Source: Roseicyclus marinus (GTDB taxonomy: Bacteria > Pseudomonadota > Alphaproteobacteria > Rhodobacterales > Rhodobacteraceae). From it: 64,000 nt of DNA. This document shows positions 1 to 64,000 of this stretch, one piece after another. The stretch is taken from contig NZ_AP027266.1 of the NCBI RefSeq assembly GCF_036322625.1, forward strand, positions 1,305,001-1,369,000, given 5' to 3'. A program made the translations under genes and the position numbers. The stretch's first letter is position 1; each line of letters starts with the position of its first letter. The notes below the pieces were generated by a model. The model had not been told where the DNA came from, ran no database searches, and saw only the letters and a program-made list of their open reading frames with translations.

Positions 1-972
1 ATCCCCGATGATCGGGAAATCGGCGTGGATCACCTTGTTGATCGAGGACGGGTCGATATCGACATGCGCCTTTTTCGAGCCGGGGCTGAAATCCGCGATC
101 CGGCCCGTGATCCGGTCATCGAACCGCGCGCCGATGTTGATCATCAGATCGCAGCCGTGCATCGCAAGGTTCGCCTCGTACAGCCCGTGCATCCCCAGCA
201 TGCCGAGCCAGTTCTTGCCCGAGGCCGGATAGCTTCCCAGACCCATCAGCGTCGATGTGATGGGGAAATCGGTCTCGGCCACCAGCTCGCGCAACAGCGC
301 GCTCGCGCGCGGGCCCGAATTGATCACGCCGCCCCCGGTGTAGAAAACCGGGCGCTCGGCCTGTTCCATCGCTTCGACCAGCGCCTCGATCATCGCCGGA
401 TCGCCCTTGGTGCGCGGTTGGTAATGCGCGACCTTGGCCTGGGGCTTTTCCACATAGGTGCCGGTGGCGAATTGCACGTCCTTGGGGATATCGACCAGAA
501 CCGGGCCGGGGCGGCCCTGCGTGGCGATATGAAAGGCCTGGTGGATCGTGTCCGACAATTGGTCGGTATCCTTCACCAGCCAGTTCATCTTGGTGCAGGG
601 GCGCGTGATGCCGACCGTATCGGCCTCCTGGAACGCGTCCGAACCGATCATGAAGGTCGGAACCTGCCCCGTCAGCACCACGATCGGGATCGAATCCATC
701 AGCGCATCGACCAGGCCCGTCACCGCATTGGTCGCACCCGGCCCCGATGTCACCAGCACGACGCCCGGCTTGCCGGTCGAGCGCGCATAGCCCTCGGCGG
801 CATGGACCGCGCCCTGTTCGTGCCGCACAAGGATGTGGCGGATGTTGTTTTGCTGGAAAATCTCGTCGTAGATCGGCAGCACGGCCCCGCCGGGATAGCC
901 GAATACGACCTCGACGCCCTGATCCTTCAGCGCCTCGACCACCATTTTCGCGCCGGTCATCTGCCGTGTCAT
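1..972 (-). CDS. ilvI: Acetolactate synthase large subunit, 5' part (runs off window)
   Basis: ThDP-dependent enzyme that condenses pyruvate with pyruvate or 2-oxobutyrate, the first common step of branched-chain amino acid synthesis. The visible 324 residues show the N-terminal ThDP-binding domain, with the catalytic Glu in RHEQGAVHAAEGYA near residue 52, FGYPGGAVLPIYD near 24-36 and VTSGPGATN. The start of the central domain follows, with TGGGVINSG and INIGARFDDRITGR. The C-terminal ThDP/Mg domain lies beyond position 1. I chose the start MTRQMTGAKM; a second ATG lies four codons downstream. Expression is probably attenuated through the leader peptide and terminator upstream. The regulatory subunit ilvN would be expected beyond the window edge. 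Confidence 0.95.
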   Translation of the reverse strand, partial: MTRQMTGAKMVVEALKDQGVEVVFGYPGGAVLPIYDEIFQQNNIRHILVRHEQGAVHAAEGYARSTGKPGVVLVTSGPGATNAVTGLVDALMDSIPIVVLTGQVPTFMIGSDAFQEADTVGITRPCTKMNWLVKDTDQLSDTIHQAFHIATQGRPGPVLVDIPKDVQFATGTYVEKPQAKVAHYQPRTKGDPAMIEALVEAMEQAERPVFYTGGGVINSGPRASALLRELVAETDFPITSTLMGLGSYPASGKNWLGMLGMHGLYEANLAMHGCDLMINIGARFDDRITGRIADFSPGSKKAHVDIDPSSINKVIHADFPIIGD

Positions 973-1045
973 CGCGCCTGTCCTTCTCTTGTCGACATCT
1001 ACGTCCCGCGGGCTTGTCGCGTGGCGCCCGCATGGCCACTGGCAT

Positions 1046-1073
1046 AAAAAAACCCCCGGCTTCGATCCGAGGG
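1046..1073 (-). terminator. ilv attenuator terminator
   Basis: On the minus strand, CCCTCGG pairs with CCGGGGG (seven pairs, one G-U) around the loop ATCGAAG and is followed directly by seven T. It lies between the branched-chain leader peptide and the ilvI start, where a transcription attenuator belongs. Confidence 0.85.
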
Positions 1074-1099
1074 CGCATGGGAGACCGGTATGGTTGCCG

Positions 1100-1147
1100 T
1101 CACCGACCCATGCGCATGATCCCTACAAGTACGAGAATGGAGGTCAT
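1100..1147 (-). CDS. ilv leader peptide (attenuator)
   Basis: A 15-residue ORF reading MTSILVLVGIMRMGR, then TGA. Six of residues 4-10 are Ile, Leu or Val, the expected composition of a ribosome-stalling leader for branched-chain amino acid synthesis. It starts about 23-25 bases after the predicted transcription start and ends 26 bases before the attenuator terminator, with ilvI beyond. Scarcity of charged Ile, Leu or Val tRNA should stall the ribosome and prevent terminator formation. This inference rests on composition and layout only. Confidence 0.85.
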   Translation of the reverse strand: MTSILVLVGIMRMGR

Positions 1148-1177
1148 CTGACCGCGCCCCTTCGCCAAGTGACCGGG

Positions 1178-1206
1178 AAACTAGGCAAGCCCTCCGCTTG
1201 CGTCAA
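1178..1206 (-). promoter_or_regulatory. Predicted sigma-70 promoter of the ilv operon
   Basis: On the minus strand, -35 TTGACG (1206-1201) and -10 TAGTTT (1183-1178) are separated by 17 bases. Transcription would start near 1171, just before the leader peptide. In the rest of 1207-1548 I see no further gene. Confidence 0.65.
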
Positions 1207-1562
1207 CCGCAAAAGGCACGATTCCTTTCGTCTCGGGCACCCGCCGCGCAACGAACGGAAAGGGAAAGCTTGCAGCTAACAAGATTCGTGCTCGCCCGAT
1301 TTGCGCCCCCGTGGCGGGGCCTCTGCAACGATCTGCCGCAGCTTTTGGCGTCATTTCGCGCTTTGCGGCTCAACTTTTGGGCGAAACACCCCTCGAATTC
1401 TCGATTTTGGTAAGATCATTTTACAAAAAGTGACGGTTTGGGGGCGAAAACCTGTTTCCGGGGCGAAACCACCGCGCTAGGGTGCGGGCACTTCGTGGGG
1501 CCAACCCACGACCGCGGCCCGAGGGGGGTCGCGGGTATTCCATCATCCGGGGAGGATACCGT

Positions 1563-2651
1563 ATGGATCGTCGTTCGTTCCTGAGAACGTCCGCAATTGG
1601 TGGCGCGGCCGCCGCAACCACCACCTTGGCTGCACCCGCCATCGCGCAGGGCAACCGCACGCTCACCCTCGTCACGTCGGTTCCCGACGGTTTCGCGGTT
1701 TTCGATGACGCGGCACAACTCGCCATCGACTACATCACCGCCATGACCGACGGCCAGCTGTCGTTCAACAAGATGCCCGCAGGCAGCCTCGTGGGCGCCT
1801 TCGAGGTGTTCGACGCCGTGTCCGCCGGCCAGGCCGACCTGTATCACTCGGCAGAATACTACTTCCTGAACCAGCACCCGGCCTTCGCCTTCTTCACCGC
1901 CGTGCCCTTCGGCATGACGGCACAGGAAATGGCCAACTGGTACTACCGTCGCGGCGGTCAGGAACTGCACGACAACCTGTCCTCGCTCTTCAACCTCAAG
2001 CCGCTGATGTGCGGTCAGACCGCGATGCAGCCCGGCGGCTGGTTCAACATCGAGATCAACTCGGTCGAAGACCTGCAGGGCCTGCGCTTCCGCATGCCCG
2101 GCCAGGGTGGCCAGGTGCTGGGCCGTCTGGGCGCATCCGTCCAGAACATCCCCGGCGGTGAAATCTACCAGGCCCTCGCGTCGCGTCAGATCGACGGTGC
2201 GGAATGGATCGGCCCCTATGCCGACGAGCGCATGGGCTTCCAGGAAGTCACCAACATCTACTACGCCGCAGGTTTCCACGAGCCGGGCTCGACCCTCTCG
2301 CTCGTGTTCAACCTCGAGATCTGGGAATCGCTGACGCCCCAGCAGCAGACCATCTGCAAGGTCGCCTGCGAGGCCGCTCACGCCCAGAACACCGCCCTCT
2401 CGCTGGCCGAGAACGGTGCGGCACTCGCCCGTCTGCAGGCCGCAGGCGTGCAGGTTCGCCAGTTCCCCGAGGATGTCTGGGATGCCTTCGGCACCGCAGC
2501 CGCCGAAGTCCGTCAGGAAAACATGGGCGACCCGATCTACGCCGAGATCGCCAACAGCGTCTTCGCCTCGATCGAGGAATCCTCGGGCTGGTACGAAATC
2601 GCCGACGGCGAATTCATGCGCCAGCGCAACCGCGTCAACAACGCGGGCTGA
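1563..2651 (+). CDS. TRAP transporter solute-binding protein, DctP family
   Basis: Periplasmic receptor of a TRAP secondary transporter, 362 residues. The N-terminus has a Tat-type signal (RRSFLR at 3-8, hydrophobic stretch, APAIA|Q cleavage near 28), so the protein is probably exported folded. The body has the DctP pattern, with LQGLRFRMPGQGGQVLGRLG followed by GGEIYQALASRQIDGAEWIGP. I chose the ATG after GGGGAGGATACC because an upstream in-frame extension lacks export features. The two membrane subunits follow on the same strand. Related Tat-dependent family members bind 2-oxo acids or similar small acids; the ligand here is unknown. Confidence 0.93.
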   Translation: MDRRSFLRTSAIGGAAAATTTLAAPAIAQGNRTLTLVTSVPDGFAVFDDAAQLAIDYITAMTDGQLSFNKMPAGSLVGAFEVFDAVSAGQADLYHSAEYYFLNQHPAFAFFTAVPFGMTAQEMANWYYRRGGQELHDNLSSLFNLKPLMCGQTAMQPGGWFNIEINSVEDLQGLRFRMPGQGGQVLGRLGASVQNIPGGEIYQALASRQIDGAEWIGPYADERMGFQEVTNIYYAAGFHEPGSTLSLVFNLEIWESLTPQQQTICKVACEAAHAQNTALSLAENGAALARLQAAGVQVRQFPEDVWDAFGTAAAEVRQENMGDPIYAEIANSVFASIEESSGWYEIADGEFMRQRNRVNNAG

Positions 2652-2766
2652 TCCGGGCAGATGCCTTGAACCGTCCGGCCCCTCGTGGGCCGGGCGGACC
2701 CATTCTTGACATGACCAAGACATGTGACGCGCCCCTTGCCGGGGCCGCGTGCCAGGGGGCCACCGC

Positions 2767-3678
2767 ATGATCGACTTCATCCTTTGGGTGCTTCAGAATA
2801 TCGCGCTCGCGCCATATTACCTGTTCACCGCGATCACCAATCCGGGGGCCTGGCTCGACTGGTCGAACCCCGAAGCCGTGATGCGCTTCATCTATTACGG
2901 GGCCTCGGTCGAACTCTTCTTCGTCGTCATCACGACGGCGCTCGTCATCACCCTTCTGGGAATGTTCTGGAACCGCGAAATCCTCTGGGCCGCGGTCCGC
3001 ATCCTCGAAACCTTCGCCAATGCGGTGGGCCGCACCGCCGCCTGGGCGGGCCTCGTCATGGTCCTGATCCAGGTGATGATCGTCTTTTTGCAGCGGATCT
3101 TCCGCGTGGCCGAAATCCAGCTCGGGCCGCTCGGCACCGCCTTTGCCCAGGACCTCAGCTGGTGGGCCGAGGGGCTCAAGTTCTACAACGCCCTCGTCGT
3201 CTGTCTCTGCGTCTCCTACACCTTCGTGCAGGGCGGGCATGTGCGCGTCGACCTCGTCTATTCGGCGGTGAAATTCCGCACGAAAAAGGTGATCGACATG
3301 GTCGGCTGCCTGATCTTCATGCTGCCCGCGATCACGCTCACCTATCTCTATTCGTGGTTCTTCATGTGGCGTCACCTGATGACGCCCTCGGTCACCTCGA
3401 CCTCCGATCTTGACCGGATGGTCGCGCAATCGCGCATCTTCCGCTGGAACGTGGAAACCATCGGCTTCAGCCCCAACGGCTTCAACGCCTATTTCCTGTT
3501 CAAGATCCTGATCGTGCTCTTCTGCGTTCTGGTCTTCATCCACGCCATCGCGTTCTTCTGGCGCTCCTACCTCGAATGGGTCGAGGGCGAAGCGAGCGAG
3601 AACAAGTATCTCGACCGCGACAAGACCGGCGACGAGGCCGAAGACCTCGAGCACGCCATTCACTCCGGGTCCACCTGA
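2767..3678 (+). CDS. TRAP transporter small permease, DctQ family
   Basis: Four-helix membrane subunit of the TRAP system, 303 residues, larger than the usual 160-200. Hydrophobic segments lie near residues 40-65, 90-120, 170-190 and 235-265. The HVRVDLVYSAV motif after the third segment matches the DctQ signature GHVRVDL. The start ATG follows AGGGGG by seven bases; a GTG six codons upstream is possible. The gene sits 115 bases after the receptor gene and 54 before the large permease, so all three are probably one operon. Confidence 0.88.
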   Translation: MIDFILWVLQNIALAPYYLFTAITNPGAWLDWSNPEAVMRFIYYGASVELFFVVITTALVITLLGMFWNREILWAAVRILETFANAVGRTAAWAGLVMVLIQVMIVFLQRIFRVAEIQLGPLGTAFAQDLSWWAEGLKFYNALVVCLCVSYTFVQGGHVRVDLVYSAVKFRTKKVIDMVGCLIFMLPAITLTYLYSWFFMWRHLMTPSVTSTSDLDRMVAQSRIFRWNVETIGFSPNGFNAYFLFKILIVLFCVLVFIHAIAFFWRSYLEWVEGEASENKYLDRDKTGDEAEDLEHAIHSGST

Positions 3679-3732
3679 TCCAAACGACACGCCGCCGCGA
3701 CACAAAGCGCTCGAGCAAAGGGACGTAACAGC

Positions 3733-6084
3733 ATGCTTTTCGGATTGGATGGGGTCGAGATCGGTCTTGTGATCGTCTTCCTGACCCTCTTCGCCGCGAT
3801 CCTGACCGGCTTCCCGGTCGCTTTCGCCATCGCCGGGGCAGGGGTGATCTCCTTCGCGATCATCGCCGCCCTCGACAGCGCAGGCCTCCTGATCCATCAG
3901 GCCATCGATACGGGCTCCGCCGAATACCGCGCCCTCGTGGCCGATGGGGTCATACGCGACGCGATATCCGTCTTCCGATACCCCGAATTGCCACGGATCG
4001 AGGAACCGGTCTTCCCCGGCGGCTGGGAACAGGCGCTCGAACGCAACATCTCCTTCATCGTCAACCGCATGAACGAGCGCGTGATCGCGGGCCAGTCGAT
4101 CGAGACGCTTCTCGCCGTTCTCATGTTCGTCATGATGGGCATCGTCCTCGAACGCTCCAAGATCGCCGAGGATCTGCTGACCACCATGGCGCGCGTCTTC
4201 GGCCCGCTGCCGGGCGGTCTGGCCGTCTCCATCGTGATCGTGGGGGCCTTCCTCGCGGCCTCCACCGGGATCGTGGGCGCGACCGTGGTGACCATGGGCC
4301 TCCTGGCCCTGCCCACCATGTTGCGCAACAACTACTCGCCCGAGCTTGCCACCGGCGTCATCGCCGCCTCGGGCACGCTGGGCCAGATCATCCCGCCCTC
4401 GATCGTGATCGTTCTTCTGGGCACGCTGGTGGGTGACCTCTACGCCACCGGCCAGGAAACCCGCGCCGTTCTCGCCGGCTGCACCGATGCGCTGACCTTC
4501 CTTGGCGCTCCGGCGGTCCTGTCGGTCGGTACGCTCTTCCAGGCGGCGCTTCTGCCCGGTCTCTTCCTCGCCTTCCTCTACGGGGCCTATGCCTTCGGCT
4601 TCGCGCTCCTGCGCCCGGCCTCCGCACCGCCCGTGGTGATGGAAGGCGGCGGCGGCGAACCCGTCACCCGCAAGGAGGCGCTGACCTGGTATCTCTTCGC
4701 GCCCGTCGGCCTGATCTTCGCCGTCGTCCTCGCCGCCTCTGGCGGGATCGTGGGCAGCCAGTCGATCACCGTCTCGGACTATGCCGAGAATGACAGCTCC
4801 GGCATCCTGCGCACCAATGTCTCCGAACAATGCCAGGCCTCGATGATCGACCTGCATGGCCAGGACCGCTGGGACGAATCCGTGGCAGCCCGCGCCGCCA
4901 TGGCCGATGCGGGCCAGACCGGCGAAGCCGTCCTCCTGACCGAGGAAGAACTGGTCGCCGCCCGTGCCGCTGCGCTCGAGAACGCACCGCCCATCGGGGC
5001 AGGCGTGGCCGTGGTCTTCACGCTCCTCTCGCTCGTCCTGATCCTCGCGCGCGGCGTCTCGCCCTCGTCCAACCCCGCACCGCTGATCGCGGGTGGCATG
5101 GGCGTCATCCTCGCGCTGATCGCGGATATCCTCTTCATCTCGCCGCTGTCCTCCAGCGGATCGACCTTCCTGATCCTCGCGATCCCCTTCTTCCTGACGC
5201 TCTATGGATGCCGGGTCGCGATGGGACGGCTCTCGCAGAATGACCTTCTGCGCGTGGTCTTCCCGCCGCTCGTTCTGATCGTGGCGGTTCTGGGCTCGAT
5301 CCTCGGCGGCATCACCAACCCCACGCCCGCCGCGGCGCTGGGGGCGGCAGGGGCCATCATGCTGGCCGCCTATCGCAAGCTGAAAGAGGAAAACGGCAAG
5401 TCCAAGATCGTGATCTGGGCCTCCTTCGCGCTCGTGATCATGATCCTCTTCGGCGTGAACTTCGACCTGCGCATCACGCGCAGCGACGTTCCGCTGCAGG
5501 ACTGGATCGCCTATATCATCGCGCAGGGCGCCTATCACTTCGCCTTCTTCGGCCTCCTGTTCAGCTGCTGGGTCCTGTTCCGCTCGAACATCCTGGCCCC
5601 TGTCGTGCGCGAAACGGCCAAGGTCACCTCGATGGTCTTCACCATCCTGATCGGCTCGCAGCTCCTGAACCTCGTGCTCATCTCCTTCGGGGGTGAGCAT
5701 CACATCCAGGCCTTCCTGCGCAGCTTCGACAACGAGATGATCGTCTTCCTCGTCGTGATGCTGATCCTCTTCATCCTCGGCTTCGTGCTCGACTTCCTCG
5801 AGATCATCTACATCGTGGTCCCCATCGTGGGTCCGGTGATCTATGGCGGCACGCTCGACCCGGCCTGGGTGACGATCATGATCGCGGTCAACCTGCAGAC
5901 CTCCTTCCTGACGCCACCTTTCGGCTTCGCGCTCTTCTACCTGCGCGGCGTCGCGCCAAAATCGGTGACGACGGGCCACATCTACCGGGGCGTCATTCCC
6001 TTCGTCGGGATCCAGGTGATCGGTCTGGGCCTCCTGTGGCTCTTCCCGGGCATCGTGACGATCTTGCCGCGCCTCCTTGGCTGA
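3733..6084 (+). CDS. TRAP transporter large permease, DctM family, oversized
   Basis: Transport subunit of the TRAP system. At 783 residues it is nearly twice the usual 430 or so. Typical DctM segments are visible: GFPVAFAIAGAGV near 27-40, GASTGIVGATVVTMGLLALP-like text near 175-195, GTLGQIIPPSIVIVLLG and, near the C-terminus, QTSFLTPPFGFALFYLRGVAP. The extra length comes from hydrophilic inserts near residues 55-120 and 340-420, plus further membrane segments between the conserved halves. It is the last gene of the receptor-DctQ-DctM operon, followed by a strong terminator. Confidence 0.9.
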   Translation: MLFGLDGVEIGLVIVFLTLFAAILTGFPVAFAIAGAGVISFAIIAALDSAGLLIHQAIDTGSAEYRALVADGVIRDAISVFRYPELPRIEEPVFPGGWEQALERNISFIVNRMNERVIAGQSIETLLAVLMFVMMGIVLERSKIAEDLLTTMARVFGPLPGGLAVSIVIVGAFLAASTGIVGATVVTMGLLALPTMLRNNYSPELATGVIAASGTLGQIIPPSIVIVLLGTLVGDLYATGQETRAVLAGCTDALTFLGAPAVLSVGTLFQAALLPGLFLAFLYGAYAFGFALLRPASAPPVVMEGGGGEPVTRKEALTWYLFAPVGLIFAVVLAASGGIVGSQSITVSDYAENDSSGILRTNVSEQCQASMIDLHGQDRWDESVAARAAMADAGQTGEAVLLTEEELVAARAAALENAPPIGAGVAVVFTLLSLVLILARGVSPSSNPAPLIAGGMGVILALIADILFISPLSSSGSTFLILAIPFFLTLYGCRVAMGRLSQNDLLRVVFPPLVLIVAVLGSILGGITNPTPAAALGAAGAIMLAAYRKLKEENGKSKIVIWASFALVIMILFGVNFDLRITRSDVPLQDWIAYIIAQGAYHFAFFGLLFSCWVLFRSNILAPVVRETAKVTSMVFTILIGSQLLNLVLISFGGEHHIQAFLRSFDNEMIVFLVVMLILFILGFVLDFLEIIYIVVPIVGPVIYGGTLDPAWVTIMIAVNLQTSFLTPPFGFALFYLRGVAPKSVTTGHIYRGVIPFVGIQVIGLGLLWLFPGIVTILPRLLG

Positions 6085-6110
6085 GGGCAGGGCAGTCACC
6101 GGAAAAAGCC

Positions 6111-6138
6111 AAAGGCCGCCCCGAAACGGGCGGCCTTT
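6111..6138 (+). terminator. Terminator of the first TRAP operon
   Basis: AAAGGCCGCCC and GGGCGGCCTTT form an 11-bp perfect stem around CGAAAC, 27 bases after the dctM stop. A T-rich stretch follows on the plus strand. The flanking A and T runs could allow it to act in both directions. Confidence 0.85.
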
Positions 6139-6173
6139 GTGCTTTCCGAAAGGTAAATCCAGAAATCGCGGCG

Positions 6174-6327
6174 TTAACCTTGGTTAAGCCCCGCCGCGCC
6201 CGGCAAGGCATTCTTAACCCTGATCAAGGTTGATATTCCCTTGCCCGCGCATGCCCGCCTTAACCTTTCGTCAGGAAAGTCCTCGTGGCCTTAACCGTTC
6301 CGAAAGCTTTGGCGCGTGCTGTTAACC
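6174..6327. repeat. Cluster of six TTAACC motifs
   Basis: The spacer between two convergent genes holds TTAACC at 6174, 6214, 6260, 6291 and 6322 on the plus strand, and an inverted copy at 6182-6187 that makes a TTAACC-TT-GGTTAA palindrome. Two copies extend to TTAACC-N5-TCAGGA (6260 and 6322). TTAACC resembles half of the CtrA recognition sequence (TTAA-N7-TTAA), but the spacing is not the canonical one and no promoter is expected here. The function is unknown. Confidence 0.6.
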
Positions 6328-6351
6328 GATTGTCAGGACCTTTGCGGGCCC

Positions 6352-7188
6352 TCACTCCTCCGACCGCAGGTCGGGCAGGGTGATCTGCGCCACCTGCTGC
6401 GCGATCGGTTCGACCGACAGCGGATGGATCTGGTTCGAATAGCCGTCCGGGTCCCCGATGGGTTGCCATTGCCCGTCGACATAGACCTCCAGCGCCGGGA
6501 AACCGGCCTTGTAGCCCATCTTGGACGACCCCGGCACCCAATAGCCCAGGTAGACAAAGGGCAATCCCGCCTCGCGCGCCAGCGCCACATGGTCCAGGAT
6601 CACATGGGTTCCAAGGCTGTCGGCCATCCGGTCCGGGTCGAAAAACGAATAGACCAGGCTCAACCCGTCATCGAGGATATCGGTCAGGCAAACCGCCACC
6701 AGCGGCGCCTCCTCGCCCTGGCTCGGCAGGCTTTCGTCGCGGTATTCGATCACCCGCGTGCGGACCGGCGTTTCCTCGATCATCGCGGCGAATTCGAACA
6801 CATCCATGTCTGCCATCCCGCCATCGGCATGCCGCGCATCCAGATAGCGCCGGAACAGCGCATATTGCGCCTCCGTCGCCCAAGCCGACCGCGCACCGCG
6901 CTGCAAGCCTGAGTTGCGCTTCAACACCCGGCGATGGGCCTTTTTCGGCACGAAATCCGCCACCCGGATGCGCGCCGAAAGACAGGCCGCGCAATCGGTG
7001 CAGGACGGCCGGTAGAGCACATTCTGCGAGCGACGAAAACCCTGCTTGCTCAAGGCGTTATTGAGCTTTTCCGCCTGCTCGCCCTGCAGCGCGGTGAACA
7101 GCTTTCGCTCCCTGCGCCCATCGAGATACGGGCAGGTTTGCGGGGCCGTCACATAGAATTGCGGCGCAATGGGAAGGGTGTGGCGCAT
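6352..7188 (-). CDS. bpt: Aspartate/glutamate leucyltransferase (arginyl-tRNA--protein transferase family)
   Basis: Transfers Leu from Leu-tRNA to N-terminal Asp or Glu of proteins, marking them for the bacterial N-degron pathway (ClpS/ClpAP). The length of 278 residues is normal. Visible hallmarks are [14 protein letters not shown] near 19-32, [18 protein letters not shown] near 47-64 with the following CxxC ([11 protein letters not shown]), and the C-terminal [18 protein letters not shown] and GKVEVYVDG-like region ([13 protein letters not shown]). The start is preceded by GGAAAAGACGC. The RDD gene lies upstream and may be cotranscribed. Confidence 0.95.
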
Positions 7189-7301
7189 GCGTCTTTTCCG
7201 GCCGAAGCCGCGTGGTCAGTTCAGCCAGAGGGTGCACCAGCCCAACGGGCGCCCGCAACAGTTTTTTAGGCAAGGATTGACCGATGCCATCGTTGCTTGC
7301 G

Positions 7302-7751
7302 TCACCGCCCCGGCCGGTTGATCGCCGCCGATCCGATGAGCAGGTCATGCAGCCCCTGGTGCCGCGCGCCAAAGGCCATCATCAGGATCGAGATCACCTG
7401 CAAGATGACAAAGCCCGTCGCCACCATGTAGCCCAGCGTATGCACCACGGCCTCGCCCCCCGACAGCCGCGCCCCCGTCGCGCCCCGCAGTTCGAGGTTC
7501 ATCAACCTCATCCCCCAAGTCGCTGATCCATAAGCGATAGTTCCTGCGCGATACAGGAAATTGGTCATGATGAAAGCCAGCGGCCAGATCCACCACAGTG
7601 CCGTCAGCGTCAAAAGCCCCAGCACGAAGGTGATGGCGGTCACGATGACCACATCCACCAGCCAGGCGAACAGCCGCTTGGCCGGAACACCCTCGTAAAA
7701 GGCGGCGTCATAGTCAGGGTCGGGCAGGGTCGTAGGCATGATCCGGGACAT
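7302..7751 (-). CDS. RDD family membrane protein
   Basis: Small integral membrane protein of 149 residues with about three hydrophobic segments. The N-terminal part has the family-type sequence AKRLFAWLVDVVIV with the Asp in the first helix, then YGSATWGMRLMNLELRG, another RDD signature. RDD proteins often act as transporters or membrane accessory proteins; no specific role can be read here. I placed the start at MSRIM because GGAG lies seven bases upstream; MPTTL four codons later is an alternative. It lies between bpt and a DUF2852 gene on the same strand. Confidence 0.85.
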   Translation of the reverse strand: MSRIMPTTLPDPDYDAAFYEGVPAKRLFAWLVDVVIVTAITFVLGLLTLTALWWIWPLAFIMTNFLYRAGTIAYGSATWGMRLMNLELRGATGARLSGGEAVVHTLGYMVATGFVILQVISILMMAFGARHQGLHDLLIGSAAINRPGR

Positions 7752-7788
7752 GGCGCGGCTCCGCGTGAAAGGAAAGGGGAAAGACTGC

Positions 7789-7820
7789 AAAAAACGCCCC
7801 GCCGCACAAGCGGCAGGGCG
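7789..7820 (-). terminator. Terminator of the DUF2852 gene
   Basis: On the minus strand, CGCCCTGCCGC pairs with GCGGCGGGGCG (11 pairs, one wobble) around TTGT and is followed by six T. It lies between the DUF2852 gene and the RDD gene and separates the two transcripts. Confidence 0.88.
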
Positions 7821-7835
7821 CAGGCGCGGGGCGGT

Positions 7836-8258
7836 TCAGGCCTCGCTGCCGTCGGTCGTCTGGCGGCCACTCCTTGCGCGGTCATCCATGAACTGGTCGA
7901 ATTCCGCCTTGTCCTTGGCCTCGCGCAGGCGCTGCAAGAAGGCCTCGAACGCGTCTTGTTCCTGCTCCAGGCGGCGCAGCGTGTCGGCCTTGTAGGCGTC
8001 AAAGGCGCTGTTGCCGGAGGTCCGGTTGACACCATGGTTGGCGGTGCGGCGGCGGGACGAGCAGGAAGAATTGAACATGCGTTTGCTCCAGATCATGTAG
8101 GCAAGAAGGGCAAGGCCGATGGGCCAGAACAGGATGAAGCCCAGCACCATGGCCGCGATCCACGCGCCCTTGCCGCGCTGATCGAGCCACTCTTCGGCAC
8201 GCGAAAACCAGCCGCGCGCATCGCGCATGGGGCCGGTATTGGTCAGGGTGTCGGTCAT
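7836..8258 (-). CDS. DUF2852 family membrane protein
   Basis: Protein of 140 residues found widely in Rhodobacterales, function unknown. One or two membrane segments lie near residues 32-55 (IAAMVLGFILFWPIGLALLAY followed by MIWSKRM). A charged helical C-terminal half follows, with LRRLEQEQDAFEAFLQRLREAKDKAEFDQFMDD, probably coiled coil. The start MTDTLTN is preceded by GAGGAGACGCCG. A longer frame that extends through the tRNA gene is not real. The gene diverges from the tRNA-Ser and has its own terminator. Confidence 0.82.
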   Translation of the reverse strand: MTDTLTNTGPMRDARGWFSRAEEWLDQRGKGAWIAAMVLGFILFWPIGLALLAYMIWSKRMFNSSCSSRRRTANHGVNRTSGNSAFDAYKADTLRRLEQEQDAFEAFLQRLREAKDKAEFDQFMDDRARSGRQTTDGSEA

Positions 8259-8426
8259 CGGCGTCTCCTCTGTGGGGATGTTAATGTTAAACACATTCAC
8301 ACAGATGGGAGATCGCCTCCGATCATCAAGAGGGGCGGGGCGAAAAAAGTAAAAAAGCTTCACATCGACGGATCGGACGTATGGCTCTTGCCTTTTCGCC
8401 CATGCCTGCGCTATCCCGCCGCGAAC

Positions 8427-8516
8427 GGACAGTTGGCCGAGTGGTCGAAGGCGCACGCCTGGAAAGTGTGTAGGCGGGGAACCGTCTCGAGGGTTCGAAT
8501 CCCTCACTGTCCGCCA
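8427..8516 (+). tRNA. tRNA-Ser(GGA)
   Basis: The acceptor stem GGACAGT/ACTGTCC, discriminator G and encoded CCA are present. The anticodon stem CACGC/GTGTG encloses the loop CTGGAAA, so the anticodon is GGA (reads UCC and UCU). A long variable arm (about TAGGCGGGGAACCGTCTC) and the T arm GAGGG-TTCGAAT-CCCTC complete a class II serine tRNA. Its 3' end is duplicated at 17048-17066, marking it as the integration site of the island that follows. Confidence 0.97.
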
Positions 8517-8517
8517 C
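8499..8517 (+). repeat. Left attachment-site repeat (tRNA-Ser 3' end)
   Basis: ATCCCTCACTGTCCGCCAC overlaps the T arm and acceptor end of tRNA-Ser. It recurs in direct orientation at 17048-17066 with one mismatch (the fifth base); the last 14 bases are identical. This is the classic footprint of tyrosine-recombinase integration into a tRNA gene. Confidence 0.8.
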
Positions 8518-8646
8518 TACCCTTCCGATAACGCTTTGATTGAATTTTTGTTCCTCCGCCGTGCCCTGGTCAGGGTATCGCGCGGGGTATCATTTGGCGC
8601 CGGAGCAACGATTCCGATACTGACCTGCTCCCCGGATTGTCCTTGA

Positions 8647-8858
8647 TCAGAAGTTAAGTCGGTTCCGTGTTTGGTCCTTCTCTGACCGGTTGAAGTATTC
8701 CCGTGGCGTAAGCCCATCGAGGCTCGTGTGCGGGCGGTGGTGATTGTCGTCGTCGCGCCATGCCGCAATCAATTGGCGGGCATGGCGCAGCCCGACGAAG
8801 AGGTGCTCGTTCAGGCATTCGTCCAGGAGCCTGCCGTTGATGGGGAAGACGGCCGCCC
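8647..8858 (-). pseudogene. IS3-family transposase OrfB, C-terminal remnant A
   Basis: On the minus strand about 65 residues of an IS3-type DDE transposase remain: NGRLLDECLNEHLFVGLRHA, then AWRDDDNHHRPHTSLDGLTP, ending RNRLNF. They contain the last catalytic Glu and the arginine-rich RPHTSL motif of the rve domain. The upstream catalytic domain is missing. The 5' break lies near 8850-8860, directly against another IS3 remnant in the opposite direction. Confidence 0.8.
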
Positions 8859-8861
8859 GCG

Positions 8862-9116
8862 GGATGAACTCCTGAACGAGACGCGGTTCCCGTCCCTGGG
8901 CCATGCCCGCGCCACGCTCGCGGCCTAGCGCAAGGACAACAACACCGAACGCCCCCATTCCCCCTCGGCTGGCAGACCCCAGCCGAGTTCGCCAAGACCT
9001 ACACCCCGCAACGGGGCCTGACGCTGCGCAACCTGCAAAGCTCCGCGCCAGCCCCCGTTGCCCAACCCGCCCAAGCAGGCAAAACTCAAACCCGGAGCCC
9101 CGCTCACGCTGGATAA
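8862..9116 (+). pseudogene. IS3-family transposase OrfB, C-terminal remnant B
   Basis: On the plus strand the frame begins RDELLNETRFPSLGHARATL, hits an in-frame TAG where AAW is expected, continues RKDNNTERPHSPS, and shifts frame into WQTPAEFAKTYTPQRGLTL before a TAA. It is a different IS3 subgroup from remnant A, decayed by at least one stop and one frameshift. Element sequence may continue to about 9140. Confidence 0.75.
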
Positions 9117-9247
9117 AAGTTGGAGGCAACGTCAGGCCTGGTGCGGATCGGGAAGCGGGCCTAGGTATCCGCGCGCGGCAAACCCGTCTGCGCCTTGGTC
9201 GGCCCTTTGGCGGGTGAGCCTGGTTCCGGGTCGCGCGACGCAGGATC

Positions 9248-9664
9248 TCAACCCTCGCCGCGAAACCGCGCGATCAGTTCGGTGGGAAGCGGCGCCGATT
9301 TCAGGCCGCGCGCGGGATCTCTCACTGTCCAGACCCGGGTCTCGAAACCCTCGACGCAGAGCGTTGTGCCCTTTGTCAGCCTGTGGCGGATGTCGAAGCT
9401 GCGCTCCTTGATCTCGGCCACCTCTGTCGTGATCTCGACATCCTCGCCGTAGCGGCAGGGCACCTTGAAGATCGCGCGTGTGTCGACCAGCGGACAGCCG
9501 GCGGCAGCGAAGCGCGCCAGCATCTCTTGCTTGGGCCAGCCCGCTGCCTCGTAGAGCATCGTCGTACCGTGATCGAACCAGCGAAAGAATTGCGGGTTGA
9601 AGACGATGCCCGCAGGGTCGCAATCGCCCCATTCGATCCGGCGCTTGAGGGTGTTCGACAACAT
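9248..9664 (-). CDS. Acyl-CoA thioesterase, 4-hydroxybenzoyl-CoA thioesterase family
   Basis: Hotdog-fold thioesterase of 138 residues. The motif WGDCDPAGIVFNPQFFRWFD (residues 12-31) carries the Asp (D16) that is catalytic in the 4-hydroxybenzoyl-CoA thioesterase of Pseudomonas CBS3. Family members hydrolyse aromatic or short acyl-CoA esters. The start ATG overlaps the stop of the ligase gene (TGATG) and follows AGGGG, so the two are translationally coupled. It is the last gene of the island's catabolic operon, which suggests that it releases the free acid from an aryl-CoA made by the ligase or prevents CoA trapping. The substrate is inferred. Confidence 0.88.
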   Translation of the reverse strand: MLSNTLKRRIEWGDCDPAGIVFNPQFFRWFDHGTTMLYEAAGWPKQEMLARFAAAGCPLVDTRAIFKVPCRYGEDVEITTEVAEIKERSFDIRHRLTKGTTLCVEGFETRVWTVRDPARGLKSAPLPTELIARFRGEG

Positions 9665-11082
9665 CACTTTCCCCTTTCGTCAAAGACCCGTTTGGCCTTC
9701 ATCTGCGATTTCGGCAGCGAGTTGGGAGCCACCACTTGCACCCCGCATCGGATTTCGCAGCGGCTGCGGATTTCCCTTGCGACAGCCCCCGCCGCCGAGG
9801 CATCGCGGTGTTCGATCGTGACGGTCATCACGTCCAGGCCATCCTCTTGGGTGCGCAGATGGATCTGGAACTCGTCGCCGGTGCCTTGGACGGCGCGCAC
9901 GGCCTCTTCGATCTGGACCGGGAAGAACTTGATGCCGCGCAGGTTGATCAGATCGTCGGCGCGCCCCGTCATGCAACCCAAGGCCTTGGTATGATTGCGC
10001 CCGCAGGCACAGGGTTCCGCGCTCAGGGTGGTGTAATCGCCCACGAGAAAGCGCAGCTGCGCCGAGCTTTCCGAGGTCAGGTTGGTGCAGACCGACAGTC
10101 CCTTTTCGCCCTCGCGCGTCACCGCCAGCGTATCGGCATCGACGGTTTCCCAAAGCTGGATGTCGTCCATCAGGTGGATGAAGTTCCGCTCGCCCGACTG
10201 GTATTCAGGGCAGGAATAGCCGCCGCAATGCGGGCTTGCCTCGGTGCAGCCATAGAATTCGATCGCCGTGGCCGCCCAGAGCGACTGCAGCTTTTCGATC
10301 GTGCCCGCGACGCCCGAGAAGGGCTCACCGCCGGTGACGATCCATCTGATCGAGGAGTCGGCGGGATCGCGCCCCATCTCCTGCATGACGCGCGCGAGGT
10401 AGAAGGCGTAAGACGGCGTACAGACCAGCGTTGTCGGATTGAACCGCTCGATAAGGGCGGCGCGGGCGGGCCCGTCCATGCCGCCACCGGGGATCACCGG
10501 GAGGTTCATCGCCTGCAAGGTGTATTGCACACCCCATGCAAAGACATGAGGCCCGAAACCGACCATGGGGATCGCGCTATCGCCCTTGCGCAGACCACCT
10601 GAATAGAGCGCGCGGGCATTCGCCTGTTCCCAGAACTTGCGGTCGAAGTGGGTGTAGCGAAAGACTCTTGGCACCCCCGTGGATCCCGAGGAAGAAAACA
10701 GCATCCAGCCCCGGTCGGCCCAATCCTCGGGCCCGCAGGTGGTGTAGGTGCCATATGGCGGGTTCTGGATCGCGTCTTCCATCATCTCCTGCTTGGTGAC
10801 GACGGGCCAGTTGGCGATCAGCGTCTCGACCGAGGTGATGTCGCTCGGCGCAACACCCAGCCGATCGAAGCGCCGCCGGTAGAAGGTGCTGTTCTCATAG
10901 AGAAAGGGGGCAACAGCCGCGATCTTTTCATCCTGCACCGCGCGGATTCGGTCGCGCGTCCAAGCATCCTTGGGCGACCAGTAAGCCGCGGTTGCGGGCG
11001 TGTCGCGTTCATCGAGCGTGTCCAAAAGCAGCTGTTTCCAGCGTGTGCGGGTCTCGGCGGCGCGGTTCATCGGATGGGTCAT
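9664..11082 (-). CDS. PaaK-family aryl-CoA ligase (AMP-forming)
   Basis: Adenylate-forming CoA ligase of 472 residues related to phenylacetate-CoA ligase. Visible features are the ATP loop FSSSGSTGVPRVFRYTHFD (129-147), the adenine-binding region FYGCTEASPHCGGYSC, and the C-terminal CACGRNHTKALGCMTGRADD followed by INLRGIKFFPVQIEEA, typical of PaaK-like proteins. It would activate a carboxylic acid, probably aromatic, to its CoA thioester. It lies 53 bases after the demethylase gene and is coupled to the thioesterase. The start MTHPMNRAAE was chosen over an open extension that runs into the upstream gene; MNRAAE four codons later is possible. It does not look like full phenylacetate catabolism, because no paaABCDE genes are near. 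Confidence 0.88.
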   Translation of the reverse strand: MTHPMNRAAETRTRWKQLLLDTLDERDTPATAAYWSPKDAWTRDRIRAVQDEKIAAVAPFLYENSTFYRRRFDRLGVAPSDITSVETLIANWPVVTKQEMMEDAIQNPPYGTYTTCGPEDWADRGWMLFSSSGSTGVPRVFRYTHFDRKFWEQANARALYSGGLRKGDSAIPMVGFGPHVFAWGVQYTLQAMNLPVIPGGGMDGPARAALIERFNPTTLVCTPSYAFYLARVMQEMGRDPADSSIRWIVTGGEPFSGVAGTIEKLQSLWAATAIEFYGCTEASPHCGGYSCPEYQSGERNFIHLMDDIQLWETVDADTLAVTREGEKGLSVCTNLTSESSAQLRFLVGDYTTLSAEPCACGRNHTKALGCMTGRADDLINLRGIKFFPVQIEEAVRAVQGTGDEFQIHLRTQEDGLDVMTVTIEHRDASAAGAVAREIRSRCEIRCGVQVVAPNSLPKSQMKAKRVFDERGK

Positions 11083-11135
11083 GCCTGTTGCTCGCTCAAC
11101 TGGACGGGCTGTGCCTCGCCGCGCCCGCTTTTGTC

Positions 11136-12590
11136 TCAGACATCCTGCAAGGAACCGCGCTTGATGCCGATTTCGCTGCGATAGCTTTGCGCTGCGCGAC
11201 TGATGGGGCTGGGCGCGACGGTGGCGCGGATCTTGACCTGCTTGTGCGGTTCGATGTTGCCGGCGCTGCGCACGCCGCCCCCGTCCTCGCCCCAATGCAG
11301 GATCACTTCGGTGCCCGGTTCGGCGAAACCCGCATCGATCGAGGCCAACGACATCATGGCGCGCTCGTTCTCGGTATAGCCGGGATAGGTGGCAAGCCCG
11401 ATCAGGGTGCCGCGCGCGTCCGTGACCTTGTCGTAATGCATCCGCGCCGTGGCAGCGAGAGGCAAGGTGATGGTCAGCGGCTTGTCCGCTTGCGCGCCGC
11501 CCTCGAACTGCGCCTGCATGACCGACAGCACGTCATCTGCGTTCCAGACGAGCGTCACCTTCTTGCGATGGGGTGCGTCCTTCATCGCCTCAAGCGCGTC
11601 ACGACCGATGAAGTCGTGGTCGAACTTGATGATGTGGCCGTAATTCACGTCATACGGGGTCAGGTAATAGTCCTCGATGTTCTCGGAATAGAAGCTTCCC
11701 CCCAGCGACATCCGCATCGAGGCGTTCTTGGACGACATCCAGTCGCGGTAGCCGCTGGTGCCTTGACCGGTATAGACCGCCGACACGGGCACCGCCCACC
11801 AGCCGCTTTCGATGACGGTGGTGAAATAGGCGATCGAGCCGACCATGCGCAGGCCGTATTTCCGGCCCGCCTTCTGGATCAGGTTCTTGACCTCTCGGTA
11901 TTCCGCCCAAGGCCCGTAGATTTCCAGCCCCGGCATCCCTCCCATCGAATGGCGCATGCCCCGTGCGACGTGCGAGCCCAGCCTGATCTCGGCCGATTTG
12001 AAGAACTTGATCTCGGGAAGGGGCGCGCCATGCAACTCCTCGAGCAACTCCCAGGCTTTGGGTCCTTCGACCTGAAAGCGATAGAATTCGCGCGCCTTGG
12101 CCTTGTTCAGTGTCCACATCGGGTCAGAAGCTACGGTGACATCGAATCCCAGCGCCTCGGCGTTGTATTCGACCCATTCGGTGGTCGCCGGATTGCCGAC
12201 CACCATGTAGTCGTCCTCGCCCTGACGATAGAGGATCGCGTCGCCGATCAGGTAGCCCTCGGGCGAGCAACAGACCAGTTGCTTGGCGGCGCCGATCTCA
12301 AAATTGCGGAAGCTGTTGACCGAGAGGTATTGCGTGAAGGCCAGCGCATCGGGACCGCGCACATGGGTGGAACACATGTGATAGCTCTGGTCATGGACCG
12401 CGATGGTGTTACGCCACGCCCATTGTTCGTCGCGCCACGTGGTGAATTCGGGACGCACGCCATCGCCCGGCATCATCTGGGTGTAGATCGTCAGCGCGTT
12501 CTTGGGCGCATTCCGGAACAGATGGTCGGTGATGTTCGGAATGACCTCGAGCAGGTCATTCATGGTCCTCGGGGCGTCGGTCTGGGTCAT
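11136..12590 (-). CDS. LigM/DesA-like tetrahydrofolate-dependent aryl O-demethylase (GcvT fold)
   Basis: 484 residues, close to LigM (about 470) of Sphingobium SYK-6 and longer than glycine-cleavage GcvT or DmdA (about 365). LigM and DesA move the methyl group of vanillate, 3-O-methylgallate or syringate to tetrahydrofolate. Family-like features include WRDEQWAWRNTIAVHDQSYH near 53-72, RGPDALAFTQYL, VEGPKAWELLEELHG, ESGWWAVPVSAVYTGQGTSG near the middle, then YGHIIKFDHDFIGRDALE and KVTLVWNADDV. The start is preceded by GGAGA. It begins its own operon with the ligase and thioesterase, after a promoter covered by two palindromes. The exact substrate is unknown; another GcvT-fold demethylase role (as DmdA) is possible but less likely given the length and neighbours. 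Confidence 0.82.
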   Translation of the reverse strand: MTQTDAPRTMNDLLEVIPNITDHLFRNAPKNALTIYTQMMPGDGVRPEFTTWRDEQWAWRNTIAVHDQSYHMCSTHVRGPDALAFTQYLSVNSFRNFEIGAAKQLVCCSPEGYLIGDAILYRQGEDDYMVVGNPATTEWVEYNAEALGFDVTVASDPMWTLNKAKAREFYRFQVEGPKAWELLEELHGAPLPEIKFFKSAEIRLGSHVARGMRHSMGGMPGLEIYGPWAEYREVKNLIQKAGRKYGLRMVGSIAYFTTVIESGWWAVPVSAVYTGQGTSGYRDWMSSKNASMRMSLGGSFYSENIEDYYLTPYDVNYGHIIKFDHDFIGRDALEAMKDAPHRKKVTLVWNADDVLSVMQAQFEGGAQADKPLTITLPLAATARMHYDKVTDARGTLIGLATYPGYTENERAMMSLASIDAGFAEPGTEVILHWGEDGGGVRSAGNIEPHKQVKIRATVAPSPISRAAQSYRSEIGIKRGSLQDV

Positions 12591-12624
12591 TTTGGTGCTT
12601 CTCCGCGGAATGGTCAGGTCAACG

Positions 12625-12673
12625 AGTTGATTTATCAACTTACTAGGCATGATGAGTTGCAATGGCAACTCAT
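12625..12673 (-). promoter_or_regulatory. Promoter with two palindromic operators before the demethylase gene
   Basis: The plus strand shows AGTTGAT-TT-ATCAACT (12625-12640) and ATGAGTTGC-AATG-GCAACTCAT (12652-12673), both perfect. On the minus strand a sigma-70-like promoter fits between them: -35 TTGCCA (12668-12663) inside the distal palindrome, 17 bases, -10 TAGTAA (12645-12640) touching the proximal one. Binding would cover both promoter elements, as expected for MarR-type repression. The GTTGC/GCAAC half sites recur before dctP. Confidence 0.65.
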
Positions 12674-12684
12674 GTTTCGGGACA

Positions 12685-13989
12685 TCAGTCGAACATCGAA
12701 TTCGGAAGGAACAGGGCGAGTTGCGGGAACATGACAAGCAGCGCCAAGCAAAAGGCCATGGCAAACCAGAACGGCAGAACGCCACGAAACACCGTCGCCA
12801 TCGGGACCTTTTGCGCAATGGCCTTGACGACGAACACATTGATCCCGACCGGCGGTGTAATCATCCCCATCTCGATGACGATCACCGCAATGACCCCGAA
12901 CCAGATCGGATCGTAGCCCAGCTCCAAGATCACCGGGAAGACGATGGGGATCGTGATCACCAGCATCGACAAGGCATCCATGAACATGCCCAGCACGATA
13001 TAGGCCAGCAAGATGAGGATCAGCGACCCCAGGGCGCCGAGGCCCAGACCCACCAGCCAATCGCCAAGGTTCTGCGGGATCTGCGTCATGGCCAGAAAGG
13101 GGCTGAAGATCGCAGCGCCGATCACGATGAGATAGAGCATCGCACTGGTCTTGACGGTATCGAGAAACACGCCACGCAACCGCGCGGCATTTAGCTTTCG
13201 GCCAATCAACGCGAAGACAAGGATCAGGAACGCGCCCACACCGGAGGCCTCGACCGGGGTAAAGACCCCGGCATAGATGCCACCGATCGAGATCACGACG
13301 ACCGCCAGCAAGGGCAGCGCGCCCGTCAGCGAGGCAAGGCGTTCGGCCATCGAAACGGGTCGACCGGCCGGCGCGCTTTCGGGATCGATACGGGCGATGA
13401 TCATGATCGTCAGCACGAAAAGCGCCGTCAGTAACACCCCCGGCACGATCCCTGCCATGAAAAGGCGGCCCAACGATTCTTCGGTCAGGATGGCATAAAG
13501 GACAAAACCGGTCGAAGGTGGGATGAGATAGCCCAGCGTACCGCCAGCGGCGACCGCACCCGTGGCAAGACGGTTGGAATAGCCAAAGCGCTGCATTTCG
13601 GGAATGGCGACCTTGCCGATGGTCACAGCGGTCGCCACCGACGAACCGCTTACGGCAGAGAACCCGGCACAACCAAGGATCGAGGCCGAGGCAAGCCCGC
13701 CCCGATAGCGCCCGACCCATGAATAGGCCAGATCGTATAGCCCCCGGCTGTAGCCTGCCGCGGTCGCGATGTTGCCCATCAAGACGAAGAGCGGGATCAC
13801 GATCAACGCGTAGGCCGAGACCGAGGAAAAGGTTTCCGTGGTCAGAAGCGCGACCGCCGGGCGTGGCCCGTTCAGCATCCAAGTGCCGAAGAAGCCAGCA
13901 GCCAACATCGCCATGGCGACAGGCACCCTGAGCGCCAGCATCGCGAAAAGGCCCGCGATCGCCAGAAGGCCGATGGCCGAGGCCGTCAT
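12685..13989 (-). CDS. TRAP transporter large permease, DctM family (island)
   Basis: 434 residues, the standard DctM length, with about 12 hydrophobic segments. Recognisable motifs are GSSVATAVTIGKVAIPEM, GGTLGYLIPPSTGFVLYAILTEESLGRLF and, at the C-terminus, EMGMITPPVGINVFVVKAIA. It overlaps the small permease by four bases (ATGA). The end of the gene is followed within 95 bases by the operator region of the demethylase gene. As the import channel of the island's TRAP system it presumably brings in the aromatic substrate of the downstream enzymes. Confidence 0.93.
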   Translation of the reverse strand: MTASAIGLLAIAGLFAMLALRVPVAMAMLAAGFFGTWMLNGPRPAVALLTTETFSSVSAYALIVIPLFVLMGNIATAAGYSRGLYDLAYSWVGRYRGGLASASILGCAGFSAVSGSSVATAVTIGKVAIPEMQRFGYSNRLATGAVAAGGTLGYLIPPSTGFVLYAILTEESLGRLFMAGIVPGVLLTALFVLTIMIIARIDPESAPAGRPVSMAERLASLTGALPLLAVVVISIGGIYAGVFTPVEASGVGAFLILVFALIGRKLNAARLRGVFLDTVKTSAMLYLIVIGAAIFSPFLAMTQIPQNLGDWLVGLGLGALGSLILILLAYIVLGMFMDALSMLVITIPIVFPVILELGYDPIWFGVIAVIVIEMGMITPPVGINVFVVKAIAQKVPMATVFRGVLPFWFAMAFCLALLVMFPQLALFLPNSMFD

Positions 13990-14489
13990 CGGATCGGTCC
14001 GGGCCTGAGGATCATCCGAAGCATTTGCAGCGCCAATATGGCCGCGAAAAGCCCCATGCCGATCAGCACCAAACCGTAGAACGGCCAGATCGGAATGCGC
14101 AACAGGTTGGTCGTGTCCGCATATGCCCAGGCATCGAGCGTGCGATCGAAATAGGATCGCGTGACGAAGAACAGGACCGCCACCCCTACCACGCGATACA
14201 GGATTTCAGTGATCCACCGGCCAAGACGACCGAGGGCACCGTCCAACAGGTCGATCCGCACATGCCCATCCTCGACCGTGCAATAGGGAATGGCCAGCAT
14301 CACGACCGCGACAGAGGCCAGCTCCAGCACCTCGTTCGCGCCCAGGATCGGCGCGTTGAAGGCGTAGCGCATCACGACGCCGGCAAAGACGAAGAGCATC
14401 ATCAAGCCCAGAACCATCGCCGAGCCCATCGCCAGCCAGATGTCGAACCGGCCGCGCGGGAGCGGCCGGTCTTCAAGGTCGGGGGTCAT
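13986..14489 (-). CDS. TRAP transporter small permease, DctQ family (island)
   Basis: 167 residues with four hydrophobic segments near 17-40, 52-72, 93-112 and 133-155. The DctQ signature is present: an Asn/Glu-rich stretch (GANEVLELASVAVVMLAIPY) and EDGHVRIDLLDGAL. The start MTPDLED lies just after the stop of the receptor gene, and the stop overlaps dctM by ATGA. Large upstream extensions in the same frame overlap the receptor gene and were discarded. Confidence 0.9.
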   Translation of the reverse strand: MTPDLEDRPLPRGRFDIWLAMGSAMVLGLMMLFVFAGVVMRYAFNAPILGANEVLELASVAVVMLAIPYCTVEDGHVRIDLLDGALGRLGRWITEILYRVVGVAVLFFVTRSYFDRTLDAWAYADTTNLLRIPIWPFYGLVLIGMGLFAAILALQMLRMILRPGPIR

Positions 14490-14493
14490 CGCG

Positions 14494-15486
14494 TCAGTTC
14501 TGCAGGGCTGACACGAAAGCGCGCGCCGGGTGTCCGGCAGCCTCGGTCGCTGCGACCACCTGTTCGACGACCCCAGCAGAGGCAGCATTGAATTCCGCGG
14601 CCGCCTCGGGCGAGAGTTCGATCCATTCGCGCCCTGTTGTTTCGCGGAACATCTGCTCGCCGCGCGCCACACCGGCAAGTTGCACACCGTTCGCAACGGT
14701 GGCGATCTCGCGCCCGATCCGGTCAAAGGCCGCTCGGTGGTCCGCACTCAGGCCATCATAGGCATCGCGGTTCATGAACAGCGCAAAGGATGAAATCGTG
14801 GTGTTCATGCCCGAAGTGACGTAATTCGCCACCTCGCCCAGGCGGAAGGCATAGGTCGCTGTCGCGTCGATCATGACAGCATCGATGACGCCGGTCTGAA
14901 GCGCGTTATAGGCTTCGGCAGGCGGCATGGAGACCGGAACCGCGCCCCAAGCCTCGACGATGAGGCCGGCATTGGCGGATGGCACGCGGATCTTCATGCC
15001 TTGCACGTCGGCCACGCTGCGCACCGGCCTGTCGCGGGTGTAAAGCACGTTTTCGCCGTTGGTCCAGATCGACAGGAGATGCACGCGGCGATGCTCTTCT
15101 GACAGTAAATTCATGGCGTTCCAGATCTGCTCGGTACCATTTTCCTCGGTGATCATGCCGGGCAATTCGGCCAGCAATGTCAGCGGAAAGCGCGATGCGG
15201 TATAGCCGGGCAGGCTGAAGGCGATCTCGGCCACGCCGTTGAGCGCGCGGTCATATTGTTCGATCGGATTGCCGCCAAGTGCGCCGCCGGGAAAGATCTG
15301 CACGGTCACCGCGCCGCCCGTGGCCTCGGCGATCATGTCGGCCATCACGCCATAAACCTGTGTTTGATAGGGATGCTGGGGTGGCAGAAAATCCGCCAAT
15401 CGCATCTCGGTCTGCGCGAAAGCAGAACTGCCCGATACCGCGACCGCGCCGAGTAAAACGGCGCGGGCAAGTGCTTTGAACATCAT
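14494..15486 (-). CDS. TRAP transporter solute-binding protein, DctP family (island)
   Basis: 330 residues with a Sec signal peptide (hydrophobic 5-20, cleavage SSAFA|Q near 24). The body is DctP-like: FPGGALGGNPIEQYDRALNG, MKIRVPSANAGLIVEAWGAVPV, then MPPAEAYNALQTGVIDAVMI. GGGAGG lies five bases before the first of two adjacent ATGs. It is the first gene of dctPQM, downstream of a palindromic operator and the MarR gene. The ligand is probably the aromatic acid handled by the next operon; this is inference from context. Confidence 0.92.
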   Translation of the reverse strand: MMFKALARAVLLGAVAVSGSSAFAQTEMRLADFLPPQHPYQTQVYGVMADMIAEATGGAVTVQIFPGGALGGNPIEQYDRALNGVAEIAFSLPGYTASRFPLTLLAELPGMITEENGTEQIWNAMNLLSEEHRRVHLLSIWTNGENVLYTRDRPVRSVADVQGMKIRVPSANAGLIVEAWGAVPVSMPPAEAYNALQTGVIDAVMIDATATYAFRLGEVANYVTSGMNTTISSFALFMNRDAYDGLSADHRAAFDRIGREIATVANGVQLAGVARGEQMFRETTGREWIELSPEAAAEFNAASAGVVEQVVAATEAAGHPARAFVSALQN

Positions 15487-15513
15487 CGGAACCTCCCATT
15501 CTCGATGCAGTCA

Positions 15514-15554
15514 CGCTAGCACCAACTGTTGCAATGTCAACTTGACATCGCAAC
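15514..15554 (-). promoter_or_regulatory. Promoter and palindromic operator upstream of dctP (island)
   Basis: GTTGCAATGTCAA (15528-15540) and TTGACATCGCAAC (15542-15554) form a 13-bp inverted repeat with one mismatch around a central C. On the minus strand it contains a consensus -35 TTGACA, with a weaker -10-like TAGCGT 16 bases on. The outer GTTGC/GCAAC half sites match those before the demethylase gene, suggesting that one regulator, most simply the adjacent MarR protein, acts on both. Confidence 0.65.
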
Positions 15555-15608
15555 TTGTGGGATCGGCCACTTCTCGAGCCTATAGTCGGAAAACCGTCTG
15601 CTTTCGGG

Positions 15609-16118
15609 TCAGCGGACGGAGTCGACGTTGCGGACCATGGTGCGAATGGCCCGCAAGAACGCCTCCAGATCCTGCGGTTCGATCCCCTCGACGAGCTTCT
15701 GCTCACGGCCAAGCGCAACCTGCAGGATCGTGTCGTGCAGCGACAGGCCGGCTTCGTTAAGCCACCAGATGCGCTTGCGCTGGTCGGTCACCACTGCGTC
15801 GTAACCAAGCAACCCCTTCGCATCGAGCCGAGACAAGGCCCGGCTGGCGGCACCCTTGTCGATCTTGATGATGTCGCAGATCTGCGAGGCCTGGATGCGT
15901 GGCTCGATGGCCAGCATGGACATCACGCGCCATTCGGCGATGCCGATATCGAAACGTTCAAGATAAACCTTGGACGCCCCCCCCGACAGCGCGTTGTTCA
16001 CGGCCGACAACAGATGGGGCACATAATTTTCCAGATCGACGACCAACCGTCCGTCCCGCTCGCGTGTCGATTGCGAGATCCGGTCCGATGACACAGCTTC
16101 GTCCCCGTGTTCTGTCAT
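15609..16118 (-). CDS. MarR-family transcriptional regulator (island)
   Basis: 169 residues with the winged-helix DNA-binding domain around 60-125: IAEWRVMSMLAIEPRIQASQ, then ICDIIKIDKGAASRALSRLD as the recognition region and DQRKRIWWLNEAG as the wing. MarR proteins usually repress nearby catabolic genes and release DNA on binding an aromatic ligand. In Sphingobium SYK-6 a MarR-type protein (DesR) controls ligM and desA, which fits this context. I chose the ATG at 16118; a GTG five codons upstream has a better ribosome site (AAGAGGT) and may be the true start. It is transcribed toward dctP. Confidence 0.88.
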   Translation of the reverse strand: MTEHGDEAVSSDRISQSTRERDGRLVVDLENYVPHLLSAVNNALSGGASKVYLERFDIGIAEWRVMSMLAIEPRIQASQICDIIKIDKGAASRALSRLDAKGLLGYDAVVTDQRKRIWWLNEAGLSLHDTILQVALGREQKLVEGIEPQDLEAFLRAIRTMVRNVDSVR

Positions 16119-16195
16119 TTTTTCGTTCAGCACCCGCGCGACCTCTTGCAGATGAGCGGTAAATTGCAGACGGACCTCTGCTGCCCCCCGAGGTC

Positions 16196-16439
16196 TTAGG
16201 CCACAAAACGCCGAATGCCAAGAAAGCGCCAAATGGTACTTGCGAGATGGCTCGAGGCGGTCCGCAACATGGGCTTGGCCGCATGTTGGAAAACGCCGAA
16301 CTGCGCCGGGTCCCTCTTCTGCTCCAGACTTCGGTCAAAACGTTCAGAACAGCGCGGAGCCGTGCGAAAGCCGGGCGCCAACCGAGTTTTGCGATCGCCA
16401 AGATCCCTGCAGTGCGAGCGTGGAGCAAATGACGGCGAC
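16196..16439. other. Spacer without recognisable gene
   Basis: This stretch between the MarR gene and the IS66 end holds only short overlapping frames on both strands that I cannot match to a family. It should contain the MarR promoter. Confidence 0.4.
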
Positions 16440-17047
16440 GTAAGCGTTGTGCCGATCACACGGTGACGGCTCAGCTCCAAGAGAGCAGATCGTCGATCTG
16501 GCTCCGCTTGTGGCCTTGGACGATGGCGGTGAGCGTGGCGGCCAGCCAGGTATGGGGATCGACGCCGTTCATCTTGCAGGTCTCGATTGGCGAGGCGATG
16601 ACGGCCCAGTTTTCAGCGCCGGCATCATGGCCAGCGAAGAGTGCATTTTTTTGTTTAGGGCAATGGGGCGGATGGTGCGCTCGACTGCGTTGCTGTCGAT
16701 CTCGACACGGCCATCGGTCAAGAAGCGACCAAGGCCCTCGCGGTATTTGGCGATGTAGGACAGCGCCTCGCCCAAGGGCGATTTGGCCGAGGCGCGTCCG
16801 CGGTGATGGATCAGCCAATCATCAATTCGTGTGAGGGTCGGAGCGGATCGATCCGGTCGGGTGGCGGGGTCACTGCCGCGGATCTCGGATTCGATGGCAC
16901 AGAGATCACGGATGAGAGCCACGCCTTCCTCGGCAATCGGCGCAGGGCCGGCGCGGGTGATCTCGACCAGCTTGCGCCGCGCATGCGCCCAGAAATAGGC
17001 AAGCTGGATACCAGGGCCAGCACGGTCTGGAATGATCAGCCGGTTTT
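16440..17047 (-). mobile_element. IS66-family element, right-end remnant
   Basis: The remnant begins at 16440 with GTAAGCG, consistent with the GTAA terminus of IS66-family inverted repeats. It contains the last third of the TnpC transposase and stops at 17047, one base before the right attachment repeat. The left end, tnpA, tnpB and most of tnpC are missing. Confidence 0.7.
16474..17040 (-). pseudogene. IS66-family transposase TnpC, C-terminal remnant with frameshift
   Basis: Reading on the minus strand: RLIIPDRAGPGIQLAYFWAH, then RRKLVEITRAGPAP, ALIRDLCAIESEIRG and LTDGRVEIDSNAVERTIRPI. These match the DDE_Tnp_IS66 domain including the late Glu motif. After IALNKK the frame breaks in a run of seven A; restoring one A gives KNALFAGHDAGAENWAVIAS, then IETCKMNGVDPHTWL and QIDDLLSW, the usual IS66 C-terminus. 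About 340 N-terminal residues are absent, so it cannot be functional. Confidence 0.85.
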
Positions 17048-17066
17048 ATCCTTCACTGTCCGCCAC
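17048..17066 (+). repeat. Right attachment-site repeat
   Basis: ATCCTTCACTGTCCGCCAC repeats the tRNA-Ser 3' end (8499-8517) with one substitution and no tRNA body around it. It marks the right border of the island. The 175 bases from here to the stress-protein gene hold no gene. Confidence 0.8.
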
Positions 17067-17241
17067 CCCCACATCACCAAAAAACCACCCACGACACCGC
17101 CTCAGGGCCGGGGCGCTTTGCTGACGGCGGCGCGGCCTTTGACCCTTCGCGTCAAATTCCGGCATCCCCACGGCAAAATCCGCACTATACTTGAGGGGCC
17201 GGGGGCGGCAGGACCCGCCCCGTTCAAGGGAGGAACAGGGC

Positions 17242-18096
17242 ATGTTGGCAAGAATTCTGGTGCCCGTCTGGGGCGAAGGCATGGGCGATGCGGTGCTCGA
17301 ACATGCAGCGCAGCTCGCGCATCGGCACAAGGCGCATATCGTCGTCGCCCATTGTCGCGCCCGCCCCGAGGACATGATGCCCCATGGCATCCCTCTGCCC
17401 GGGTTCGTGCGCGATGCGATCCTCAAACAGGCCTCCCAGATGGCCGACCACGAGGAAAACAGCCTGCGCGACCGCCTGCATGCCGCTGCCATGGCCCTCG
17501 ACCTGCGCGAGGCCGACCGCCCGGCGGGCGATGTGGCCACCGTGCAATTCGTCGAGGAACACGGACGCCTTCCCGACATGATCAAGCACAATGGCCGCCT
17601 TGCCGATCTGATCGTGGTGGCCAAGCCTGACCGCGACCGCAACCTGGGTCAGAACGCGCTCAAATCGGGCCTGTTCCAGACCGGGCGCCCGGTCCTGATG
17701 TGTCCGCCTGCGGGCGAGGTTCCGCAGACGCTGGGGCGCCATGTCACCGTGGGCTGGAACGGCTCGATCGAGGCGTCGCGCGCCGTGGCGCTCACGCTCG
17801 ACCTTGTGGCCGCCGCCGAAAAGGTGACGGTCCTGGCCGCGGGCACCGGCAAGCCGCATGGCGCCACGCCCGAGGATCTTCTGGAATACTACCGCCTGCG
17901 CGGCATCACCGCCGATCTGATCCGTTTCGAGGCGCGCAATCCCGGCCTTGCGCTGCTTGAGCGCACGATGGAACTCGGGGCCGGAATGCTCATCATGGGG
18001 GCTTACGGCCAAAGCCACGAGCGCGAGACGCTTTTCGGCGGCAACACCCAATCCGTTGTCGACAAAGCGGAAATTCCCGTGGTGCTCGCGCATTGA
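17242..18096 (+). CDS. Universal stress protein, two UspA domains
   Basis: 284 residues with two tandem Usp folds. The first begins MLARILVPVWGEGMGDAVLEHA. The second begins at HVTVGWNGSIEASRAVALTL near 170 and ends with LIMGAYGQSHERETLFGGNT, which matches the ATP-binding G-2x-G-9x-G-S/T motif in modified form. The first domain lacks a clear copy of that motif (VAKPDRDRNLGQNALKSG). Such proteins help survival under stress and sometimes modulate adjacent transporters. The start ATG follows GGGAGGAACAGGGC. A TctCBA transporter lies 130 bases downstream on the same strand. Confidence 0.9.
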   Translation: MLARILVPVWGEGMGDAVLEHAAQLAHRHKAHIVVAHCRARPEDMMPHGIPLPGFVRDAILKQASQMADHEENSLRDRLHAAAMALDLREADRPAGDVATVQFVEEHGRLPDMIKHNGRLADLIVVAKPDRDRNLGQNALKSGLFQTGRPVLMCPPAGEVPQTLGRHVTVGWNGSIEASRAVALTLDLVAAAEKVTVLAAGTGKPHGATPEDLLEYYRLRGITADLIRFEARNPGLALLERTMELGAGMLIMGAYGQSHERETLFGGNTQSVVDKAEIPVVLAH

Positions 18097-18127
18097 GCAA
18101 TCGTTTCATCGCGAAATAAAATAATTC

Positions 18128-18155
18128 TTGAAGGGTTAAAACGGAAAGATAGTTA
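18128..18155 (+). promoter_or_regulatory. Possible promoter of tctCBA
   Basis: TTGAAG (18128-18133) and TAGTTA (18150-18155) are spaced by 16 bases in an AT-rich patch between the stress-protein gene and tctC. This is a weak sigma-70 match judged by eye. Confidence 0.35.
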
Positions 18156-18229
18156 CTCCTCCACGAACAGGCGGCGCGGGGCGAGGGGTCCCGTGCCGCA
18201 TCTTGCAAAGTTACGGAGGAGGAGCCGTC

Positions 18230-19201
18230 ATGTCGTTCACCAAGCGTGCTGTCTTGAAACTGTCCTGCGCGGCTCTCGTCGCGCTTTCGCCGCTTCCCGC
18301 GCTCGCGCAGGATTGGGAACCGCGCCGCCCCATCGATTTCGTCATCATGGCCGGTCCCGGCGGCGGTGCCGACCAGATCGCGCGCTTCATCCAGTCGGTG
18401 GCCGAGCGCTATGACCTGACCTCGCGCCCGCTCGTGCCCAACAACCAGGGCGGCGGTTCGGGGGCCGAGGCGCTCTTGCATCTCAACAACGCCAGCGATC
18501 CCGATCACACGATCCTCGTGACGCTGAATTCCTTCTTCACCACGCCCTTGCGTCAGGCCAATCTCGGCATCGACATCCAGACCTTCACGCCCGTGGCGAT
18601 GATGGGCGTCGATCCCTTCGTGCTCTGGGTGCACCGCGACAGCGGCATCACCAATTTCGACCAGTGGCTCGAAACGGTGCGCGGCATGAACGGCGATTAC
18701 GTCATGGGCGGCACCGGCTCGGGGCAGGAAGACAGCATCGTCATCGCCTTCCTGTCCAATGCCTATGACCTCGACATCACCTATATCCCCTATGATGGCG
18801 GCGGTGCCGTGGCGCGCGATCTGGCGGGCCAGCAGATCATGGCCACCGTGAACAACCCCGCCGAGGCCAAGGGCTTCTACGAGGCGGGCGATGTCGTGCC
18901 GCTTCTGGCCTTCTCCGACGAACGTCTGCCCGCATTCCCCGATATCCCGACCATCCGCGAACTGGGGCATGATTTCTCCTATGCCAACCAGCGGGCCGTC
19001 GTGGGCGCGCCCGGCATGTCGGACGAGGCGGCGGCCTATTACCAGACCGTCTTCACCCAGGTCTACGAAAGCGCCGAATGGCAGGGCTATCTCGAATCCG
19101 AAAGCCTCTCGCCGCTCTGGATGAGCCCCGAGGAACAGCGCGCCTATTGGGACACCCAGGTCGCCAATCACCGCGAACTTCTGGCCTCTCTGGGCCAGTA
19201 A
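18230..19201 (+). CDS. tctC: Tripartite tricarboxylate transporter receptor, TctC family
   Basis: Periplasmic binding protein of a TTT transporter, 323 residues. The signal peptide ends at PALAQ near 25. RPIDFVIMAGPGGGADQIAR and GSGAEALLHLNN carry the Bug/TctC ligand-loop pattern, and YIPYDGGGAVARDLAGQQI is the second characteristic loop. GGAGGAGGAGCC precedes the ATG. It is followed by tctB and tctA, completing the system. Known ligands in the family are citrate, tartrate, terephthalate and other small acids; the ligand here is unknown. Confidence 0.93.
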   Translation: MSFTKRAVLKLSCAALVALSPLPALAQDWEPRRPIDFVIMAGPGGGADQIARFIQSVAERYDLTSRPLVPNNQGGGSGAEALLHLNNASDPDHTILVTLNSFFTTPLRQANLGIDIQTFTPVAMMGVDPFVLWVHRDSGITNFDQWLETVRGMNGDYVMGGTGSGQEDSIVIAFLSNAYDLDITYIPYDGGGAVARDLAGQQIMATVNNPAEAKGFYEAGDVVPLLAFSDERLPAFPDIPTIRELGHDFSYANQRAVVGAPGMSDEAAAYYQTVFTQVYESAEWQGYLESESLSPLWMSPEEQRAYWDTQVANHRELLASLGQ

Positions 19202-19264
19202 TCCGCCCTCGGGCAACAGGGCCCCGTCCGCGCCGTGCCGGCCGGACGGGCAAGGGGAAGACGA

Positions 19265-19768
19265 ATGCGCTACGGCGAACTTCTGACGGCGGGCGTTCTG
19301 GCGCTTTTTTCCATCTACCTGATGTGGAAGAGCACGGAACTGCCCATCGGCTTCATCGAGGGCAGGGGGCCAGGCGGCGGTGCCTGGCCTTTCTGGCTTT
19401 CGGCCATCATGCTGCTGAGCTGCATCCTGGTCATGGTCAAATGGTGGCGCGGGACCTCTCCCGCCTCGCAATCGGATGAACCGTTTCTCGACGGCTATGG
19501 CTGGCGCACGCTGGTCCTGGTGGGGGGCGGGCTCCTGGGCTTTGTCGCGCTCATCGACGTCTTGTCGATGTATGGGGCGATCGCGGTCTTCCTGATCTAC
19601 TACCTGCGGTTTCTCGGGCGGCATTCCTGGGCCCTGACACTGGTCTTTGCCATCGTGGCCCCCATCGCGCTCTTCTTCTTCTTCGAAGGGGCGATGCGCA
19701 TCACCATGCCGAGCGGCTGGTCCTTCACCGACCCCGTTTTCGACATCCTTTACGACATCATCTACTAG
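19265..19768 (+). CDS. tctB: Tripartite tricarboxylate transporter small subunit, TctB family
   Basis: 167 residues with four hydrophobic segments (about 8-22, 42-60, 80-97 and 118-145). The sequence GFIEGRGPGGGAWPFWLSAIML near 30-52 is the TctB N-terminal signature. It lies 63 bases after tctC and 12 before tctA, as in typical TTT operons. Confidence 0.9.
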   Translation: MRYGELLTAGVLALFSIYLMWKSTELPIGFIEGRGPGGGAWPFWLSAIMLLSCILVMVKWWRGTSPASQSDEPFLDGYGWRTLVLVGGGLLGFVALIDVLSMYGAIAVFLIYYLRFLGRHSWALTLVFAIVAPIALFFFFEGAMRITMPSGWSFTDPVFDILYDIIY

Positions 19769-19780
19769 GCGCGCCTCATC

Positions 19781-21283
19781 ATGGAAATTCTCGGCCTTCT
19801 TGGCGACGGCATGTTGATCGCGCTCCAGCCGGTCAACCTGCTTCTGATCGTGATCGGCGTGACCGTCGGCCTGTTCATCGGCGCGATGCCGGGGCTTGGC
19901 TCGGTCAATGGCGTGGCGATCCTTTTGCCCATCACCTTTCTCGTGCCGCCCACGGGCGCGATCATCTTTCTTGCCGCGATCTATTACGGGGCGATGTATG
20001 GGGGGGCGATCTCGTCCATCACCTTGGGCATTCCCGGCGCGTCCACGGCGGTGGCCACGACCTTTGACGGGCGACCACTCGCCATGCAGGGGCGGGCCTC
20101 GCTCGCGCTGGTGACGGCGGCCATCGCCTCCTTCATCGGGGGGACGGTCGCCAATATCATCTTCACGGGCTTTGCCCCGCTTCTGGCGGGCGTGGCGCTC
20201 TCTTTCGGCCCGCCCGAGATCTTTGCCCTGATGCTTCTGGCCTTTGCGACCTTCGTGGGGCTGGGCAGCGACGATATCCCCAAGACGATCTTCTCGATCT
20301 GTTTCGGCCTTGTCCTGGGGGCCATCGGCTTTGACCAGATTTCGGGCGCACCCCGTCTGGTCCTGTTCGACATGACGGGCTTCTTGCAGGGCATCGGCTT
20401 TCTGGTGCTGGCCATCGGCGTCTACGGTCTGGGCGAGATGATCTGGACCATCGAACAGACGCGCGGCGACGTGGAAAACACCACGCCCCGCATGACGGCC
20501 AAGGGCATGGCCGAGGATACGGCGGAATCCTTGCGCCGGGGCTGGCGCGGGACCACGATCGGCTCGCTCATCGGTTTTTTCGTCGGCATCCTGCCCGCCG
20601 CCGGCGCGACACCCGCCTCGCTCATGTCCTATGGCGTGACCAAGATGATCTCGCGCCGCCCGCAGGATTTCGGGCGCGGCAGCGTCGACGGCGTGGCAGC
20701 GCCCGAGGCGGCGAACAATTCCGCCTCCACGGGTTCCATGCTGCCGATGCTCACCTTGGGCATTCCCGGCTCGCCCACCACCGCGATCTTGCTCGGGGGC
20801 ATGGTGATCTGGGGCCTGACGCCCGGACCGCGCCTGTTCGTCGACCAGACGGAATTCGTCTGGGGCCTGATCGGGTCCTTCTACATCTCGAATGTGGCGG
20901 CGCTCGTGATCAACCTCGCCTTCATCCCGGTCTTCATCTGGATGCTCCGGATGCCCTTCACGATCCTCGCGCCCGTGATCTTCGTCCTGTCGATCATCGG
21001 CGGCTATGCCGCGACGCGCGACATGTTCGACATCTGGATGATCCTCGTCTTCGGGATCGGGGCCTTCGTGCTGCGGCGGATGGATTATCCGCTGGCGCCC
21101 GCAGTTCTGGCCATCGTGCTCGGCCCCATCGCGGAACCGACGCTGCGCCAGTCGCTGCTTCTGTCCGGGGGCGATCCGATGATCTTCCTGAACCGTCCCA
21201 TCGCGGCCCCGATCACGATCATTGCCGTGATCTTGATCCTCCTGCCGCTGGTGAAACTTTTCAGAAAGAAAAAGCCCGCCTGA
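19781..21283 (+). CDS. tctA: Tripartite tricarboxylate transporter large permease, TctA family
   Basis: 500 residues, the normal TctA length, about 12 membrane segments. Family motifs are visible: GLFIGAMPGLGSVNGVAILLP near 30-50, YYGAMYGGAISSITLGIPGA near 68-87, and the repeat-like LGIPGSPTTAILLGGMVIWGLTPG near 325-350. GVAAPEAANNSASTGSMLPM is another conserved stretch. It forms the transport channel with TctB and receives substrate from TctC. Two hairpins follow the stop. Confidence 0.95.
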   Translation: MEILGLLGDGMLIALQPVNLLLIVIGVTVGLFIGAMPGLGSVNGVAILLPITFLVPPTGAIIFLAAIYYGAMYGGAISSITLGIPGASTAVATTFDGRPLAMQGRASLALVTAAIASFIGGTVANIIFTGFAPLLAGVALSFGPPEIFALMLLAFATFVGLGSDDIPKTIFSICFGLVLGAIGFDQISGAPRLVLFDMTGFLQGIGFLVLAIGVYGLGEMIWTIEQTRGDVENTTPRMTAKGMAEDTAESLRRGWRGTTIGSLIGFFVGILPAAGATPASLMSYGVTKMISRRPQDFGRGSVDGVAAPEAANNSASTGSMLPMLTLGIPGSPTTAILLGGMVIWGLTPGPRLFVDQTEFVWGLIGSFYISNVAALVINLAFIPVFIWMLRMPFTILAPVIFVLSIIGGYAATRDMFDIWMILVFGIGAFVLRRMDYPLAPAVLAIVLGPIAEPTLRQSLLLSGGDPMIFLNRPIAAPITIIAVILILLPLVKLFRKKKPA

Positions 21284-21356
21284 GAAAGGGTTTCGTAACC
21301 TTTCTTAAAGGCCGTGAACCAAAACCGCCGCCCCTGCATCGCACGGGCGGCGGTTT
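21283..21356 (+). terminator. Terminator region after tctA
   Basis: A small hairpin (AGAAAGG 21283-21289, CCTTTCT 21299-21305) overlaps the stop. A stronger one, AAACCGCCGCCC (21322-21333) with GGGCGGCGGTTT (21345-21356), is followed by CTTTT. It separates tctA from the convergent RND gene and may serve both strands. Confidence 0.8.
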
Positions 21357-21368
21357 CTTTTGGTCCCC

Positions 21369-24300
21369 TCACTCCGCCGCGCGGAGCGGTGTCTTGGGAG
21401 GCTCTTCCGGGGTTTCCTCCGCCGTCTCCGGCTCGGCGACAACGGATTCCTGCGGGCTTGGGTCCTCGTCCCAGTAGATCGTCGGGTTCGTCGTCCGCCG
21501 CGCCTCGCGCATCAGCGCGTAATCCTGCGCCCGCCGGCCAAGCCCTTTGGCCCCCATCCGCGCGATCCAGCGCGCCGCCCAGCCAAGGATCGTCCAGAAC
21601 CAGATCCGCAGCGCCAGAAGCGAGGGCGTCACAACCAGCGTCAGCACCGTCGCGATGCCAAGACCAAAGACAACCGCCGTCGCCAATTGCTTCCACCACA
21701 AGGCCGTGGGGCTGTCGATCGTGTAACCCCCGTTGGCGAAATCGAGGCTGATGCCGAACATCATCGGCGCAAGCCCCGCCATCGTCGTGATCGTCGTCAG
21801 CAACACCGGCCTGATGCGCGATTCCGCCGTCCGCGTGATCGCCTCCAGACGCGGCATGTAGCGGGCGTATTCCTGGTAGGTGTCGATCAGGACGATGTTG
21901 TTGTTCACCACGATCCCCGCCAAGGCGACGATCCCCGTTCCCGTCATGATGATCGAGAATGTCTGGTCCATCACCAGCATCCCGATCAGCACGCCCGTGG
22001 TCGACAAGATCACCGCCAGAAGCACGAGGATCGAATTGTAGACCGAATTGAACTGCGCCAGCAGGATGATGAACATCAGCCCCAGCGCCGCGCCAAAGGC
22101 TTGTCCCAGGAACGCCTGGCTTTCGGCCTGTTCTTCCTGATCGCCCGCCCATTCCCAACTGACCGAAGCGGGCAGGGGGTTTTCGCCCTGCAACCATTCC
22201 GTCAGCATCGCGATGCGTTCATTCGCATTGACCGGCGACAGCGTCAGATCGCCCGCGCGCAAGCCCTCGGCCAGCGCCTCGCCCGTTTCTCCGGGCGGCA
22301 AACGGTAGATCGTGTAAGCCGTTTCACCCAAGGTGAAATCCGCTGTTCCGCCCTCCGCGATGGTGGACAGGTCGCGGATATAGCCCCGCGTCTCGCCCGC
22401 GCCATCCACGACCCGCGACAGGCCCGCCACCACATCCGCCTTCACGTCGAAGACGCGCGATTGGTCGATGCGCTGGATCTCGGCCAGTTGCGGGGTGGGC
22501 GTGTAGGTGACGAAATTCGACAAGGGCACTAGCCCGTCGCGCGTGCGCACCCTGAGCGTGTCGAGCGTCGACAGGACCCGCGCATCCTCGGGGAAGCGGA
22601 CGCGGATCTCGATCTCCTCGTCCGAACTTGGCACCCGCATCGTATCGAGCAAGATGCCCCGCGTGACCAGCTGCACCATCGCCCCCACGGTCGAGACATC
22701 GGCCCCGAACCGGCCCGCAGCCTCCACATCGACATCGATCTGCCAGTCGATCCCGGGCAGCGGCAGCGTATCCTCGATCAGGGTCAGACCCGCCAACTCC
22801 TCGAAATAGGCGCGCGCCATCCGGGTCGCGGCCTGCAATTCTTCCCAATTGTCGCCCGACAGCCGCAGGTTGATCGGCTTGCCCGCGGCCGGGCCGCGCG
22901 ATTGCGAGAAAATCTCGGTCCGGATACCCGGCAATGCGTTCAACCGTGCCTGCAACCGATCGAGGATCAGGTCCCCATCCTCGCGCGCGCCCCAGGGCTC
23001 GAGGTCGAGCTGCACCTGGCCGATCGTGTCGGACGGGGCCGCGACGCCGCCGGTGTTGTTGTTCAACCCGCCTTCGCCCGCAAAGGCAAAGACGTCGCGC
23101 ACGCCCGGTTCCTGCAGCACGATCGCCTCGACCTGCTGGACCAGCGCGTCCTGTTCCGCGACCGACAGGTTGCCGCGCGCGCGGACATAGACGATGGCGT
23201 TTTCCGGCTCGCTCTCGACGAAGAATTCGACGCCGTTGTTGTTGGCCCCGAAATAGCTGAAGGTCGCCATGACAAAGCCGATCACGGCGACGATGGTCAC
23301 GACCGGCATGACCGGGTTGCCCACGATGGAATGGATCACCCAGCCAAAGGGCGTGCGGCGGTAGCCGGCCTCGACCGGTTTGGCACGCCGCGCGATCTGC
23401 ACGCTGCCCAGCATCACCGACATCAGGGCCGAGGCGATGACGAACAAGATCACCCCCGGCGCCATGCGGATCATCGCGGGCGCGTCTTCCGCCACCGCGA
23501 CCAGAACGCCGGGATTGATCGTCTGAAGCGCGGCAAGGAACATCAGGTAGCCCACCGCCACCGTGACAGCGACCCGCGCCGCATACCACGGCACCAGCGC
23601 CGTCACGACAGCGCTGCCGCGATCCACGATCCGGGTGAACCGTGCCGCGACCCCGCCCAGAACAGGCAGGTAGATCAGCGCCACGATCAACGAGGCCGAC
23701 AGCACGAAGATCATCGTGACAGGCAGCATCCCCATGAATTCGCCCGGAACCCCCGGCCAGAACAGCATCGGCAAAAAGGCGCAGAGCGTCGTCGCGGTCG
23801 AAGAGACGACTGGCCAGAACATCCGCTTGGCCGCATCCGTATAGGCCTGCATGGGCCGCGCGCCCGCCTGCAGCCGCTTGTCGGCATATTCCACGACCAC
23901 GACAGCGCCATCGACCAGCATCCCCACCGCAAGGATCAGGCCGAACATCACGATGTTGGAAATCGCGACCCCCATGATCCCCAACAGGACAAAGGCCAGC
24001 ATGAAGGAGGTAGGGATCGCGAAACCGACCAGCATGGCCGACCGCGTGCCAAGGGCGGCCAGAACCACGATCATCACCAGCGCGATGGCCGTCAGCACCG
24101 AACCCTCGAGCTGGCGCACCATGTCGCGCACCGTCACCGATTGATCGAGCGTCGTGGTCACATGCACCGATTGGCGCAGATCCTCGGGCCAGGTCGCGCG
24201 GACCTGTTCGACCGTCTCGCGCACCAGTGCCGAGGTGTCGATGATGTTGAAGCCCTGCCGCTTGACCACCTGCAGCGCGATCGAGGTTTCGCCGTTGAAC

Positions 24301-25115
24301 CGCGCCGTGCCCAGCCGATCCTCGTAGGTCAGGCGGATATCGGCCAGTTCGCCCAGCGTGACGACCCTATCGCCGTTCACCGTGATCGGCAGCGCATAGA
24401 CATCGGCGGAACTGTCGAAACTCGACGGGATCTTGACCGAGATCGCGCCGTTTTCGGTCGTGACCTCGCCCGCGGCGATCAACTGGTTGTTGTTGACGAC
24501 CGCGTTGACCAGATCGGCGGCGGTGACGTCATAGGCCTCCAGCGCCAGCGGATCGAGGATGACCTCGAGCATCTCGTCGCGGGTGCCGGCAAGACCTGCC
24601 TCCAGAACGGGCGTCAGCGATTCCAGCGCATCCTGCATCTCGGTCGCAAGCCGGATCAGCGTGCGTTCGGGCGCGTCGCCCGACAGCGCCACGATGATGA
24701 TCGGAAACTCCGAGAAATTGATCTCCGAGATCTGGAAGCTTTCGGCACCGGCCGGGAAATCGGCCTCGGCCCGGCTCATCGCGTCGCGCACATCGGCGAT
24801 GGTGGCCGATTTGTCCCAGCCGAATTCGAATTCGAGAAACACCCCCGCGAACCCTTCGGAGGCGGTCGCCGTGATCGTGGTCAGCCCGTCCAGATCCTGA
24901 AACTCGGCCTCCATCGGCCGCACCAGCAGCCGCTCGCTGTCCTCGGCCGAAATGCCGGGGAAGGGGACCGAGATGAACAGCCCCGGAATGTCGATGTCGG
25001 GCTCGCCCTCCTTGGGCAGGCCGACATAGGCCGCCGTGCCCACGGTGAGCGACAGGATGACAAATGCCACGATCATCCGGGCGCGGCTGGCCGCCCAATC
25101 GATGAGGCCGATCAT
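21369..25115 (-). CDS. RND efflux transporter permease (HAE1-like)
   Basis: Proton-driven inner-membrane efflux pump, 1,248 residues, about 200 longer than AcrB. Typical features are the N-terminal helix, the periplasmic porter stretches LVRPMEAEFQDLDGLTTITA and SPVNANERI..., and TM4 with LILAVGMLVDGAVVVVEYAD near residue 400. The latter keeps the first of the two AcrB proton-relay aspartates (LVDD in AcrB, LVDG here). Much of the extra length is a membrane-rich insert around residues 490-590 in the middle of the protein, plus a charged, Pro/Glu-rich C-terminal tail. It overlaps the adaptor gene by ATGA. The substrate is unknown. Confidence 0.92.
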   Translation of the reverse strand: MIGLIDWAASRARMIVAFVILSLTVGTAAYVGLPKEGEPDIDIPGLFISVPFPGISAEDSERLLVRPMEAEFQDLDGLTTITATASEGFAGVFLEFEFGWDKSATIADVRDAMSRAEADFPAGAESFQISEINFSEFPIIIVALSGDAPERTLIRLATEMQDALESLTPVLEAGLAGTRDEMLEVILDPLALEAYDVTAADLVNAVVNNNQLIAAGEVTTENGAISVKIPSSFDSSADVYALPITVNGDRVVTLGELADIRLTYEDRLGTARFNGETSIALQVVKRQGFNIIDTSALVRETVEQVRATWPEDLRQSVHVTTTLDQSVTVRDMVRQLEGSVLTAIALVMIVVLAALGTRSAMLVGFAIPTSFMLAFVLLGIMGVAISNIVMFGLILAVGMLVDGAVVVVEYADKRLQAGARPMQAYTDAAKRMFWPVVSSTATTLCAFLPMLFWPGVPGEFMGMLPVTMIFVLSASLIVALIYLPVLGGVAARFTRIVDRGSAVVTALVPWYAARVAVTVAVGYLMFLAALQTINPGVLVAVAEDAPAMIRMAPGVILFVIASALMSVMLGSVQIARRAKPVEAGYRRTPFGWVIHSIVGNPVMPVVTIVAVIGFVMATFSYFGANNNGVEFFVESEPENAIVYVRARGNLSVAEQDALVQQVEAIVLQEPGVRDVFAFAGEGGLNNNTGGVAAPSDTIGQVQLDLEPWGAREDGDLILDRLQARLNALPGIRTEIFSQSRGPAAGKPINLRLSGDNWEELQAATRMARAYFEELAGLTLIEDTLPLPGIDWQIDVDVEAAGRFGADVSTVGAMVQLVTRGILLDTMRVPSSDEEIEIRVRFPEDARVLSTLDTLRVRTRDGLVPLSNFVTYTPTPQLAEIQRIDQSRVFDVKADVVAGLSRVVDGAGETRGYIRDLSTIAEGGTADFTLGETAYTIYRLPPGETGEALAEGLRAGDLTLSPVNANERIAMLTEWLQGENPLPASVSWEWAGDQEEQAESQAFLGQAFGAALGLMFIILLAQFNSVYNSILVLLAVILSTTGVLIGMLVMDQTFSIIMTGTGIVALAGIVVNNNIVLIDTYQEYARYMPRLEAITRTAESRIRPVLLTTITTMAGLAPMMFGISLDFANGGYTIDSPTALWWKQLATAVVFGLGIATVLTLVVTPSLLALRIWFWTILGWAARWIARMGAKGLGRRAQDYALMREARRTTNPTIYWDEDPSPQESVVAEPETAEETPEEPPKTPLRAAE

Positions 25116-26407
25116 TGCGTCCGCTCCGATTCATAGGTCACGCGCACCGCGACCCCGTCGGTCACGAATTCCTGGCCCACCGTGATGACATCCGCCGTCT
25201 CGGGCAGCCCGGTCAGCCAGACGCCATTGGCCGTGTCGCGGATCATGCGGACGGGGACGAATTGCACCATTCCGTCAACCACGGTCCGAACCCCCAACGC
25301 GCCCTCGTCGCTCAGCGTCATCGCCGAGGCGGGCAAAAGATGCGCGGGCATCCCCTCGCTCTGGATCAAGATATCGGCGGTCTGGCCATCCCGGATCGAC
25401 TGGTCGGCATTGGGAACCGTGATCTCCACCCGGAAGGTGCGGGTCTGCGGATCGGCCGAGCGGCTGACGAAACTGACCTCACCCGTCACGTCCCGCCCCG
25501 AGGCCAGATGCGCACCGGCCCGCGCCCCCAGCATCACGCGGTCCACATGCGCCTCGGGCACGAACCCCACCAGCTTGATCGGGTCGAGCTGGATGATCGT
25601 CGCGCAGGGCGCGCCCGGCTGCATCAGGCTGCCCAGCTCCGCCGTGTCGCTTTCCAGCAGGCCCGCAAAGGGCGCGTGGATGGTCAGGCGGTCCAATTCC
25701 TCCTCGGCGCGGATCACGGCGGCCTCGGCCGCGCGGATACCGCTTTCGGCGGATTGGATCGTGGCCTGCGCGCTTTCCACGCCCGCCGCCGCCGAAGAAA
25801 CCGCCGCTTCTGCCGATGACACGCCCGCCACCGCATTGGCCGCCCGCGTTTCCGAGGCAAAGCCGCTTTCGCTCAACCGCGTGGCGGCATTGCCGTCGAT
25901 CCGGGCCGCCGCAAGGGCCGCTTCGGCCTCGGCCTGCCGGGCGCGGGCCAGGGGCAGTTGCGCCCGGGCTTCGGGCAGGCGGGCCTGCGCTTCCAGAAGC
26001 CGCGCCTCAGCCTCGGCCAAGGCCGACAGCCGCGTGCCAGCGTCGATCTCGCACAAAAGCTGGCCTTCGCTCACCTGCGCGCCCGCGCGCAACGGTTCGG
26101 ACACGATCCGCCCCGAGGTCTCGGCTGCAACCACGACCTGGCGCAACGCCTCGGTCCGGCCGCGCAGCACCACGGCATTTTCCGTCACCTGCGCCTGCGA
26201 GCGCCGCACCACCACATGCACGCGCTCATCGGCTTCGGCCATCGCATCGCCGGATTGGACCGGTGTGCCATCCTCCGCCCCGGTCGTCGCCTCGAGGGTC
26301 TCGCCGCCGAACCGACCGGCAAAGGACAAAAGCGTCTCCCGGTCGAGGATAAGAAAATACAATGCAACGCAAACCAGCGTCGCCGTGATGATCGGAAAAA
26401 TGCGCAT
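25112..26407 (-). CDS. RND efflux periplasmic adaptor (membrane fusion protein)
   Basis: 431 residues with one N-terminal membrane segment (MRIFPIITATLVCVALYFLI). The lipoyl/barrel parts include RQVVVAAETSGRIVSEPLRA and GQLLCEIDAGTRLSALAEAE. The middle is a long Ala-rich coiled-coil hairpin (about 120-240), and the beta-barrel half includes LTIHAPFAGLLESDTAELG. It bridges the pump to an outer-membrane channel, which is not encoded nearby. The start was chosen at MRIF after AGGACAGGA. It is the first gene of the pump operon, under the paired TetR-type operators. Confidence 0.92.
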   Translation of the reverse strand: MRIFPIITATLVCVALYFLILDRETLLSFAGRFGGETLEATTGAEDGTPVQSGDAMAEADERVHVVVRRSQAQVTENAVVLRGRTEALRQVVVAAETSGRIVSEPLRAGAQVSEGQLLCEIDAGTRLSALAEAEARLLEAQARLPEARAQLPLARARQAEAEAALAAARIDGNAATRLSESGFASETRAANAVAGVSSAEAAVSSAAAGVESAQATIQSAESGIRAAEAAVIRAEEELDRLTIHAPFAGLLESDTAELGSLMQPGAPCATIIQLDPIKLVGFVPEAHVDRVMLGARAGAHLASGRDVTGEVSFVSRSADPQTRTFRVEITVPNADQSIRDGQTADILIQSEGMPAHLLPASAMTLSDEGALGVRTVVDGMVQFVPVRMIRDTANGVWLTGLPETADVITVGQEFVTDGVAVRVTYESERTQ

Positions 26408-26498
26408 TCCTGTCCTCTTGTTCGGCTTGGCCGGTCCCACGGCTGGCCCTTCCCGGGCCCACGTCCGGCCATCGGTTCGCGGTCTGGCTGGGTCTACG

Positions 26499-26563
26499 CT
26501 GAACCGACCGGTTCAGATTAGATTTTTCACGGCCTTCGCGCAAGACTGAACTAATCCGTTCAG
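26499..26563 (-). promoter_or_regulatory. RND operon promoter bracketed by two TetR-type operators
   Basis: CTGAACCG-AC-CGGTTCAG (26499-26516, perfect) and CTGAAC-TAATCC-GTTCAG (26546-26563) are 18-bp palindromes of the same design. On the minus strand a promoter lies between them: -35 TTGCGC, 17 bases, -10 TAATCT. One operator ends two bases before the -35 and the other begins inside the -10. This is a textbook arrangement for a TetR-family repressor, but no tetR gene adjoins the operon. Confidence 0.75.
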
Positions 26564-26686
26564 ATCGTGGCGCAAGAGGTGCCGCCAAACACCCTCTTGT
26601 GTGGTGCGGGCCTTGCGGCGGCGGCCCGCCTCGGGCTAAGACGCGGGCAACTTTGGGTATCCCGGCACGGCTGGGGCGGGGGCAGC

Positions 26687-27565
<879 letters not shown>

Positions 27566-27603
27566 ACCGCCGCCAGGGCGGAAGAACAGGAAGGCCGGGG
27601 CAG

Positions 27604-28977
27604 ATGAGCGTGCGCAAGGGCAGAGTGTCGACCCACCGTTTCGCGCGGATTGCCGTCCTTGGCGTCCTTCCGGCGCTTGTGCTGGCCGCCTGCGAGCGCG
27701 ACACGGTTCTGCCCGGCGAACGCTTCGGAACCCGCACCGCGCTCGAGGCGACCTTGCCGGGCGAGGATGGCCGCGCCGCCGCCTCCGATCTCGTATCCAC
27801 CGATGCGCCCCGTGCCATCAGCCTGCCCAGCCCGACGCGGCTCGCCGATTGGCCAAGCCGGGGCTACAGCGCGGCCAACCGCTTGCCGCACGGCACCTTG
27901 TCGGCCAATCCCGCCGAGATCTGGGCCACTTCCATCGGCAGCGGCAACAGCCGCCGCAACCGCATCGCCGCCGATCCGGTCGCAGGCGGCGGACTGGTCT
28001 ACACGATCGATTCCGGCTCCCAGCTTCAGGCCACCTCGCTTGCAGGCGGAGCGCCCGCATGGATCACGAGCCTTGTTCCCGATTTCGACCGCGGCGCGAA
28101 TGCCTCGGGCGGTGGCCTCGCATTGGCGGGCGACAGGCTTTACGCCACCACCCCATATGGCGAGATCGTGGCGCTCGACGCCGCGACGGGTGCCGTGATC
28201 TGGCGGCAGCGTCTTGGCACCGTTCTGGGCGCGCCGACCGTCTCGGGCGGGCTTGTCTATGTCGTCGGTCGCAATTCCGAGGCCTGGGCGCTCGATGCCG
28301 ATGATGGCCGCCAGCGCTGGCGCATCCCGTCCTCGGACGTGCCCTCCGTTCTGGTCGGCGGCTCCGCGCCCGCCGTGGCCGATGGCCGTGCGATCTTCCC
28401 CTTCCCCTCGGGCGAGATCGTGGCGGCGATGCCCAATACCGGCGTCGCCTTGTGGAATTCCTTTGTTGCGGGTGGGCGTCTGGGCACGGCCTATGCCGGG
28501 ATCAACGACATCACCTCCGACCCCGTGATCGTGGGTGGCACGATCTATGCGGGCAATCAGGCGGGCCGCGTCGTGGCGATGAATGCGCGCACCGGCACCC
28601 GCAGCTGGACCGCGACCGAAGGGGCCTATTCCCCGGTCGTCGTCGCGGGCGATGCCGTCTTCTTCGTCTCCGACCGGAACGAGCTGATCCGGCTCGACGC
28701 CACCGACGGCAGCCGCGTCTGGGGCACGGAATTGCCGCTCTACCAGCGGGACCGCCCCCGGCGGCGCGAGGCGGTCTTTACCCATTACGGCCCGGTTCTG
28801 GCCGGTGGTCGACTGGTCGTCGCCTCGGGCGATGGGCTGATCCGTTTCTTCTCGCCCGAAAGCGGCGATCTGACCGGCACGATGGAATTGCGCTCTGGTG
28901 CTGCCGCCCACCCGATCCTGGTCGAAGACATGCTTCTGGTCGTGAGCGAGGATGGGCGTCTGCACGCCTATCGCTAG
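27604..28977 (+). CDS. BamB-like PQQ-repeat outer-membrane assembly lipoprotein
   Basis: 457 residues, with a lipobox near residue 30 (ALVLAAC) that predicts a lipid-anchored Cys. Repeated beta-propeller blades carry the PQQ/WD-like pattern: GEIVALDAATGAVIWRQRLG, NSEAWALDADDGRQRWRIP, GRVVAMNARTGTRSWTATEG and NELIRLDATDGSRVWGTELP. This fits BamB of the BAM complex, and the YfgM-like gene just upstream strengthens the call. The GTPase gene der, often third in this cluster, is not downstream; a convergent YdcF-like gene is. Confidence 0.88.
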   Translation: MSVRKGRVSTHRFARIAVLGVLPALVLAACERDTVLPGERFGTRTALEATLPGEDGRAAASDLVSTDAPRAISLPSPTRLADWPSRGYSAANRLPHGTLSANPAEIWATSIGSGNSRRNRIAADPVAGGGLVYTIDSGSQLQATSLAGGAPAWITSLVPDFDRGANASGGGLALAGDRLYATTPYGEIVALDAATGAVIWRQRLGTVLGAPTVSGGLVYVVGRNSEAWALDADDGRQRWRIPSSDVPSVLVGGSAPAVADGRAIFPFPSGEIVAAMPNTGVALWNSFVAGGRLGTAYAGINDITSDPVIVGGTIYAGNQAGRVVAMNARTGTRSWTATEGAYSPVVVAGDAVFFVSDRNELIRLDATDGSRVWGTELPLYQRDRPRRREAVFTHYGPVLAGGRLVVASGDGLIRFFSPESGDLTGTMELRSGAAAHPILVEDMLLVVSEDGRLHAYR

Positions 28978-28980
28978 GGG

Positions 28981-29664
28981 TCAATCGAACCACGCGATCC
29001 GCGTCGCGTGGTCGATCCCCAACCAACCGCCCGCGACATAGGCCAGCCCCCGCGCGGCATTGACCCAGATGACGACGCTTTCGCGCAGCATCCAGCGCCA
29101 TGTGGACAGGCTCTGGCGCGCTGTCACCTGCACGGGGTGCAGCTGCACCTCCCGATATCCCGCCAGCCGAAAGATCACCGCGCTCCGGGGCAGGTGAAAG
29201 GCATCGCTGACCAGAACCACCCGGCGGTTCGTCTCGGGCAATAGGGCGAGGGAATAGACCGCATTCTGGATGGTCGAGCGCGCCACATCCTCCCGCAGCG
29301 CCGCATCGGGCGGCAGGCCAAGGGCGATGGCGTGCCGCGCCATGGCCCCGGCGGTGGATTGCCCACCCGGACCCGCGCCGGTGAAAATCACCACGGGTGC
29401 CACGCCTTGCGCCTGCAACTCCGCACAAACCCCCGCCCGCCGGGCCGAGGCCGCATCGGGCAAAAGGGGATCGTCGCGCGCCACGCCTGCGCCCAGACAG
29501 ATCACGGCATCGGCAGGCAAGGGCAGGGGGCCAGGGCGCGCCAGCATCAGCGCCGCCGCAACAACGGCCAGGAAGGTCAGGGACCAGAGCACCAGACCCA
29601 GCAGCGCCACCCGCCCCAGAGTGCGCCCGATCCCTTGCCCCCGTCCCGGCCCTGATCGCGCCAT
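28981..29664 (-). CDS. YdcF/DUF218 family membrane protein
   Basis: 227 residues with an N-terminal membrane helix (about 18-41) and a DUF218 fold. The strand DAVICLGAGVARDDPLLPD near 52-70 is followed by IFTGAGPGGQSTAGAMARHA, RSTIQNAVYSLALLPE and RVVLVSDAFHLPRSAVIFRL, the conserved Ser/His-containing region of the family. Members such as SanA, ElyC and YdcF are linked to envelope integrity; the reaction is not settled. It converges with the bamB-like gene, three bases apart. Confidence 0.85.
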   Translation of the reverse strand: MARSGPGRGQGIGRTLGRVALLGLVLWSLTFLAVVAAALMLARPGPLPLPADAVICLGAGVARDDPLLPDAASARRAGVCAELQAQGVAPVVIFTGAGPGGQSTAGAMARHAIALGLPPDAALREDVARSTIQNAVYSLALLPETNRRVVLVSDAFHLPRSAVIFRLAGYREVQLHPVQVTARQSLSTWRWMLRESVVIWVNAARGLAYVAGGWLGIDHATRIAWFD

Positions 29665-29756
29665 GGGCCAAACCCTAACTGGTTACACTAACCACGCCTT
29701 CCGCGCGCTCACGCGACCGTTTCGCGCGGTCTTGCCGTGATGTCGCTGCTCAGGGA

Positions 29757-30512
29757 TCATTGTGCAAGGGACAGGTACTTTTCGCCATCACCCTTGATCA
29801 CCTTCCGGTTTCGCGAGAATTCACGGAATTTCTCGGAACAACCGGGCACGATGCGGTCATGGAGTTCGACGAAAACGACCGGGATCGTTTCGAGCGTCCC
29901 GCTATCGTTCAGAAACAGGTCAAGCTCCGCCCCCTCGATATCGAGCTTCAAAAGGCCGATGCGCTCGCCATCCTCCAAGAGATCGCTCAACCGGAATGCG
30001 GGCACTTCGCCCAAAAACGCCTGTTCGACATCGCCATCATGGTCGGGAATGGTCGAAAACCCCCATTCCCGGCTGCTGCGGTTGAAGAGCTTGATCGATC
30101 TTTCCGCCCCCCCGACAAGCGCGCCATGGATAATCCTGATATCCGGCCTGTTGCCCAGGTTTTCCCGCAAGATCCGTATGTTGTCATCCGACGGCTCGAC
30201 GATCACGAGCTTTGCTTTCGGGAAAAGCGCCTTCAACGCCATGCCGGAGGCACCGATATAGCCCCCTGCATCCACGATGACGCCCGCGAAATCCGGCTGC
30301 AGATGGCCCCGGATGATGTCGAATTCTCCTGACAGACATTCCATCGCGACCTTCAGGTCGGTTGTCCCCTTGCGGATCGTCAGCTCTTGACCTGTCAGCG
30401 TGATCCTCACCTGTGATCCACGCCGTGCCAGCCTGTAAGTGACAAAAGACCCCAAACCCATCTGCCTGAGCAGGTCGATCTGTCTTGAAATCTTATGGAC
30501 GACCTTGAACAT
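29757..30512 (-). CDS. FkbM-family methyltransferase
   Basis: 251 residues. The SAM-binding motif I is VIVDAGGYIGASGMALKALF near 95-115, followed by KLVIVEPSDDNIRILREN (motif II) and LLKLDIEGAELDLFLN, the FkbM signature. Such enzymes methylate sugars or small metabolites, often in polysaccharide or secondary-metabolite clusters, but here the gene stands alone next to guaA. The start MFKVVHK follows GGAGACCAGTG; an upstream extension lacks support. Its base composition is less GC-rich than the neighbours, which could mean transfer. Confidence 0.88.
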   Translation of the reverse strand: MFKVVHKISRQIDLLRQMGLGSFVTYRLARRGSQVRITLTGQELTIRKGTTDLKVAMECLSGEFDIIRGHLQPDFAGVIVDAGGYIGASGMALKALFPKAKLVIVEPSDDNIRILRENLGNRPDIRIIHGALVGGAERSIKLFNRSSREWGFSTIPDHDGDVEQAFLGEVPAFRLSDLLEDGERIGLLKLDIEGAELDLFLNDSGTLETIPVVFVELHDRIVPGCSEKFREFSRNRKVIKGDGEKYLSLAQ

Positions 30513-30584
30513 CACTGGTCTCCGATGGCGCGGAACGGTCACGGCTTGGCCTGGCGCACGGGAGGGGGGCAACAGGGGTCGCTG

Positions 30585-32171
30585 TCACTCCCACTCGATC
30601 GTTCCGGGCGGTTTCGAAGTGATGTCATAGGTGACGCGGTTGATCCCCTTGACCTCGTTGATGATCCGCGTCGCGGTTTCGCCCAGGAAATCGTGGCTGA
30701 ACGGATAGTAATCCGCCGTCATCCCGTCGACGCTCGTGACCGCGCGCAGCGCGCAGGCGTAATCATAGGTCCGCCCGTCCCCCATCACCCCCACCGTCTT
30801 GACCGGAAGGATGGCGACAAAAGCCTGCCAGATCTCGTCATAAAGCCCGTGCTTGCGGATCTGGTCGATGAAAACGGCATCCGCCTTGCGCAGGATGGCA
30901 AGCTTGTCGCGCGTGATCTCGCCGGGGCAGCGGATCGCCAGACCGGGGCCGGGAAAGGGGTGGCGGCCGATGAAGCTCTCGGGCAGGCCCAATTCGCGGC
31001 CCAAGGCGCGGACCTCGTCCTTGAACAGTTCGCGCAAGGGCTCGACCAGCTTCAGCCCCATCTTCTCCGGCAGGCCGCCGACATTGTGGTGCGACTTGAT
31101 CGTGACCGACGGGCCGCCCGAGAAACTGACCGATTCGATCACATCGGGGTAAAGCGTGCCCTGGGCCAGGAATTCCGCCCCCTCGATCCCGTCCGCGTAA
31201 TGCTGGAACACGTCGATGAAGAGCTTGCCGATGGTCTTGCGTTTGACCTCCGGGTCGGTGACGCCCTCGAGCGCGGTCAGGAAGCGCTCGCTCTCATCGG
31301 CATGGATCAGGGGAATGTTGTAATGATCGCGGAACATGGTCACGACCTGCTCCGCCTCGTTCTGCCTGAGAAGCCCGTGATCGACGAAGACGCAGGTCAA
31401 CTGGTCGCCGATCGCCTCGTGGATCAGCACGGCCGCGACCGAACTGTCGACGCCCCCCGACAGGCCGCAGATCACCTTGGCATCGCCCACCTGCTCGCGG
31501 ATGGCGCGGATCGCCTCCTCGCGGTAGGCTTTCATCGTCCAATCGCCCTTGAACCCCGCCAGCCGCACGAAATTCTCGTAAAGCTTCGCGCCATTGGGCG
31601 TGTGATGCACCTCGGGGTGGAATTGCACCGCGTAGAACCGCCGCTCCAGATCGGCGGTCATCGCAAAGGGCGCACCGGGCGAGACACCCAGAACCGCGAA
31701 ACCCGGCGCGATCTCCGACACGTGGTCGCCATGGCTCATCCAGACCTGCTCGCGCCCGGTATCCCCGAACCAGCCGGTCAGGAAATCCGACGCCTCGCCC
31801 GCCCGCTTGACGAAAGCCCGCCCGAATTCGGCCGTGGCATGTTCGCCCGCCTCCACCTTGCCGCCCAGATCCTGCATCATCACCTGCTGGCCATAGCAGA
31901 TGCCCAAAATCGGGATGCCGCGCGCATAGACCGATTGCGGCGGCCGGGGCGACCCCTCCCGCGTCACGCTGTCGGGGCCGCCGGAAAAGATCACGGCCTT
32001 GGGCGCGAAATCGTCCAGAAAGGCATCGGTGACATTCTGGTAGGGGTGGATCTCGCAATAGACATTCAGCTCGCGCAGGCGGCGGGCGATCAATTGCGTG
32101 ACCTGGCTGCCGAAATCGATGATCAGCAGGCGGTCATGGTCAAGCGGGTCTGGCGTGGCGGATGTGCTCAT
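30585..32171 (-). CDS. guaA: GMP synthase (glutamine-hydrolysing)
   Basis: Converts XMP to GMP with ATP and glutamine; 528 residues. The N-terminal amidotransferase has [20 protein letters not shown], the nucleophile Cys in [11 protein letters not shown] (C92) and the His/Glu pair in [14 protein letters not shown]. The ATP-pyrophosphatase P-loop is [17 protein letters not shown]. The C-terminal dimerisation domain ends [15 protein letters not shown], the conserved terminus. It diverges from the MttB-family gene. Confidence 0.98.
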
Positions 32172-32327
32172 GGACCCGCATTAGAACCCGGCGCGACCCC
32201 GCGCAAGCCCGCGGCGCGGCCCGCATGTCGCTTTCCCCCGCAAGGTGCCGCAATCGACCCGCGGCTTTGCGCCCCTGCGCGTTAGGACAGCGCCAAAGGC
32301 ATCACCTCACCAAGGGGGCAAAAGATC

Positions 32328-33875
32328 ATGGCGGCAGCGGAACAGACGGCACGGCGCGGGCGCGGTGGTGGCGGGGCTGCACGGCGCGCCGAGCGCTCTG
32401 CCGTCAGCTTCGAGACCGCGCGGTTCATCGAACGCAACATCCCCAATTTCGAGATCCTGACCGCAGAGGCGCTCGAGATCATCGAGACAAATGCCGAAAC
32501 CATCCTCGAGGAAATCGGCGTCAATTTCGTCGAAAACCCCGCAGCGCTCCAGCGCTGGCGCGAGGCGGGGGCCGATGTGCAGGGCGAACGGGTCCATATC
32601 CCGCGCGGCCTTGCGCGCAAGCTTTGCGCCACAGCCCCCTCGCGGTTTACCCAGATCGCCCGGAACCCGGCCCGAAACGTCGAGATCGGGGGCAATTCGC
32701 TGGTCCTCGCCCCGGTCTATGGCCCGCCCTTCGTGCGCGACCGCCTGGGCGGGCGGCGCTATGCGACCATGGCCGATTTCGAGATGTTCGTGAAACTCGC
32801 CTACATGTCGAAATGGCTGCACCATTCGGGCGGCACGGTCTGCGAGCCGACGGACGTGCCGGTCAACAAGCGCCATCTCGACATGCTCTACGCCCATATG
32901 AGCCTGTCGGACAAACCCTTCATGGGATCGGTCACCGAACCCTCGCGCGCTGCCGATAGTATCGAGATGGCGCGCATCCTCTTCGGCTCGGACGTGGTCG
33001 ATACGCATTGCGTGATGACCTCGCTCATCAACATCAACTCGCCGCTCACCTTCGACAGCGTGATGATGGGGGCCTTGGAACACTACGCCGCCGCGGGGCA
33101 GGCCTGCATCGTCTCGCCCTTCATCGTGGGCGGCGCGATGGCGCCCGTCTCCGTCGCGGGCACGCTGACGCAGGTTCTGGCCGAGGTTCTGGCCGGCATC
33201 GCCTACAGCCAGCTCGTGCGCCCCGGCAGCCCGATGATTTTCGGCGCCTTCGTCACCTCGATCGACATGAATTCGGGTGCCCCCACCTTCGGCACGCCCG
33301 AGGCGTCGCAGATCACCTATGGCGCGGGCCAGCTGGCCCGCCGCCTGAACCTGCCCTACCGCTCGGCGGGCAGCTTCAACGGGTCGAAACTGCCCGATGC
33401 GCAGGCCGCCTATGAATCGGCCAATTCGCTCAATGCGGGCCTCCTGTCGGGCGTGAATTTCATGCTCCACGCCTGTGGCTGGCTCGAGGGGGGGCTTGTC
33501 GCCAGCCCCGAGAAATTCGTGATGGATGCCGACCAGCTCGGCATCTTGCACAAGCTGGCCGAAGGCGTTCCGGTCGATGCCAATGCCCAGGCCATGGACG
33601 CGCTGCGCGAAGTGGGGCCGGGGGGCCATTTCCTGGGCTGCGCCCATACGCAGGCCAATTACGCCACCGCCTTCTGGCGCACGGGCCTTCTGGATTACAA
33701 ACCCTACGAGACCTGGGCCGAAGAAGGCGCGCGCGACACCGAGGCGCTGGCCTCGGCCAAGCTCGACAAGATGCTGGCCGATTACCGCCAGCCCTATCTC
33801 GACCCCGCCACGGACGAGGCGCTCAAGGCCTACATGATCCAGAAAAAGGCATCGATGCCCGACGCCTTCATCTGA
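32328..33875 (+). CDS. MttB-family (trimethylamine methyltransferase-like) protein, non-pyrrolysine
   Basis: 515 residues, with the MttB barrel visible: EILTAEALEIIETNAETILE near 45-65, HIPRGLARKL, HHSGGTVCEPTDVPVNKRHL, the central GALEHYAAAGQACIVSPFIV, and APTFGTPEASQITYGAGQLA. There is no in-frame amber codon, so this is a non-pyrrolysine member like the glycine-betaine methyltransferase MtgB. These enzymes demethylate quaternary amines onto a corrinoid protein; here neither a corrinoid protein nor a reactivase gene adjoins. The N-terminus is Arg/Gly-rich. AAGGGGGCAAAAGATC precedes the start. The substrate is unknown. Confidence 0.88.
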   Translation: MAAAEQTARRGRGGGGAARRAERSAVSFETARFIERNIPNFEILTAEALEIIETNAETILEEIGVNFVENPAALQRWREAGADVQGERVHIPRGLARKLCATAPSRFTQIARNPARNVEIGGNSLVLAPVYGPPFVRDRLGGRRYATMADFEMFVKLAYMSKWLHHSGGTVCEPTDVPVNKRHLDMLYAHMSLSDKPFMGSVTEPSRAADSIEMARILFGSDVVDTHCVMTSLININSPLTFDSVMMGALEHYAAAGQACIVSPFIVGGAMAPVSVAGTLTQVLAEVLAGIAYSQLVRPGSPMIFGAFVTSIDMNSGAPTFGTPEASQITYGAGQLARRLNLPYRSAGSFNGSKLPDAQAAYESANSLNAGLLSGVNFMLHACGWLEGGLVASPEKFVMDADQLGILHKLAEGVPVDANAQAMDALREVGPGGHFLGCAHTQANYATAFWRTGLLDYKPYETWAEEGARDTEALASAKLDKMLADYRQPYLDPATDEALKAYMIQKKASMPDAFI

Positions 33876-33938
33876 GCCCGTCGCGCGGCGCAAGGGCTGC
33901 AATCGCCTTGCGCCGCGCGCCTCCGGGCTGCCGTCAGC

Positions 33939-34181
33939 TCAGACCACCGAGCGCGCGGCACACAAGATCGCGCTCATCACCTCCACGTGGCGGGTCGGCG
34001 AATAGCCAAGGCCCCCGCCCAATCGCGCGGCGTTCAGCCGGTCCTCTTCGGCCAGAAGCGTGGGCAGGGGGCGGCGGCGTGCCCGTCTTTCGGCATCGCC
34101 CGTCAGCGCGGCCATGCGCGCTGCCTGAACCAGCAGGCCCGGCCTGCGCATCCCGGCAAGGGTGGCGATCACGTCGGTCAT
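33939..34181 (-). CDS. DUF6477-like small protein
   Basis: 80 residues, MTDVIATLAGMRRPGLLVQA at the start and YSPTRHVEVMSAILCAARSV at the end, resembling short Rhodobacterales proteins I associate with DUF6477. No function is known. It diverges from the DUF6456-type regulator gene, an arrangement I recall as conserved, with a DnaA-box-like spacer between. The ATG at 34181 is preferred over a TTG three codons upstream. Confidence 0.65.
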   Translation of the reverse strand: MTDVIATLAGMRRPGLLVQAARMAALTGDAERRARRRPLPTLLAEEDRLNAARLGGGLGYSPTRHVEVMSAILCAARSVV

Positions 34182-34255
34182 CTTGGGCAAACCTTTCGGA
34201 ACATGAATCCTGTTCCGCCAGCCTGACCTGCCCGGCAGGGGTGTTGCCGATCATT

Positions 34256-34372
34256 TTATCCACCGGTCGCTGCCCCGCTATCCGTTTACAAAACGGAAAC
34301 AAAATCTGGATTATCCACAGATTTTAACCATTCGGTAATCAATTCCCCGAAAATCTGCCTCCGTTATCCGAC
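34256..34372. promoter_or_regulatory. AT-rich divergent spacer with DnaA-box-like sites
   Basis: TTATCCACA (34311-34319) is a perfect DnaA box. TTATCCACC (34256-34264) and TTATCCGAC (34364-34372) are near matches. TTAACCAT (34324-34331) matches a CtrA half site. Palindromes CCGTTT-ACA-AAACGG (34282-34296) and AATCTG...CAGATT (34303-34323) overlap them. It separates the DUF6477-like and DUF6456-like genes and must hold both promoters. Confidence 0.5.
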
Positions 34373-34390
34373 CACGAGGGAGGTGGACCC

Positions 34391-35584
34391 ATGACATCGG
34401 CCTCGGCTGATCACGGCAGCCCTTTGCCTGATCGAACCCCACCCTTTCCGGTCCTGCCCGGATGGGTGCCGATCTCCACACGACAATATCTGGCGCATAC
34501 CGCGCGCGGCCTGTCGTTGCGCGACATCGCCCGCGTTTCGGGCGAGGCGCCATCGACCATCTGCCGCCGCGTCCGCCGCATCGAAGCGCGGCGCGAGGAT
34601 CCGCTCTTCGACGAGGCGCTCACGCTCTTGCTCGACGACGCCGGACAAGCCGCCCCGCACAGTGCCGGGCAGGACCCCGACGGATTTCTCCAGAACGACC
34701 AGCCAAAGGAGTCCCAGACCATGACAGCCCCCTTCCGGTCGCCGCTCGGCGACGAAGGCACGATTGCGCGCGAGGCCCGCCGCATTCTGCGCCGCCTGTG
34801 CGAAACCGATGCGGTCCTCGCCGTGGCGGCCGATCTCGACAAGGCCGTAGTGCTGCGTCCCGGCCCGGACGGCGAACAGACCCGCACCGCCGTGGTGGAT
34901 CGCAAGATCGCGCAGGCTTTCGCGGTCAAGGATTGGATCGCCTGTCTCAAACCCGGTCGTGTCGCCCGCTACACGATCACGGCGGCGGGCAAATCCGCCC
35001 TGCGCCGCCTGATCGACGAGGATCGCCGCCGCAGACACGAGGCGCTCGGCTTTGCCGAGGCCACGACCGCCTTTCAGGCCCAGCACATGCGCTGGGGGCA
35101 GGCCGATGTCGCCCAGCCGGGCGGGGGGGCGCGCAAGATGCGGGTGAACCTCGCGGAATCGCCCCTGACCGTGCTCGCCCGGCGCAAGGACAACGACGGC
35201 CGCGCCTTTCTTGCGCCCGCCCTCGTCCAGGCCGGTGAACGCCTGCGCGAGGATTTCGAACGCGCCCAGATGGGCCCCCGCGTCGGCCAGAACTGGGACC
35301 GCTTCCTGACCGGCGGCGATCGCGGCGGGTTCCTCAACGACAACGGCCTGGCCGAGGGTCCGCGCGCCGCCCGGCAACGTGTCTCCGATGCGCTCGACGA
35401 GCTGGGGCCGGGCCTGTCGGACGTGGTCCTGCGCGTCTGCTGCTTCCTCGAAGGGCTGGAATCAGCCGAGAAACGGCTGGGCTGGTCGGCGCGCTCGGGC
35501 AAGATCGTGCTCAAGATCGGCCTGCAGCGCCTGCTCAAGCATTACGAGGAGCGCTACGGCTTCGTGCCCGCCTTGCGCGGCTGA
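34391..35584 (+). CDS. Helix-turn-helix protein with DUF6456 domain
   Basis: 397 residues. An HTH segment near 31-67 (TRQYLAHTARGLSLRDIARV, then STICRRVRRIEAR) is followed by a long conserved region ending LKHYEERYGFVPALRG. The C-terminal part (about 245-397) with RRKDNDGRAFLAPALVQAGE and LRVCCFLEGLESAEKRLGWS corresponds to what I recall as DUF6456. Probably a DNA-binding regulator; its targets are unknown. GAGGGAGGTGGACCC precedes the ATG. The upstream spacer carries DnaA-box-like and TTAACCAT sites, hinting at cell-cycle control. Confidence 0.75.
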   Translation: MTSASADHGSPLPDRTPPFPVLPGWVPISTRQYLAHTARGLSLRDIARVSGEAPSTICRRVRRIEARREDPLFDEALTLLLDDAGQAAPHSAGQDPDGFLQNDQPKESQTMTAPFRSPLGDEGTIAREARRILRRLCETDAVLAVAADLDKAVVLRPGPDGEQTRTAVVDRKIAQAFAVKDWIACLKPGRVARYTITAAGKSALRRLIDEDRRRRHEALGFAEATTAFQAQHMRWGQADVAQPGGGARKMRVNLAESPLTVLARRKDNDGRAFLAPALVQAGERLREDFERAQMGPRVGQNWDRFLTGGDRGGFLNDNGLAEGPRAARQRVSDALDELGPGLSDVVLRVCCFLEGLESAEKRLGWSARSGKIVLKIGLQRLLKHYEERYGFVPALRG

Positions 35585-35617
35585 TCTCTCCCATTCATAT
35601 CAAATCCAACCGAAAGG

Positions 35618-35669
35618 CGGGTTTGCATGTTGCGCAAGGCCCCTGCGCCGAAATGCACATGCAGACCCG
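35618..35669 (+). other. Long inverted repeat upstream of lipA
   Basis: CGGGTTTGCATGT (35618-35630) pairs with ACATGCAGACCCG (35657-35669) over 13 positions with one wobble. A second stem GCGCA/TGCGC lies inside the 26-base loop. No T run follows, so it is not a simple terminator. It could be an RNA structure or protein-binding palindrome in the lipA leader. Confidence 0.45.
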
Positions 35670-35716
35670 TTTCGAATGCGCTACATAGGGCCAAGACCGA
35701 CCAGAGAGGCCCCGCC

Positions 35717-36667
35717 ATGCGCGACCTGAAGATCCCCGAACAGCGCCACCCCGAAAAGGCGCATCGCCCCGACAATGCCCAGCCCAAGAAACCGAGCTGG
35801 ATCCGCGTCAAGGCACCCGTGGGCAAGGGCTATCAGGAAACCGCCCGCATCATGCGCGAGAACAAGCTCGTGACCGTCTGCGAGGAAGCGGGCTGTCCCA
35901 ATGCCGGCGAATGCTGGAGCCAGGGCCACGCCACCATGATGATCATGGGCGACATCTGCACGCGCGGCTGCTCGTTTTGCAACATCGCCACCGGCAAGCC
36001 GCAGGCGCTCGACCTGTTCGAGCCGGGCCGCGTCGCCGATGCGGTGGCCAAGCTCGGCCTCAACCATGTCGTGATCACATCGGTCGACCGCGACGATCTC
36101 GAGGATGGCGGGGCGGAACATTTCGCCATGACCATCCGCGCGATCCGCAAACGCGCGCCCGACACCACGATCGAGATCCTGACCCCCGATTTCCTGAAAT
36201 GCGACCCCTCGGTCCTTGAAACCGTGGTCGCGGCGAAACCGGATGTCTTCAACCACAACCTCGAAACCGTCCCGGGGCTCTACCCCTCGGTCCGGCCCGG
36301 CGCGCGCTATTTCCATTCCCTGCGGCTCTTGCAGCGGGTCAAGGAACTTGACCCCACCATGTTCACCAAATCCGGCATCATGGTGGGCCTGGGCGAAGAT
36401 CGGCAATCGGTCCTGCAGGTCATGGACGACATGCGCGCGGCCGATGTCGATTTCCTGACCATCGGCCAATACCTGCAGCCGACGCCGAAACACCATGCCG
36501 TCGACCGGTTCGTCCATCCCGACGAATTCGCGGCCTATGAAAAAGCGGCTTATGGCAAGGGCTTCCTGATGGTCTCGGCCACGCCGCTCACGCGCTCCTC
36601 CTACCATGCGGGCGACGATTTCACCCGCCTGCGCGCAGCGCGTCTCAAAAAGCTCGGGATGGCCTGA
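35717..36667 (+). CDS. lipA: Lipoyl synthase
   Basis: Radical-SAM enzyme that inserts two sulfurs into the octanoyl group of lipoyl-dependent enzymes; 316 residues. The auxiliary cluster Cys are in [12 protein letters not shown] (C55, C60, C66), the radical-SAM cluster in CTRGCSFC (C81, C85, C88), and the C-terminal RSSYHAG motif supplies the Ser ligand. The start [16 protein letters not shown] follows GAGAGG; an in-frame ATG 30 codons upstream lies in the inverted-repeat leader and is unlikely. It converges with the cytochrome gene. Confidence 0.97.
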
Positions 36668-36671
36668 GGCG

Positions 36672-37616
36672 TCACTCGCCCGCGGGCGGCAGCGTCTTGA
36701 GATAGGCGGCGATGGCCAAGCGGTCCGCCTCGGGCAGCATGGCCATGTTGCGGATCACCGACACCATATGCCCGCCCGCGCTGTCGAAATCGGGGGTGAA
36801 GCCGTCGTTCAGATAGGCCGCGATCTCGCCCACCGACCATGTCAGCCTGTCCGGCGTCAGCGCGGGGATCGTCCCCGACCCGGACGGGTTGGGTGCCCCC
36901 GCCATCCAGGCCGACCGATCAAGCCCCCCCAAGGCGTCGCGCGGCGTGTGGCATTCCGCGCAATGCGCGAGCGCCTCGACCAGGTAGCGCCCGCGCGCCT
37001 CCTCCGCGTCCAGATCGCCCGCGAGGGCAAAATCATCTTGCAGGTTCAACAGGTTCCAGACACCCACCGCCCGCCGGATCGAGAAGGGAAACCCCACCTC
37101 ATGCGCCAGGCTCGGTACCTCCGAGGGCGGCAAACCCTGCCAGAACGCCCACAGATCCGCCAGGTCCTGCCGCTCGGCCAACCGATAGGCGGTATAGGGA
37201 AAGGCCGGGTAATAATGCCGCCCCTCGGGGCTTGTCCCTTCCTGAAGGGCGGTGACGAAATCGGCAAAATCCCACTCCCCGATCCCCGCATCGGGGTGGG
37301 GTGAGATATTGGGCGCGACAAAGGTCCCGAAATCCGACGCGAACCGCTGGCCCCCGGACAGGATCAGCCGATCCTCGCCCTGGGCCCCTTCGGCGGCATG
37401 GCAAGACGCGCAGCCCGCAGCCCAGAACACCGCTTCCCCCGCGACCGGATCGCCCGCCAGCCCCGCCAGCGCGCTGTCAGGCACAACTTCGGGGCGCGTC
37501 ACCAACAGGCCTGCGGCCAGCACCGCAAGCCCAAGGGCGGCCAGATAGGTCAGAAAGGATCGCATCGGAATGGTCGGGCCGGTGGCCGCCTCGGGCGACC
37601 GGCCCTTTTCCTTCAT
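36672..37616 (-). CDS. Dihaem c-type cytochrome
   Basis: 314 residues. An N-terminal hydrophobic segment (about 19-39) serves as signal or anchor, then two haem sites follow: CASCH (69-73) and CAECH (219-223). Downstream Met residues (for example RNMAMLPEADRLAIAAYLKT) are candidate axial ligands of the second haem. The layout matches membrane-associated dihaem cytochromes that pass electrons from periplasmic dehydrogenases. The start ATG overlaps the stop of the cytochrome c' gene (TGATG), showing coupling; a later Met (MRSFLTY) has no ribosome site. Confidence 0.85.
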   Translation of the reverse strand: MKEKGRSPEAATGPTIPMRSFLTYLAALGLAVLAAGLLVTRPEVVPDSALAGLAGDPVAGEAVFWAAGCASCHAAEGAQGEDRLILSGGQRFASDFGTFVAPNISPHPDAGIGEWDFADFVTALQEGTSPEGRHYYPAFPYTAYRLAERQDLADLWAFWQGLPPSEVPSLAHEVGFPFSIRRAVGVWNLLNLQDDFALAGDLDAEEARGRYLVEALAHCAECHTPRDALGGLDRSAWMAGAPNPSGSGTIPALTPDRLTWSVGEIAAYLNDGFTPDFDSAGGHMVSVIRNMAMLPEADRLAIAAYLKTLPPAGE

Positions 37617-38080
37617 CACATCGGCTGGCGATAGGCGTCGTGGCAGGCCCCGCAGGTGCCGCCGACCGCACCGACCGCTGCGCGCATCGGCTCAAGCCCC
37701 GTGCCTGCAACCTCGGCCAGACCCTGCGCCGCCGCGCCGAAGGCCTGCCATTTCGCGACCACGTCGGGCAGGTTCTCCCAGATCGCGGGCAGGGCGCGGG
37801 TGCCGTCGATCGACATGTTGTCGGTGCCTTCGGGCCAGTGAAAGCTCTGGTCCAGCATCGAAATGGCAACCAGGTTGTCGGCGGCTGCCTGCGCCGCCTC
37901 GGCATCATATTCGGTGTTGCCGCGGGCCATGTTGCCCACCACGCCGATATTCAGCGCCATGATCTGGAACTGGCCCTGACGGGCCTGAACCGCGGCGGGC
38001 ACATCTTGTGCCAGCGCGGGAAGGCCAATCACGGTGCTCGCAACAAGGCCAATGGTCAAAAGGGTGGAACGGGCGGTCAT
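37616..38080 (-). CDS. Class II cytochrome c (cytochrome c'/c-556 type)
   Basis: 154 residues with a Sec signal peptide (cleavage PALAQ near 25) and the haem motif CGACH at the very C-terminus (143-147), the hallmark of class II four-helix cytochromes. The first helix RQGQFQIMALNIGVVGNMAR holds Met residues that could be the sixth ligand, as in c-556. AAGGGAG precedes the ATG. It is cotranscribed and coupled with the dihaem cytochrome, so the two probably form one electron-transfer path. Confidence 0.88.
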   Translation of the reverse strand: MTARSTLLTIGLVASTVIGLPALAQDVPAAVQARQGQFQIMALNIGVVGNMARGNTEYDAEAAQAAADNLVAISMLDQSFHWPEGTDNMSIDGTRALPAIWENLPDVVAKWQAFGAAAQGLAEVAGTGLEPMRAAVGAVGGTCGACHDAYRQPM

Positions 38081-38212
38081 CGAATGGCTCCCTTCGGGTG
38101 GCAAGGTTCACGGTCGTCCGATCCCCACGCTACCGTCTCTCCATCACGGGTCAACAAACGCTATTGTGACTTCGCGCAGGGTGATGGTGCGCGAATCCCC
38201 GTGCCGCCCACC

Positions 38213-38785
38213 TCAGGAGGGGTCGGCGCCCATCCGCACCTTGCCGATGAAGGGCAGGTTGCGGTTGCGCTGCGCGTAATCGATCCCGTAGCCCACCACG
38301 AATTCATCGGGGATCTCGAACCCGATCCAATCCGCCTTGATCGCCACTTCGCGCCGCGACGGCTTGTCGAGCAGCGCGATGGTCTTGAGCCGCGCAGGCC
38401 CCTTGGACCGCAACAGGTTCACCACGTGATGCAGCGTATGGCCCGTGTCGACGATATCTTCGACCACCAGAACGTCGCGCCCCGCGATCTCGCCGCGCAG
38501 ATCCTTCAGGATGCGCACCTCGCGCGAACTTTCCATGGCATTCCCGTAGCTTGACGCCTCCAGGAAATCGACCTCGACAGGCAGGTCCAGCTCCCGCACC
38601 AGGTCCGCGATGAAGATGAAGGAGCCGCGCAACAGCCCCACCACCACCAGCTTGTCCGTGCCCGTGAAATCCGCCTCGATCTCGCGCGCCAGGTCCTCGA
38701 TCCTTGCCGCGATGGCCTTGGCCGAAATCATCTGGACCACGTCATAGGCCGTAGCCTTGCCCGCGCCCGTGCTTGCCTGCGCCAT
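38213..38785 (-). CDS. hpt: Hypoxanthine phosphoribosyltransferase
   Basis: Salvages hypoxanthine (and often guanine) with PRPP to IMP or GMP; 190 residues. The PRPP-binding motif is [20 protein letters not shown], preceded by the flexible-loop region [19 protein letters not shown] and the N-terminal [20 protein letters not shown]. The C-terminal [16 protein letters not shown] is also typical. The start MAQAST was chosen; a longer frame lacks a ribosome site. It diverges from the Coq10/RatA-like gene. Confidence 0.93.
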
Positions 38786-38874
38786 AATGCCCCCCGGCCG
38801 ATACGGCCCGAACCTCTTGATCTGCCGCGCCGCTTTTATGACATGGGGGTCACGGAAGAAAGACGAAAGCAAAG

Positions 38875-39351
38875 ATGCCGACACATGCCGAAACGCGGGC
38901 GCTGCCCTACAGCCCCGAGCAGATGTATGCGCTTGTGGCCGATGTGGCGCGCTATCCGCAGTTCATCCCGTGGATCAGCGCCTCGCGCGTTCGCTCCATC
39001 ACGCCCGAGGGCGATCACGCCGTGATGCTCGCCGACCTCGTGATCGGCTTCAAGATGTTTCGCGAACGCTTCCTCAGCCGCGTCACCCTGTGGGAGGAGG
39101 ATCGCAAGATCGACACCGAATATGTCGACGGTCCCTTCAAGCACATGATCTCCACCTGGGCCTTCACCCCCGCGCCCGAGGGCAAGACCGGCTGCGAGGT
39201 GCATTTCTCCGTCGATTTCGAATTCCGCAACAAGATCCTGCAAGGCGCCGCCGGCCTCTTCTTTCACGAGGCGATGCAGCGCATCGTGCGCGCCTTCGAG
39301 GCGCGGGCCGAGGCGCTCTATGGTCCCGGCGGCGGTGCCGTCACGGCCTGA
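38875..39351 (+). CDS. Coq10/RatA-like START-domain protein (SRPBCC)
   Basis: 158 residues with a single polyketide-cyclase/START fold: [20 protein letters not shown] near 9-28 and [15 protein letters not shown], then [12 protein letters not shown] and [18 protein letters not shown]. This matches the Coq10-like family, where members bind ubiquinone and help its delivery. The RatA ribosome-toxin annotation often attached to the family is not supported here, because no antitoxin gene adjoins. Confidence 0.9.
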
Positions 39352-39378
39352 CGCCTGCCGCTGCGGGCGGGGCCGGCC

Positions 39379-40440
39379 CTAATCCTCGGGCGGGATCAGG
39401 CGGATTTCTCCCTCCTCCTCCAGTGCGCGGATCGCCGCGACAACCTCGGCCATGGCCGCTTCGCCCTCGTCGGGGCGGGGCTTGGGGCCGGTCGCAGCCT
39501 CGTCGCGGATCTGTTCGGCCAGCCGCTTGGACATGTTCTCGAGCAGGAATTCGACCGCCAGCGGGGCCGCGTCCAGCCCGCTTGCAACGGCGCGCGTGAC
39601 CACCTCGGGATCGACGCGGCGCAGGATGCGGGGCACGTCCTTTCCCTCCACCCGCTTGGGAATGTGCTGAAAGGTAAAGATCGCCTTGCGCACCTCGCCC
39701 GCGAAGCCCGCATCGCGCGCTTCCAGCCCGCCGAGCAGGCTCTCGCGGAGCGCTGCACTGACCGCGTTCAGGATCGCGCCCACCCGGTCGACCGGCCCGA
39801 TGCGGAATGCCGGTTCAGCCTCTGCCGCCAGTTGCGCGGCCAGCTGCGCGCCGATCCGCTCCACCATCACGGGCGTCACCGTCGCCGTCAGCGACACGGC
39901 ATGGGCGATGACCTGCGCCCGCGCCTCGGGCAGGCCTGCCAAAAGCGCCGCAGCCTTGGCCGCGCCCAGCTTGGACAACAGGATCGCCGCCACCTCCGCG
40001 CTTTCGCTCAAGAGCAGCGGGCGCAGCCTGTCGGGCTCTGCCGTCGCCAGCCGCGTCCAGGGATCGGTCGGATCGCCTGCTTCCGCTTCGGCGCGCAGCC
40101 CGTCCCGCGCGATAGGCGACAGATGCGGCTCCAGGAGCGCCAGCGCCCCGGCAAGCCCGTTCGGCCCCGCAAGCGCCAGACCATCCAGCCGCGCGGTGAA
40201 TTCGCCCACGACCTCGGCCAGAGTGGCGCGGCTGATCGGTCCCAACCCCGCCATCGCGCGCGCCAGATCCGCCTGCATCGCGGGCGACAGGCGGTCGAGC
40301 CCCGGCGCCACGTTCTGGCTGAGCAGCAGACGCACGATCACCGCAGCCTTCTGCCGCGATCCCAGCCGTTGCGGCATCTCGACCACGCGCATGCCGCCGA
40401 TGCCGGTTTCGGCATCACAAATCTCCTGTTGCAGGCCCAT
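39379..40440 (-). CDS. FliG-like flagellar motor switch protein
   Basis: 353 residues. The N-terminal QRLGSRQKAAVIVRLLLSQN is FliG-like. The C-terminal part has the FliG pattern: RKAIFTFQHIPKRVEGKDVP, then LRRVDPEVVTRAVASGL and LENMSKRLAEQIRDE, corresponding to the torque-helix region. The protein is Ala-rich in the middle and stands alone, away from fliF, fliH or fliN. It may be the only FliG encoded in a split flagellar regulon or a divergent second copy. The start MGLQQE has a weak ribosome site; MRVVEMPQ 16 codons later is possible. Confidence 0.8.
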   Translation of the reverse strand: MGLQQEICDAETGIGGMRVVEMPQRLGSRQKAAVIVRLLLSQNVAPGLDRLSPAMQADLARAMAGLGPISRATLAEVVGEFTARLDGLALAGPNGLAGALALLEPHLSPIARDGLRAEAEAGDPTDPWTRLATAEPDRLRPLLLSESAEVAAILLSKLGAAKAAALLAGLPEARAQVIAHAVSLTATVTPVMVERIGAQLAAQLAAEAEPAFRIGPVDRVGAILNAVSAALRESLLGGLEARDAGFAGEVRKAIFTFQHIPKRVEGKDVPRILRRVDPEVVTRAVASGLDAAPLAVEFLLENMSKRLAEQIRDEAATGPKPRPDEGEAAMAEVVAAIRALEEEGEIRLIPPED

Positions 40441-40548
40441 GACCCACCCATCCCTGACAAAGCTCACCCAAGGGTTAATCTGCGGGGCAGGGGTTAACGT
40501 TCCGCTTATGGAAGGGGGTCAAACGACAAGGATTTGTTTAGAATTGGC

Positions 40549-41103
40549 TCAGTAATCGAAACCATCGACCGCCCCTTGGGCGATGGCCTCGGCCAGCGCC
40601 CGTTCGGGCCAGCTGCCGACCCCGCCGCGCGCGCGGATCTCGGCCAATTGCCCCTGCGCACGGTCCGTTGAGCCGAGGATCAGGTAAGCCATCCCGAGAT
40701 AGGAGCGCGCCAGCAGGTTGTCGGGATCGACAGCCAGCGCCCGGTCGTAGAAGGCCAGCCCCCGCGACATGTATCCCAGACTGCGCGTCGAATACCCGAT
40801 ATAGGTCAGCACCATCGTATCCTCGGGGTCCGGCGCGCGCGACAAAAGCGCCAGCGCATCGCCATGACGCCCGGCATGGGCCAGCTCCCGCGCCGTCGCG
40901 ATCAAGGCCTCGGGATCGGTGACAAGCCCGCTTTCGGCGATGGGAAGGCAGAGCGCCTCCTCGATATCCCAGACTGTCCCTTCCGGGCAGACCGTCGTGG
41001 TGGGGGAGGAGGCGGGCACCCCCTCATCCTCCGGCCCAACGCCCAGAACGATGCCGGGAACCAGCATCAGGACACAGCCAAAGATCCCCGCGCGCCTGTT
41101 CAT
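40549..41103 (-). CDS. Secreted TPR-repeat protein with CxEGTxWD motif
   Basis: 184 residues with an N-terminal signal (AGIFGCVLMLVPGIVLG). A short Cys-bounded motif CPEGTVWDIEEALC near 39-52 comes next, followed by two or three tetratricopeptide units, the clearest being SRGLAFYDRALAVDPDNLLA and RSYLGMAYLILGSTDRAQGQ. The Cys motif recurs in the small secreted protein encoded next on the same strand. No function is known. The ATG MNRRAG was preferred over a TTG seven codons upstream. Confidence 0.75.
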   Translation of the reverse strand: MNRRAGIFGCVLMLVPGIVLGVGPEDEGVPASSPTTTVCPEGTVWDIEEALCLPIAESGLVTDPEALIATARELAHAGRHGDALALLSRAPDPEDTMVLTYIGYSTRSLGYMSRGLAFYDRALAVDPDNLLARSYLGMAYLILGSTDRAQGQLAEIRARGGVGSWPERALAEAIAQGAVDGFDY

Positions 41104-41181
41104 CAAACCGCCCAACTTCCGCAAAACGAGGTTGAAATCATGGGGTATAAAGGACGAAGATCAAATGACATCTCCATGACA

Positions 41182-41222
41182 ACAAAAGAGAAACCGCGCG
41201 CGACCGGTGTGGTCACGCGCGG
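41182..41222 (-). terminator. Terminator after the small secreted protein gene
   Basis: On the minus strand, CCGCGCGTGACC pairs with GGTCGCGCGCGG (12 pairs, one wobble) around ACACC and is followed by TTTCTCTTTTGTT. It lies 29 bases after the stop at 41252. Confidence 0.85.
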
Positions 41223-41251
41223 CGTGGTCTTGTCTGGTCTGGCGGCGTGGG

Positions 41252-41419
41252 TCAGCTGGTCGCGGTGGTGACACAAGATTGCGAGGCCGCATCCCATGTC
41301 GTGCCCTCCGCACAGCTCATGGTGACCTCATGCGCCCGGCCCCAGGAACATTCCGCATAGGCAAAGCCGGGAAGGGCGGTCAGAACGAAAGCGGCAAGAA
41401 AGGTCTTGATGCGCATCAT
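41252..41419 (-). CDS. Small secreted protein with CxEGTxWD motif
   Basis: 55 residues beginning MMRIKTFLAAFVLTALPGFA. A signal peptide is cleaved near YAE at 22-23, leaving a mature peptide of about 33 residues with three Cys. It ends CAEGTTWDAASQSCVTTATS. The CxEGTxWD-x5-C motif matches the one in the neighbouring TPR protein and vaguely recalls CBM14/peritrophin half-domains. GGAG five bases before the first of two ATGs and a strong terminator behind support it as a real gene. Confidence 0.7.
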   Translation of the reverse strand: MMRIKTFLAAFVLTALPGFAYAECSWGRAHEVTMSCAEGTTWDAASQSCVTTATS

Positions 41420-41566
41420 CGCGTCTCCTGTTTCAGCTGCGGTCTGGTCGTCTGTTGCAGATGAAAGGGTAGCACGGAGGCGCGAAAAGGCAACGATCTT
41501 GCGCCAAACGGCGTGAATCATTGCCTTTCTTGCTGAAATCGCGGGCAAAAGCGGCGCCGCGCGCCC

Positions 41567-42874
41567 TCAGCTTTCGCCAAAGACGCGGGCAAAGATCGTG
41601 TCGACATGCTTGGTGTGGTAGCCCAGATCGAATTTCTCCTCGATCTCGGCGGGGCCGAGCGCCGCCGTCACCTCCGCATCTCCCAGCAATTCCTCGCGGA
41701 AATCGCGGCCCTCTTCCCAGACCTTCATCGCGTTGCGCTGCACCAGCCGGTAGGCATCTTCGCGGCTCACGCCTGCCTGCGTCAGCGCCAGAAGCACGCG
41801 CTGCGAATGTACGAGGCCGCGGAACTTGTTCATGTTGGCGATCATGTTGTCGGGATAGATCACCAGCTTGTCGATCACCCCGGTCAGGCGCGCGAGCGCG
41901 AAATCCAGCGTGATCGTGGCATCGGGCCCGATCATCCGCTCGACCGAGGAATGGCTGATGTCACGCTCATGCCAGAGCGCCACGTTTTCCATCGCCGGCA
42001 CAACGGCCGCGCGCACCATCCGCGCCAGACCCGTCAGGTTCTCGGTCAGGACCGGGTTGCGCTTGTGCGGCATGGCCGAGGAGCCTTTTTGCCCCTTTGA
42101 GAAAAACTCTTCCGCTTCAAGCACTTCGGTGCGCTGCATGTGGCGGATCTCGATGGCGATATTCTCGATCGAGCTGGCGATGACGCCCAGCGTGGCAAAG
42201 AACATCGCGTGCCGGTCACGCGGGATCACCTGGGTCGAGATCGGCTCGGGGCGCAGGCCCAGCTTCTCGCAGACATGTTCCTCGACCCGCGGATCGATAT
42301 TGGCGAAGGTGCCGACCGCCCCCGAAATCGCGCCGGTGGCAATCTCCCAACGCGCCTTTTCCAGCCGGTTCCGGTTGCGCTCCATCTCGGCGTAGAACCG
42401 GGCAAAGGTCAGGCCCATGGTGACGGGTTCGGCATGGATGCCGTGGCTGCGCCCGATGCGCACCGTCATCTTGTGTTCCATCGCACGACGCTTGAGCGCG
42501 GCGAGGAGCTGATCCAGATCAGCGAGGAGCAGATCGGCCGCGCGCATCAACTGGATGTTGAAGGTCGTGTCGAGCACATCCGAGGATGTCATCCCCTGGT
42601 GGACAAAGCGTGCCTCGTCCGCGCCCACGATCTCGGCCAGATGGGTCAGAAAGGCGATCACGTCATGCTTGGTCACCGCCTCGATCTCGTCGATGCGGGC
42701 CACGTCGAATTCCACGTCCTGCGCCTTCCAGACGGCCTCTGCATTGGCCTTGGGGATCACGCCAAGCGCTGCTTGCGCGTCGCAGGCATGGGCCTCGATC
42801 TCGAACCAGATGCGGAACTTGGTGGCGGGTTCCCAAAGGGCGACCATCTCGGGGCGGGAATAGCGGGGGATCAT
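41567..42874 (-). CDS. purB: Adenylosuccinate lyase
   Basis: Cleaves SAICAR and adenylosuccinate in purine synthesis; 435 residues. The fumarase/aspartase signature [18 protein letters not shown] lies near residue 262 and provides the catalytic Ser loop. [20 protein letters not shown] is the substrate-binding region with the catalytic His, and [20 protein letters not shown] is also conserved. Start at [10 protein letters not shown]. Confidence 0.97.
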
Positions 42875-42939
42875 GGGCAGGGCCTTGCGTTCTGGACGGG
42901 GTTCGCGCTCTCATAGGGGCAGGGACGGAAAGGAACAAG

Positions 42940-43305
42940 GTGAGCACAGCACGCAAATGGACGCGGGCGCTTGCGGTCGCCCTGATGCTCGCGCCGCCGA
43001 CAGCCATGGCGCAGGCGCAAGGCGACAGCGACCTTGCCGCCATTCTCGTGAGCCATGACATCGTCTATGACGGTGTCGCCTGGGAACGCCATGCCGCGAG
43101 CGGCCGTATCGTCTTGCGCAGCCTGGAGGATCCCGATGGCACGACCAGCCTGGGCGAATGGCAGATCGTCGAGGGTGCGCGCTGCCTGCGCTGGCGCCCT
43201 GCGATGGACTGGGAATGCTATGCCGTCGAGCTGGACGGGGCAGGGGGCATAACCATGACGGACGCCTTGGGGAATGCGATCACGGGGCGGCTTGTGCCGC
43301 GATGA
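42940..43305 (+). CDS. Small secreted protein, unknown function
   Basis: 121 residues from a GTG start preceded by AAGGAACAAG. A signal peptide (ARKWTRALAVALMLAPPTAM, cleavage after AMA near 25) leads to a mature domain with two Cys (ARCLRWR and DWECYAVEL), perhaps one disulfide. I do not recognise the family. Its stop overlaps the start of the DUF6314 gene (ATGA), so the two are coupled. It diverges from purB. Confidence 0.7.
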   Translation: MSTARKWTRALAVALMLAPPTAMAQAQGDSDLAAILVSHDIVYDGVAWERHAASGRIVLRSLEDPDGTTSLGEWQIVEGARCLRWRPAMDWECYAVELDGAGGITMTDALGNAITGRLVPR

Positions 43306-43709
43306 TCGCGCTTGCCGATCTTGAGGGGCGCTGGCGCCTGACGCGCCGGATCGAGGATTTCCGCACCAGTCAGACCGGCATGCTGGAAGGCACCTGCCGA
43401 TGGTTGCCCGATGGCCATGGCCTCAGGCAGGAAGAAACCGGCATCCTGCACTTCGGCGATGCGCCGCCGATGCAGGCCAGCCGGGTCTATCTGTGGCGAC
43501 AGGAGGGCGCGGATCTGGCCGTGTTTTTCGAGGATGGGCGACCCTTTCACCGGCTGTCGGATCGGCTGTCCGACCGGCATCTGTGTGATCCCGATACCTA
43601 TGACGTGGCTTATGATGTCGCCCGCTGGCCCGATTGGACGCAATCCTGGCGGGTCACCGGGCCGCGCAAGGATGCGCGGATCGTCAGCCGGTTTCAGCCC
43701 TTGGCGTAG
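43302..43709 (+). CDS. DUF6314-like protein
   Basis: 135 residues starting MIALADLEGRWRLTRRIEDF with a lipocalin-like opening (LEGRWRLTR). Further features are TCRWLPDGHGLRQEETGIL, RVYLWRQEGADLAVFFEDGR and the C-terminal YDVAYDVARWPDWTQSWRVT. It resembles proteins I associate with DUF6314, a small beta-barrel family without known role. The gene is coupled to the secreted-protein gene upstream and overlaps the convergent tetR end by 16 bases. Confidence 0.75.
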   Translation: MIALADLEGRWRLTRRIEDFRTSQTGMLEGTCRWLPDGHGLRQEETGILHFGDAPPMQASRVYLWRQEGADLAVFFEDGRPFHRLSDRLSDRHLCDPDTYDVAYDVARWPDWTQSWRVTGPRKDARIVSRFQPLA

Positions 43710-44233
43710 CTGCGGGTTATGGCGTTCTGGGCGGCGGCGGACATGCCGCCAACCTCCATCACCAGCGCGCCCTGGACGAGGGTCAGCATCTCGGCGGCCC
43801 GCTGCTTGGGTCTTGGCGTGGCCTCGGGCAGGCGGGTGGCGATCCAGTCTACCTGTCCGGCCAACAGACGGCGCGCGGCCGTGCCATGATCGGCATCGCC
43901 CCGCGCCGCCGCCGACAGGATGTCGAGCCAGACGCGCAGGTAGGGCCGAAAGGTCGGCGTCTGCAAGAGCGCCACGGTCTCGGCGGCGCAGGCGGCCTCG
44001 GTCGGCGCGGGGGCAGGGGGCAGGGCAGCCGCCATGGCCGACAGGATCTCGGTCACCAGATGATCGAGCAGCTCGGCCATCAATGCCGCTTTCGACCCGA
44101 AATGATAGATCAGCATCCGGTCCGACGTGCCCGCCGCCTTTGCCAGTGGCCGCAGGCTTGCCCCCGCAAGACCGGTTCCCCGCACATGGGCCGACATGGC
44201 AAGGAGGAGATCGGCTTTGTCGAGGCTTGTCAT
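43694..44233 (-). CDS. TetR-family transcriptional regulator
   Basis: 179 residues. The N-terminal HTH is divergent but readable: LLLAMSAHVRGTGLAGASLR, then PLAKAAGTSDRMLIYHFGSK, the TetR recognition helix (MLIYHFGSKAAL). The C-terminal ligand domain is Ala-rich. No obvious target adjoins; the genes on both sides are small conserved genes. It is the only TetR gene in the window and therefore a possible, though distant, regulator of the RND pump. Confidence 0.88.
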   Translation of the reverse strand: MTSLDKADLLLAMSAHVRGTGLAGASLRPLAKAAGTSDRMLIYHFGSKAALMAELLDHLVTEILSAMAAALPPAPAPTEAACAAETVALLQTPTFRPYLRVWLDILSAAARGDADHGTAARRLLAGQVDWIATRLPEATPRPKQRAAEMLTLVQGALVMEVGGMSAAAQNAITRSYAKG

Positions 44234-44291
44234 GGGTCCGTGTCGATCCTTGCGTGTTCGGGATTGTCCCACGCCCCGGGTCTGGGGGCGG

Positions 44292-44738
44292 TCAGGTGCC
44301 GGTTTCGTCTTGCGGCTGCGCCTGTGGCGATGGCGCGGGCGTGCCCGCCATGAGCCTGTCGGCCTTCTTGCGCACCAGCACCGACCGCAGGTCATGCATC
44401 GCCAGGAGGAGCCGGTCCGTGACCTCTTCCAGCGCGGCGTCCGAGGCGCGGGTCTGCGCCCAATGCGTTGTCAGGTTCAGGTGATCGATCGCGCGATGGA
44501 TGTCGTCGAGGTCACGCTCGGCCAGCACGGCGCGGCGCTCCTCCATCCAGCTTTCGATGATGCGCAGCTGATCCGCATCAAGAATGGTATCGCCATGCGG
44601 GCGGATATTGCCGTTGCGCAGGTTGACGACGGCGATCTCCTCCATCTCGATGCGGCGCTGGCGGTTCTCGGTGCAAACCCGGAACACGGCCGCGCCATTC
44701 TCGCGGATACGAAAGTAGTATTCAGGTAGATCGGTCAT
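44292..44738 (-). CDS. Conserved hypothetical protein
   Basis: 148 residues starting MTDLPEYYFRIRENGAAVFR, mostly helical and charged, with IEMEEIAVVNLRNGNIRPHG near 30-50 and a Pro/Gln-rich tail. Not recognised beyond its general look as a cytoplasmic Rhodobacterales protein. The Gly/His segment RNGNIRPHGDTILD could be a turn. It lies between cinA and tetR. Confidence 0.65.
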   Translation of the reverse strand: MTDLPEYYFRIRENGAAVFRVCTENRQRRIEMEEIAVVNLRNGNIRPHGDTILDADQLRIIESWMEERRAVLAERDLDDIHRAIDHLNLTTHWAQTRASDAALEEVTDRLLLAMHDLRSVLVRKKADRLMAGTPAPSPQAQPQDETGT

Positions 44739-44819
44739 CCGCACCCTGTCTGTCTCGGCCCCTTGGGGTGCCGGGCGGCAGGGTATGTGCTCGACACTTT
44801 CGTGTCAAAGCCCCGAATA

Positions 44820-45299
44820 TCAGCGCGCGCCCGTCTCGAAGGTTGCGCTCAGCACCATGGTCAGGGCGTGGCGCAGGGCGGCGGCCCGCACCTCGGCCCG
44901 GCCGATGGCGCCGAACTCGCGGGTTTCGGTCAGCACCTTGCGCCCCGAGGCGAGGCCGAAACAGACGCGCCCCTCGGGCTTGTGCTCCGATCCGCCGGGC
45001 CCGGCGATGCCGGTGACCGAAACGGCGATCTGCGCCTGCGAGCGGTCGAGCGCGCCCGATGCCATTTCTGCCGCCACGGCCTCGGACACCGCGCCGTGAG
45101 TGGCCAGCGTTTCGGGCCGCACGCCCAGAAGATCGGTCTTGGACGCATTGGAATAGGTGACGAAGCCGCGCTCGAACACGTCGGACGATCCCGCCACATC
45201 GGTCAGCGCGGCGGCGATCATGCCCCCCGTGCAGCTTTCGGCGGTGGCAAGTTTCCAGCCCCGCCGCCGCAACGCCTCCAGCACGTCGGCCGCCGTCAT
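44820..45299 (-). CDS. pncC: Nicotinamide-nucleotide amidase (CinA C-terminal family)
   Basis: 159 residues, the stand-alone PncC/CinA_C form. The active-site region [20 protein letters not shown] (16-35) contains the catalytic Ser of NMN deamidase. [20 protein letters not shown] (about 91-110) is the second family motif. The enzyme recycles NMN to NaMN in the pyridine-nucleotide cycle. Its start overlaps the pgpA stop (ATGA), placing it third in the ispDF-pgpA-pncC operon. Confidence 0.92.
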
Positions 45300-45790
45300 C
45301 CCATCACCCGGGGCAGATGCGCGACAAAGGCCAGAACGGCCACGACCAGCGCCGCCATCCAGCCCGCGATCAGGTCATCGGCCATGACGCCAAGCGCCCC
45401 CTCCTGCCGGTCGGCCCAGCCCACCGGGCCGGGTTTGAGGATGTCGAAGGCGCGAAAGGCGAGGAAGGCCGTCAGAACACCCGGCCAGAGCGCCCAGAAC
45501 TCCGCCCCCGCCATCTGCGCCCCGAGCGAGACCGGCCAGAGCGCGATCCATTGGCCCGCCACCTCGTCGATGATGATCTCGGAGGGGTCCTTGTCGGCGC
45601 TGTCCCGCGTTGCAACACCCACGGCCCACCAGCCAAGCGCGGTCACGGCAACAGTCGCGGCCAGCAACAGCCAGAACCCGCCCAGAACGTGCAGGGCCCA
45701 TGCCAGCACGACCGCCGCCGCACTGCCCCATGTGCCGGGGCCGGGGCGCAAATGGCCGATGGGTCCAAGGGTGCAGATCGCGCGGATCAT
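45296..45790 (-). CDS. pgpA: Phosphatidylglycerophosphatase A
   Basis: Membrane enzyme that dephosphorylates phosphatidylglycerol phosphate; 164 residues with about three to four hydrophobic segments. Signature residues are [19 protein letters not shown] near 9-27, [17 protein letters not shown] near 68-84 and [20 protein letters not shown] near 112-131. It overlaps ispDF by ATGA at its start and pncC by ATGA at its end, so translation of all three is coupled. Confidence 0.93.
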
Positions 45791-46950
45791 GCCTTCACCA
45801 GCGTCACGGTGGCCAGCGCCGCGATCCCCTCTTCCCGACCGGTGAAGCCCAGCTTTTCGGTCGTCGTCGCCTTGACCGAGATGCGATCCACCTCGATCCG
45901 CAGCAATTCGGCCAGACGCGCGCGCATGGCGGCGGCCTGCGGCCCGATCTTGGGTTTTTCGCAGATCAGCGTCACATCGGCATGGGTGATGGCAAATCCG
46001 CGCGCGGCGGCCCGGTCGACGGCATGGCTCAGGAAGATATGGCTTTGTGCGCCCTTCCATTGCGGGTCGCTGGGTGGGAAATGCGTGCCGATATCGCCCT
46101 CGGCCAAGGCGCCATAGATCGCATCGGTCAGGGTGTGCAGACCCACATCGGCATCCGAATGGCCCTGCAGGCCGCGATCATGCGGCACGGCCACGCCGCA
46201 CAGCATCACGTGATCGCCGGGGCCGAAACGATGCACGTCAAAGCCGTTGCCGGTGCGGATATCCATGTCTGTCCTTTCGAGGATGCGGGCCGCGCGGTCG
46301 AAATCGCCCGGTGTCGTGATCTTGAGATTGTCTTCGTGCCCTGGCACGATGGCCACGTCGAGCCCTGCGGCCCGCGCGACCTCCACGTCATCGGCGGGAT
46401 CACCCACGAAAGCCGCATGGGCGGCAAGGATCGCGGGAAGGTGAAAGCCCTGCGGCGTCTGCGCCCGCCAAAGCCCGTCCCGCGCGACCGTCCCCTCGAC
46501 CAATCCCGCGCCGCGCCACAGCGCATCGGTCACGGCAAGGGCAGGGGCAGCGCCCGGATGATCGGCAAGGGCCGCGATGACGGCATCGATCACCTTGGGC
46601 GGAACGCCGGGGCGGGCCACGTCATGGATCAGCACCAGATCGGCCAGACCGTCGAGCGCGCTGAGGCCCGCCATGACCGAGGCCCCCCGCGTCGCCCCCC
46701 CGGTGACACGGGTCATGGGCGTTGCTCCTGCCTGCGGCAAAAGCTCGGGCGGGGCGTCATCGGCGGTGACAAGAACGATCCGTCGGATTGCGGGATGCCG
46801 GTCGAAGGCATCGACCGTCCATTGCGCGACCGTCTTGCCCGCAAGGTTGCGCCATTGCTTGGCAAGCCCACCGCCCGCGCGCAGACCGCGGCCTGCCGCG
46901 ACGATCAGCGCGGCGATGCGGGGGTGGTCGGAAGCGGGGTCTTGCGTCAT
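45787..46950 (-). CDS. ispDF: Bifunctional IspD/IspF (MEP isoprenoid pathway)
   Basis: 387 residues. The N-terminal half is the CDP-ME synthase: [20 protein letters not shown] near 14-33 and [20 protein letters not shown]. The C-terminal half, from about residue 228, is the MECDP synthase with [20 protein letters not shown] (metal Asp and His), [20 protein letters not shown] and [20 protein letters not shown]. The fusion is usual in alphaproteobacteria. I chose [10 protein letters not shown] as the start; a much longer open frame upstream runs into the divergent dusB promoter. Confidence 0.96.
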
Positions 46951-47131
46951 GTCGCGGTGATAGGCGCTGGACGCGCGCCGCACAACGGGGCAAGATGTTT
47001 GCTTAAATAATGCGCATGACGCCCGATTTTTGAGCGCCACCCCCGAGGGGCCCGGGCGTCCTGTTGCTTTCTTTTGAACTCCCCCGCGCTCCGACCTATC
47101 CCGGCAGGGCGTGCGCACAAGGAATAGGCAC

Positions 47132-48118
47132 TTGACTGTTTCACTGGCAGATATGCCGCTCTCGCCCCCGGTGCTTCTGGCGCCGATGGCGGGGATCACC
47201 GACAGGCCCTTTCGCGATCTCGTCGCCTCCTTCGGCGCGGGGCTTGTGGTGTCCGAAATGGTCGCAAGCCAGGAGATGGTGGAGGCCAAGGCCTCGGTCC
47301 GGGCCCGCGCCGAACTGGGCTATGATGCCGCCCGCACCGCCGTGCAGATCGCGGGCCGAGAGGCGCATTGGATGGCCGAAGCCGCCCGCATCGCCGAAGC
47401 GCAGGGCGCGCGCATCATCGACATCAACATGGGCTGCCCCGCCAAGAAGGTGACCAACGGCTATTCCGGTTCGGCGCTGATGCGCGATCCCGATCATGCC
47501 CTGCGCCTGATCGAGGCGGTGGTGGGCGCGGTCACTGTGCCCGTGACGCTCAAGACCCGGCTCGGGTGGGACGATGCCTGCCTGAATGCCGCCGATCTGG
47601 CGCGGCGGGCCGAGGGGGCGGGGGTGCGCATGGTCACGATCCATGGCCGCACGCGCTGCCAGTTCTACAAAGGACAGGCCGATTGGGCCGCGATCCGCGC
47701 GGTGAAAGAGGCCGTGACCATTCCCGTCATCGCCAATGGCGACATCACCGATACCGCGTCGGCGGCGCGCGCCTTGCGCCTGTCGGGGGCCGATGGCGTC
47801 ATGGTGGGGCGGGGCGCGCAGGGGCGGCCATGGGCCTTGGCCCGGATCGCGGCGGATATCTGTGGCACGGCCCCCCCCGATGTGCCGCAAGGCCCTGCGC
47901 TGGTCGCGCTGGTGGCCGGACATTACGAGGCGATGCTGTCCTTTTACGGGCGCGATCTGGGCCTGCGCGTCGCGCGCAAGCATCTGGGCTGGTACATGGA
48001 TGTGGCGGAAACGCCCGCCGATCTGCGCCGGCTTGTCCTGACAGCCCATGATCCGGCGCAGGTGATCGCCCATCTGCCCGATGCGCTGGAACCCCGGCAG
48101 AGACGGGTGGCGGCATGA
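47132..48118 (+). CDS. dusB: tRNA-dihydrouridine synthase DusB (NifR3)
   Basis: FMN enzyme that reduces uridine in tRNA; 328 residues. Visible motifs are [40 protein letters not shown] with the catalytic Cys (C102), [20 protein letters not shown] and [14 protein letters not shown] chose a TTG start ([13 protein letters not shown]) because AAGGAATAGG precedes it and because NifR3 proteins have this N-terminal extension; the ATG seven codons later lacks a ribosome site. It overlaps ntrB by ATGA, the classic nifR3-ntrBC arrangement. Confidence 0.93.
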
Positions 48119-49197
48119 CGCAGGTGACGACAAGTCTTTGGGCCTCGCTCCCCATTCCGGCGCTGATCTGCGACGCCGAGGATCGTATCCGCGATGTGAA
48201 CCCCGCCGGTGAATTGTTCCTCAACGCCTCGCGCAAGGCGCTGGACGGGAGCCCGGTCTGGGACAAGATCTTTGTCGATGCGCCCCTGGAAGAGGCGTTC
48301 GCCCGCGTCCGCAGCGCCAGCGCGCCCCTCTTCGTCAATGCCGTCGACGTGGGCACCGGCAGCCGCAAGCCCGTGTCCTGCGACGTGCAGATCGCGCCCT
48401 TGGCCGACAAGCCCGACCATGTGCTTGTGCTGCTCGAAAGCCGCGAGCTTGCAGGCCGGATGGACCGTGCGATGTCGTCGAAATCGGCGGCGAAATCGGC
48501 CATCGGCATGGCCGAGATGCTGGCCCACGAGATCAAGAACCCGCTTGCGGGGATCACCGGGGCTGCCCAGCTCATTTCGATGAACGCGAGCGGAGAGGAT
48601 CGGGAACTGACCGACCTGATCGTCGAAGAGACGCGCCGCATCCTCAAGCTCTTGGGCCAGGTCGAGGAATTCGGCAATGTCCGCCCGCCCGACCGGCGCG
48701 CCGTCAATATCCACGACATCCTTGACCGTGCCCGCAAATCCGCGGCCATCGGTTTTGCCGCCCATATGACGATCGAGGATGATTACGACCCCTCCCTGCC
48801 GCCCACATGGGCCGATCCCGACCAGTTGCAGCAGGTGTTCCTGAACCTGCTCAAGAACGCCGCCGAGGCCGGGCGCGCGGGCGGCACCATCCGGCTGCGC
48901 AGCTTCTACGAGACCTCGCTAAAGGTGCGGCGCCGTGACGGAACCGGCGGCGTCGTGCCGCTCCAGATCGAAGTGATCGACGACGGCCCCGGTATCCGCC
49001 CCGATATCGCCGAGGATCTGTTCGAACCCTTCGTTTCGGGGCGCGAGAATGGCACGGGCCTTGGCCTCGCGCTCGTGAGCAAGATCGTGGCCGACCATGA
49101 CGGCTGGATCGCGGTCGACAGTGTGCCGGGGCGCACCGTGTTCCGCGTTTCGCTACCCATAGCGCCGAAAGACGCCCAGACAACCGGAGAGACCTGA
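48115..49197 (+). CDS. ntrB: Nitrogen regulation sensor kinase NtrB
   Basis: Cytoplasmic PII-controlled histidine kinase, 360 residues. An N-terminal PAS-like region (LPIPALICDAEDRIRDVNPA) is followed by the H box MLAHEIKNPLAGITGAAQLI with phospho-acceptor H138. The N box is QQVFLNLLKNAAEAGRAGG and the G boxes are VIDDGPGIRPDIAEDLFEPF and GTGLGLALVSKIVADHDG. It phosphorylates NtrC under nitrogen limitation. It overlaps the dusB stop and lies four bases before ntrC. Confidence 0.96.
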   Translation: MTQVTTSLWASLPIPALICDAEDRIRDVNPAGELFLNASRKALDGSPVWDKIFVDAPLEEAFARVRSASAPLFVNAVDVGTGSRKPVSCDVQIAPLADKPDHVLVLLESRELAGRMDRAMSSKSAAKSAIGMAEMLAHEIKNPLAGITGAAQLISMNASGEDRELTDLIVEETRRILKLLGQVEEFGNVRPPDRRAVNIHDILDRARKSAAIGFAAHMTIEDDYDPSLPPTWADPDQLQQVFLNLLKNAAEAGRAGGTIRLRSFYETSLKVRRRDGTGGVVPLQIEVIDDGPGIRPDIAEDLFEPFVSGRENGTGLGLALVSKIVADHDGWIAVDSVPGRTVFRVSLPIAPKDAQTTGET

Positions 49198-49200
49198 CAC

Positions 49201-50586
49201 ATGGACGGCACCGTTCTTGTCGCCGACGACGACCGCACGATCCGCACCGTTCTGACCCAGGCGCTGACGCGTGCGGGGTGCAAGGTGCATGCGACCTCGA
49301 GCCTGATGACGCTGATGCGCTGGGTCGAAGAGGGCAAGGGCGACCTGGTGATTTCCGATGTCATCATGCCCGATGGCAACGGGTTGGAGACGCTGCCCCA
49401 GATCACCGAGAAACGGCCCGGCCTGCCGGTCATCATCATCTCGGCGCAGAACACGATCATGACGGCGATCCAGGCGACCGAAAAAGACGCCTATGATTAC
49501 CTGCCCAAACCCTTTGACCTGCCCGATCTGATGAAACGCGCCGCACGTGCGCTGGACCAGAAACGCCGCGTGCAACCCCCGCGCACGCCCACGGCGGATA
49601 CACCCGCAGCCATTCCCGCCCAGCAGGAGGATCTGCCGCTGGTGGGCCGCACGCCCGCGATGCAGGCGCTCTACCGGCTTGTCGCGCGGGTCATGAACAC
49701 CGATCTGCCGGTTTTGGTGACGGGCGAAAGCGGGACGGGCAAATCGCTGATCGCGCGGGCCATCCACGATTTTTCGGATCGTCGCACGCTGCCCTTTGTC
49801 GTGGCGACCGCCGCCGACATGGAGGGGATGGACGGCCCCTCGGCTCTTGTGTCCCGCGCGCGGGGGGGATCGATCCTGTTCGACGAAGTGGGCGATCTGG
49901 ACGAAGAGGCGCAGGCGCGCATCGTGCGGATGCTCGACGCCTTTGGCGACAGCGCCCCGCGCGTCATGGCCACATCCCAGCGCGACCTGATGGAACGGAT
50001 GGAGGCGGGGCAGTTCCGTCAGGACCTGTTCTACCGTCTGGGCGGCGTGACGCTGAACGTGCCCTCCTTGCGCGAAAGGGTCGATGACATCCCGCTTCTG
50101 TCGGCCCATTTCCTGGCGCGGGGGGAACGCGACGGCCTGCCGCTGCGCCGCTTTTCGACCGAGGCGATGGACCTGATCCGCGCCTATTCCTGGCCCGGAA
50201 ACGTGCGCCAGCTGGAAAACACCATCAAGCGCCTGACGGTGACCGGGCAATCCGAGGAAATCACCAAGGCCGAGGTGGAAATGGTGCTGGGCAACCAGCC
50301 CGCCATCGAACCGCTGATGGGGGGCGGATCGGGCGACAAGCTGTCGGCTTCGGTCGCCAAACACCTGCGGCGCTATTTCGATCTGCATGGCGGGGTGTTG
50401 CCGCCCGCGGGGCTCTACAACCGCATCCTGCGCGAAGTGGAGACACCGCTGATCGAGATCGCGCTGGATGCCACCGGCGGCAATCAGGCAAAATGTGCCG
50501 ATCTTCTTGGCATCAACCGCAATACCTTGAGAAAAAAGATCACCGATCTGGATATCCGCGTGACACGCCGCCGCAAGTTGATGTAA
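49201..50586 (+). CDS. ntrC: Nitrogen response regulator NtrC, without GAFTGA loop
   Basis: 461 residues: receiver with phospho-acceptor Asp near 53 ([13 protein letters not shown]), AAA+ domain with Walker A GESGTGKS near 174-181 and Walker [17 protein letters not shown], and a Fis-type HTH at the end ([20 protein letters not shown]). Between Walker A and B, where sigma-54 activators have the GAFTGA loop, the sequence runs [20 protein letters not shown], so the loop is deleted. Rhodobacter capsulatus NtrC has the same deletion and works with housekeeping sigma-70 RNA polymerase. GGAGAG precedes the start. Confidence 0.95.
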
Positions 50587-50655
50587 ACCCGCAACAGTCG
50601 CGTGGCCGAAGGGCGACAGGGAAACCCGGGCCGCGCCACCTTGGGGGAGCAGCCC

Positions 50656-52905
50656 GTGGACGAACCCGCGGACAGGCAGGCAGGCGGACTGCTGGACCGT
50701 TTCTGGCGGTTCAAGGATGATCCGTCGGTGCGCAGCGTGGCCACCTTTGGCCTCGTGCTGCTCGGGCCTGTTCTGGCGCTTCTGACTTTTCTGGTTCTCG
50801 GTCCCCTCTCCGACATGGCCGATGCGCCGGGGCTGCGGCTGATCCTGTTGGCGGATCTCGTCTATATCCTTGTCGTCGCGGCCCTTGTCCTGCGGGAGGT
50901 GGCGCGCATCGTCGCCTCGCGGCGGGCGCAATCGGCGGGGTCGCGTCTGCACCTGCGGCTGACGGGGGTCTTTACCCTTGTGGCGCTCGTGCCCACCATC
51001 CTTGTCGCCGTTTTCGCCACCATCACCGTCAACATGGGCCTCGAGGGCTGGTTTTCCGATCGCGTGTCGCGCGCGCTTGGCAATTCGGTGGATGCAGCCG
51101 TCGCCTATAGCGAGGAACACCGCAACGACCTGGAGACGGATACGCGGGCGCTGGCGAATTTCCTGAACCTCAACCGCCGCGCCACGGTGCTGTTGTCGGA
51201 TGGCGATCTGCGCCAATTGCTCAGCCAGGGCCAAAGCCGCATCCAGCGCGGGCTGGAGGAGGCCTTTGTCATCGATGGCGCGGGCGAGATCCGGGCGCGG
51301 GGGGAATCGAGCTATCTTTTCGATTACGACCGCCCGCTGGACATGGATCTGGCGAGCGCCGCCGAGGGCGAATTGGTCCTGATCGAGGATCGCGCCCAGA
51401 ACGAGTTTCGCGCGCTCTTGCGGCTTTCGGCCTTTCCCGACCGCTATCTCTACGTCAGCCGCGAGGTGGATGGCGCGATCCTGTCGCTTCTGGATGAAAC
51501 CCAGCAGACCGTGCAGCTTTATCGCCAGCTCGAGGCCGACAGGGGCCGTGTCCTGTTCGAATTCGGCCTGCTCTATCTGGGCTTTGCCATCATCATGGTT
51601 CTGGCGGCGATCTGGTTGGGCCTGTGGTTCGCCGAACGCCTGTCGCGGCCCGTGGGCCAGCTTGCGGGGGCTGCGCAGCGCGTGGGGCAGGGCGATCTGT
51701 CGGTGCGCGTTGCCGAAGAGGCGGGCGATGACGAAATCGCGATGCTGGGTCGGCTGTTCAACCAGATGACCCGGCAGTTGAAGGGACAGCGCGACACGCT
51801 TCTGGAACAGAATGACGCGACCGAGGCGCGCAGGCGGCTGTTTGACAGCGTGCTCTCGTCGGTCACGGCGGGGGTGATCGGCCTGAACGAGGCGGGCCGC
51901 GTCGATTTCATGAACCGCTCGGCGATCCGGCTGCTGCAGCTGGTCGATGCGCGCGACAACGGCCTGAGCCTTTCTGCCGCCATCCCCGAATTTGCCAATC
52001 TTTTCGAGCGCTTGCAGAAATCCACCGCCGAATCCGTGCAAGAGGAGATCAAGCTGACACGGGGCGGCAAACAAGAAAGCCTGCTGGTGCGCATGGCCGT
52101 GCGCCGCACGACCGAAGGCACGCTCGAAGGCTATGTGGTCGCCTTCGACGACGTGACGCAACTGGTCAGTGCGCAACGCATGGCCGCTTGGGGCGACGTG
52201 GCCCGCCGCATCGCGCATGAGATCAAGAACCCGCTGACCCCGATCCAGCTGTCCGCCGAACGGATCAACCGCCGCTTTTCCCGCGCGCTCGAGGGCGAGG
52301 AACAGGACAAGCTTGCGGAACTGACCGGCATCATCGTGCGCCAGACCAACGATCTGCGCCGCATCGTCGACGAGTTTTCCAAATTCGCCCGCATGCCCGA
52401 GCCCGAAACGCGGATCGAGGATCTGGCGAAACTCTTCCGCGAGGCGATCACCTTGCAAAAGGCAGGGCAGCCCGGTGTGGCCTTTGGCTTTGACATCCCC
52501 GAGGGGCCGGTCATGGCCGAGCTTGATGCCACGATGATCGGGCAGGCCTTTACCAACCTGTTGAAGAATGGCGGCGAAGCCATTGAATCCCTGCAGGAAA
52601 AGGGCGCGCCCGAGGGGCATCGCCCACAGTTGCGCGGGGCGCTCAGCACAAGCGGCACCATCGCCACCATCACCATTTGCGACAATGGCATCGGCCTGCC
52701 GGCCGACCGCGCCAAGCTGTTCGAGCCCTATGTCACCACGCGCGACAAGGGGACGGGGCTGGGCCTGCCCATCGTCAAGAAGATTATCGAGGAACACGGC
52801 GGGACGCTGGACTTGCTGGATGCGGAGCCCTTCGAGGCGGGCGCCCATCCAGGTGCCATGGCGCGCATTACCCTGCCGATCTTGCCCAACGGAGAGACAG
52901 CATGA
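50656..52905 (+). CDS. ntrY: Nitrogen regulation sensor kinase NtrY
   Basis: Membrane histidine kinase, about 749 residues. Hydrophobic segments lie near 25-55, 62-82 and 102-125, a periplasmic sensor region follows, then a segment near 300-325. The HAMP domain (ERLSRPVGQLAGAAQRVGQG) and a PAS domain precede the H box RRIAHEIKNPLTPIQLSAER (H521). N and G boxes are FTNLLKNGGEAIES and GTGLGLPIVKKIIEEHGG. I chose the GTG after GGGGGAG (50643-50649) rather than the GTG 18 codons upstream. Its stop overlaps ntrX. It is paired with NtrX in nitrogen and redox control. Confidence 0.93.
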   Translation: MDEPADRQAGGLLDRFWRFKDDPSVRSVATFGLVLLGPVLALLTFLVLGPLSDMADAPGLRLILLADLVYILVVAALVLREVARIVASRRAQSAGSRLHLRLTGVFTLVALVPTILVAVFATITVNMGLEGWFSDRVSRALGNSVDAAVAYSEEHRNDLETDTRALANFLNLNRRATVLLSDGDLRQLLSQGQSRIQRGLEEAFVIDGAGEIRARGESSYLFDYDRPLDMDLASAAEGELVLIEDRAQNEFRALLRLSAFPDRYLYVSREVDGAILSLLDETQQTVQLYRQLEADRGRVLFEFGLLYLGFAIIMVLAAIWLGLWFAERLSRPVGQLAGAAQRVGQGDLSVRVAEEAGDDEIAMLGRLFNQMTRQLKGQRDTLLEQNDATEARRRLFDSVLSSVTAGVIGLNEAGRVDFMNRSAIRLLQLVDARDNGLSLSAAIPEFANLFERLQKSTAESVQEEIKLTRGGKQESLLVRMAVRRTTEGTLEGYVVAFDDVTQLVSAQRMAAWGDVARRIAHEIKNPLTPIQLSAERINRRFSRALEGEEQDKLAELTGIIVRQTNDLRRIVDEFSKFARMPEPETRIEDLAKLFREAITLQKAGQPGVAFGFDIPEGPVMAELDATMIGQAFTNLLKNGGEAIESLQEKGAPEGHRPQLRGALSTSGTIATITICDNGIGLPADRAKLFEPYVTTRDKGTGLGLPIVKKIIEEHGGTLDLLDAEPFEAGAHPGAMARITLPILPNGETA

Positions 52906-54305
52906 GCGACATTCTGGTCGTCGATGACGAACGCGATATCCGTGAATTGATCTGCGACATCTTGCAGGACGAAGGCTATGCCACGCGCATGGCCGGATCG
53001 TCGGATGAATGCATGGCCGAATTGAACAAGGCCCAGCCAGGTCTGATGATCCTCGATATCTGGCTCAAGGACAGCAACATGGACGGGATCGACATCCTGG
53101 GCCATGTGAAGCGCGACAATCCCGATGTGCCGGTCGTGATCATCTCGGGCCATGGCAACATCGAGATCGCGGTCGCCGCGATCAAGCAGGGCGCCTATGA
53201 TTTCATCGAAAAACCCTTCAATATCGACCAGTTGCTGGTGGTGATCCGACGGGCGATGGAAACCTCGCGCCTGCGCCGCGAGAATGCGAGCCTGCGGCGG
53301 CAGGATGTGAAATCGGCCGAGATGGTGGGCAATGGCGCGGCCTTCCGCGTGCTCAAGGGGCAGCTCGACAAGGTCACCAAATCCAATGGCCGCGTCATGC
53401 TGACCGGCGGTCCCGGCGCGGGCAAGGAAGTGGCCGCACGCTACATCCACGCCCATTCCAACCGTTCGGGCGCACCTTTCGTGACGGTCAGTTCGGCGGC
53501 CATTCAGCCCGATCACATGGAAGAGGTGCTGTTCGGGCGCGAAAGCCCGGAACGCGGTGTGGAACAAGGGCTTTTGGAACAGGGACATGGCGGCGTCGTC
53601 TATTTCGACGAGGTGGCGGACATGCCCCCCGGGACCCAATCCAAGATCCTGCGCGTGCTGGTGGACCAGAGCTTTACCCGCGTCGGCGGCACGGCCAAGG
53701 TGCGGGTGGATCTGCGGGTCATCTCCTCGACCTCGCGCGACCTGATGGCGCTCATCGCCGAAGGGCGGTTCCGCGAGGAACTCTATCACCGGCTGAACGT
53801 GGTGCCGATCGAGGTCCCGAGCCTTGAGGACAGGCGCGACGACATCCCCGAGCTGGCGCGGCATTTCATCAATGAATTCAACCGCGAACAGGGTTTGCCG
53901 CTGCGTGAATTGGGCGAGGATGCGGTGGCGATGCTGCAGACCATGCGCTGGCCGGGGAATGTGCGGCAGCTCAGGAACGTGATCGAACGGGTGCTGATCC
54001 TGGGCGATGGCACCGGCCCGATCGAGGCGCGCGATCTGCCGGGGCAGGCCGAAGCCTCGGGCGATGACGCGGGCGCTGCGCTGTCCCCGACACTGACCAC
54101 GCTGCCCCTGCGCGAGGCGCGGGAATTGTTTGAACGTCAATACCTTATGGCGCAGATCAACCGGTTCGGCGGCAACATCAGCCGCACCGCGAGCTTTGTC
54201 GGGATGGAGCGCAGCGCGCTCCACCGCAAGCTCAAATCGCTGGGTGTGGTGACCAGCGGCAAGGCGGGCGGGCGTGTGGCGCAGATGGAGGATGACGAGG
54301 ACTAA
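52902..54305 (+). CDS. ntrX: Response regulator NtrX
   Basis: 467 residues: receiver with acceptor Asp at 52 (LMILDIWLKDSNMDGIDIL), AAA+ domain with Walker A TGGPGAGKEVAARYIH and Walker B GGVVYFDEVADMPPGT, R-finger region FREELYHRLNVVPIEVPSLE, and C-terminal Fis-type HTH (GNISRTASFVGMERSALHRK). The GAFTGA loop is replaced by a short FGRESPERGVEQG stretch, so it is unlikely to drive sigma-54 polymerase. It is the last gene of dusB-ntrB-ntrC-ntrY-ntrX and ends five bases before a convergent lipoprotein gene. Confidence 0.95.
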   Translation: MSDILVVDDERDIRELICDILQDEGYATRMAGSSDECMAELNKAQPGLMILDIWLKDSNMDGIDILGHVKRDNPDVPVVIISGHGNIEIAVAAIKQGAYDFIEKPFNIDQLLVVIRRAMETSRLRRENASLRRQDVKSAEMVGNGAAFRVLKGQLDKVTKSNGRVMLTGGPGAGKEVAARYIHAHSNRSGAPFVTVSSAAIQPDHMEEVLFGRESPERGVEQGLLEQGHGGVVYFDEVADMPPGTQSKILRVLVDQSFTRVGGTAKVRVDLRVISSTSRDLMALIAEGRFREELYHRLNVVPIEVPSLEDRRDDIPELARHFINEFNREQGLPLRELGEDAVAMLQTMRWPGNVRQLRNVIERVLILGDGTGPIEARDLPGQAEASGDDAGAALSPTLTTLPLREARELFERQYLMAQINRFGGNISRTASFVGMERSALHRKLKSLGVVTSGKAGGRVAQMEDDED

Positions 54306-54310
54306 GCCGC

Positions 54311-54769
54311 TCAGGCCGGGTTCACGATCAACGCAGGACCGGGCGCGGGGCGGTAGAGGCAGGTTCCGCCGGTGAGGGGCGGCATGGTCGTGCTGAGCAC
54401 GATGGCCTCTCCCTCCTCGCAGCGGGGCAGGCCGACCTCGGTATAGCCGCGCGCGCCCATGCAGCCGGCAAAGGCCGTGCGGCGGAAGTTTTCATTGAGA
54501 TCAACGGTATAGGGATCGCCACCGTCGAAATAGCCGGGGCGGATGGTGCAGCTGCCCGCGCTGTTGCAGACCTGCCGGGGCGGGACATAGACGCGGGGCG
54601 TGTAGCGGATCTGGGTCTGGACCGGAAAGCGGGACAGGGCGTGGCGCTCGCAGCCCGCGATATCGGCGTCGCGGGTGGCGAGGGTGACGCCTGCGGCATG
54701 GTAGACGGTTTCGGTCACGCAGGCCGAAAGCAGGCTTGCGGCGAGGGAGGCGAGGATCAGGCGGCGCAT
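54311..54769 (-). CDS. Lipoprotein of unknown function
   Basis: 152 residues. The signal peptide has a lipobox LLSAC near 13-17 (MRRLILASLAASLLSAC). The mature part has four or more further Cys (AGCERHAL, QVCNSAGSCT, AGCMGARGY, PRCEEGEA), which may form disulfides. ENFRRTAFAGCMGARGYTEV resembles a motif I have seen in small alphaproteobacterial lipoproteins. No specific function. It converges with ntrX. Confidence 0.75.
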   Translation of the reverse strand: MRRLILASLAASLLSACVTETVYHAAGVTLATRDADIAGCERHALSRFPVQTQIRYTPRVYVPPRQVCNSAGSCTIRPGYFDGGDPYTVDLNENFRRTAFAGCMGARGYTEVGLPRCEEGEAIVLSTTMPPLTGGTCLYRPAPGPALIVNPA

Positions 54770-54795
54770 GGTTCGGTCCCTTGTCAAAGCAGTCG

Positions 54796-55998
54796 TCAGC
54801 GGCGGGTCATCAACCGTTCAAGTCCATGAAAATGATAGATATTCCCGTATTTCGGCGGCTCGGTCAGGCGCAGGTTCGGACAATGTTCGAAGAGGATCGG
54901 CAGCGCGATCTGCAGCTCCAACCGGGCAAGGGGCGCGCCGACGCAGAAATGCAAGCCGGCCCCGAAAGCGAGGTTCGCGGGACCGTCTTGTCGGTCGGGG
55001 ATGAAGTGATCCGCTTGCGAATAAACGGTTTCGTCGCGTCCGGCGGAGGCAAGGAGAAGCCCGACCTGATCGCCACGGCGGAAGGTATGGCCGAACAGCG
55101 TGACATCCTCGTAGGCGGTGCGGGTGAACAGATGGAGCGGCGGGTCGTGGCGCAGGATTTCCTCGACCAGGAGATCGACCTGCGTGGCGGGGTGTAACCC
55201 GTTATCGAGCAACAGTTTTATGCCGTTGCCCATGGTGTGCACGGTCGCCTCGTGACCGGCGTTCAGGAGCAGGATACAGGTCGTGATCAGCTCGTCGGTG
55301 GTGAGTTTCTCGCCCTCCTCCTCGGCGGCGATAAGCGCGGTGATGAGATCGTCGCGCGGGTCGGAGCGGCGTTTTTCGACATAGGCGCGCAGGAAATCGG
55401 CGAAGTCGGAGGCGGCTTTGGCGGCGGCCAGTTCCTCGGCCTTGGTGCGGCGGGCCTGGTACATCTGGACCATGGCGCTGGACCACCCCACAAGATCTTG
55501 TGCCATTTCCTCGGGCACGCCCAGAAGGCGGGCGATGATGATGACGGGGATCGGGCGGCAATAGGCGTCCAGCAGATCGGTGTCGCCGTCGGGGATTTTG
55601 CGCGCCAGATCATGGGCAAGCGCCGCGATTTCGGGTGCGAGCGACTGGATGCGGCGCGAGGTGAAGGCGCGCAGGACAAGGCCGCGCAACCGCGTGTGGC
55701 GGGGCGGTTCCAGTTCCAGCATGGAATGCTGTTCGACCGCGTAGAAGGGCGCGGAATGTTCGGGAAATTCAATCGGAACAATGGTTTCGCGGCCAAAGCG
55801 GCGATCGCGGAGGATCGTGTTGACAGCACCATGGGTGGTGGCCATCGGCATGTCATACTCGGCCCAGAACACGAGCGGTCCTGCGGCGCGGGCGCGGCTG
55901 TAGAACGGATAGGGGTTCTGGACGAAGCCCGGTTCGGTGGGGGATTGGTCGAGGCGCTGCATGACGGCTTTGTCGCAGGTTTCGGGGCGCCGTTCCAT
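54796..55998 (-). CDS. Cytochrome P450
   Basis: About 400 residues, soluble bacterial class. The haem-binding motif FGAGLHFCVGAPLARLELQI gives the thiolate Cys, the I-helix reads LLLNAGHEATVHTMGNG (AGHEAT in place of the common AGxDT), and the ExxR is EEILRHDPP. LEPPRHTRLRGLVLRAFTSR is the conserved C-helix region. No ferredoxin or ferredoxin reductase gene adjoins, so electrons must come from elsewhere. The start is uncertain: ATG at 55998, a TTG at 56013 with AAAGG upstream, and an ATG at 55962 are all possible. The substrate is unknown. Confidence 0.88.
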   Translation of the reverse strand: MERRPETCDKAVMQRLDQSPTEPGFVQNPYPFYSRARAAGPLVFWAEYDMPMATTHGAVNTILRDRRFGRETIVPIEFPEHSAPFYAVEQHSMLELEPPRHTRLRGLVLRAFTSRRIQSLAPEIAALAHDLARKIPDGDTDLLDAYCRPIPVIIIARLLGVPEEMAQDLVGWSSAMVQMYQARRTKAEELAAAKAASDFADFLRAYVEKRRSDPRDDLITALIAAEEEGEKLTTDELITTCILLLNAGHEATVHTMGNGIKLLLDNGLHPATQVDLLVEEILRHDPPLHLFTRTAYEDVTLFGHTFRRGDQVGLLLASAGRDETVYSQADHFIPDRQDGPANLAFGAGLHFCVGAPLARLELQIALPILFEHCPNLRLTEPPKYGNIYHFHGLERLMTRR

Positions 55999-56125
55999 CG
56001 GATTGGAGGGCAAGAAACCTTTCCCAAGGGTAAAGATTTCGGGACGTTTCTTGCCGAAAGGTTAATGGGGGCGCGCACATCCTGCGAAAGGATGAACGCG
56101 CCCCCGTGTCGTTAGGGATATCTTC

Positions 56126-58675
56126 TCAATCCGCGCCGCGCACCGGGATGGTGGCACCGGGGCGGGGGTGGAAGATGCGCTGGATCAGGTAGACGCCCCC
56201 CGCGATGCCCACACCTGCCAGATCGGTCACCAGCCCGCCTTCGATCATGAAGAGGGCGGCGATGATCAGGCCCACGCGCAGGAACCAGGCCGAGGGTCCG
56301 CCCATGAACCAGCCCTGCACGCCTGCGGACAGAAGGAAGACACCGACGGTGGCGGTCAGGCCTGCGCGGATGACCTCGAACCAGGTGCCGTCCATCAGGA
56401 GGGCGGCGTTGTAGAAGAACATGAAGGGCACGATGAAGGCGGTGATCCCGATCTTGAACGACGCGACCGAGGTTTCCATCGCATTCGCCCCCGAGATCCC
56501 CGCCGCGGCATAGCTGGCCAGCGCCACGGGGGGCGTGATGGCCGAGACGACGGCGAAGTAGAAGACGAAGAAATGCGCCGTCAGAAGCGGGATGCCGAGG
56601 TTCACGAGGCCCGGTGCCACGACCGCCGCCGCGACCGCATAGGCCGCCGTGGTGGGCATGCCCATCCCGAGCAGGATGGCGATGCACATCGCGAAGAAGA
56701 GCGCGAGGAGCTGGCTGACGCCTGCGAGGTCGAGAAGCAGGTTCGAGAAACGCGCGCCGACGCCCGTAAGGCTGATGACGCCGACGATGATGCCCGCCGC
56801 CGCACAGACCGCGATGATCTGGATCGACATGATCCCCGCCAGCTCGAAAGCCTTGACGATGGCCCGCGTGCCCATGCGGTAGGGGGTGAGCCAGCTGACC
56901 ATGGCGGCGGCCACCGTGGCGAGCGTGCCCGCGCGGATCACCGAATAGCCCATGAAGAGCGCGGCGATCAGGATGATGATCGGGATGAAGAGATAGACCT
57001 GCCGGATCATCTTGTTGAACTTGGGCAATTCATCCTCGCGCATCCCGCGCATGCCGAGCTTGGCCGCTTCGAAATCGACCATGAAGTAGATCGAGGCGAA
57101 GTAGAGGATCGCGGGGATGATCGCGGCGGCGGCGATTTCCGTGTAGGGAATGCCCGTCACCTCGGCCATGATGAAGGCGCCGGCCCCCATGATCGGCGGC
57201 ATGATCTGCCCACCGGTCGAGGCCGCGGCCTCGATCGCGCCGGCGGTCTTGGGCTTGTAGCCGACCTTTTTCATCAAGGGGATGGTGAGCGAGCCGGTCG
57301 CCACGACGTTGCCCGCCGAGGTGCCGTTGATCATGCCCATCAGACCGGAGGCGAAGATCGCCACCTTGGCTGGGCCGCCGCGCGCGCGACCGGCAGCGGC
57401 GAAGGCGAAGTTGACGAAATAATCGCCCACTTTCGACGCCTGAAGGAAGGCCGCGAAGATGATGAAGAGGATGATGTAGGTCGAGGAGACCGAGGTGGTG
57501 GTCCCAAGGATGCCCACGTCGGAATAGACGGTGCCGAAGAAGCGCTGCCACGTGTAGGGGGTTTCGACCCGCAGGATCGAGGGCAGCATATGGGCGGTGA
57601 AGGTGTAGACAAGGAAGATGCCCGCGATGACGACAAGCGCCATACCCGCGACGCGGCGCGTCAGTTCGAGGATGAGCGCGGTGCCTGCGGTCGCGGCAAA
57701 GGCCACGCCGATGGGAACCTGGGGCGTGCCGACCGCGTTGCGCGCCGCCGTCCCGTAGATCGGGATGAGGTAGAGCGCGACGATCACCGCGCAAAAGCCC
57801 AGCACGATGTCGGAGGCGGTGAAGGCGGCGCGGTCGCGGCGTTCGAACCAGCCGGTGACGATGGCCCCGAAGGTCGCGATCAGGAGCGGCACGCCGAACC
57901 ACCAGATTTCGCGCGCATAGACCCAATCATAGGCCGAGAAATTCTCGGGGATTTCGGGCATGGACATCCAGAGCACGCGGCCGCCCATTTCCATGACCTG
58001 ATCGGTGCCCAGATACTGGATGATGCCCAGCGTCGTGACGGCGGCGACAAGCGCGGGAAGGGCGAGCGCGGCTGCGACATAGGTCACGAGTTTCGTGTCG
58101 CGGGCGGGCGGCGCATTGGCCGGGAAGCTGTGGGAGGCAAAGAGCAGGAAGCCCAGAACGAGCGCGCCCGCGATGTGGATCATGCGGAAATTCCACGGCT
58201 CCATCGGGAGGGTGGGAAGGAAAAAGAACCGGTCGGCCCAGACGGATTGGATATCGCGCGCGGTGCGGCGCAGTTCGGATGCCTCGTCCTGCGCGATCTC
58301 GATGTCGGCCATGAGCGCCGTGATTTCCTCGGCATTGTCGGCGGTTTGGGCAACCTCGCCTGCCAGCGCCATCAGGCGGCGCATGGAATTGCCGGAGAAT
58401 TCCTCGCCCGCGGGGCCGAGGGCTGCGCGCAGATCCTCGAACCCTTCCTGGGTGGCGCGTTCGGCGATGGTGGCTTGCACCGACCAGGGCGAGGCGATCA
58501 GCCCGCTGACCGAAAGCCCGTTGAGGGCGGCCATGTGGAAGGCGGCATAGAGAAAGGCGATCGCGGCGATGAGCATGTAGGCGCGGCCCGTGAACAGGCG
58601 GCGGTAGCTTTCTACCGGTTCCTCGTCGACGCCTTCGGCAAGGACCTGGTCGGTCTGGCTGGTCTGATCGGTCAT
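56126..58675 (-). CDS. TRAP transporter fused permease (DctQM type, TAXI system)
   Basis: 849 residues. The small and large permease domains are fused, as usual for TAXI-type TRAP systems. DctM-like motifs are GLMGMINGTSAGNVVATGSL near 445-465, STGGQIMPPIMGAGAFIMAE, and the late MPTTAAYAVAAAVVAPGLVN. Between the first and second membrane segments (about 60-155) there is a hydrophilic, helical, probably coiled-coil region (MALAGEVAQTADNAEEITAL, EIAQDEASELRRTARDIQSV) that I do not recognise as standard. The receptor gene lies upstream, separated by a 184-base GC-rich spacer with a hairpin. Confidence 0.92.
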   Translation of the reverse strand: MTDQTSQTDQVLAEGVDEEPVESYRRLFTGRAYMLIAAIAFLYAAFHMAALNGLSVSGLIASPWSVQATIAERATQEGFEDLRAALGPAGEEFSGNSMRRLMALAGEVAQTADNAEEITALMADIEIAQDEASELRRTARDIQSVWADRFFFLPTLPMEPWNFRMIHIAGALVLGFLLFASHSFPANAPPARDTKLVTYVAAALALPALVAAVTTLGIIQYLGTDQVMEMGGRVLWMSMPEIPENFSAYDWVYAREIWWFGVPLLIATFGAIVTGWFERRDRAAFTASDIVLGFCAVIVALYLIPIYGTAARNAVGTPQVPIGVAFAATAGTALILELTRRVAGMALVVIAGIFLVYTFTAHMLPSILRVETPYTWQRFFGTVYSDVGILGTTTSVSSTYIILFIIFAAFLQASKVGDYFVNFAFAAAGRARGGPAKVAIFASGLMGMINGTSAGNVVATGSLTIPLMKKVGYKPKTAGAIEAAASTGGQIMPPIMGAGAFIMAEVTGIPYTEIAAAAIIPAILYFASIYFMVDFEAAKLGMRGMREDELPKFNKMIRQVYLFIPIIILIAALFMGYSVIRAGTLATVAAAMVSWLTPYRMGTRAIVKAFELAGIMSIQIIAVCAAAGIIVGVISLTGVGARFSNLLLDLAGVSQLLALFFAMCIAILLGMGMPTTAAYAVAAAVVAPGLVNLGIPLLTAHFFVFYFAVVSAITPPVALASYAAAGISGANAMETSVASFKIGITAFIVPFMFFYNAALLMDGTWFEVIRAGLTATVGVFLLSAGVQGWFMGGPSAWFLRVGLIIAALFMIEGGLVTDLAGVGIAGGVYLIQRIFHPRPGATIPVRGAD

Positions 58676-58823
58676 TTTACGGTGTCCCCCACGGATGGCC
58701 CGCTTGGGGCCTCACGGCACTGACGGCCCTTTGGGCCTGTCTTATCGGGTTTGTTCGGTTTTTGTCGGGCCTGTCGGCCCCTTGTGGCCTGCGCCCTGTC
58801 GGGCGCGCGCCATGGTCTGGAAA

Positions 58824-58850
58824 CGGGGTGCGGGACAGGCCCGCACCCCG
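58824..58850 (-). terminator. Hairpin between TAXI receptor and permease genes
   Basis: CGGGGTGCGGG and CCCGCACCCCG form an 11-bp perfect stem around CCTGT (minus strand), followed by only three T. It begins 10 bases after the receptor stop. It may stabilise the receptor mRNA end and limit read-through, giving more receptor than permease. The rest of the spacer is rich in GGCC-type inverted repeats. Confidence 0.6.
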
Positions 58851-58859
58851 CCAAGGGTC

Positions 58860-59849
58860 TTACATCGAGCCGTGGATACGGTCGGCGGGGATGGTTGCAC
58901 CGGCGTTTTCGGTGAACCAGCGCGCCGCACCGGGGTGCCACATCAGCGCGGTGTTCTTGTCCCAATGCTCGGGCAGGGTTTCACGTGCCGAGGAGTGGAT
59001 GCCCATCATGCGCTCGTTGTCGGACATGATGATGTCCGTCACGGCATAGACGAAGCTTTCGGGCAGGTCGCAGTTGGCGATTGCGAAGTTCCACATCGCG
59101 ACCGAGCGCGCGGGCGCTTCGAGCGTGGTGTAGGTGCTGTCCGCGATCTGGAAGCCCGAAACGGGGAAGGCTTCGATGATCTGGGCCTGCTCTGCTTCGG
59201 TGAACTCGATGATGTTGATGTCGGTCTGCACCTCGAGCTGCGAGACGGCGGGGATCGGAACGCCGGCCGCGAAGGCGATGACGTCGAGCAGGCCGTCCTG
59301 AAGCTGGCCGCCGAGGTCATCCCAGCCGCCGTTGCGACGCTCGAATTCCACGCCGAGCGCTTCGAGCATCAGCGGGAAATAGGTGTCGGAGGTGGAGCCC
59401 GCCGGGCCGAAGCCGATGCGCGCGCCCGCCGGGATGTCGGCGATGGTCTCGATGCCCGAGGAGGACAGCGCGGTGACGCTGAAGGGCGTCTGGTACATCG
59501 GGAACATCGCGCAGGCATTGGTCATCTGCAGGCCGGGTGCGATCGGGTTGGTGCCGGCATAGGATTCGGCGGCAGGACCCATGGTGGTCAGGCCGAACTG
59601 CACTTCGCCGGTGTGGACGAGCGCCATATTCTGCATCGGGCCGCCGGTGACTTCGCCGCCGCCGGAGATGCCGAGCTCGTCGGCCACGAGGTTCGCCCAG
59701 CCGGAGCCGTAGACGAAGAAGGTGCCGCCCTGCGAGGCGGTGCCGACGGTGAAGCTTTCGGGCCAGCCGGTGCGGTCTTCCTGAGCGAAGACGGCGGTGG
59801 CGGTCAGCGCGGTGGTGGCCGCGAGGACTGCGATACGGGTGAAGGTCAT
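58860..59849 (-). CDS. TAXI-family TRAP solute-binding protein
   Basis: 329 residues with a Sec signal peptide (cleavage TAVFAQ near 23). The opening of the mature protein, FTVGTASQGGTFFVYGSGWA, is the TAXI signature (GTxxxGGxxxxxG), followed by IGFGPAGSTSDTYFPLMLEA. The C-terminal part has the conserved HPGAARWFTENA. GGGAGAG precedes the ATG; a longer upstream frame only crosses the tandem repeat. It delivers substrate to the fused permease. TAXI systems include glutamate/glutamine-like transporters, but the ligand here is not predictable. Confidence 0.92.
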   Translation of the reverse strand: MTFTRIAVLAATTALTATAVFAQEDRTGWPESFTVGTASQGGTFFVYGSGWANLVADELGISGGGEVTGGPMQNMALVHTGEVQFGLTTMGPAAESYAGTNPIAPGLQMTNACAMFPMYQTPFSVTALSSSGIETIADIPAGARIGFGPAGSTSDTYFPLMLEALGVEFERRNGGWDDLGGQLQDGLLDVIAFAAGVPIPAVSQLEVQTDINIIEFTEAEQAQIIEAFPVSGFQIADSTYTTLEAPARSVAMWNFAIANCDLPESFVYAVTDIIMSDNERMMGIHSSARETLPEHWDKNTALMWHPGAARWFTENAGATIPADRIHGSM

Positions 59850-60106
59850 GTCACTCTCCCTGATTGACGATGAAAGCGCCCGGCTCCCTCCGGGCCGCTT
59901 GGCGGCGGGTTGTGGGGCGCATGGCGGCGTCATGCAAGCCCTGCATGGCGGGATTGCAGGAATTCGCGGGGTTTTGCCGGGGGGATGGGTGCGATCCGAC
60001 CCATGGGGCGGGAGGGCATGTTCCCGTGGCGACACATCGGCGGCTGTGGGCGGGCCGGGCGGCGCGTTCACCCGCATCAACGCGCCGCTCCCTGACCTTT
60101 TGTTGT

Positions 60107-60273
60107 CGCCTGCCCGGGGAGCGCAAAACCGGTTCCCACTTTTGCGCGACAGGCTCTGTGTTTCCGCCTGTCCGGGGAGCGCAAAACCGGTTCCCACTTT
60201 TGCGCGACAGGCTCTGTGTTTCCGCCTGTCCGGGGAGCGCAAAACCGGTTCCCACTTTTGCGCGACAGGCTCT
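60107..60273. repeat. Triple 58-bp tandem repeat with internal hairpins
   Basis: Copies start at 60121, 60179 and 60237 (period 58); the third is partial and ends at the dctD stop. Each contains GCGCAAAA, CCGGTTCCCAC, TTTTGCGC, an 8-bp inverted repeat with an 11-base loop, then GACAGGCTCT. The first and second full units differ at one visible position upstream (CCTGCCC/CCTGTCC). It looks like an extragenic alphaproteobacterial repeat amplified in tandem. The remaining spacer 59850-60106 shows no gene. Confidence 0.85.
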
Positions 60274-61621
60274 AATCCTCGCGGAAGCTGTCGCGGCTGA
60301 GGCCGTGGCGCTGCATCTTTTCGTAGAGCGCCTTTCGCGAGAGGCCGAGCGCCTCGTAGGTGGATTTGAGGCTGCCGCCATGGGCTGCTAGGCTGGCGGC
60401 GATGAGCGCCTTTTCATGGGCGGCCATGCGGTCGGCGAGCGTGCCCTCAGCCTCGGGGGCGAGGGGCCAGAGGCCCGCGTCGAGACCCATGGCGAGCCGT
60501 TCGGCGGCGTTGCGCAATTCGCGCACGTTGCCGGGCCAGTCGCGGGCGGCAAGGGCTGCGAGAACCGCGCCGGGCACCTCGGGGGCGTCGCGGCCGGTGC
60601 GGGTGGCGGCGGCGGAGAGGAGGGAGAGGAAGAGCTCGGGAATATCCTCGCGCCGGTCGGAGAGGGGGGGCAGGCGCAGGGTGACGACGTTCAGCCGGTA
60701 GAGAAGGTCGGGGCGAAACGCGCCCTCCCGGGCTGCGGCGGCGAGGTCGCGCTTGGAGGCGGCGACGATGCGCAGATCGAGCGGGATCGGGTCGTTGGAG
60801 CCCAGCCGCGTGACGCTGCGCTGTTCGACGACATGCAGAAGCTTGCCCTGAAGTGCCAAGGGCAGGCTGTCGATCTCGTCCAGAAAGAGGGTGCCGCCGC
60901 GGGCATGTTCGAATTTGCCGTAGCGGGCGCGGGTGGCGCCCGGGAAAGCGCCCGCCTCGTGGCCGAAAAGCTCGCTTTCGATCAGTTCGGCGGGCAGGGC
61001 CGCGCAATTGACGGCGATGAAGGCGCGGTCGGCGCGGGGGCTTGCGGCATGAAGGGCGCGGGCCGCGACCTCCTTGCCGGTGCCGGTTTCGCCCTCGATC
61101 AGGACATCGGCCTGCGTGGCGGCAAGGGCACGGAGTTGCGCGCGCAGGCGCACCATGGGGGCGGAGCGGCCCAGAAGGCGCACAGCGACCGGATCGTCGG
61201 GGGAAAGCGCCGTGCCGCCCGCGCGCAGGCGCCGGTTTTCCAGCGTCAGGCGGCGCTTTTCGAGCGCGCGGCCCACGGCCTCGACCAGGCGGGCGGGGGC
61301 ATAGGGTTTTTCGAGGAAATCATAGGCCCCGCCCTTCATCGAGGCGACGGCGAGATCGACATCGCCATGGCCGGTGACAAGGATCACGGGCAATTCGGGA
61401 TCGATCTTCAGCGCCTCGGACATGAGGGTCAGGCCGTCCATGCCGGGCATGCGGATATCGGTGACGAGGATGCCCGGAAAGTCCCGGTCGAGATGGGCGA
61501 GCGCCTCGGGGCCGGTGTCGCAGGGGATGGCCGCGAGATCGGCCAGCATGAGCGCCTGGCTGGCTGCGTGGCGCAGCGGCGCTTCGTCATCGACGAACAG
61601 GACGGGGGCACTCGTGGTCAT
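60272..61621 (-). CDS. DctD-like sigma-54-dependent response regulator
   Basis: 449 residues: receiver with Asp55 (LVTDIRMPGMDGLTL), AAA+ domain with Walker A EGETGTGKEVAARALH, the sigma-54 contact loop as FGHEAGAFPGATRARYGKFE (GAFPGA instead of GAFTGA), Walker B GGTLFLDEIDSLPLALQGKL, and the C-terminal Fis HTH (GSLKSTYEALGLSRKALYEK). Text such as TRLGSNDPIPLDLRIVAASK is DctD-like. DctD activates dicarboxylate transporter genes; here the neighbour is a TAXI transporter. Its start overlaps the sensor gene stop (ATGA). Confidence 0.92.
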   Translation of the reverse strand: MTTSAPVLFVDDEAPLRHAASQALMLADLAAIPCDTGPEALAHLDRDFPGILVTDIRMPGMDGLTLMSEALKIDPELPVILVTGHGDVDLAVASMKGGAYDFLEKPYAPARLVEAVGRALEKRRLTLENRRLRAGGTALSPDDPVAVRLLGRSAPMVRLRAQLRALAATQADVLIEGETGTGKEVAARALHAASPRADRAFIAVNCAALPAELIESELFGHEAGAFPGATRARYGKFEHARGGTLFLDEIDSLPLALQGKLLHVVEQRSVTRLGSNDPIPLDLRIVAASKRDLAAAAREGAFRPDLLYRLNVVTLRLPPLSDRREDIPELFLSLLSAAATRTGRDAPEVPGAVLAALAARDWPGNVRELRNAAERLAMGLDAGLWPLAPEAEGTLADRMAAHEKALIAASLAAHGGSLKSTYEALGLSRKALYEKMQRHGLSRDSFRED

Positions 61622-63492
61622 TGGGCGGCCATTTCGCCGGGCGGGTCGGTCACGTCAAGTTCCACGGTGAAGACCGCGCCGCCGCCCGCGCGGTTGGCGG
61701 CCATGAGCCGCCCGTTGAAATCGCGCACGATGTTGTAGGAGATCGAGAGCCCCAGCCCCAGCCCCTGACCGGGGGGTTTGGTGGTGAAGAAGGGATCGAA
61801 GGCTTGGGCCAGCGCCTCGTCGGAGAGGCCGGGGCCATGATCCTCGACCTCGATCCGGCAGCGCGGACCGGTCACATGGAGCGACAGGGTGACGACGGGA
61901 TGGGGCACATCCTCCATCGCGTCGAGCGCATTGCCGATCAGGTTGACGATGACCTGTTGCAGGCGCACGCGGCCGCCCGTGGCCCAAACCTCGGTCGCGG
62001 GCGGGTCGTAGAGGATGCGCGCGCCCGCGCCCTCGATCCGGGGGCGCATGAGGTCGAGCGCATCCGAGATCACGGCGCGCAGCGGCACCGGGCCCGTCTT
62101 GTCCTGCGGGCGGCGGGCGAAGTTGCGCAGGTGGCGCGAAATCGCGGCCATGCGGTCGGCCATGGCCGAGATCAGGCCGATATTCTCGCGCGCCTCGGGG
62201 ATGCGGCCGCGGTCGAGGAAGGTCGCGGCATTCTCGGCATAGGCTTTGACGGCGGCCAGCGGCTGGTTGAATTCGTGGCTGAGCGCCGCCGACATCTGGC
62301 CCAGCGCGGCCAGTTTGCCCGCCTGGATCAGGTCGGTCTGGGTCTTGCGCAATTGCGCCTCGGCGCGGGTGCGTTCCTCGATCTCGAGGCGGAGCTGGGC
62401 GTTGGCGGCATCGAGGTCACGGGTGCGTTCGCGCACGCGCGCCTCGAGCCGTGCCTGTTCGCCCGCCTGGCGGGCCAGACGATCCTCGAGCCGGAGGCGG
62501 CGTTGCCAGATCGTCGCGGCGAGGAGCACCACGAAGAGGGCGACAAGCCCCGCGATGGCCAGCGCCACGAGCGCCTGGGCGCGGGCGGGGGCCGTGGGCG
62601 ACAGGATCGAGACGCGCCAGCCCGAGGTCGCGATGAGGCCCGTCTGCATCACCATGGTCTGGCGCGTCTCGTCATCCTCGATCGTGACGATCTCATAGTC
62701 CGAGCCGGGCAGGGGCATGCGCCGTGCGGGCAGGGGACGGAGCCGGGAGACGGGGTATTGGCGGGTGACGGCGATGGTTTCGAGCGCGGCCTCGGGCATG
62801 GGGCCGAGCGTGCGGAAATGCCACTCGGCGCGGTCGGACAGGAAGATCACGTTGGAGCTGTCCTGCACGATGATGGTGGAGCCGCTTTCGGCCCAGGTCG
62901 CCTCGAAGGCGTCGAGCGTGATCTTGACCGCGATCACGCCCGCGATGCGGGTGCCGTCGAGCACGGGGGCGGCGAAGAAATAGCCGCGCTCGCCCGAGGT
63001 GGTGCCCAGCGCGTGGAAGCGGCCCAGCCCGCCGGCCAGCGCCTCGGTGAAATAGGGGCGGTAGGTGAAGCTTTGCCCGACAAAGGATCGGTCGGTGCGA
63101 TAGGAGGAGGCGGCGATGGTCAGCCCGTCGCGGTCGATCAGGTAGACATCGGAGACGCCGAGCGACAGCGCGGTCTGGCGCAGCTGTTCGTTGACGAAGG
63201 GCAAAAGGCCCGAATTGTCGGGATCGGCCAGAAGCTCGGCCAGGATCGGGCGTTCGGCCAAAAGGCTTGGCAGCGCCTCGGTCCGGTTGAGCGCACCGCG
63301 CAGCACCTGCACCGCCAGATCGAGCGTGGCGCGGTCGCGGTCGCCGGTGGCCACGAGATAGGCCCGTTCGAGCCGGGGAAAGGCCAGCACCGCAACGAGG
63401 AGGAGCGCTGCAAGGGCTGCCAGCACGAACCCCGCGGGACCGCCGAGGGGGCGCCGGGTCAAGCGGGGGGATGGGGGCGGCAGCGCAGTCAT
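61618..63492 (-). CDS. DctB-like sensor histidine kinase
   Basis: 624 residues. Two membrane helices (about 22-38 and 308-328) flank a periplasmic double-PAS-like sensor with VYLIDRDGLTIAASSYRTDR and YRPYFTEALAGGLGRFHALG, the DctB-type ligand domain. A cytoplasmic coiled coil (QARLEARVRERTRDLDAANA) leads to the H box SAALSHEFNQPLAAVKAYAE (H406). N and G boxes are QQVIVNLIGNALDAMED and GQGLGLGLSISYNIVRDFNG. With DctD it probably senses an organic acid outside the cell and controls its uptake. Confidence 0.92.
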   Translation of the reverse strand: MTALPPPSPRLTRRPLGGPAGFVLAALAALLLVAVLAFPRLERAYLVATGDRDRATLDLAVQVLRGALNRTEALPSLLAERPILAELLADPDNSGLLPFVNEQLRQTALSLGVSDVYLIDRDGLTIAASSYRTDRSFVGQSFTYRPYFTEALAGGLGRFHALGTTSGERGYFFAAPVLDGTRIAGVIAVKITLDAFEATWAESGSTIIVQDSSNVIFLSDRAEWHFRTLGPMPEAALETIAVTRQYPVSRLRPLPARRMPLPGSDYEIVTIEDDETRQTMVMQTGLIATSGWRVSILSPTAPARAQALVALAIAGLVALFVVLLAATIWQRRLRLEDRLARQAGEQARLEARVRERTRDLDAANAQLRLEIEERTRAEAQLRKTQTDLIQAGKLAALGQMSAALSHEFNQPLAAVKAYAENAATFLDRGRIPEARENIGLISAMADRMAAISRHLRNFARRPQDKTGPVPLRAVISDALDLMRPRIEGAGARILYDPPATEVWATGGRVRLQQVIVNLIGNALDAMEDVPHPVVTLSLHVTGPRCRIEVEDHGPGLSDEALAQAFDPFFTTKPPGQGLGLGLSISYNIVRDFNGRLMAANRAGGGAVFTVELDVTDPPGEMAAQ

Positions 63493-63649
63493 GGGCGCAG
63501 TATGGCGGGCGTGCGGGGCGCTGGCCAGTGGGGCGATCTGTTCCCTAGGGGCCGGTGCTGCATTTCACTGGCATTGGCGGGGGCGGATTGGCTAGGGTCG
63601 GTGCGAGGCGCATCTGCCGCGCCACGAGATCGTACCGGAGGATTTGTTC

Positions 63650-64000
63650 ATGGCTCGCAGTTTCATCGCGCCCGCCGCCACGGCGCTGGCCGTCGCCACA
63701 TTCGGTTTGCCCGCGCTGGCGCAAGAGTTGTCTTGCGGCGGGATCGGGGCGGGGGCGCCCTGGATCGGGGGAAGCCGGATGGCGTCGGATGTGACGGCGG
63801 CCTCGGGGGTGTTGGCGCTGTCGGGGGTGAGTGTCGCGCCGGGCACGCGGGGGGTTGCGCTGTTCACGGTTGGCCGTCCTGCCGATGTGCGGGTGGAGGC
63901 GGCCCCGGCCGATGAATACGGCGATACGGTGCTGGAGGTCTTTGACGCGGCGGGCAACCTGGTGGTCATGGATGACGATTCCGGCGGCATGCTGGCCAGC
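63650..64000 (+). CDS. Secreted protein of unknown function, 5' part (runs off window)
   Basis: 117 residues are visible. The signal peptide MARSFIAPAATALAVATFGL ends at PALAQ near 25. The mature part begins with a Cys-Gly-rich LSCGGIGAGAPWIGGSRMAS and continues as a likely beta-rich domain with LEVFDAAGNLVVMDDDSGG, which resembles pre-peptidase C-terminal (PPC-like) domains. GGAGG lies eight bases before the ATG. The 3' end is outside the window, so no function is assigned. Confidence 0.75.
   Translation, partial: MARSFIAPAATALAVATFGLPALAQELSCGGIGAGAPWIGGSRMASDVTAASGVLALSGVSVAPGTRGVALFTVGRPADVRVEAAPADEYGDTVLEVFDAAGNLVVMDDDSGGMLAS

Follow-up and report, generated by a model that had tools for sequence, protein, structure and literature searches.

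Background

The closest described counterparts of the locus reported here come from four sources. Clusters for 4-chlorobenzoate (fcb) consist of a CoA ligase, a dehalogenase and a thioesterase together with a TRAP transporter, and PaaK-like ligases form a different branch from the ligases of these clusters. In Sphingobium SYK-6, the source of the demethylases LigM and DesA, the MarR regulator DesR controls ligM and responds to free acids (PMC6888825). In the hydroxycinnamate region SpG8-1b of Agrobacterium fabrum, MarR and GntR regulators control a CoA synthase, a hydratase, a dehydrogenase, a thiolase and the LigM-type demethylase Atu1420, which takes the final step on free vanillate, once the chain has been shortened (PMC7797058). 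Finally, the TarPQM and CouPSTU systems of Rhodopseudomonas palustris are TRAP and ABC transporters for aromatic acids whose genes neighbour CoA-ligase catabolic genes under a MarR regulator (PMC3610893).

Within a 64,000-nucleotide stretch of Roseicyclus marinus DNA, which we refer to as the window, we analysed a cluster that shares parts with each of these systems. Like the fcb clusters it has a CoA ligase (LIG), a TRAP transporter and a 4-hydroxybenzoyl-CoA-type thioesterase (TE), but a methyltransferase-fold demethylase (DEM) takes the slot of the dehalogenase, and the ligase is PaaK-like. Like the A. fabrum region it unites a CoA ligase, a LigM-type demethylase and a MarR regulator, and it resembles the R. 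palustris systems in having TRAP or ABC uptake, presumably of an aromatic acid, beside CoA-ligase genes with a MarR regulator. With LigM and DesA it has in common the fold, the catalytic Gln/His/Tyr set and MarR control, but in contrast to LigM of SYK-6, DEM is partnered with a CoA ligase and a thioesterase rather than with a metF-ligH operon.

Results

Gene content of the locus

The features of the locus are collected in Table 1. As originally predicted, marR, dctPQM, DEM, LIG and TE all lie on one strand, the minus strand, between 9248 and 16118, and the proposed coupling of LIG to TE was confirmed, TGATG being the overlap of the LIG stop with the TE start. The absence of metF and ligH, which had also been predicted, holds for this cluster, which has neither gene, the only PF02219 MTHFR of the genome being ~1.1 Mb away, but it does not hold as a generality, as L051, one of the relatives, carries a metF-like pair directly upstream of DEM. 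Transposase remnants on both sides, taken with the finding that DEM was not found in the 3 other genomes of the genus examined, fit a recent acquisition of the cluster.

Table 1. Positions of genes, candidate operators and bordering elements in the window
Feature	Coordinates	Strand	Evidence
IS3-type transposase remnant, downstream border of cluster	8647..9129	-	PF13683 rve_3 7e-15
TE, hotdog thioesterase, 4-hydroxybenzoyl-CoA thioesterase-like, last operon gene	9248..9664	-	PF13279 3.9e-15
LIG, PaaK-like acyl/aryl-CoA ligase, AMP-binding, 472 aa	9664..11082	-	PF14535 + PF00501
DEM, LigM/DesA-superfamily GcvT-fold protein, 484 aa	11136..12590	-	PF01571 3e-37
Candidate MarR operator, second copy upstream of DEM (GTTGATAAATCAAC)	12626..12639	.	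inverted repeat AGTTGATAAATCAACT
Candidate MarR operator upstream of DEM (GTTGCCATTGCAAC within ATGAGTTGCCATTGCAACTCAT)	12656..12669	-	exact GTTGNCATTGCAAC match
dctM, TRAP large permease	12685..13989	-	PF06808 8.7e-105
dctQ, TRAP small permease	13986..14489	-	PF04290 1.3e-24
dctP, TRAP solute-binding protein	14494..15486	-	PF03480 2.2e-44
Candidate MarR operator between marR and dctP (GTTGACATTGCAAC)	15528..15541	-	sequence match
marR-type regulator	15609..16118	-	PF12802 1.7e-08
IS66 transposase remnant, upstream border of cluster	16569..16922	-	PF03050 2.7e-20

Against the NCBIfam PaaK model LIG reached 207 bits, below the cut-off of 646, and its best PDB matches were 6hdw (2-hydroxyisobutyryl-CoA synthetase) and 2y27 (PaaK). 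The best matches of TE, 5wh9 and 1bvq, are both 4-hydroxybenzoyl-CoA thioesterases; TE carries the motif GDCDPAGIV, and its catalytic Asp is kept across the relatives. The fcb-type pairing of a CoA ligase with an adjoining thioesterase of this kind is present, and no gene for a crotonase-fold 4-chlorobenzoyl-CoA dehalogenase was seen among the cluster genes. The analogy to fcb clusters made in the original prediction is chemically reasonable.

DEM represents a separate clade

DEM scored 489 bits with the NCBIfam model of DesA (NF047633, cut-off 800 bits) and 454 bits with that of LigM (NF047885, cut-off 580 bits). In the tree it falls outside the LigM clade, in a clade of its own on a long stem with a support of 100/100. 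The AF2 model of DEM (pLDDT 86) had LigM as all of its top 16 Foldseek matches (TM 0.83-0.88 by query, 0.92-0.95 by target), with GcvT, DMGDH and DmdA also among the fold matches at a TM of about 0.6. Gln57, His60 and Tyr247 in LigM numbering, which we take to be the catalytic residues, are kept in 17/17 DEM sequences. The position of Arg122, presumably the contact of LigM to the substrate carboxylate, is Asn in all 17 and Arg in every row of the LigM and DesA clades. Because of that presumed contact, the loss of Arg122 fits a masked carboxylate. However, four further relatives of DEM (L015, L021, L022 and L025) lack Arg122 too, and neither of the two with examined surroundings, L015 and L021, has a LIG/TE pair alongside. 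The loss thus marks a changed substrate and not specifically a CoA ester, which weakens it as a mark of the latter.

The family scores, the tree and the fold all place DEM in the LigM/DesA superfamily, and an assignment to DmdA, GcvT or the sarcosine enzymes, the outcome that was to have counted against the original prediction, is rejected on the same three grounds. Of the LigM/DesA-like demethylase described there, the superfamily, the LigM fold and the catalytic residues stood; DEM is nevertheless neither LigM nor DesA, as it falls below both curated cut-offs, and for LigM clade membership and Arg122 are lacking as well. Judged by sequence, DEM is presumably an aryl O-demethylase that depends on tetrahydrofolate and belongs to a clade of its own within the superfamily.

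Conservation of the module and its candidate operators

Fourteen of 16 relatives share the order DEM-(thiolase)-LIG-TE. The relatives are not independent of one another and include Pararhodobacter, Maritimibacter, Sulfitobacter and a Rhizobiaceae MAG, and because the same order is found in other genera, the neighbourhood is far beyond chance. One isolate with the module is Maritimibacter alkaliphilus HTCC2654 (L046). Co-occurrence of the genes elsewhere, on which the original prediction had staked itself, is strict for DEM and LIG, whose orthologues occupy exactly the same 4 of 393 Rhodobacterales genomes. Among the relatives, the draft genome L052 has DEM and TE with no LIG found genome-wide, and L049 has its LIG elsewhere in the genome. 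In three of them (L039, L040 and L054) DEM and LIG are separated by a divergent thiolase, and marR is present in 13/16. Within 8 kb on each side, DEM, LIG, TE, marR and transporter genes were the only ones shared by most of the relatives, and no hydratase or dehydrogenase proved to be conserved in the same span. The hydroxyquinol pathway, genes for which lie near DEM in L050, was considered and rejected, as these genes are not conserved in the other relatives.

Every marR-bearing relative, and no other, has two candidate GTTGNCNNNNCAAC operators upstream of DEM, and in several of them candidate operators also precede the transporter genes. L041, which keeps DEM-LIG-TE and has no marR, carries a candidate operator of a different type. 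In the window by itself the pattern is not striking (2 found versus 0.42 expected, with at least 2 in 8/100 shuffles); its weight comes from the relatives and from the whole-genome count, in which GTTGNCATTGCAAC has only 2 exact matches, both in this cluster and one of them at 12656..12669. These findings define a demethylase clade of its own that is tied to strict gene partners and a candidate operator.

Transporters and downstream aromatic genes

The TRAP transporter did not prove to be a core part of the module, as had been proposed, since most relatives have a Liv-type ABC transporter in its place. The nearest solved chains to dctP of the window are 5im2, 7nr2 and 4p56. Beside 10/16 relatives there is a Liv-type binding protein close to 4evs, 4f06 and 4ey3 (2e-120 to 8e-90), which we take to be hydroxybenzoate-binding proteins of R. 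palustris. By this comparison the transporters of most relatives appear to resemble 4-hydroxybenzoate-binding proteins; RPA0985 binds 4-hydroxybenzoate with a shift of 29.5 C (PMC3223731).

PobA was found in 16/16 genomes, which is only moderate evidence, because 253/386 genomes of the order (66%) have it and the 16 are not independent. A protocatechuate-type ring-cleavage gene, of the PcaGH or LigB type, was likewise present in 16/16, and the genome of the window has pobA and pcaGH together. Gentisate as the common end product was rejected, as gentisate dioxygenase was not found in the genome of the window and was over the cut-off in 3/16 only.

Discussion

The gene set probably imports a methoxy-substituted aromatic acid and removes its methyl group. 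The original prediction offered two orders of events, demethylation of the free acid followed by activation, or demethylation of the CoA thioester; the module and its partners stand, and as to the form of the substrate, methyl transfer on the CoA ester rather than on the free acid is our tentative inference. Our tentative proposal, to which we would give a little less than an even chance, is that activation is followed by demethylation at the CoA-ester level onto tetrahydrofolate and then by hydrolysis to hydroxybenzoate. The substrate would most likely be a para-methoxy benzoic acid such as 4-methoxybenzoate (p-anisate), with vanillate-type acids as the alternative. The methoxy acid would enter through the MarR-controlled transporter (TRAP here, Liv-type ABC in most relatives) and be converted by LIG to its CoA thioester, DEM would pass the O-methyl group of this intact thioester on to tetrahydrofolate, TE would hydrolyse the hydroxybenzoyl-CoA to the free hydroxy acid, and PobA and protocatechuate dioxygenase would degrade the acid so released. 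As in the fcb clusters, the para position would be activated as a thioester: because the thioester is strongly electron-withdrawing, the para phenolate would become a better leaving group, which is the same reason that 4-chlorobenzoate needs activation before the dehalogenase. Moreover, releasing a free acid with a thioesterase is sensible only when one of the steps depends on the thioester, and beyond LIG and TE the only conserved enzyme is DEM.

Two other readings let DEM act on the free acid and turn on what the thioester is for. It could be a signal and not a step, such that DEM works like LigM, while LIG produces and TE disposes of an aroyl-CoA that acts as the effector of the MarR repressor, or the pair removes it as a side product. 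The stable presence of marR in the module with its own candidate operator speaks for this, as does the control of ligM by DesR in SYK-6 (PMC6888825); yet LIG and TE persist in L041 in the absence of that regulator, and Arg122 is lost, though one would expect the carboxylate contact to be required for a free acid. We consider such a role unlikely. It is more improbable still that demethylation of the free methoxy acid precedes activation of the resulting hydroxybenzoate, whose CoA ester would then serve an unlinked CoA-dependent pathway, with TE only proofreading. The order of steps cannot be read from sequence, and CoA routes of the 'box' or 'paa' type are known in bacteria, but PobA and the protocatechuate-type dioxygenase of all 16 genomes are both users of free acids, and a thioester made merely for hydrolysis would be futile.

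The in-operon thiolase of three relatives is left unexplained by demethylation of the CoA ester, and it speaks for a route like the ferulate pathway of A. fabrum SpG8-1b, as does the precedent there for the enzyme combination (PMC7797058). On that model LIG would activate an acid with a longer side chain (methoxycinnamate or aroylacetate), shortening would give methoxybenzoyl-CoA, TE would free methoxybenzoate, and DEM would act last on the free acid. We hold this to be of low probability, given that the thiolase stands alone, in 3/16 relatives, with neither a conserved hydratase or dehydrogenase nor any further majority gene within 8 kb on each side, and that the binding protein in 10/16 relatives groups with those for single-carboxyl benzenes and not for phenylpropenoids. 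Lastly, the aromatic reading would be wrong altogether if DEM took a methyl group from N or S of another substrate, as GcvT-fold enzymes, among them the GcvT, DMGDH and DmdA matches, also do. The much closer fit of the DEM model to LigM, the retention of the LigM catalytic residues and the aromatic-acid-type transporters at the module make this very improbable, and a literature search on homarine and other N-methyl substrates gave no lead.

Slightly more tentative than the order of steps that we favour, namely activation, demethylation of the thioester and hydrolysis, is the suggestion that DEM could be the first tetrahydrofolate-dependent O-demethylase to act on an aroyl-CoA thioester, with LIG activating and TE releasing. 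It would be the demethylating counterpart of 4-chlorobenzoyl-CoA dehalogenation and would extend the class of tetrahydrofolate-dependent O-demethylases to para-methoxy acids; no report of methoxybenzoyl-CoA demethylation was found in the open-licence literature. If true, thioester demethylation would explain an oxygen-independent, folate-linked removal of para-methoxy groups, whose phenolate would otherwise leave only poorly, and it would add a route for lignin-derived methoxy acids beside the Rieske and P450 demethylases. Even if the thioester step proves false, DEM constitutes a distinct clade whose carriers among the Rhodobacterales, for example Maritimibacter and Pararhodobacter, include isolates.

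Genetic organization of the cluster

The cluster, whose window lies at 1305001-1369000 on one 3.55-Mb contig, is transcribed in the order marR, dctP, dctQ, dctM, followed by genes for a GcvT-fold putative aryl O-demethylase (DEM, 484 residues), a PaaK-like CoA ligase (LIG, 472) and a hotdog thioesterase (TE, 138), with the LIG stop and the TE start overlapping as TGATG. The open reading frames, the families assigned where stated, the gene order and the TGATG coupling were all as the original prediction had described them. Since IS3-type and IS66 transposase remnants flank the cluster and DEM is absent from the three other genomes of the same genus that were examined, the lineage probably gained it. 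Just past the cluster lie tctC and tctA, which belong to a tripartite tricarboxylate transporter; a small ORF separates the two at the position of tctB.

Positions of the cluster, its enzyme genes and features at related loci (each locus in its own coordinates)
Feature	Locus	Position	Strand
marR to TE cluster	window	16118 to 9248	minus
DEM	window	11136-12590	minus
LIG	window	9664-11082	minus
TE	window	9248-9664	minus
tctC, tctA	window	18203-21283	
ben/cat region	L146 (window's genome)	G000:C1:448000-467999	
Thiolase	L039	9537-10736	
Thiolase	L040	9538-10737	
Thiolase	L054	9454-10731	
iorAB-like pair	L041	4160-7833	
MetF-like, DUF5981 genes	L051	6325-7874	as DEM
Second LigM-like protein	L050	5962-7239	
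Hydroxyquinol-pathway-like set	L050	12627-15827	
LigM-like demethylase region	L160 (G078)	3614-10919	

A separate clade of putative demethylases

DEM is a separate clade of the LigM/DesA superfamily. Among solved structures it is closest to LigM (1e-119), to which the predicted structure (pLDDT 86) aligns with a TM score of 0.88-0.95, well above GcvT, DMGDH and DmdA. The clade has 100/100 support and a long stem in a tree of 88 relatives, where long-branch warnings attach to its sister, and DEM falls under the curated cut-offs (454 of 580 for LigM, 489 of 800 for DesA), the former being passed by other Rhodobacterales proteins. Gln57, His60 and Tyr247 (LigM numbering), which we take to be catalytic in LigM, are conserved in 17/17 DEM sequences, while position 122, where the Arg of LigM presumably contacts the substrate carboxylate, is Asn in all 17; the aligned sequences of the LigM and DesA clades all have Arg there. 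The loss would mark an altered substrate end of the pocket, not the identity of the replacement, and is only a sign of such change because Arg122 is missing also in four other divergent relatives, with no LIG/TE pair adjoining the two whose surroundings were read.

A commoner, separate Rhodobacterales group (L019-L037, e.g. L152 and L157) pairs an Arg122-keeping LigM-type demethylase with TRAP genes, and reading L152 and L157 at wider range revealed neither a PaaK-like ligase nor a 4HBT thioesterase. At L160, a LigM-like demethylase whose residue 122 is Gly neighbors a TAXI-type TRAP transporter, Amidohydro_2 and formyltransferase-domain proteins, possibly another undescribed demethylation cluster.

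Conservation and regulation of the module

DEM, LIG and TE form a conserved module. When the genomes of ~85,000 species of bacteria and archaea were scanned, close DEM (68-86% identity) was found at 16 loci, belonging to Pararhodobacter, Maritimibacter, Sulfitobacter, one Rhizobiaceae MAG and further alphaproteobacterial MAGs. The order DEM, LIG, TE is kept at 14 of these, 13 of them with marR and three with a thiolase inserted between DEM and LIG; the exceptions are L049, whose LIG (60%) is located elsewhere in the genome, and L052, where TE is present and LIG was not found. Among 393 genomes of the order, orthologues of DEM (at least 83%) and of LIG (at least 70%) occur in the identical four genomes, the next-best LIG match being at most 36%; the chance of this coincidence is ~1e-9 assuming independence, the genomes being, however, related.

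Several loci carry additional genes. The inserted thiolase is divergent (TIGR01930, below cut-off), an indolepyruvate:ferredoxin oxidoreductase-like pair separates dctM from DEM in Sulfitobacter sp. EhC04 (L041), whose cluster has no marR, and the gene after TE belongs to the GFA family (PF04828) in five loci of Pararhodobacter type (L039, L040, L042, L043, L044). At L050, one flank encodes another, distantly related LigM-like protein (425 aa), and the opposite flank a set reminiscent of a hydroxyquinol pathway, made up of an intradiol dioxygenase, an iron alcohol dehydrogenase and an FAD monooxygenase.

Exactly two GTTGNCNNNNCAAC-form sites (or reverse), candidate MarR operators usually spaced ~36 bp apart, stand within 300 bp upstream of DEM in 13/13 marR-bearing relatives, at a density of 6.7 per kb vs 0.06 per kb in the rest of the loci, and extra sites precede transporter operons in several relatives. 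Such sites are missing upstream of DEM in L041, L049 and L052, which carry a CTATAGNNCTATAG-like repeat instead; no marR was found adjoining the DEM locus in the latter two. The motif count within the window alone is non-significant. Because candidate operators front both DEM and the transporter, and exact GTTGNCATTGCAAC copies in the window's genome are confined to the regions upstream of DEM and dctP, transporter and enzymes appear to form one predicted regulon.

Substrate and pathway

TE is closest to 4-hydroxybenzoyl-CoA thioesterases and conserves the GDCDPAGIV motif with its Asp, and LIG, equidistant from PaaK and 2-hydroxyisobutyryl-CoA synthetase, gives no clear substrate hint by similarity. 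A Liv-type ABC transporter shares the locus in ten relatives, adjoining marR in nine, and its binding protein (compared for L042) has very close relatives in 4evs and 4f06, which we take to be R. palustris 4-hydroxybenzoate-binding proteins; the closest structures to the window's DctP are 5im2, 7nr2 and 4p56, presumably aromatic-acid binders. RPA0985 reportedly binds 4-hydroxybenzoate strongly and was grouped with proteins for single-carboxyl benzenes (PMC3223731). All 16 genomes searched, the window's included, encode PobA (base rate 253/386), and an intradiol PcaGH-type or extradiol LigB-type dioxygenase is likewise found in 16/16; pobA, pcaG, pcaH and other pca genes are grouped in the window's genome. 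Elsewhere in that genome, a region may encode, judging from the order of its genes and the starts of their proteins, a benzoate dioxygenase/catechol pathway that includes a Liv-type transporter of its own.

The window's cluster contains neither metF nor ligH; the sole MTHFR of the genome is distant from it. At L051, a MetF-like gene and a DUF5981 (MTHFR C-terminal) gene lie directly upstream of DEM, suggesting a folate-recycling pair; this placement supports tetrahydrofolate as the predicted methyl acceptor. DUF5981 is present in 6/16 genomes.

Probably, then, a methoxybenzoate would be taken up and converted by LIG to its CoA ester, DEM would pass the methyl group to tetrahydrofolate, possibly with the thioester still in place, TE would release hydroxybenzoate, and PobA and ring cleavage would complete degradation. 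It can also be envisioned that the free acid is demethylated and the CoA ester serves as the MarR effector, for which CouR is a precedent, or that the module belongs to a side-chain pathway resembling A. fabrum SpG8-1b, as the thiolase of three relatives hints; these are the main rivals. Methyl transfer on the thioester, as proposed, would account both for the retention of ligase and thioesterase with a demethylase despite a free-acid end product and for a dispensable carboxylate-facing Arg. Moreover, with a thioester in the para position the phenolate would leave more readily, a parallel to 4-chlorobenzoate dehalogenation. The original prediction of an undescribed pathway joining TRAP uptake, demethylase, aryl-CoA ligase and thioesterase is supported in part: substrate and step order are what we infer, and what stands, and is new, is a separate clade of the LigM/DesA superfamily whose genes are conserved and co-regulated as a module with those for a CoA ligase and a thioesterase.
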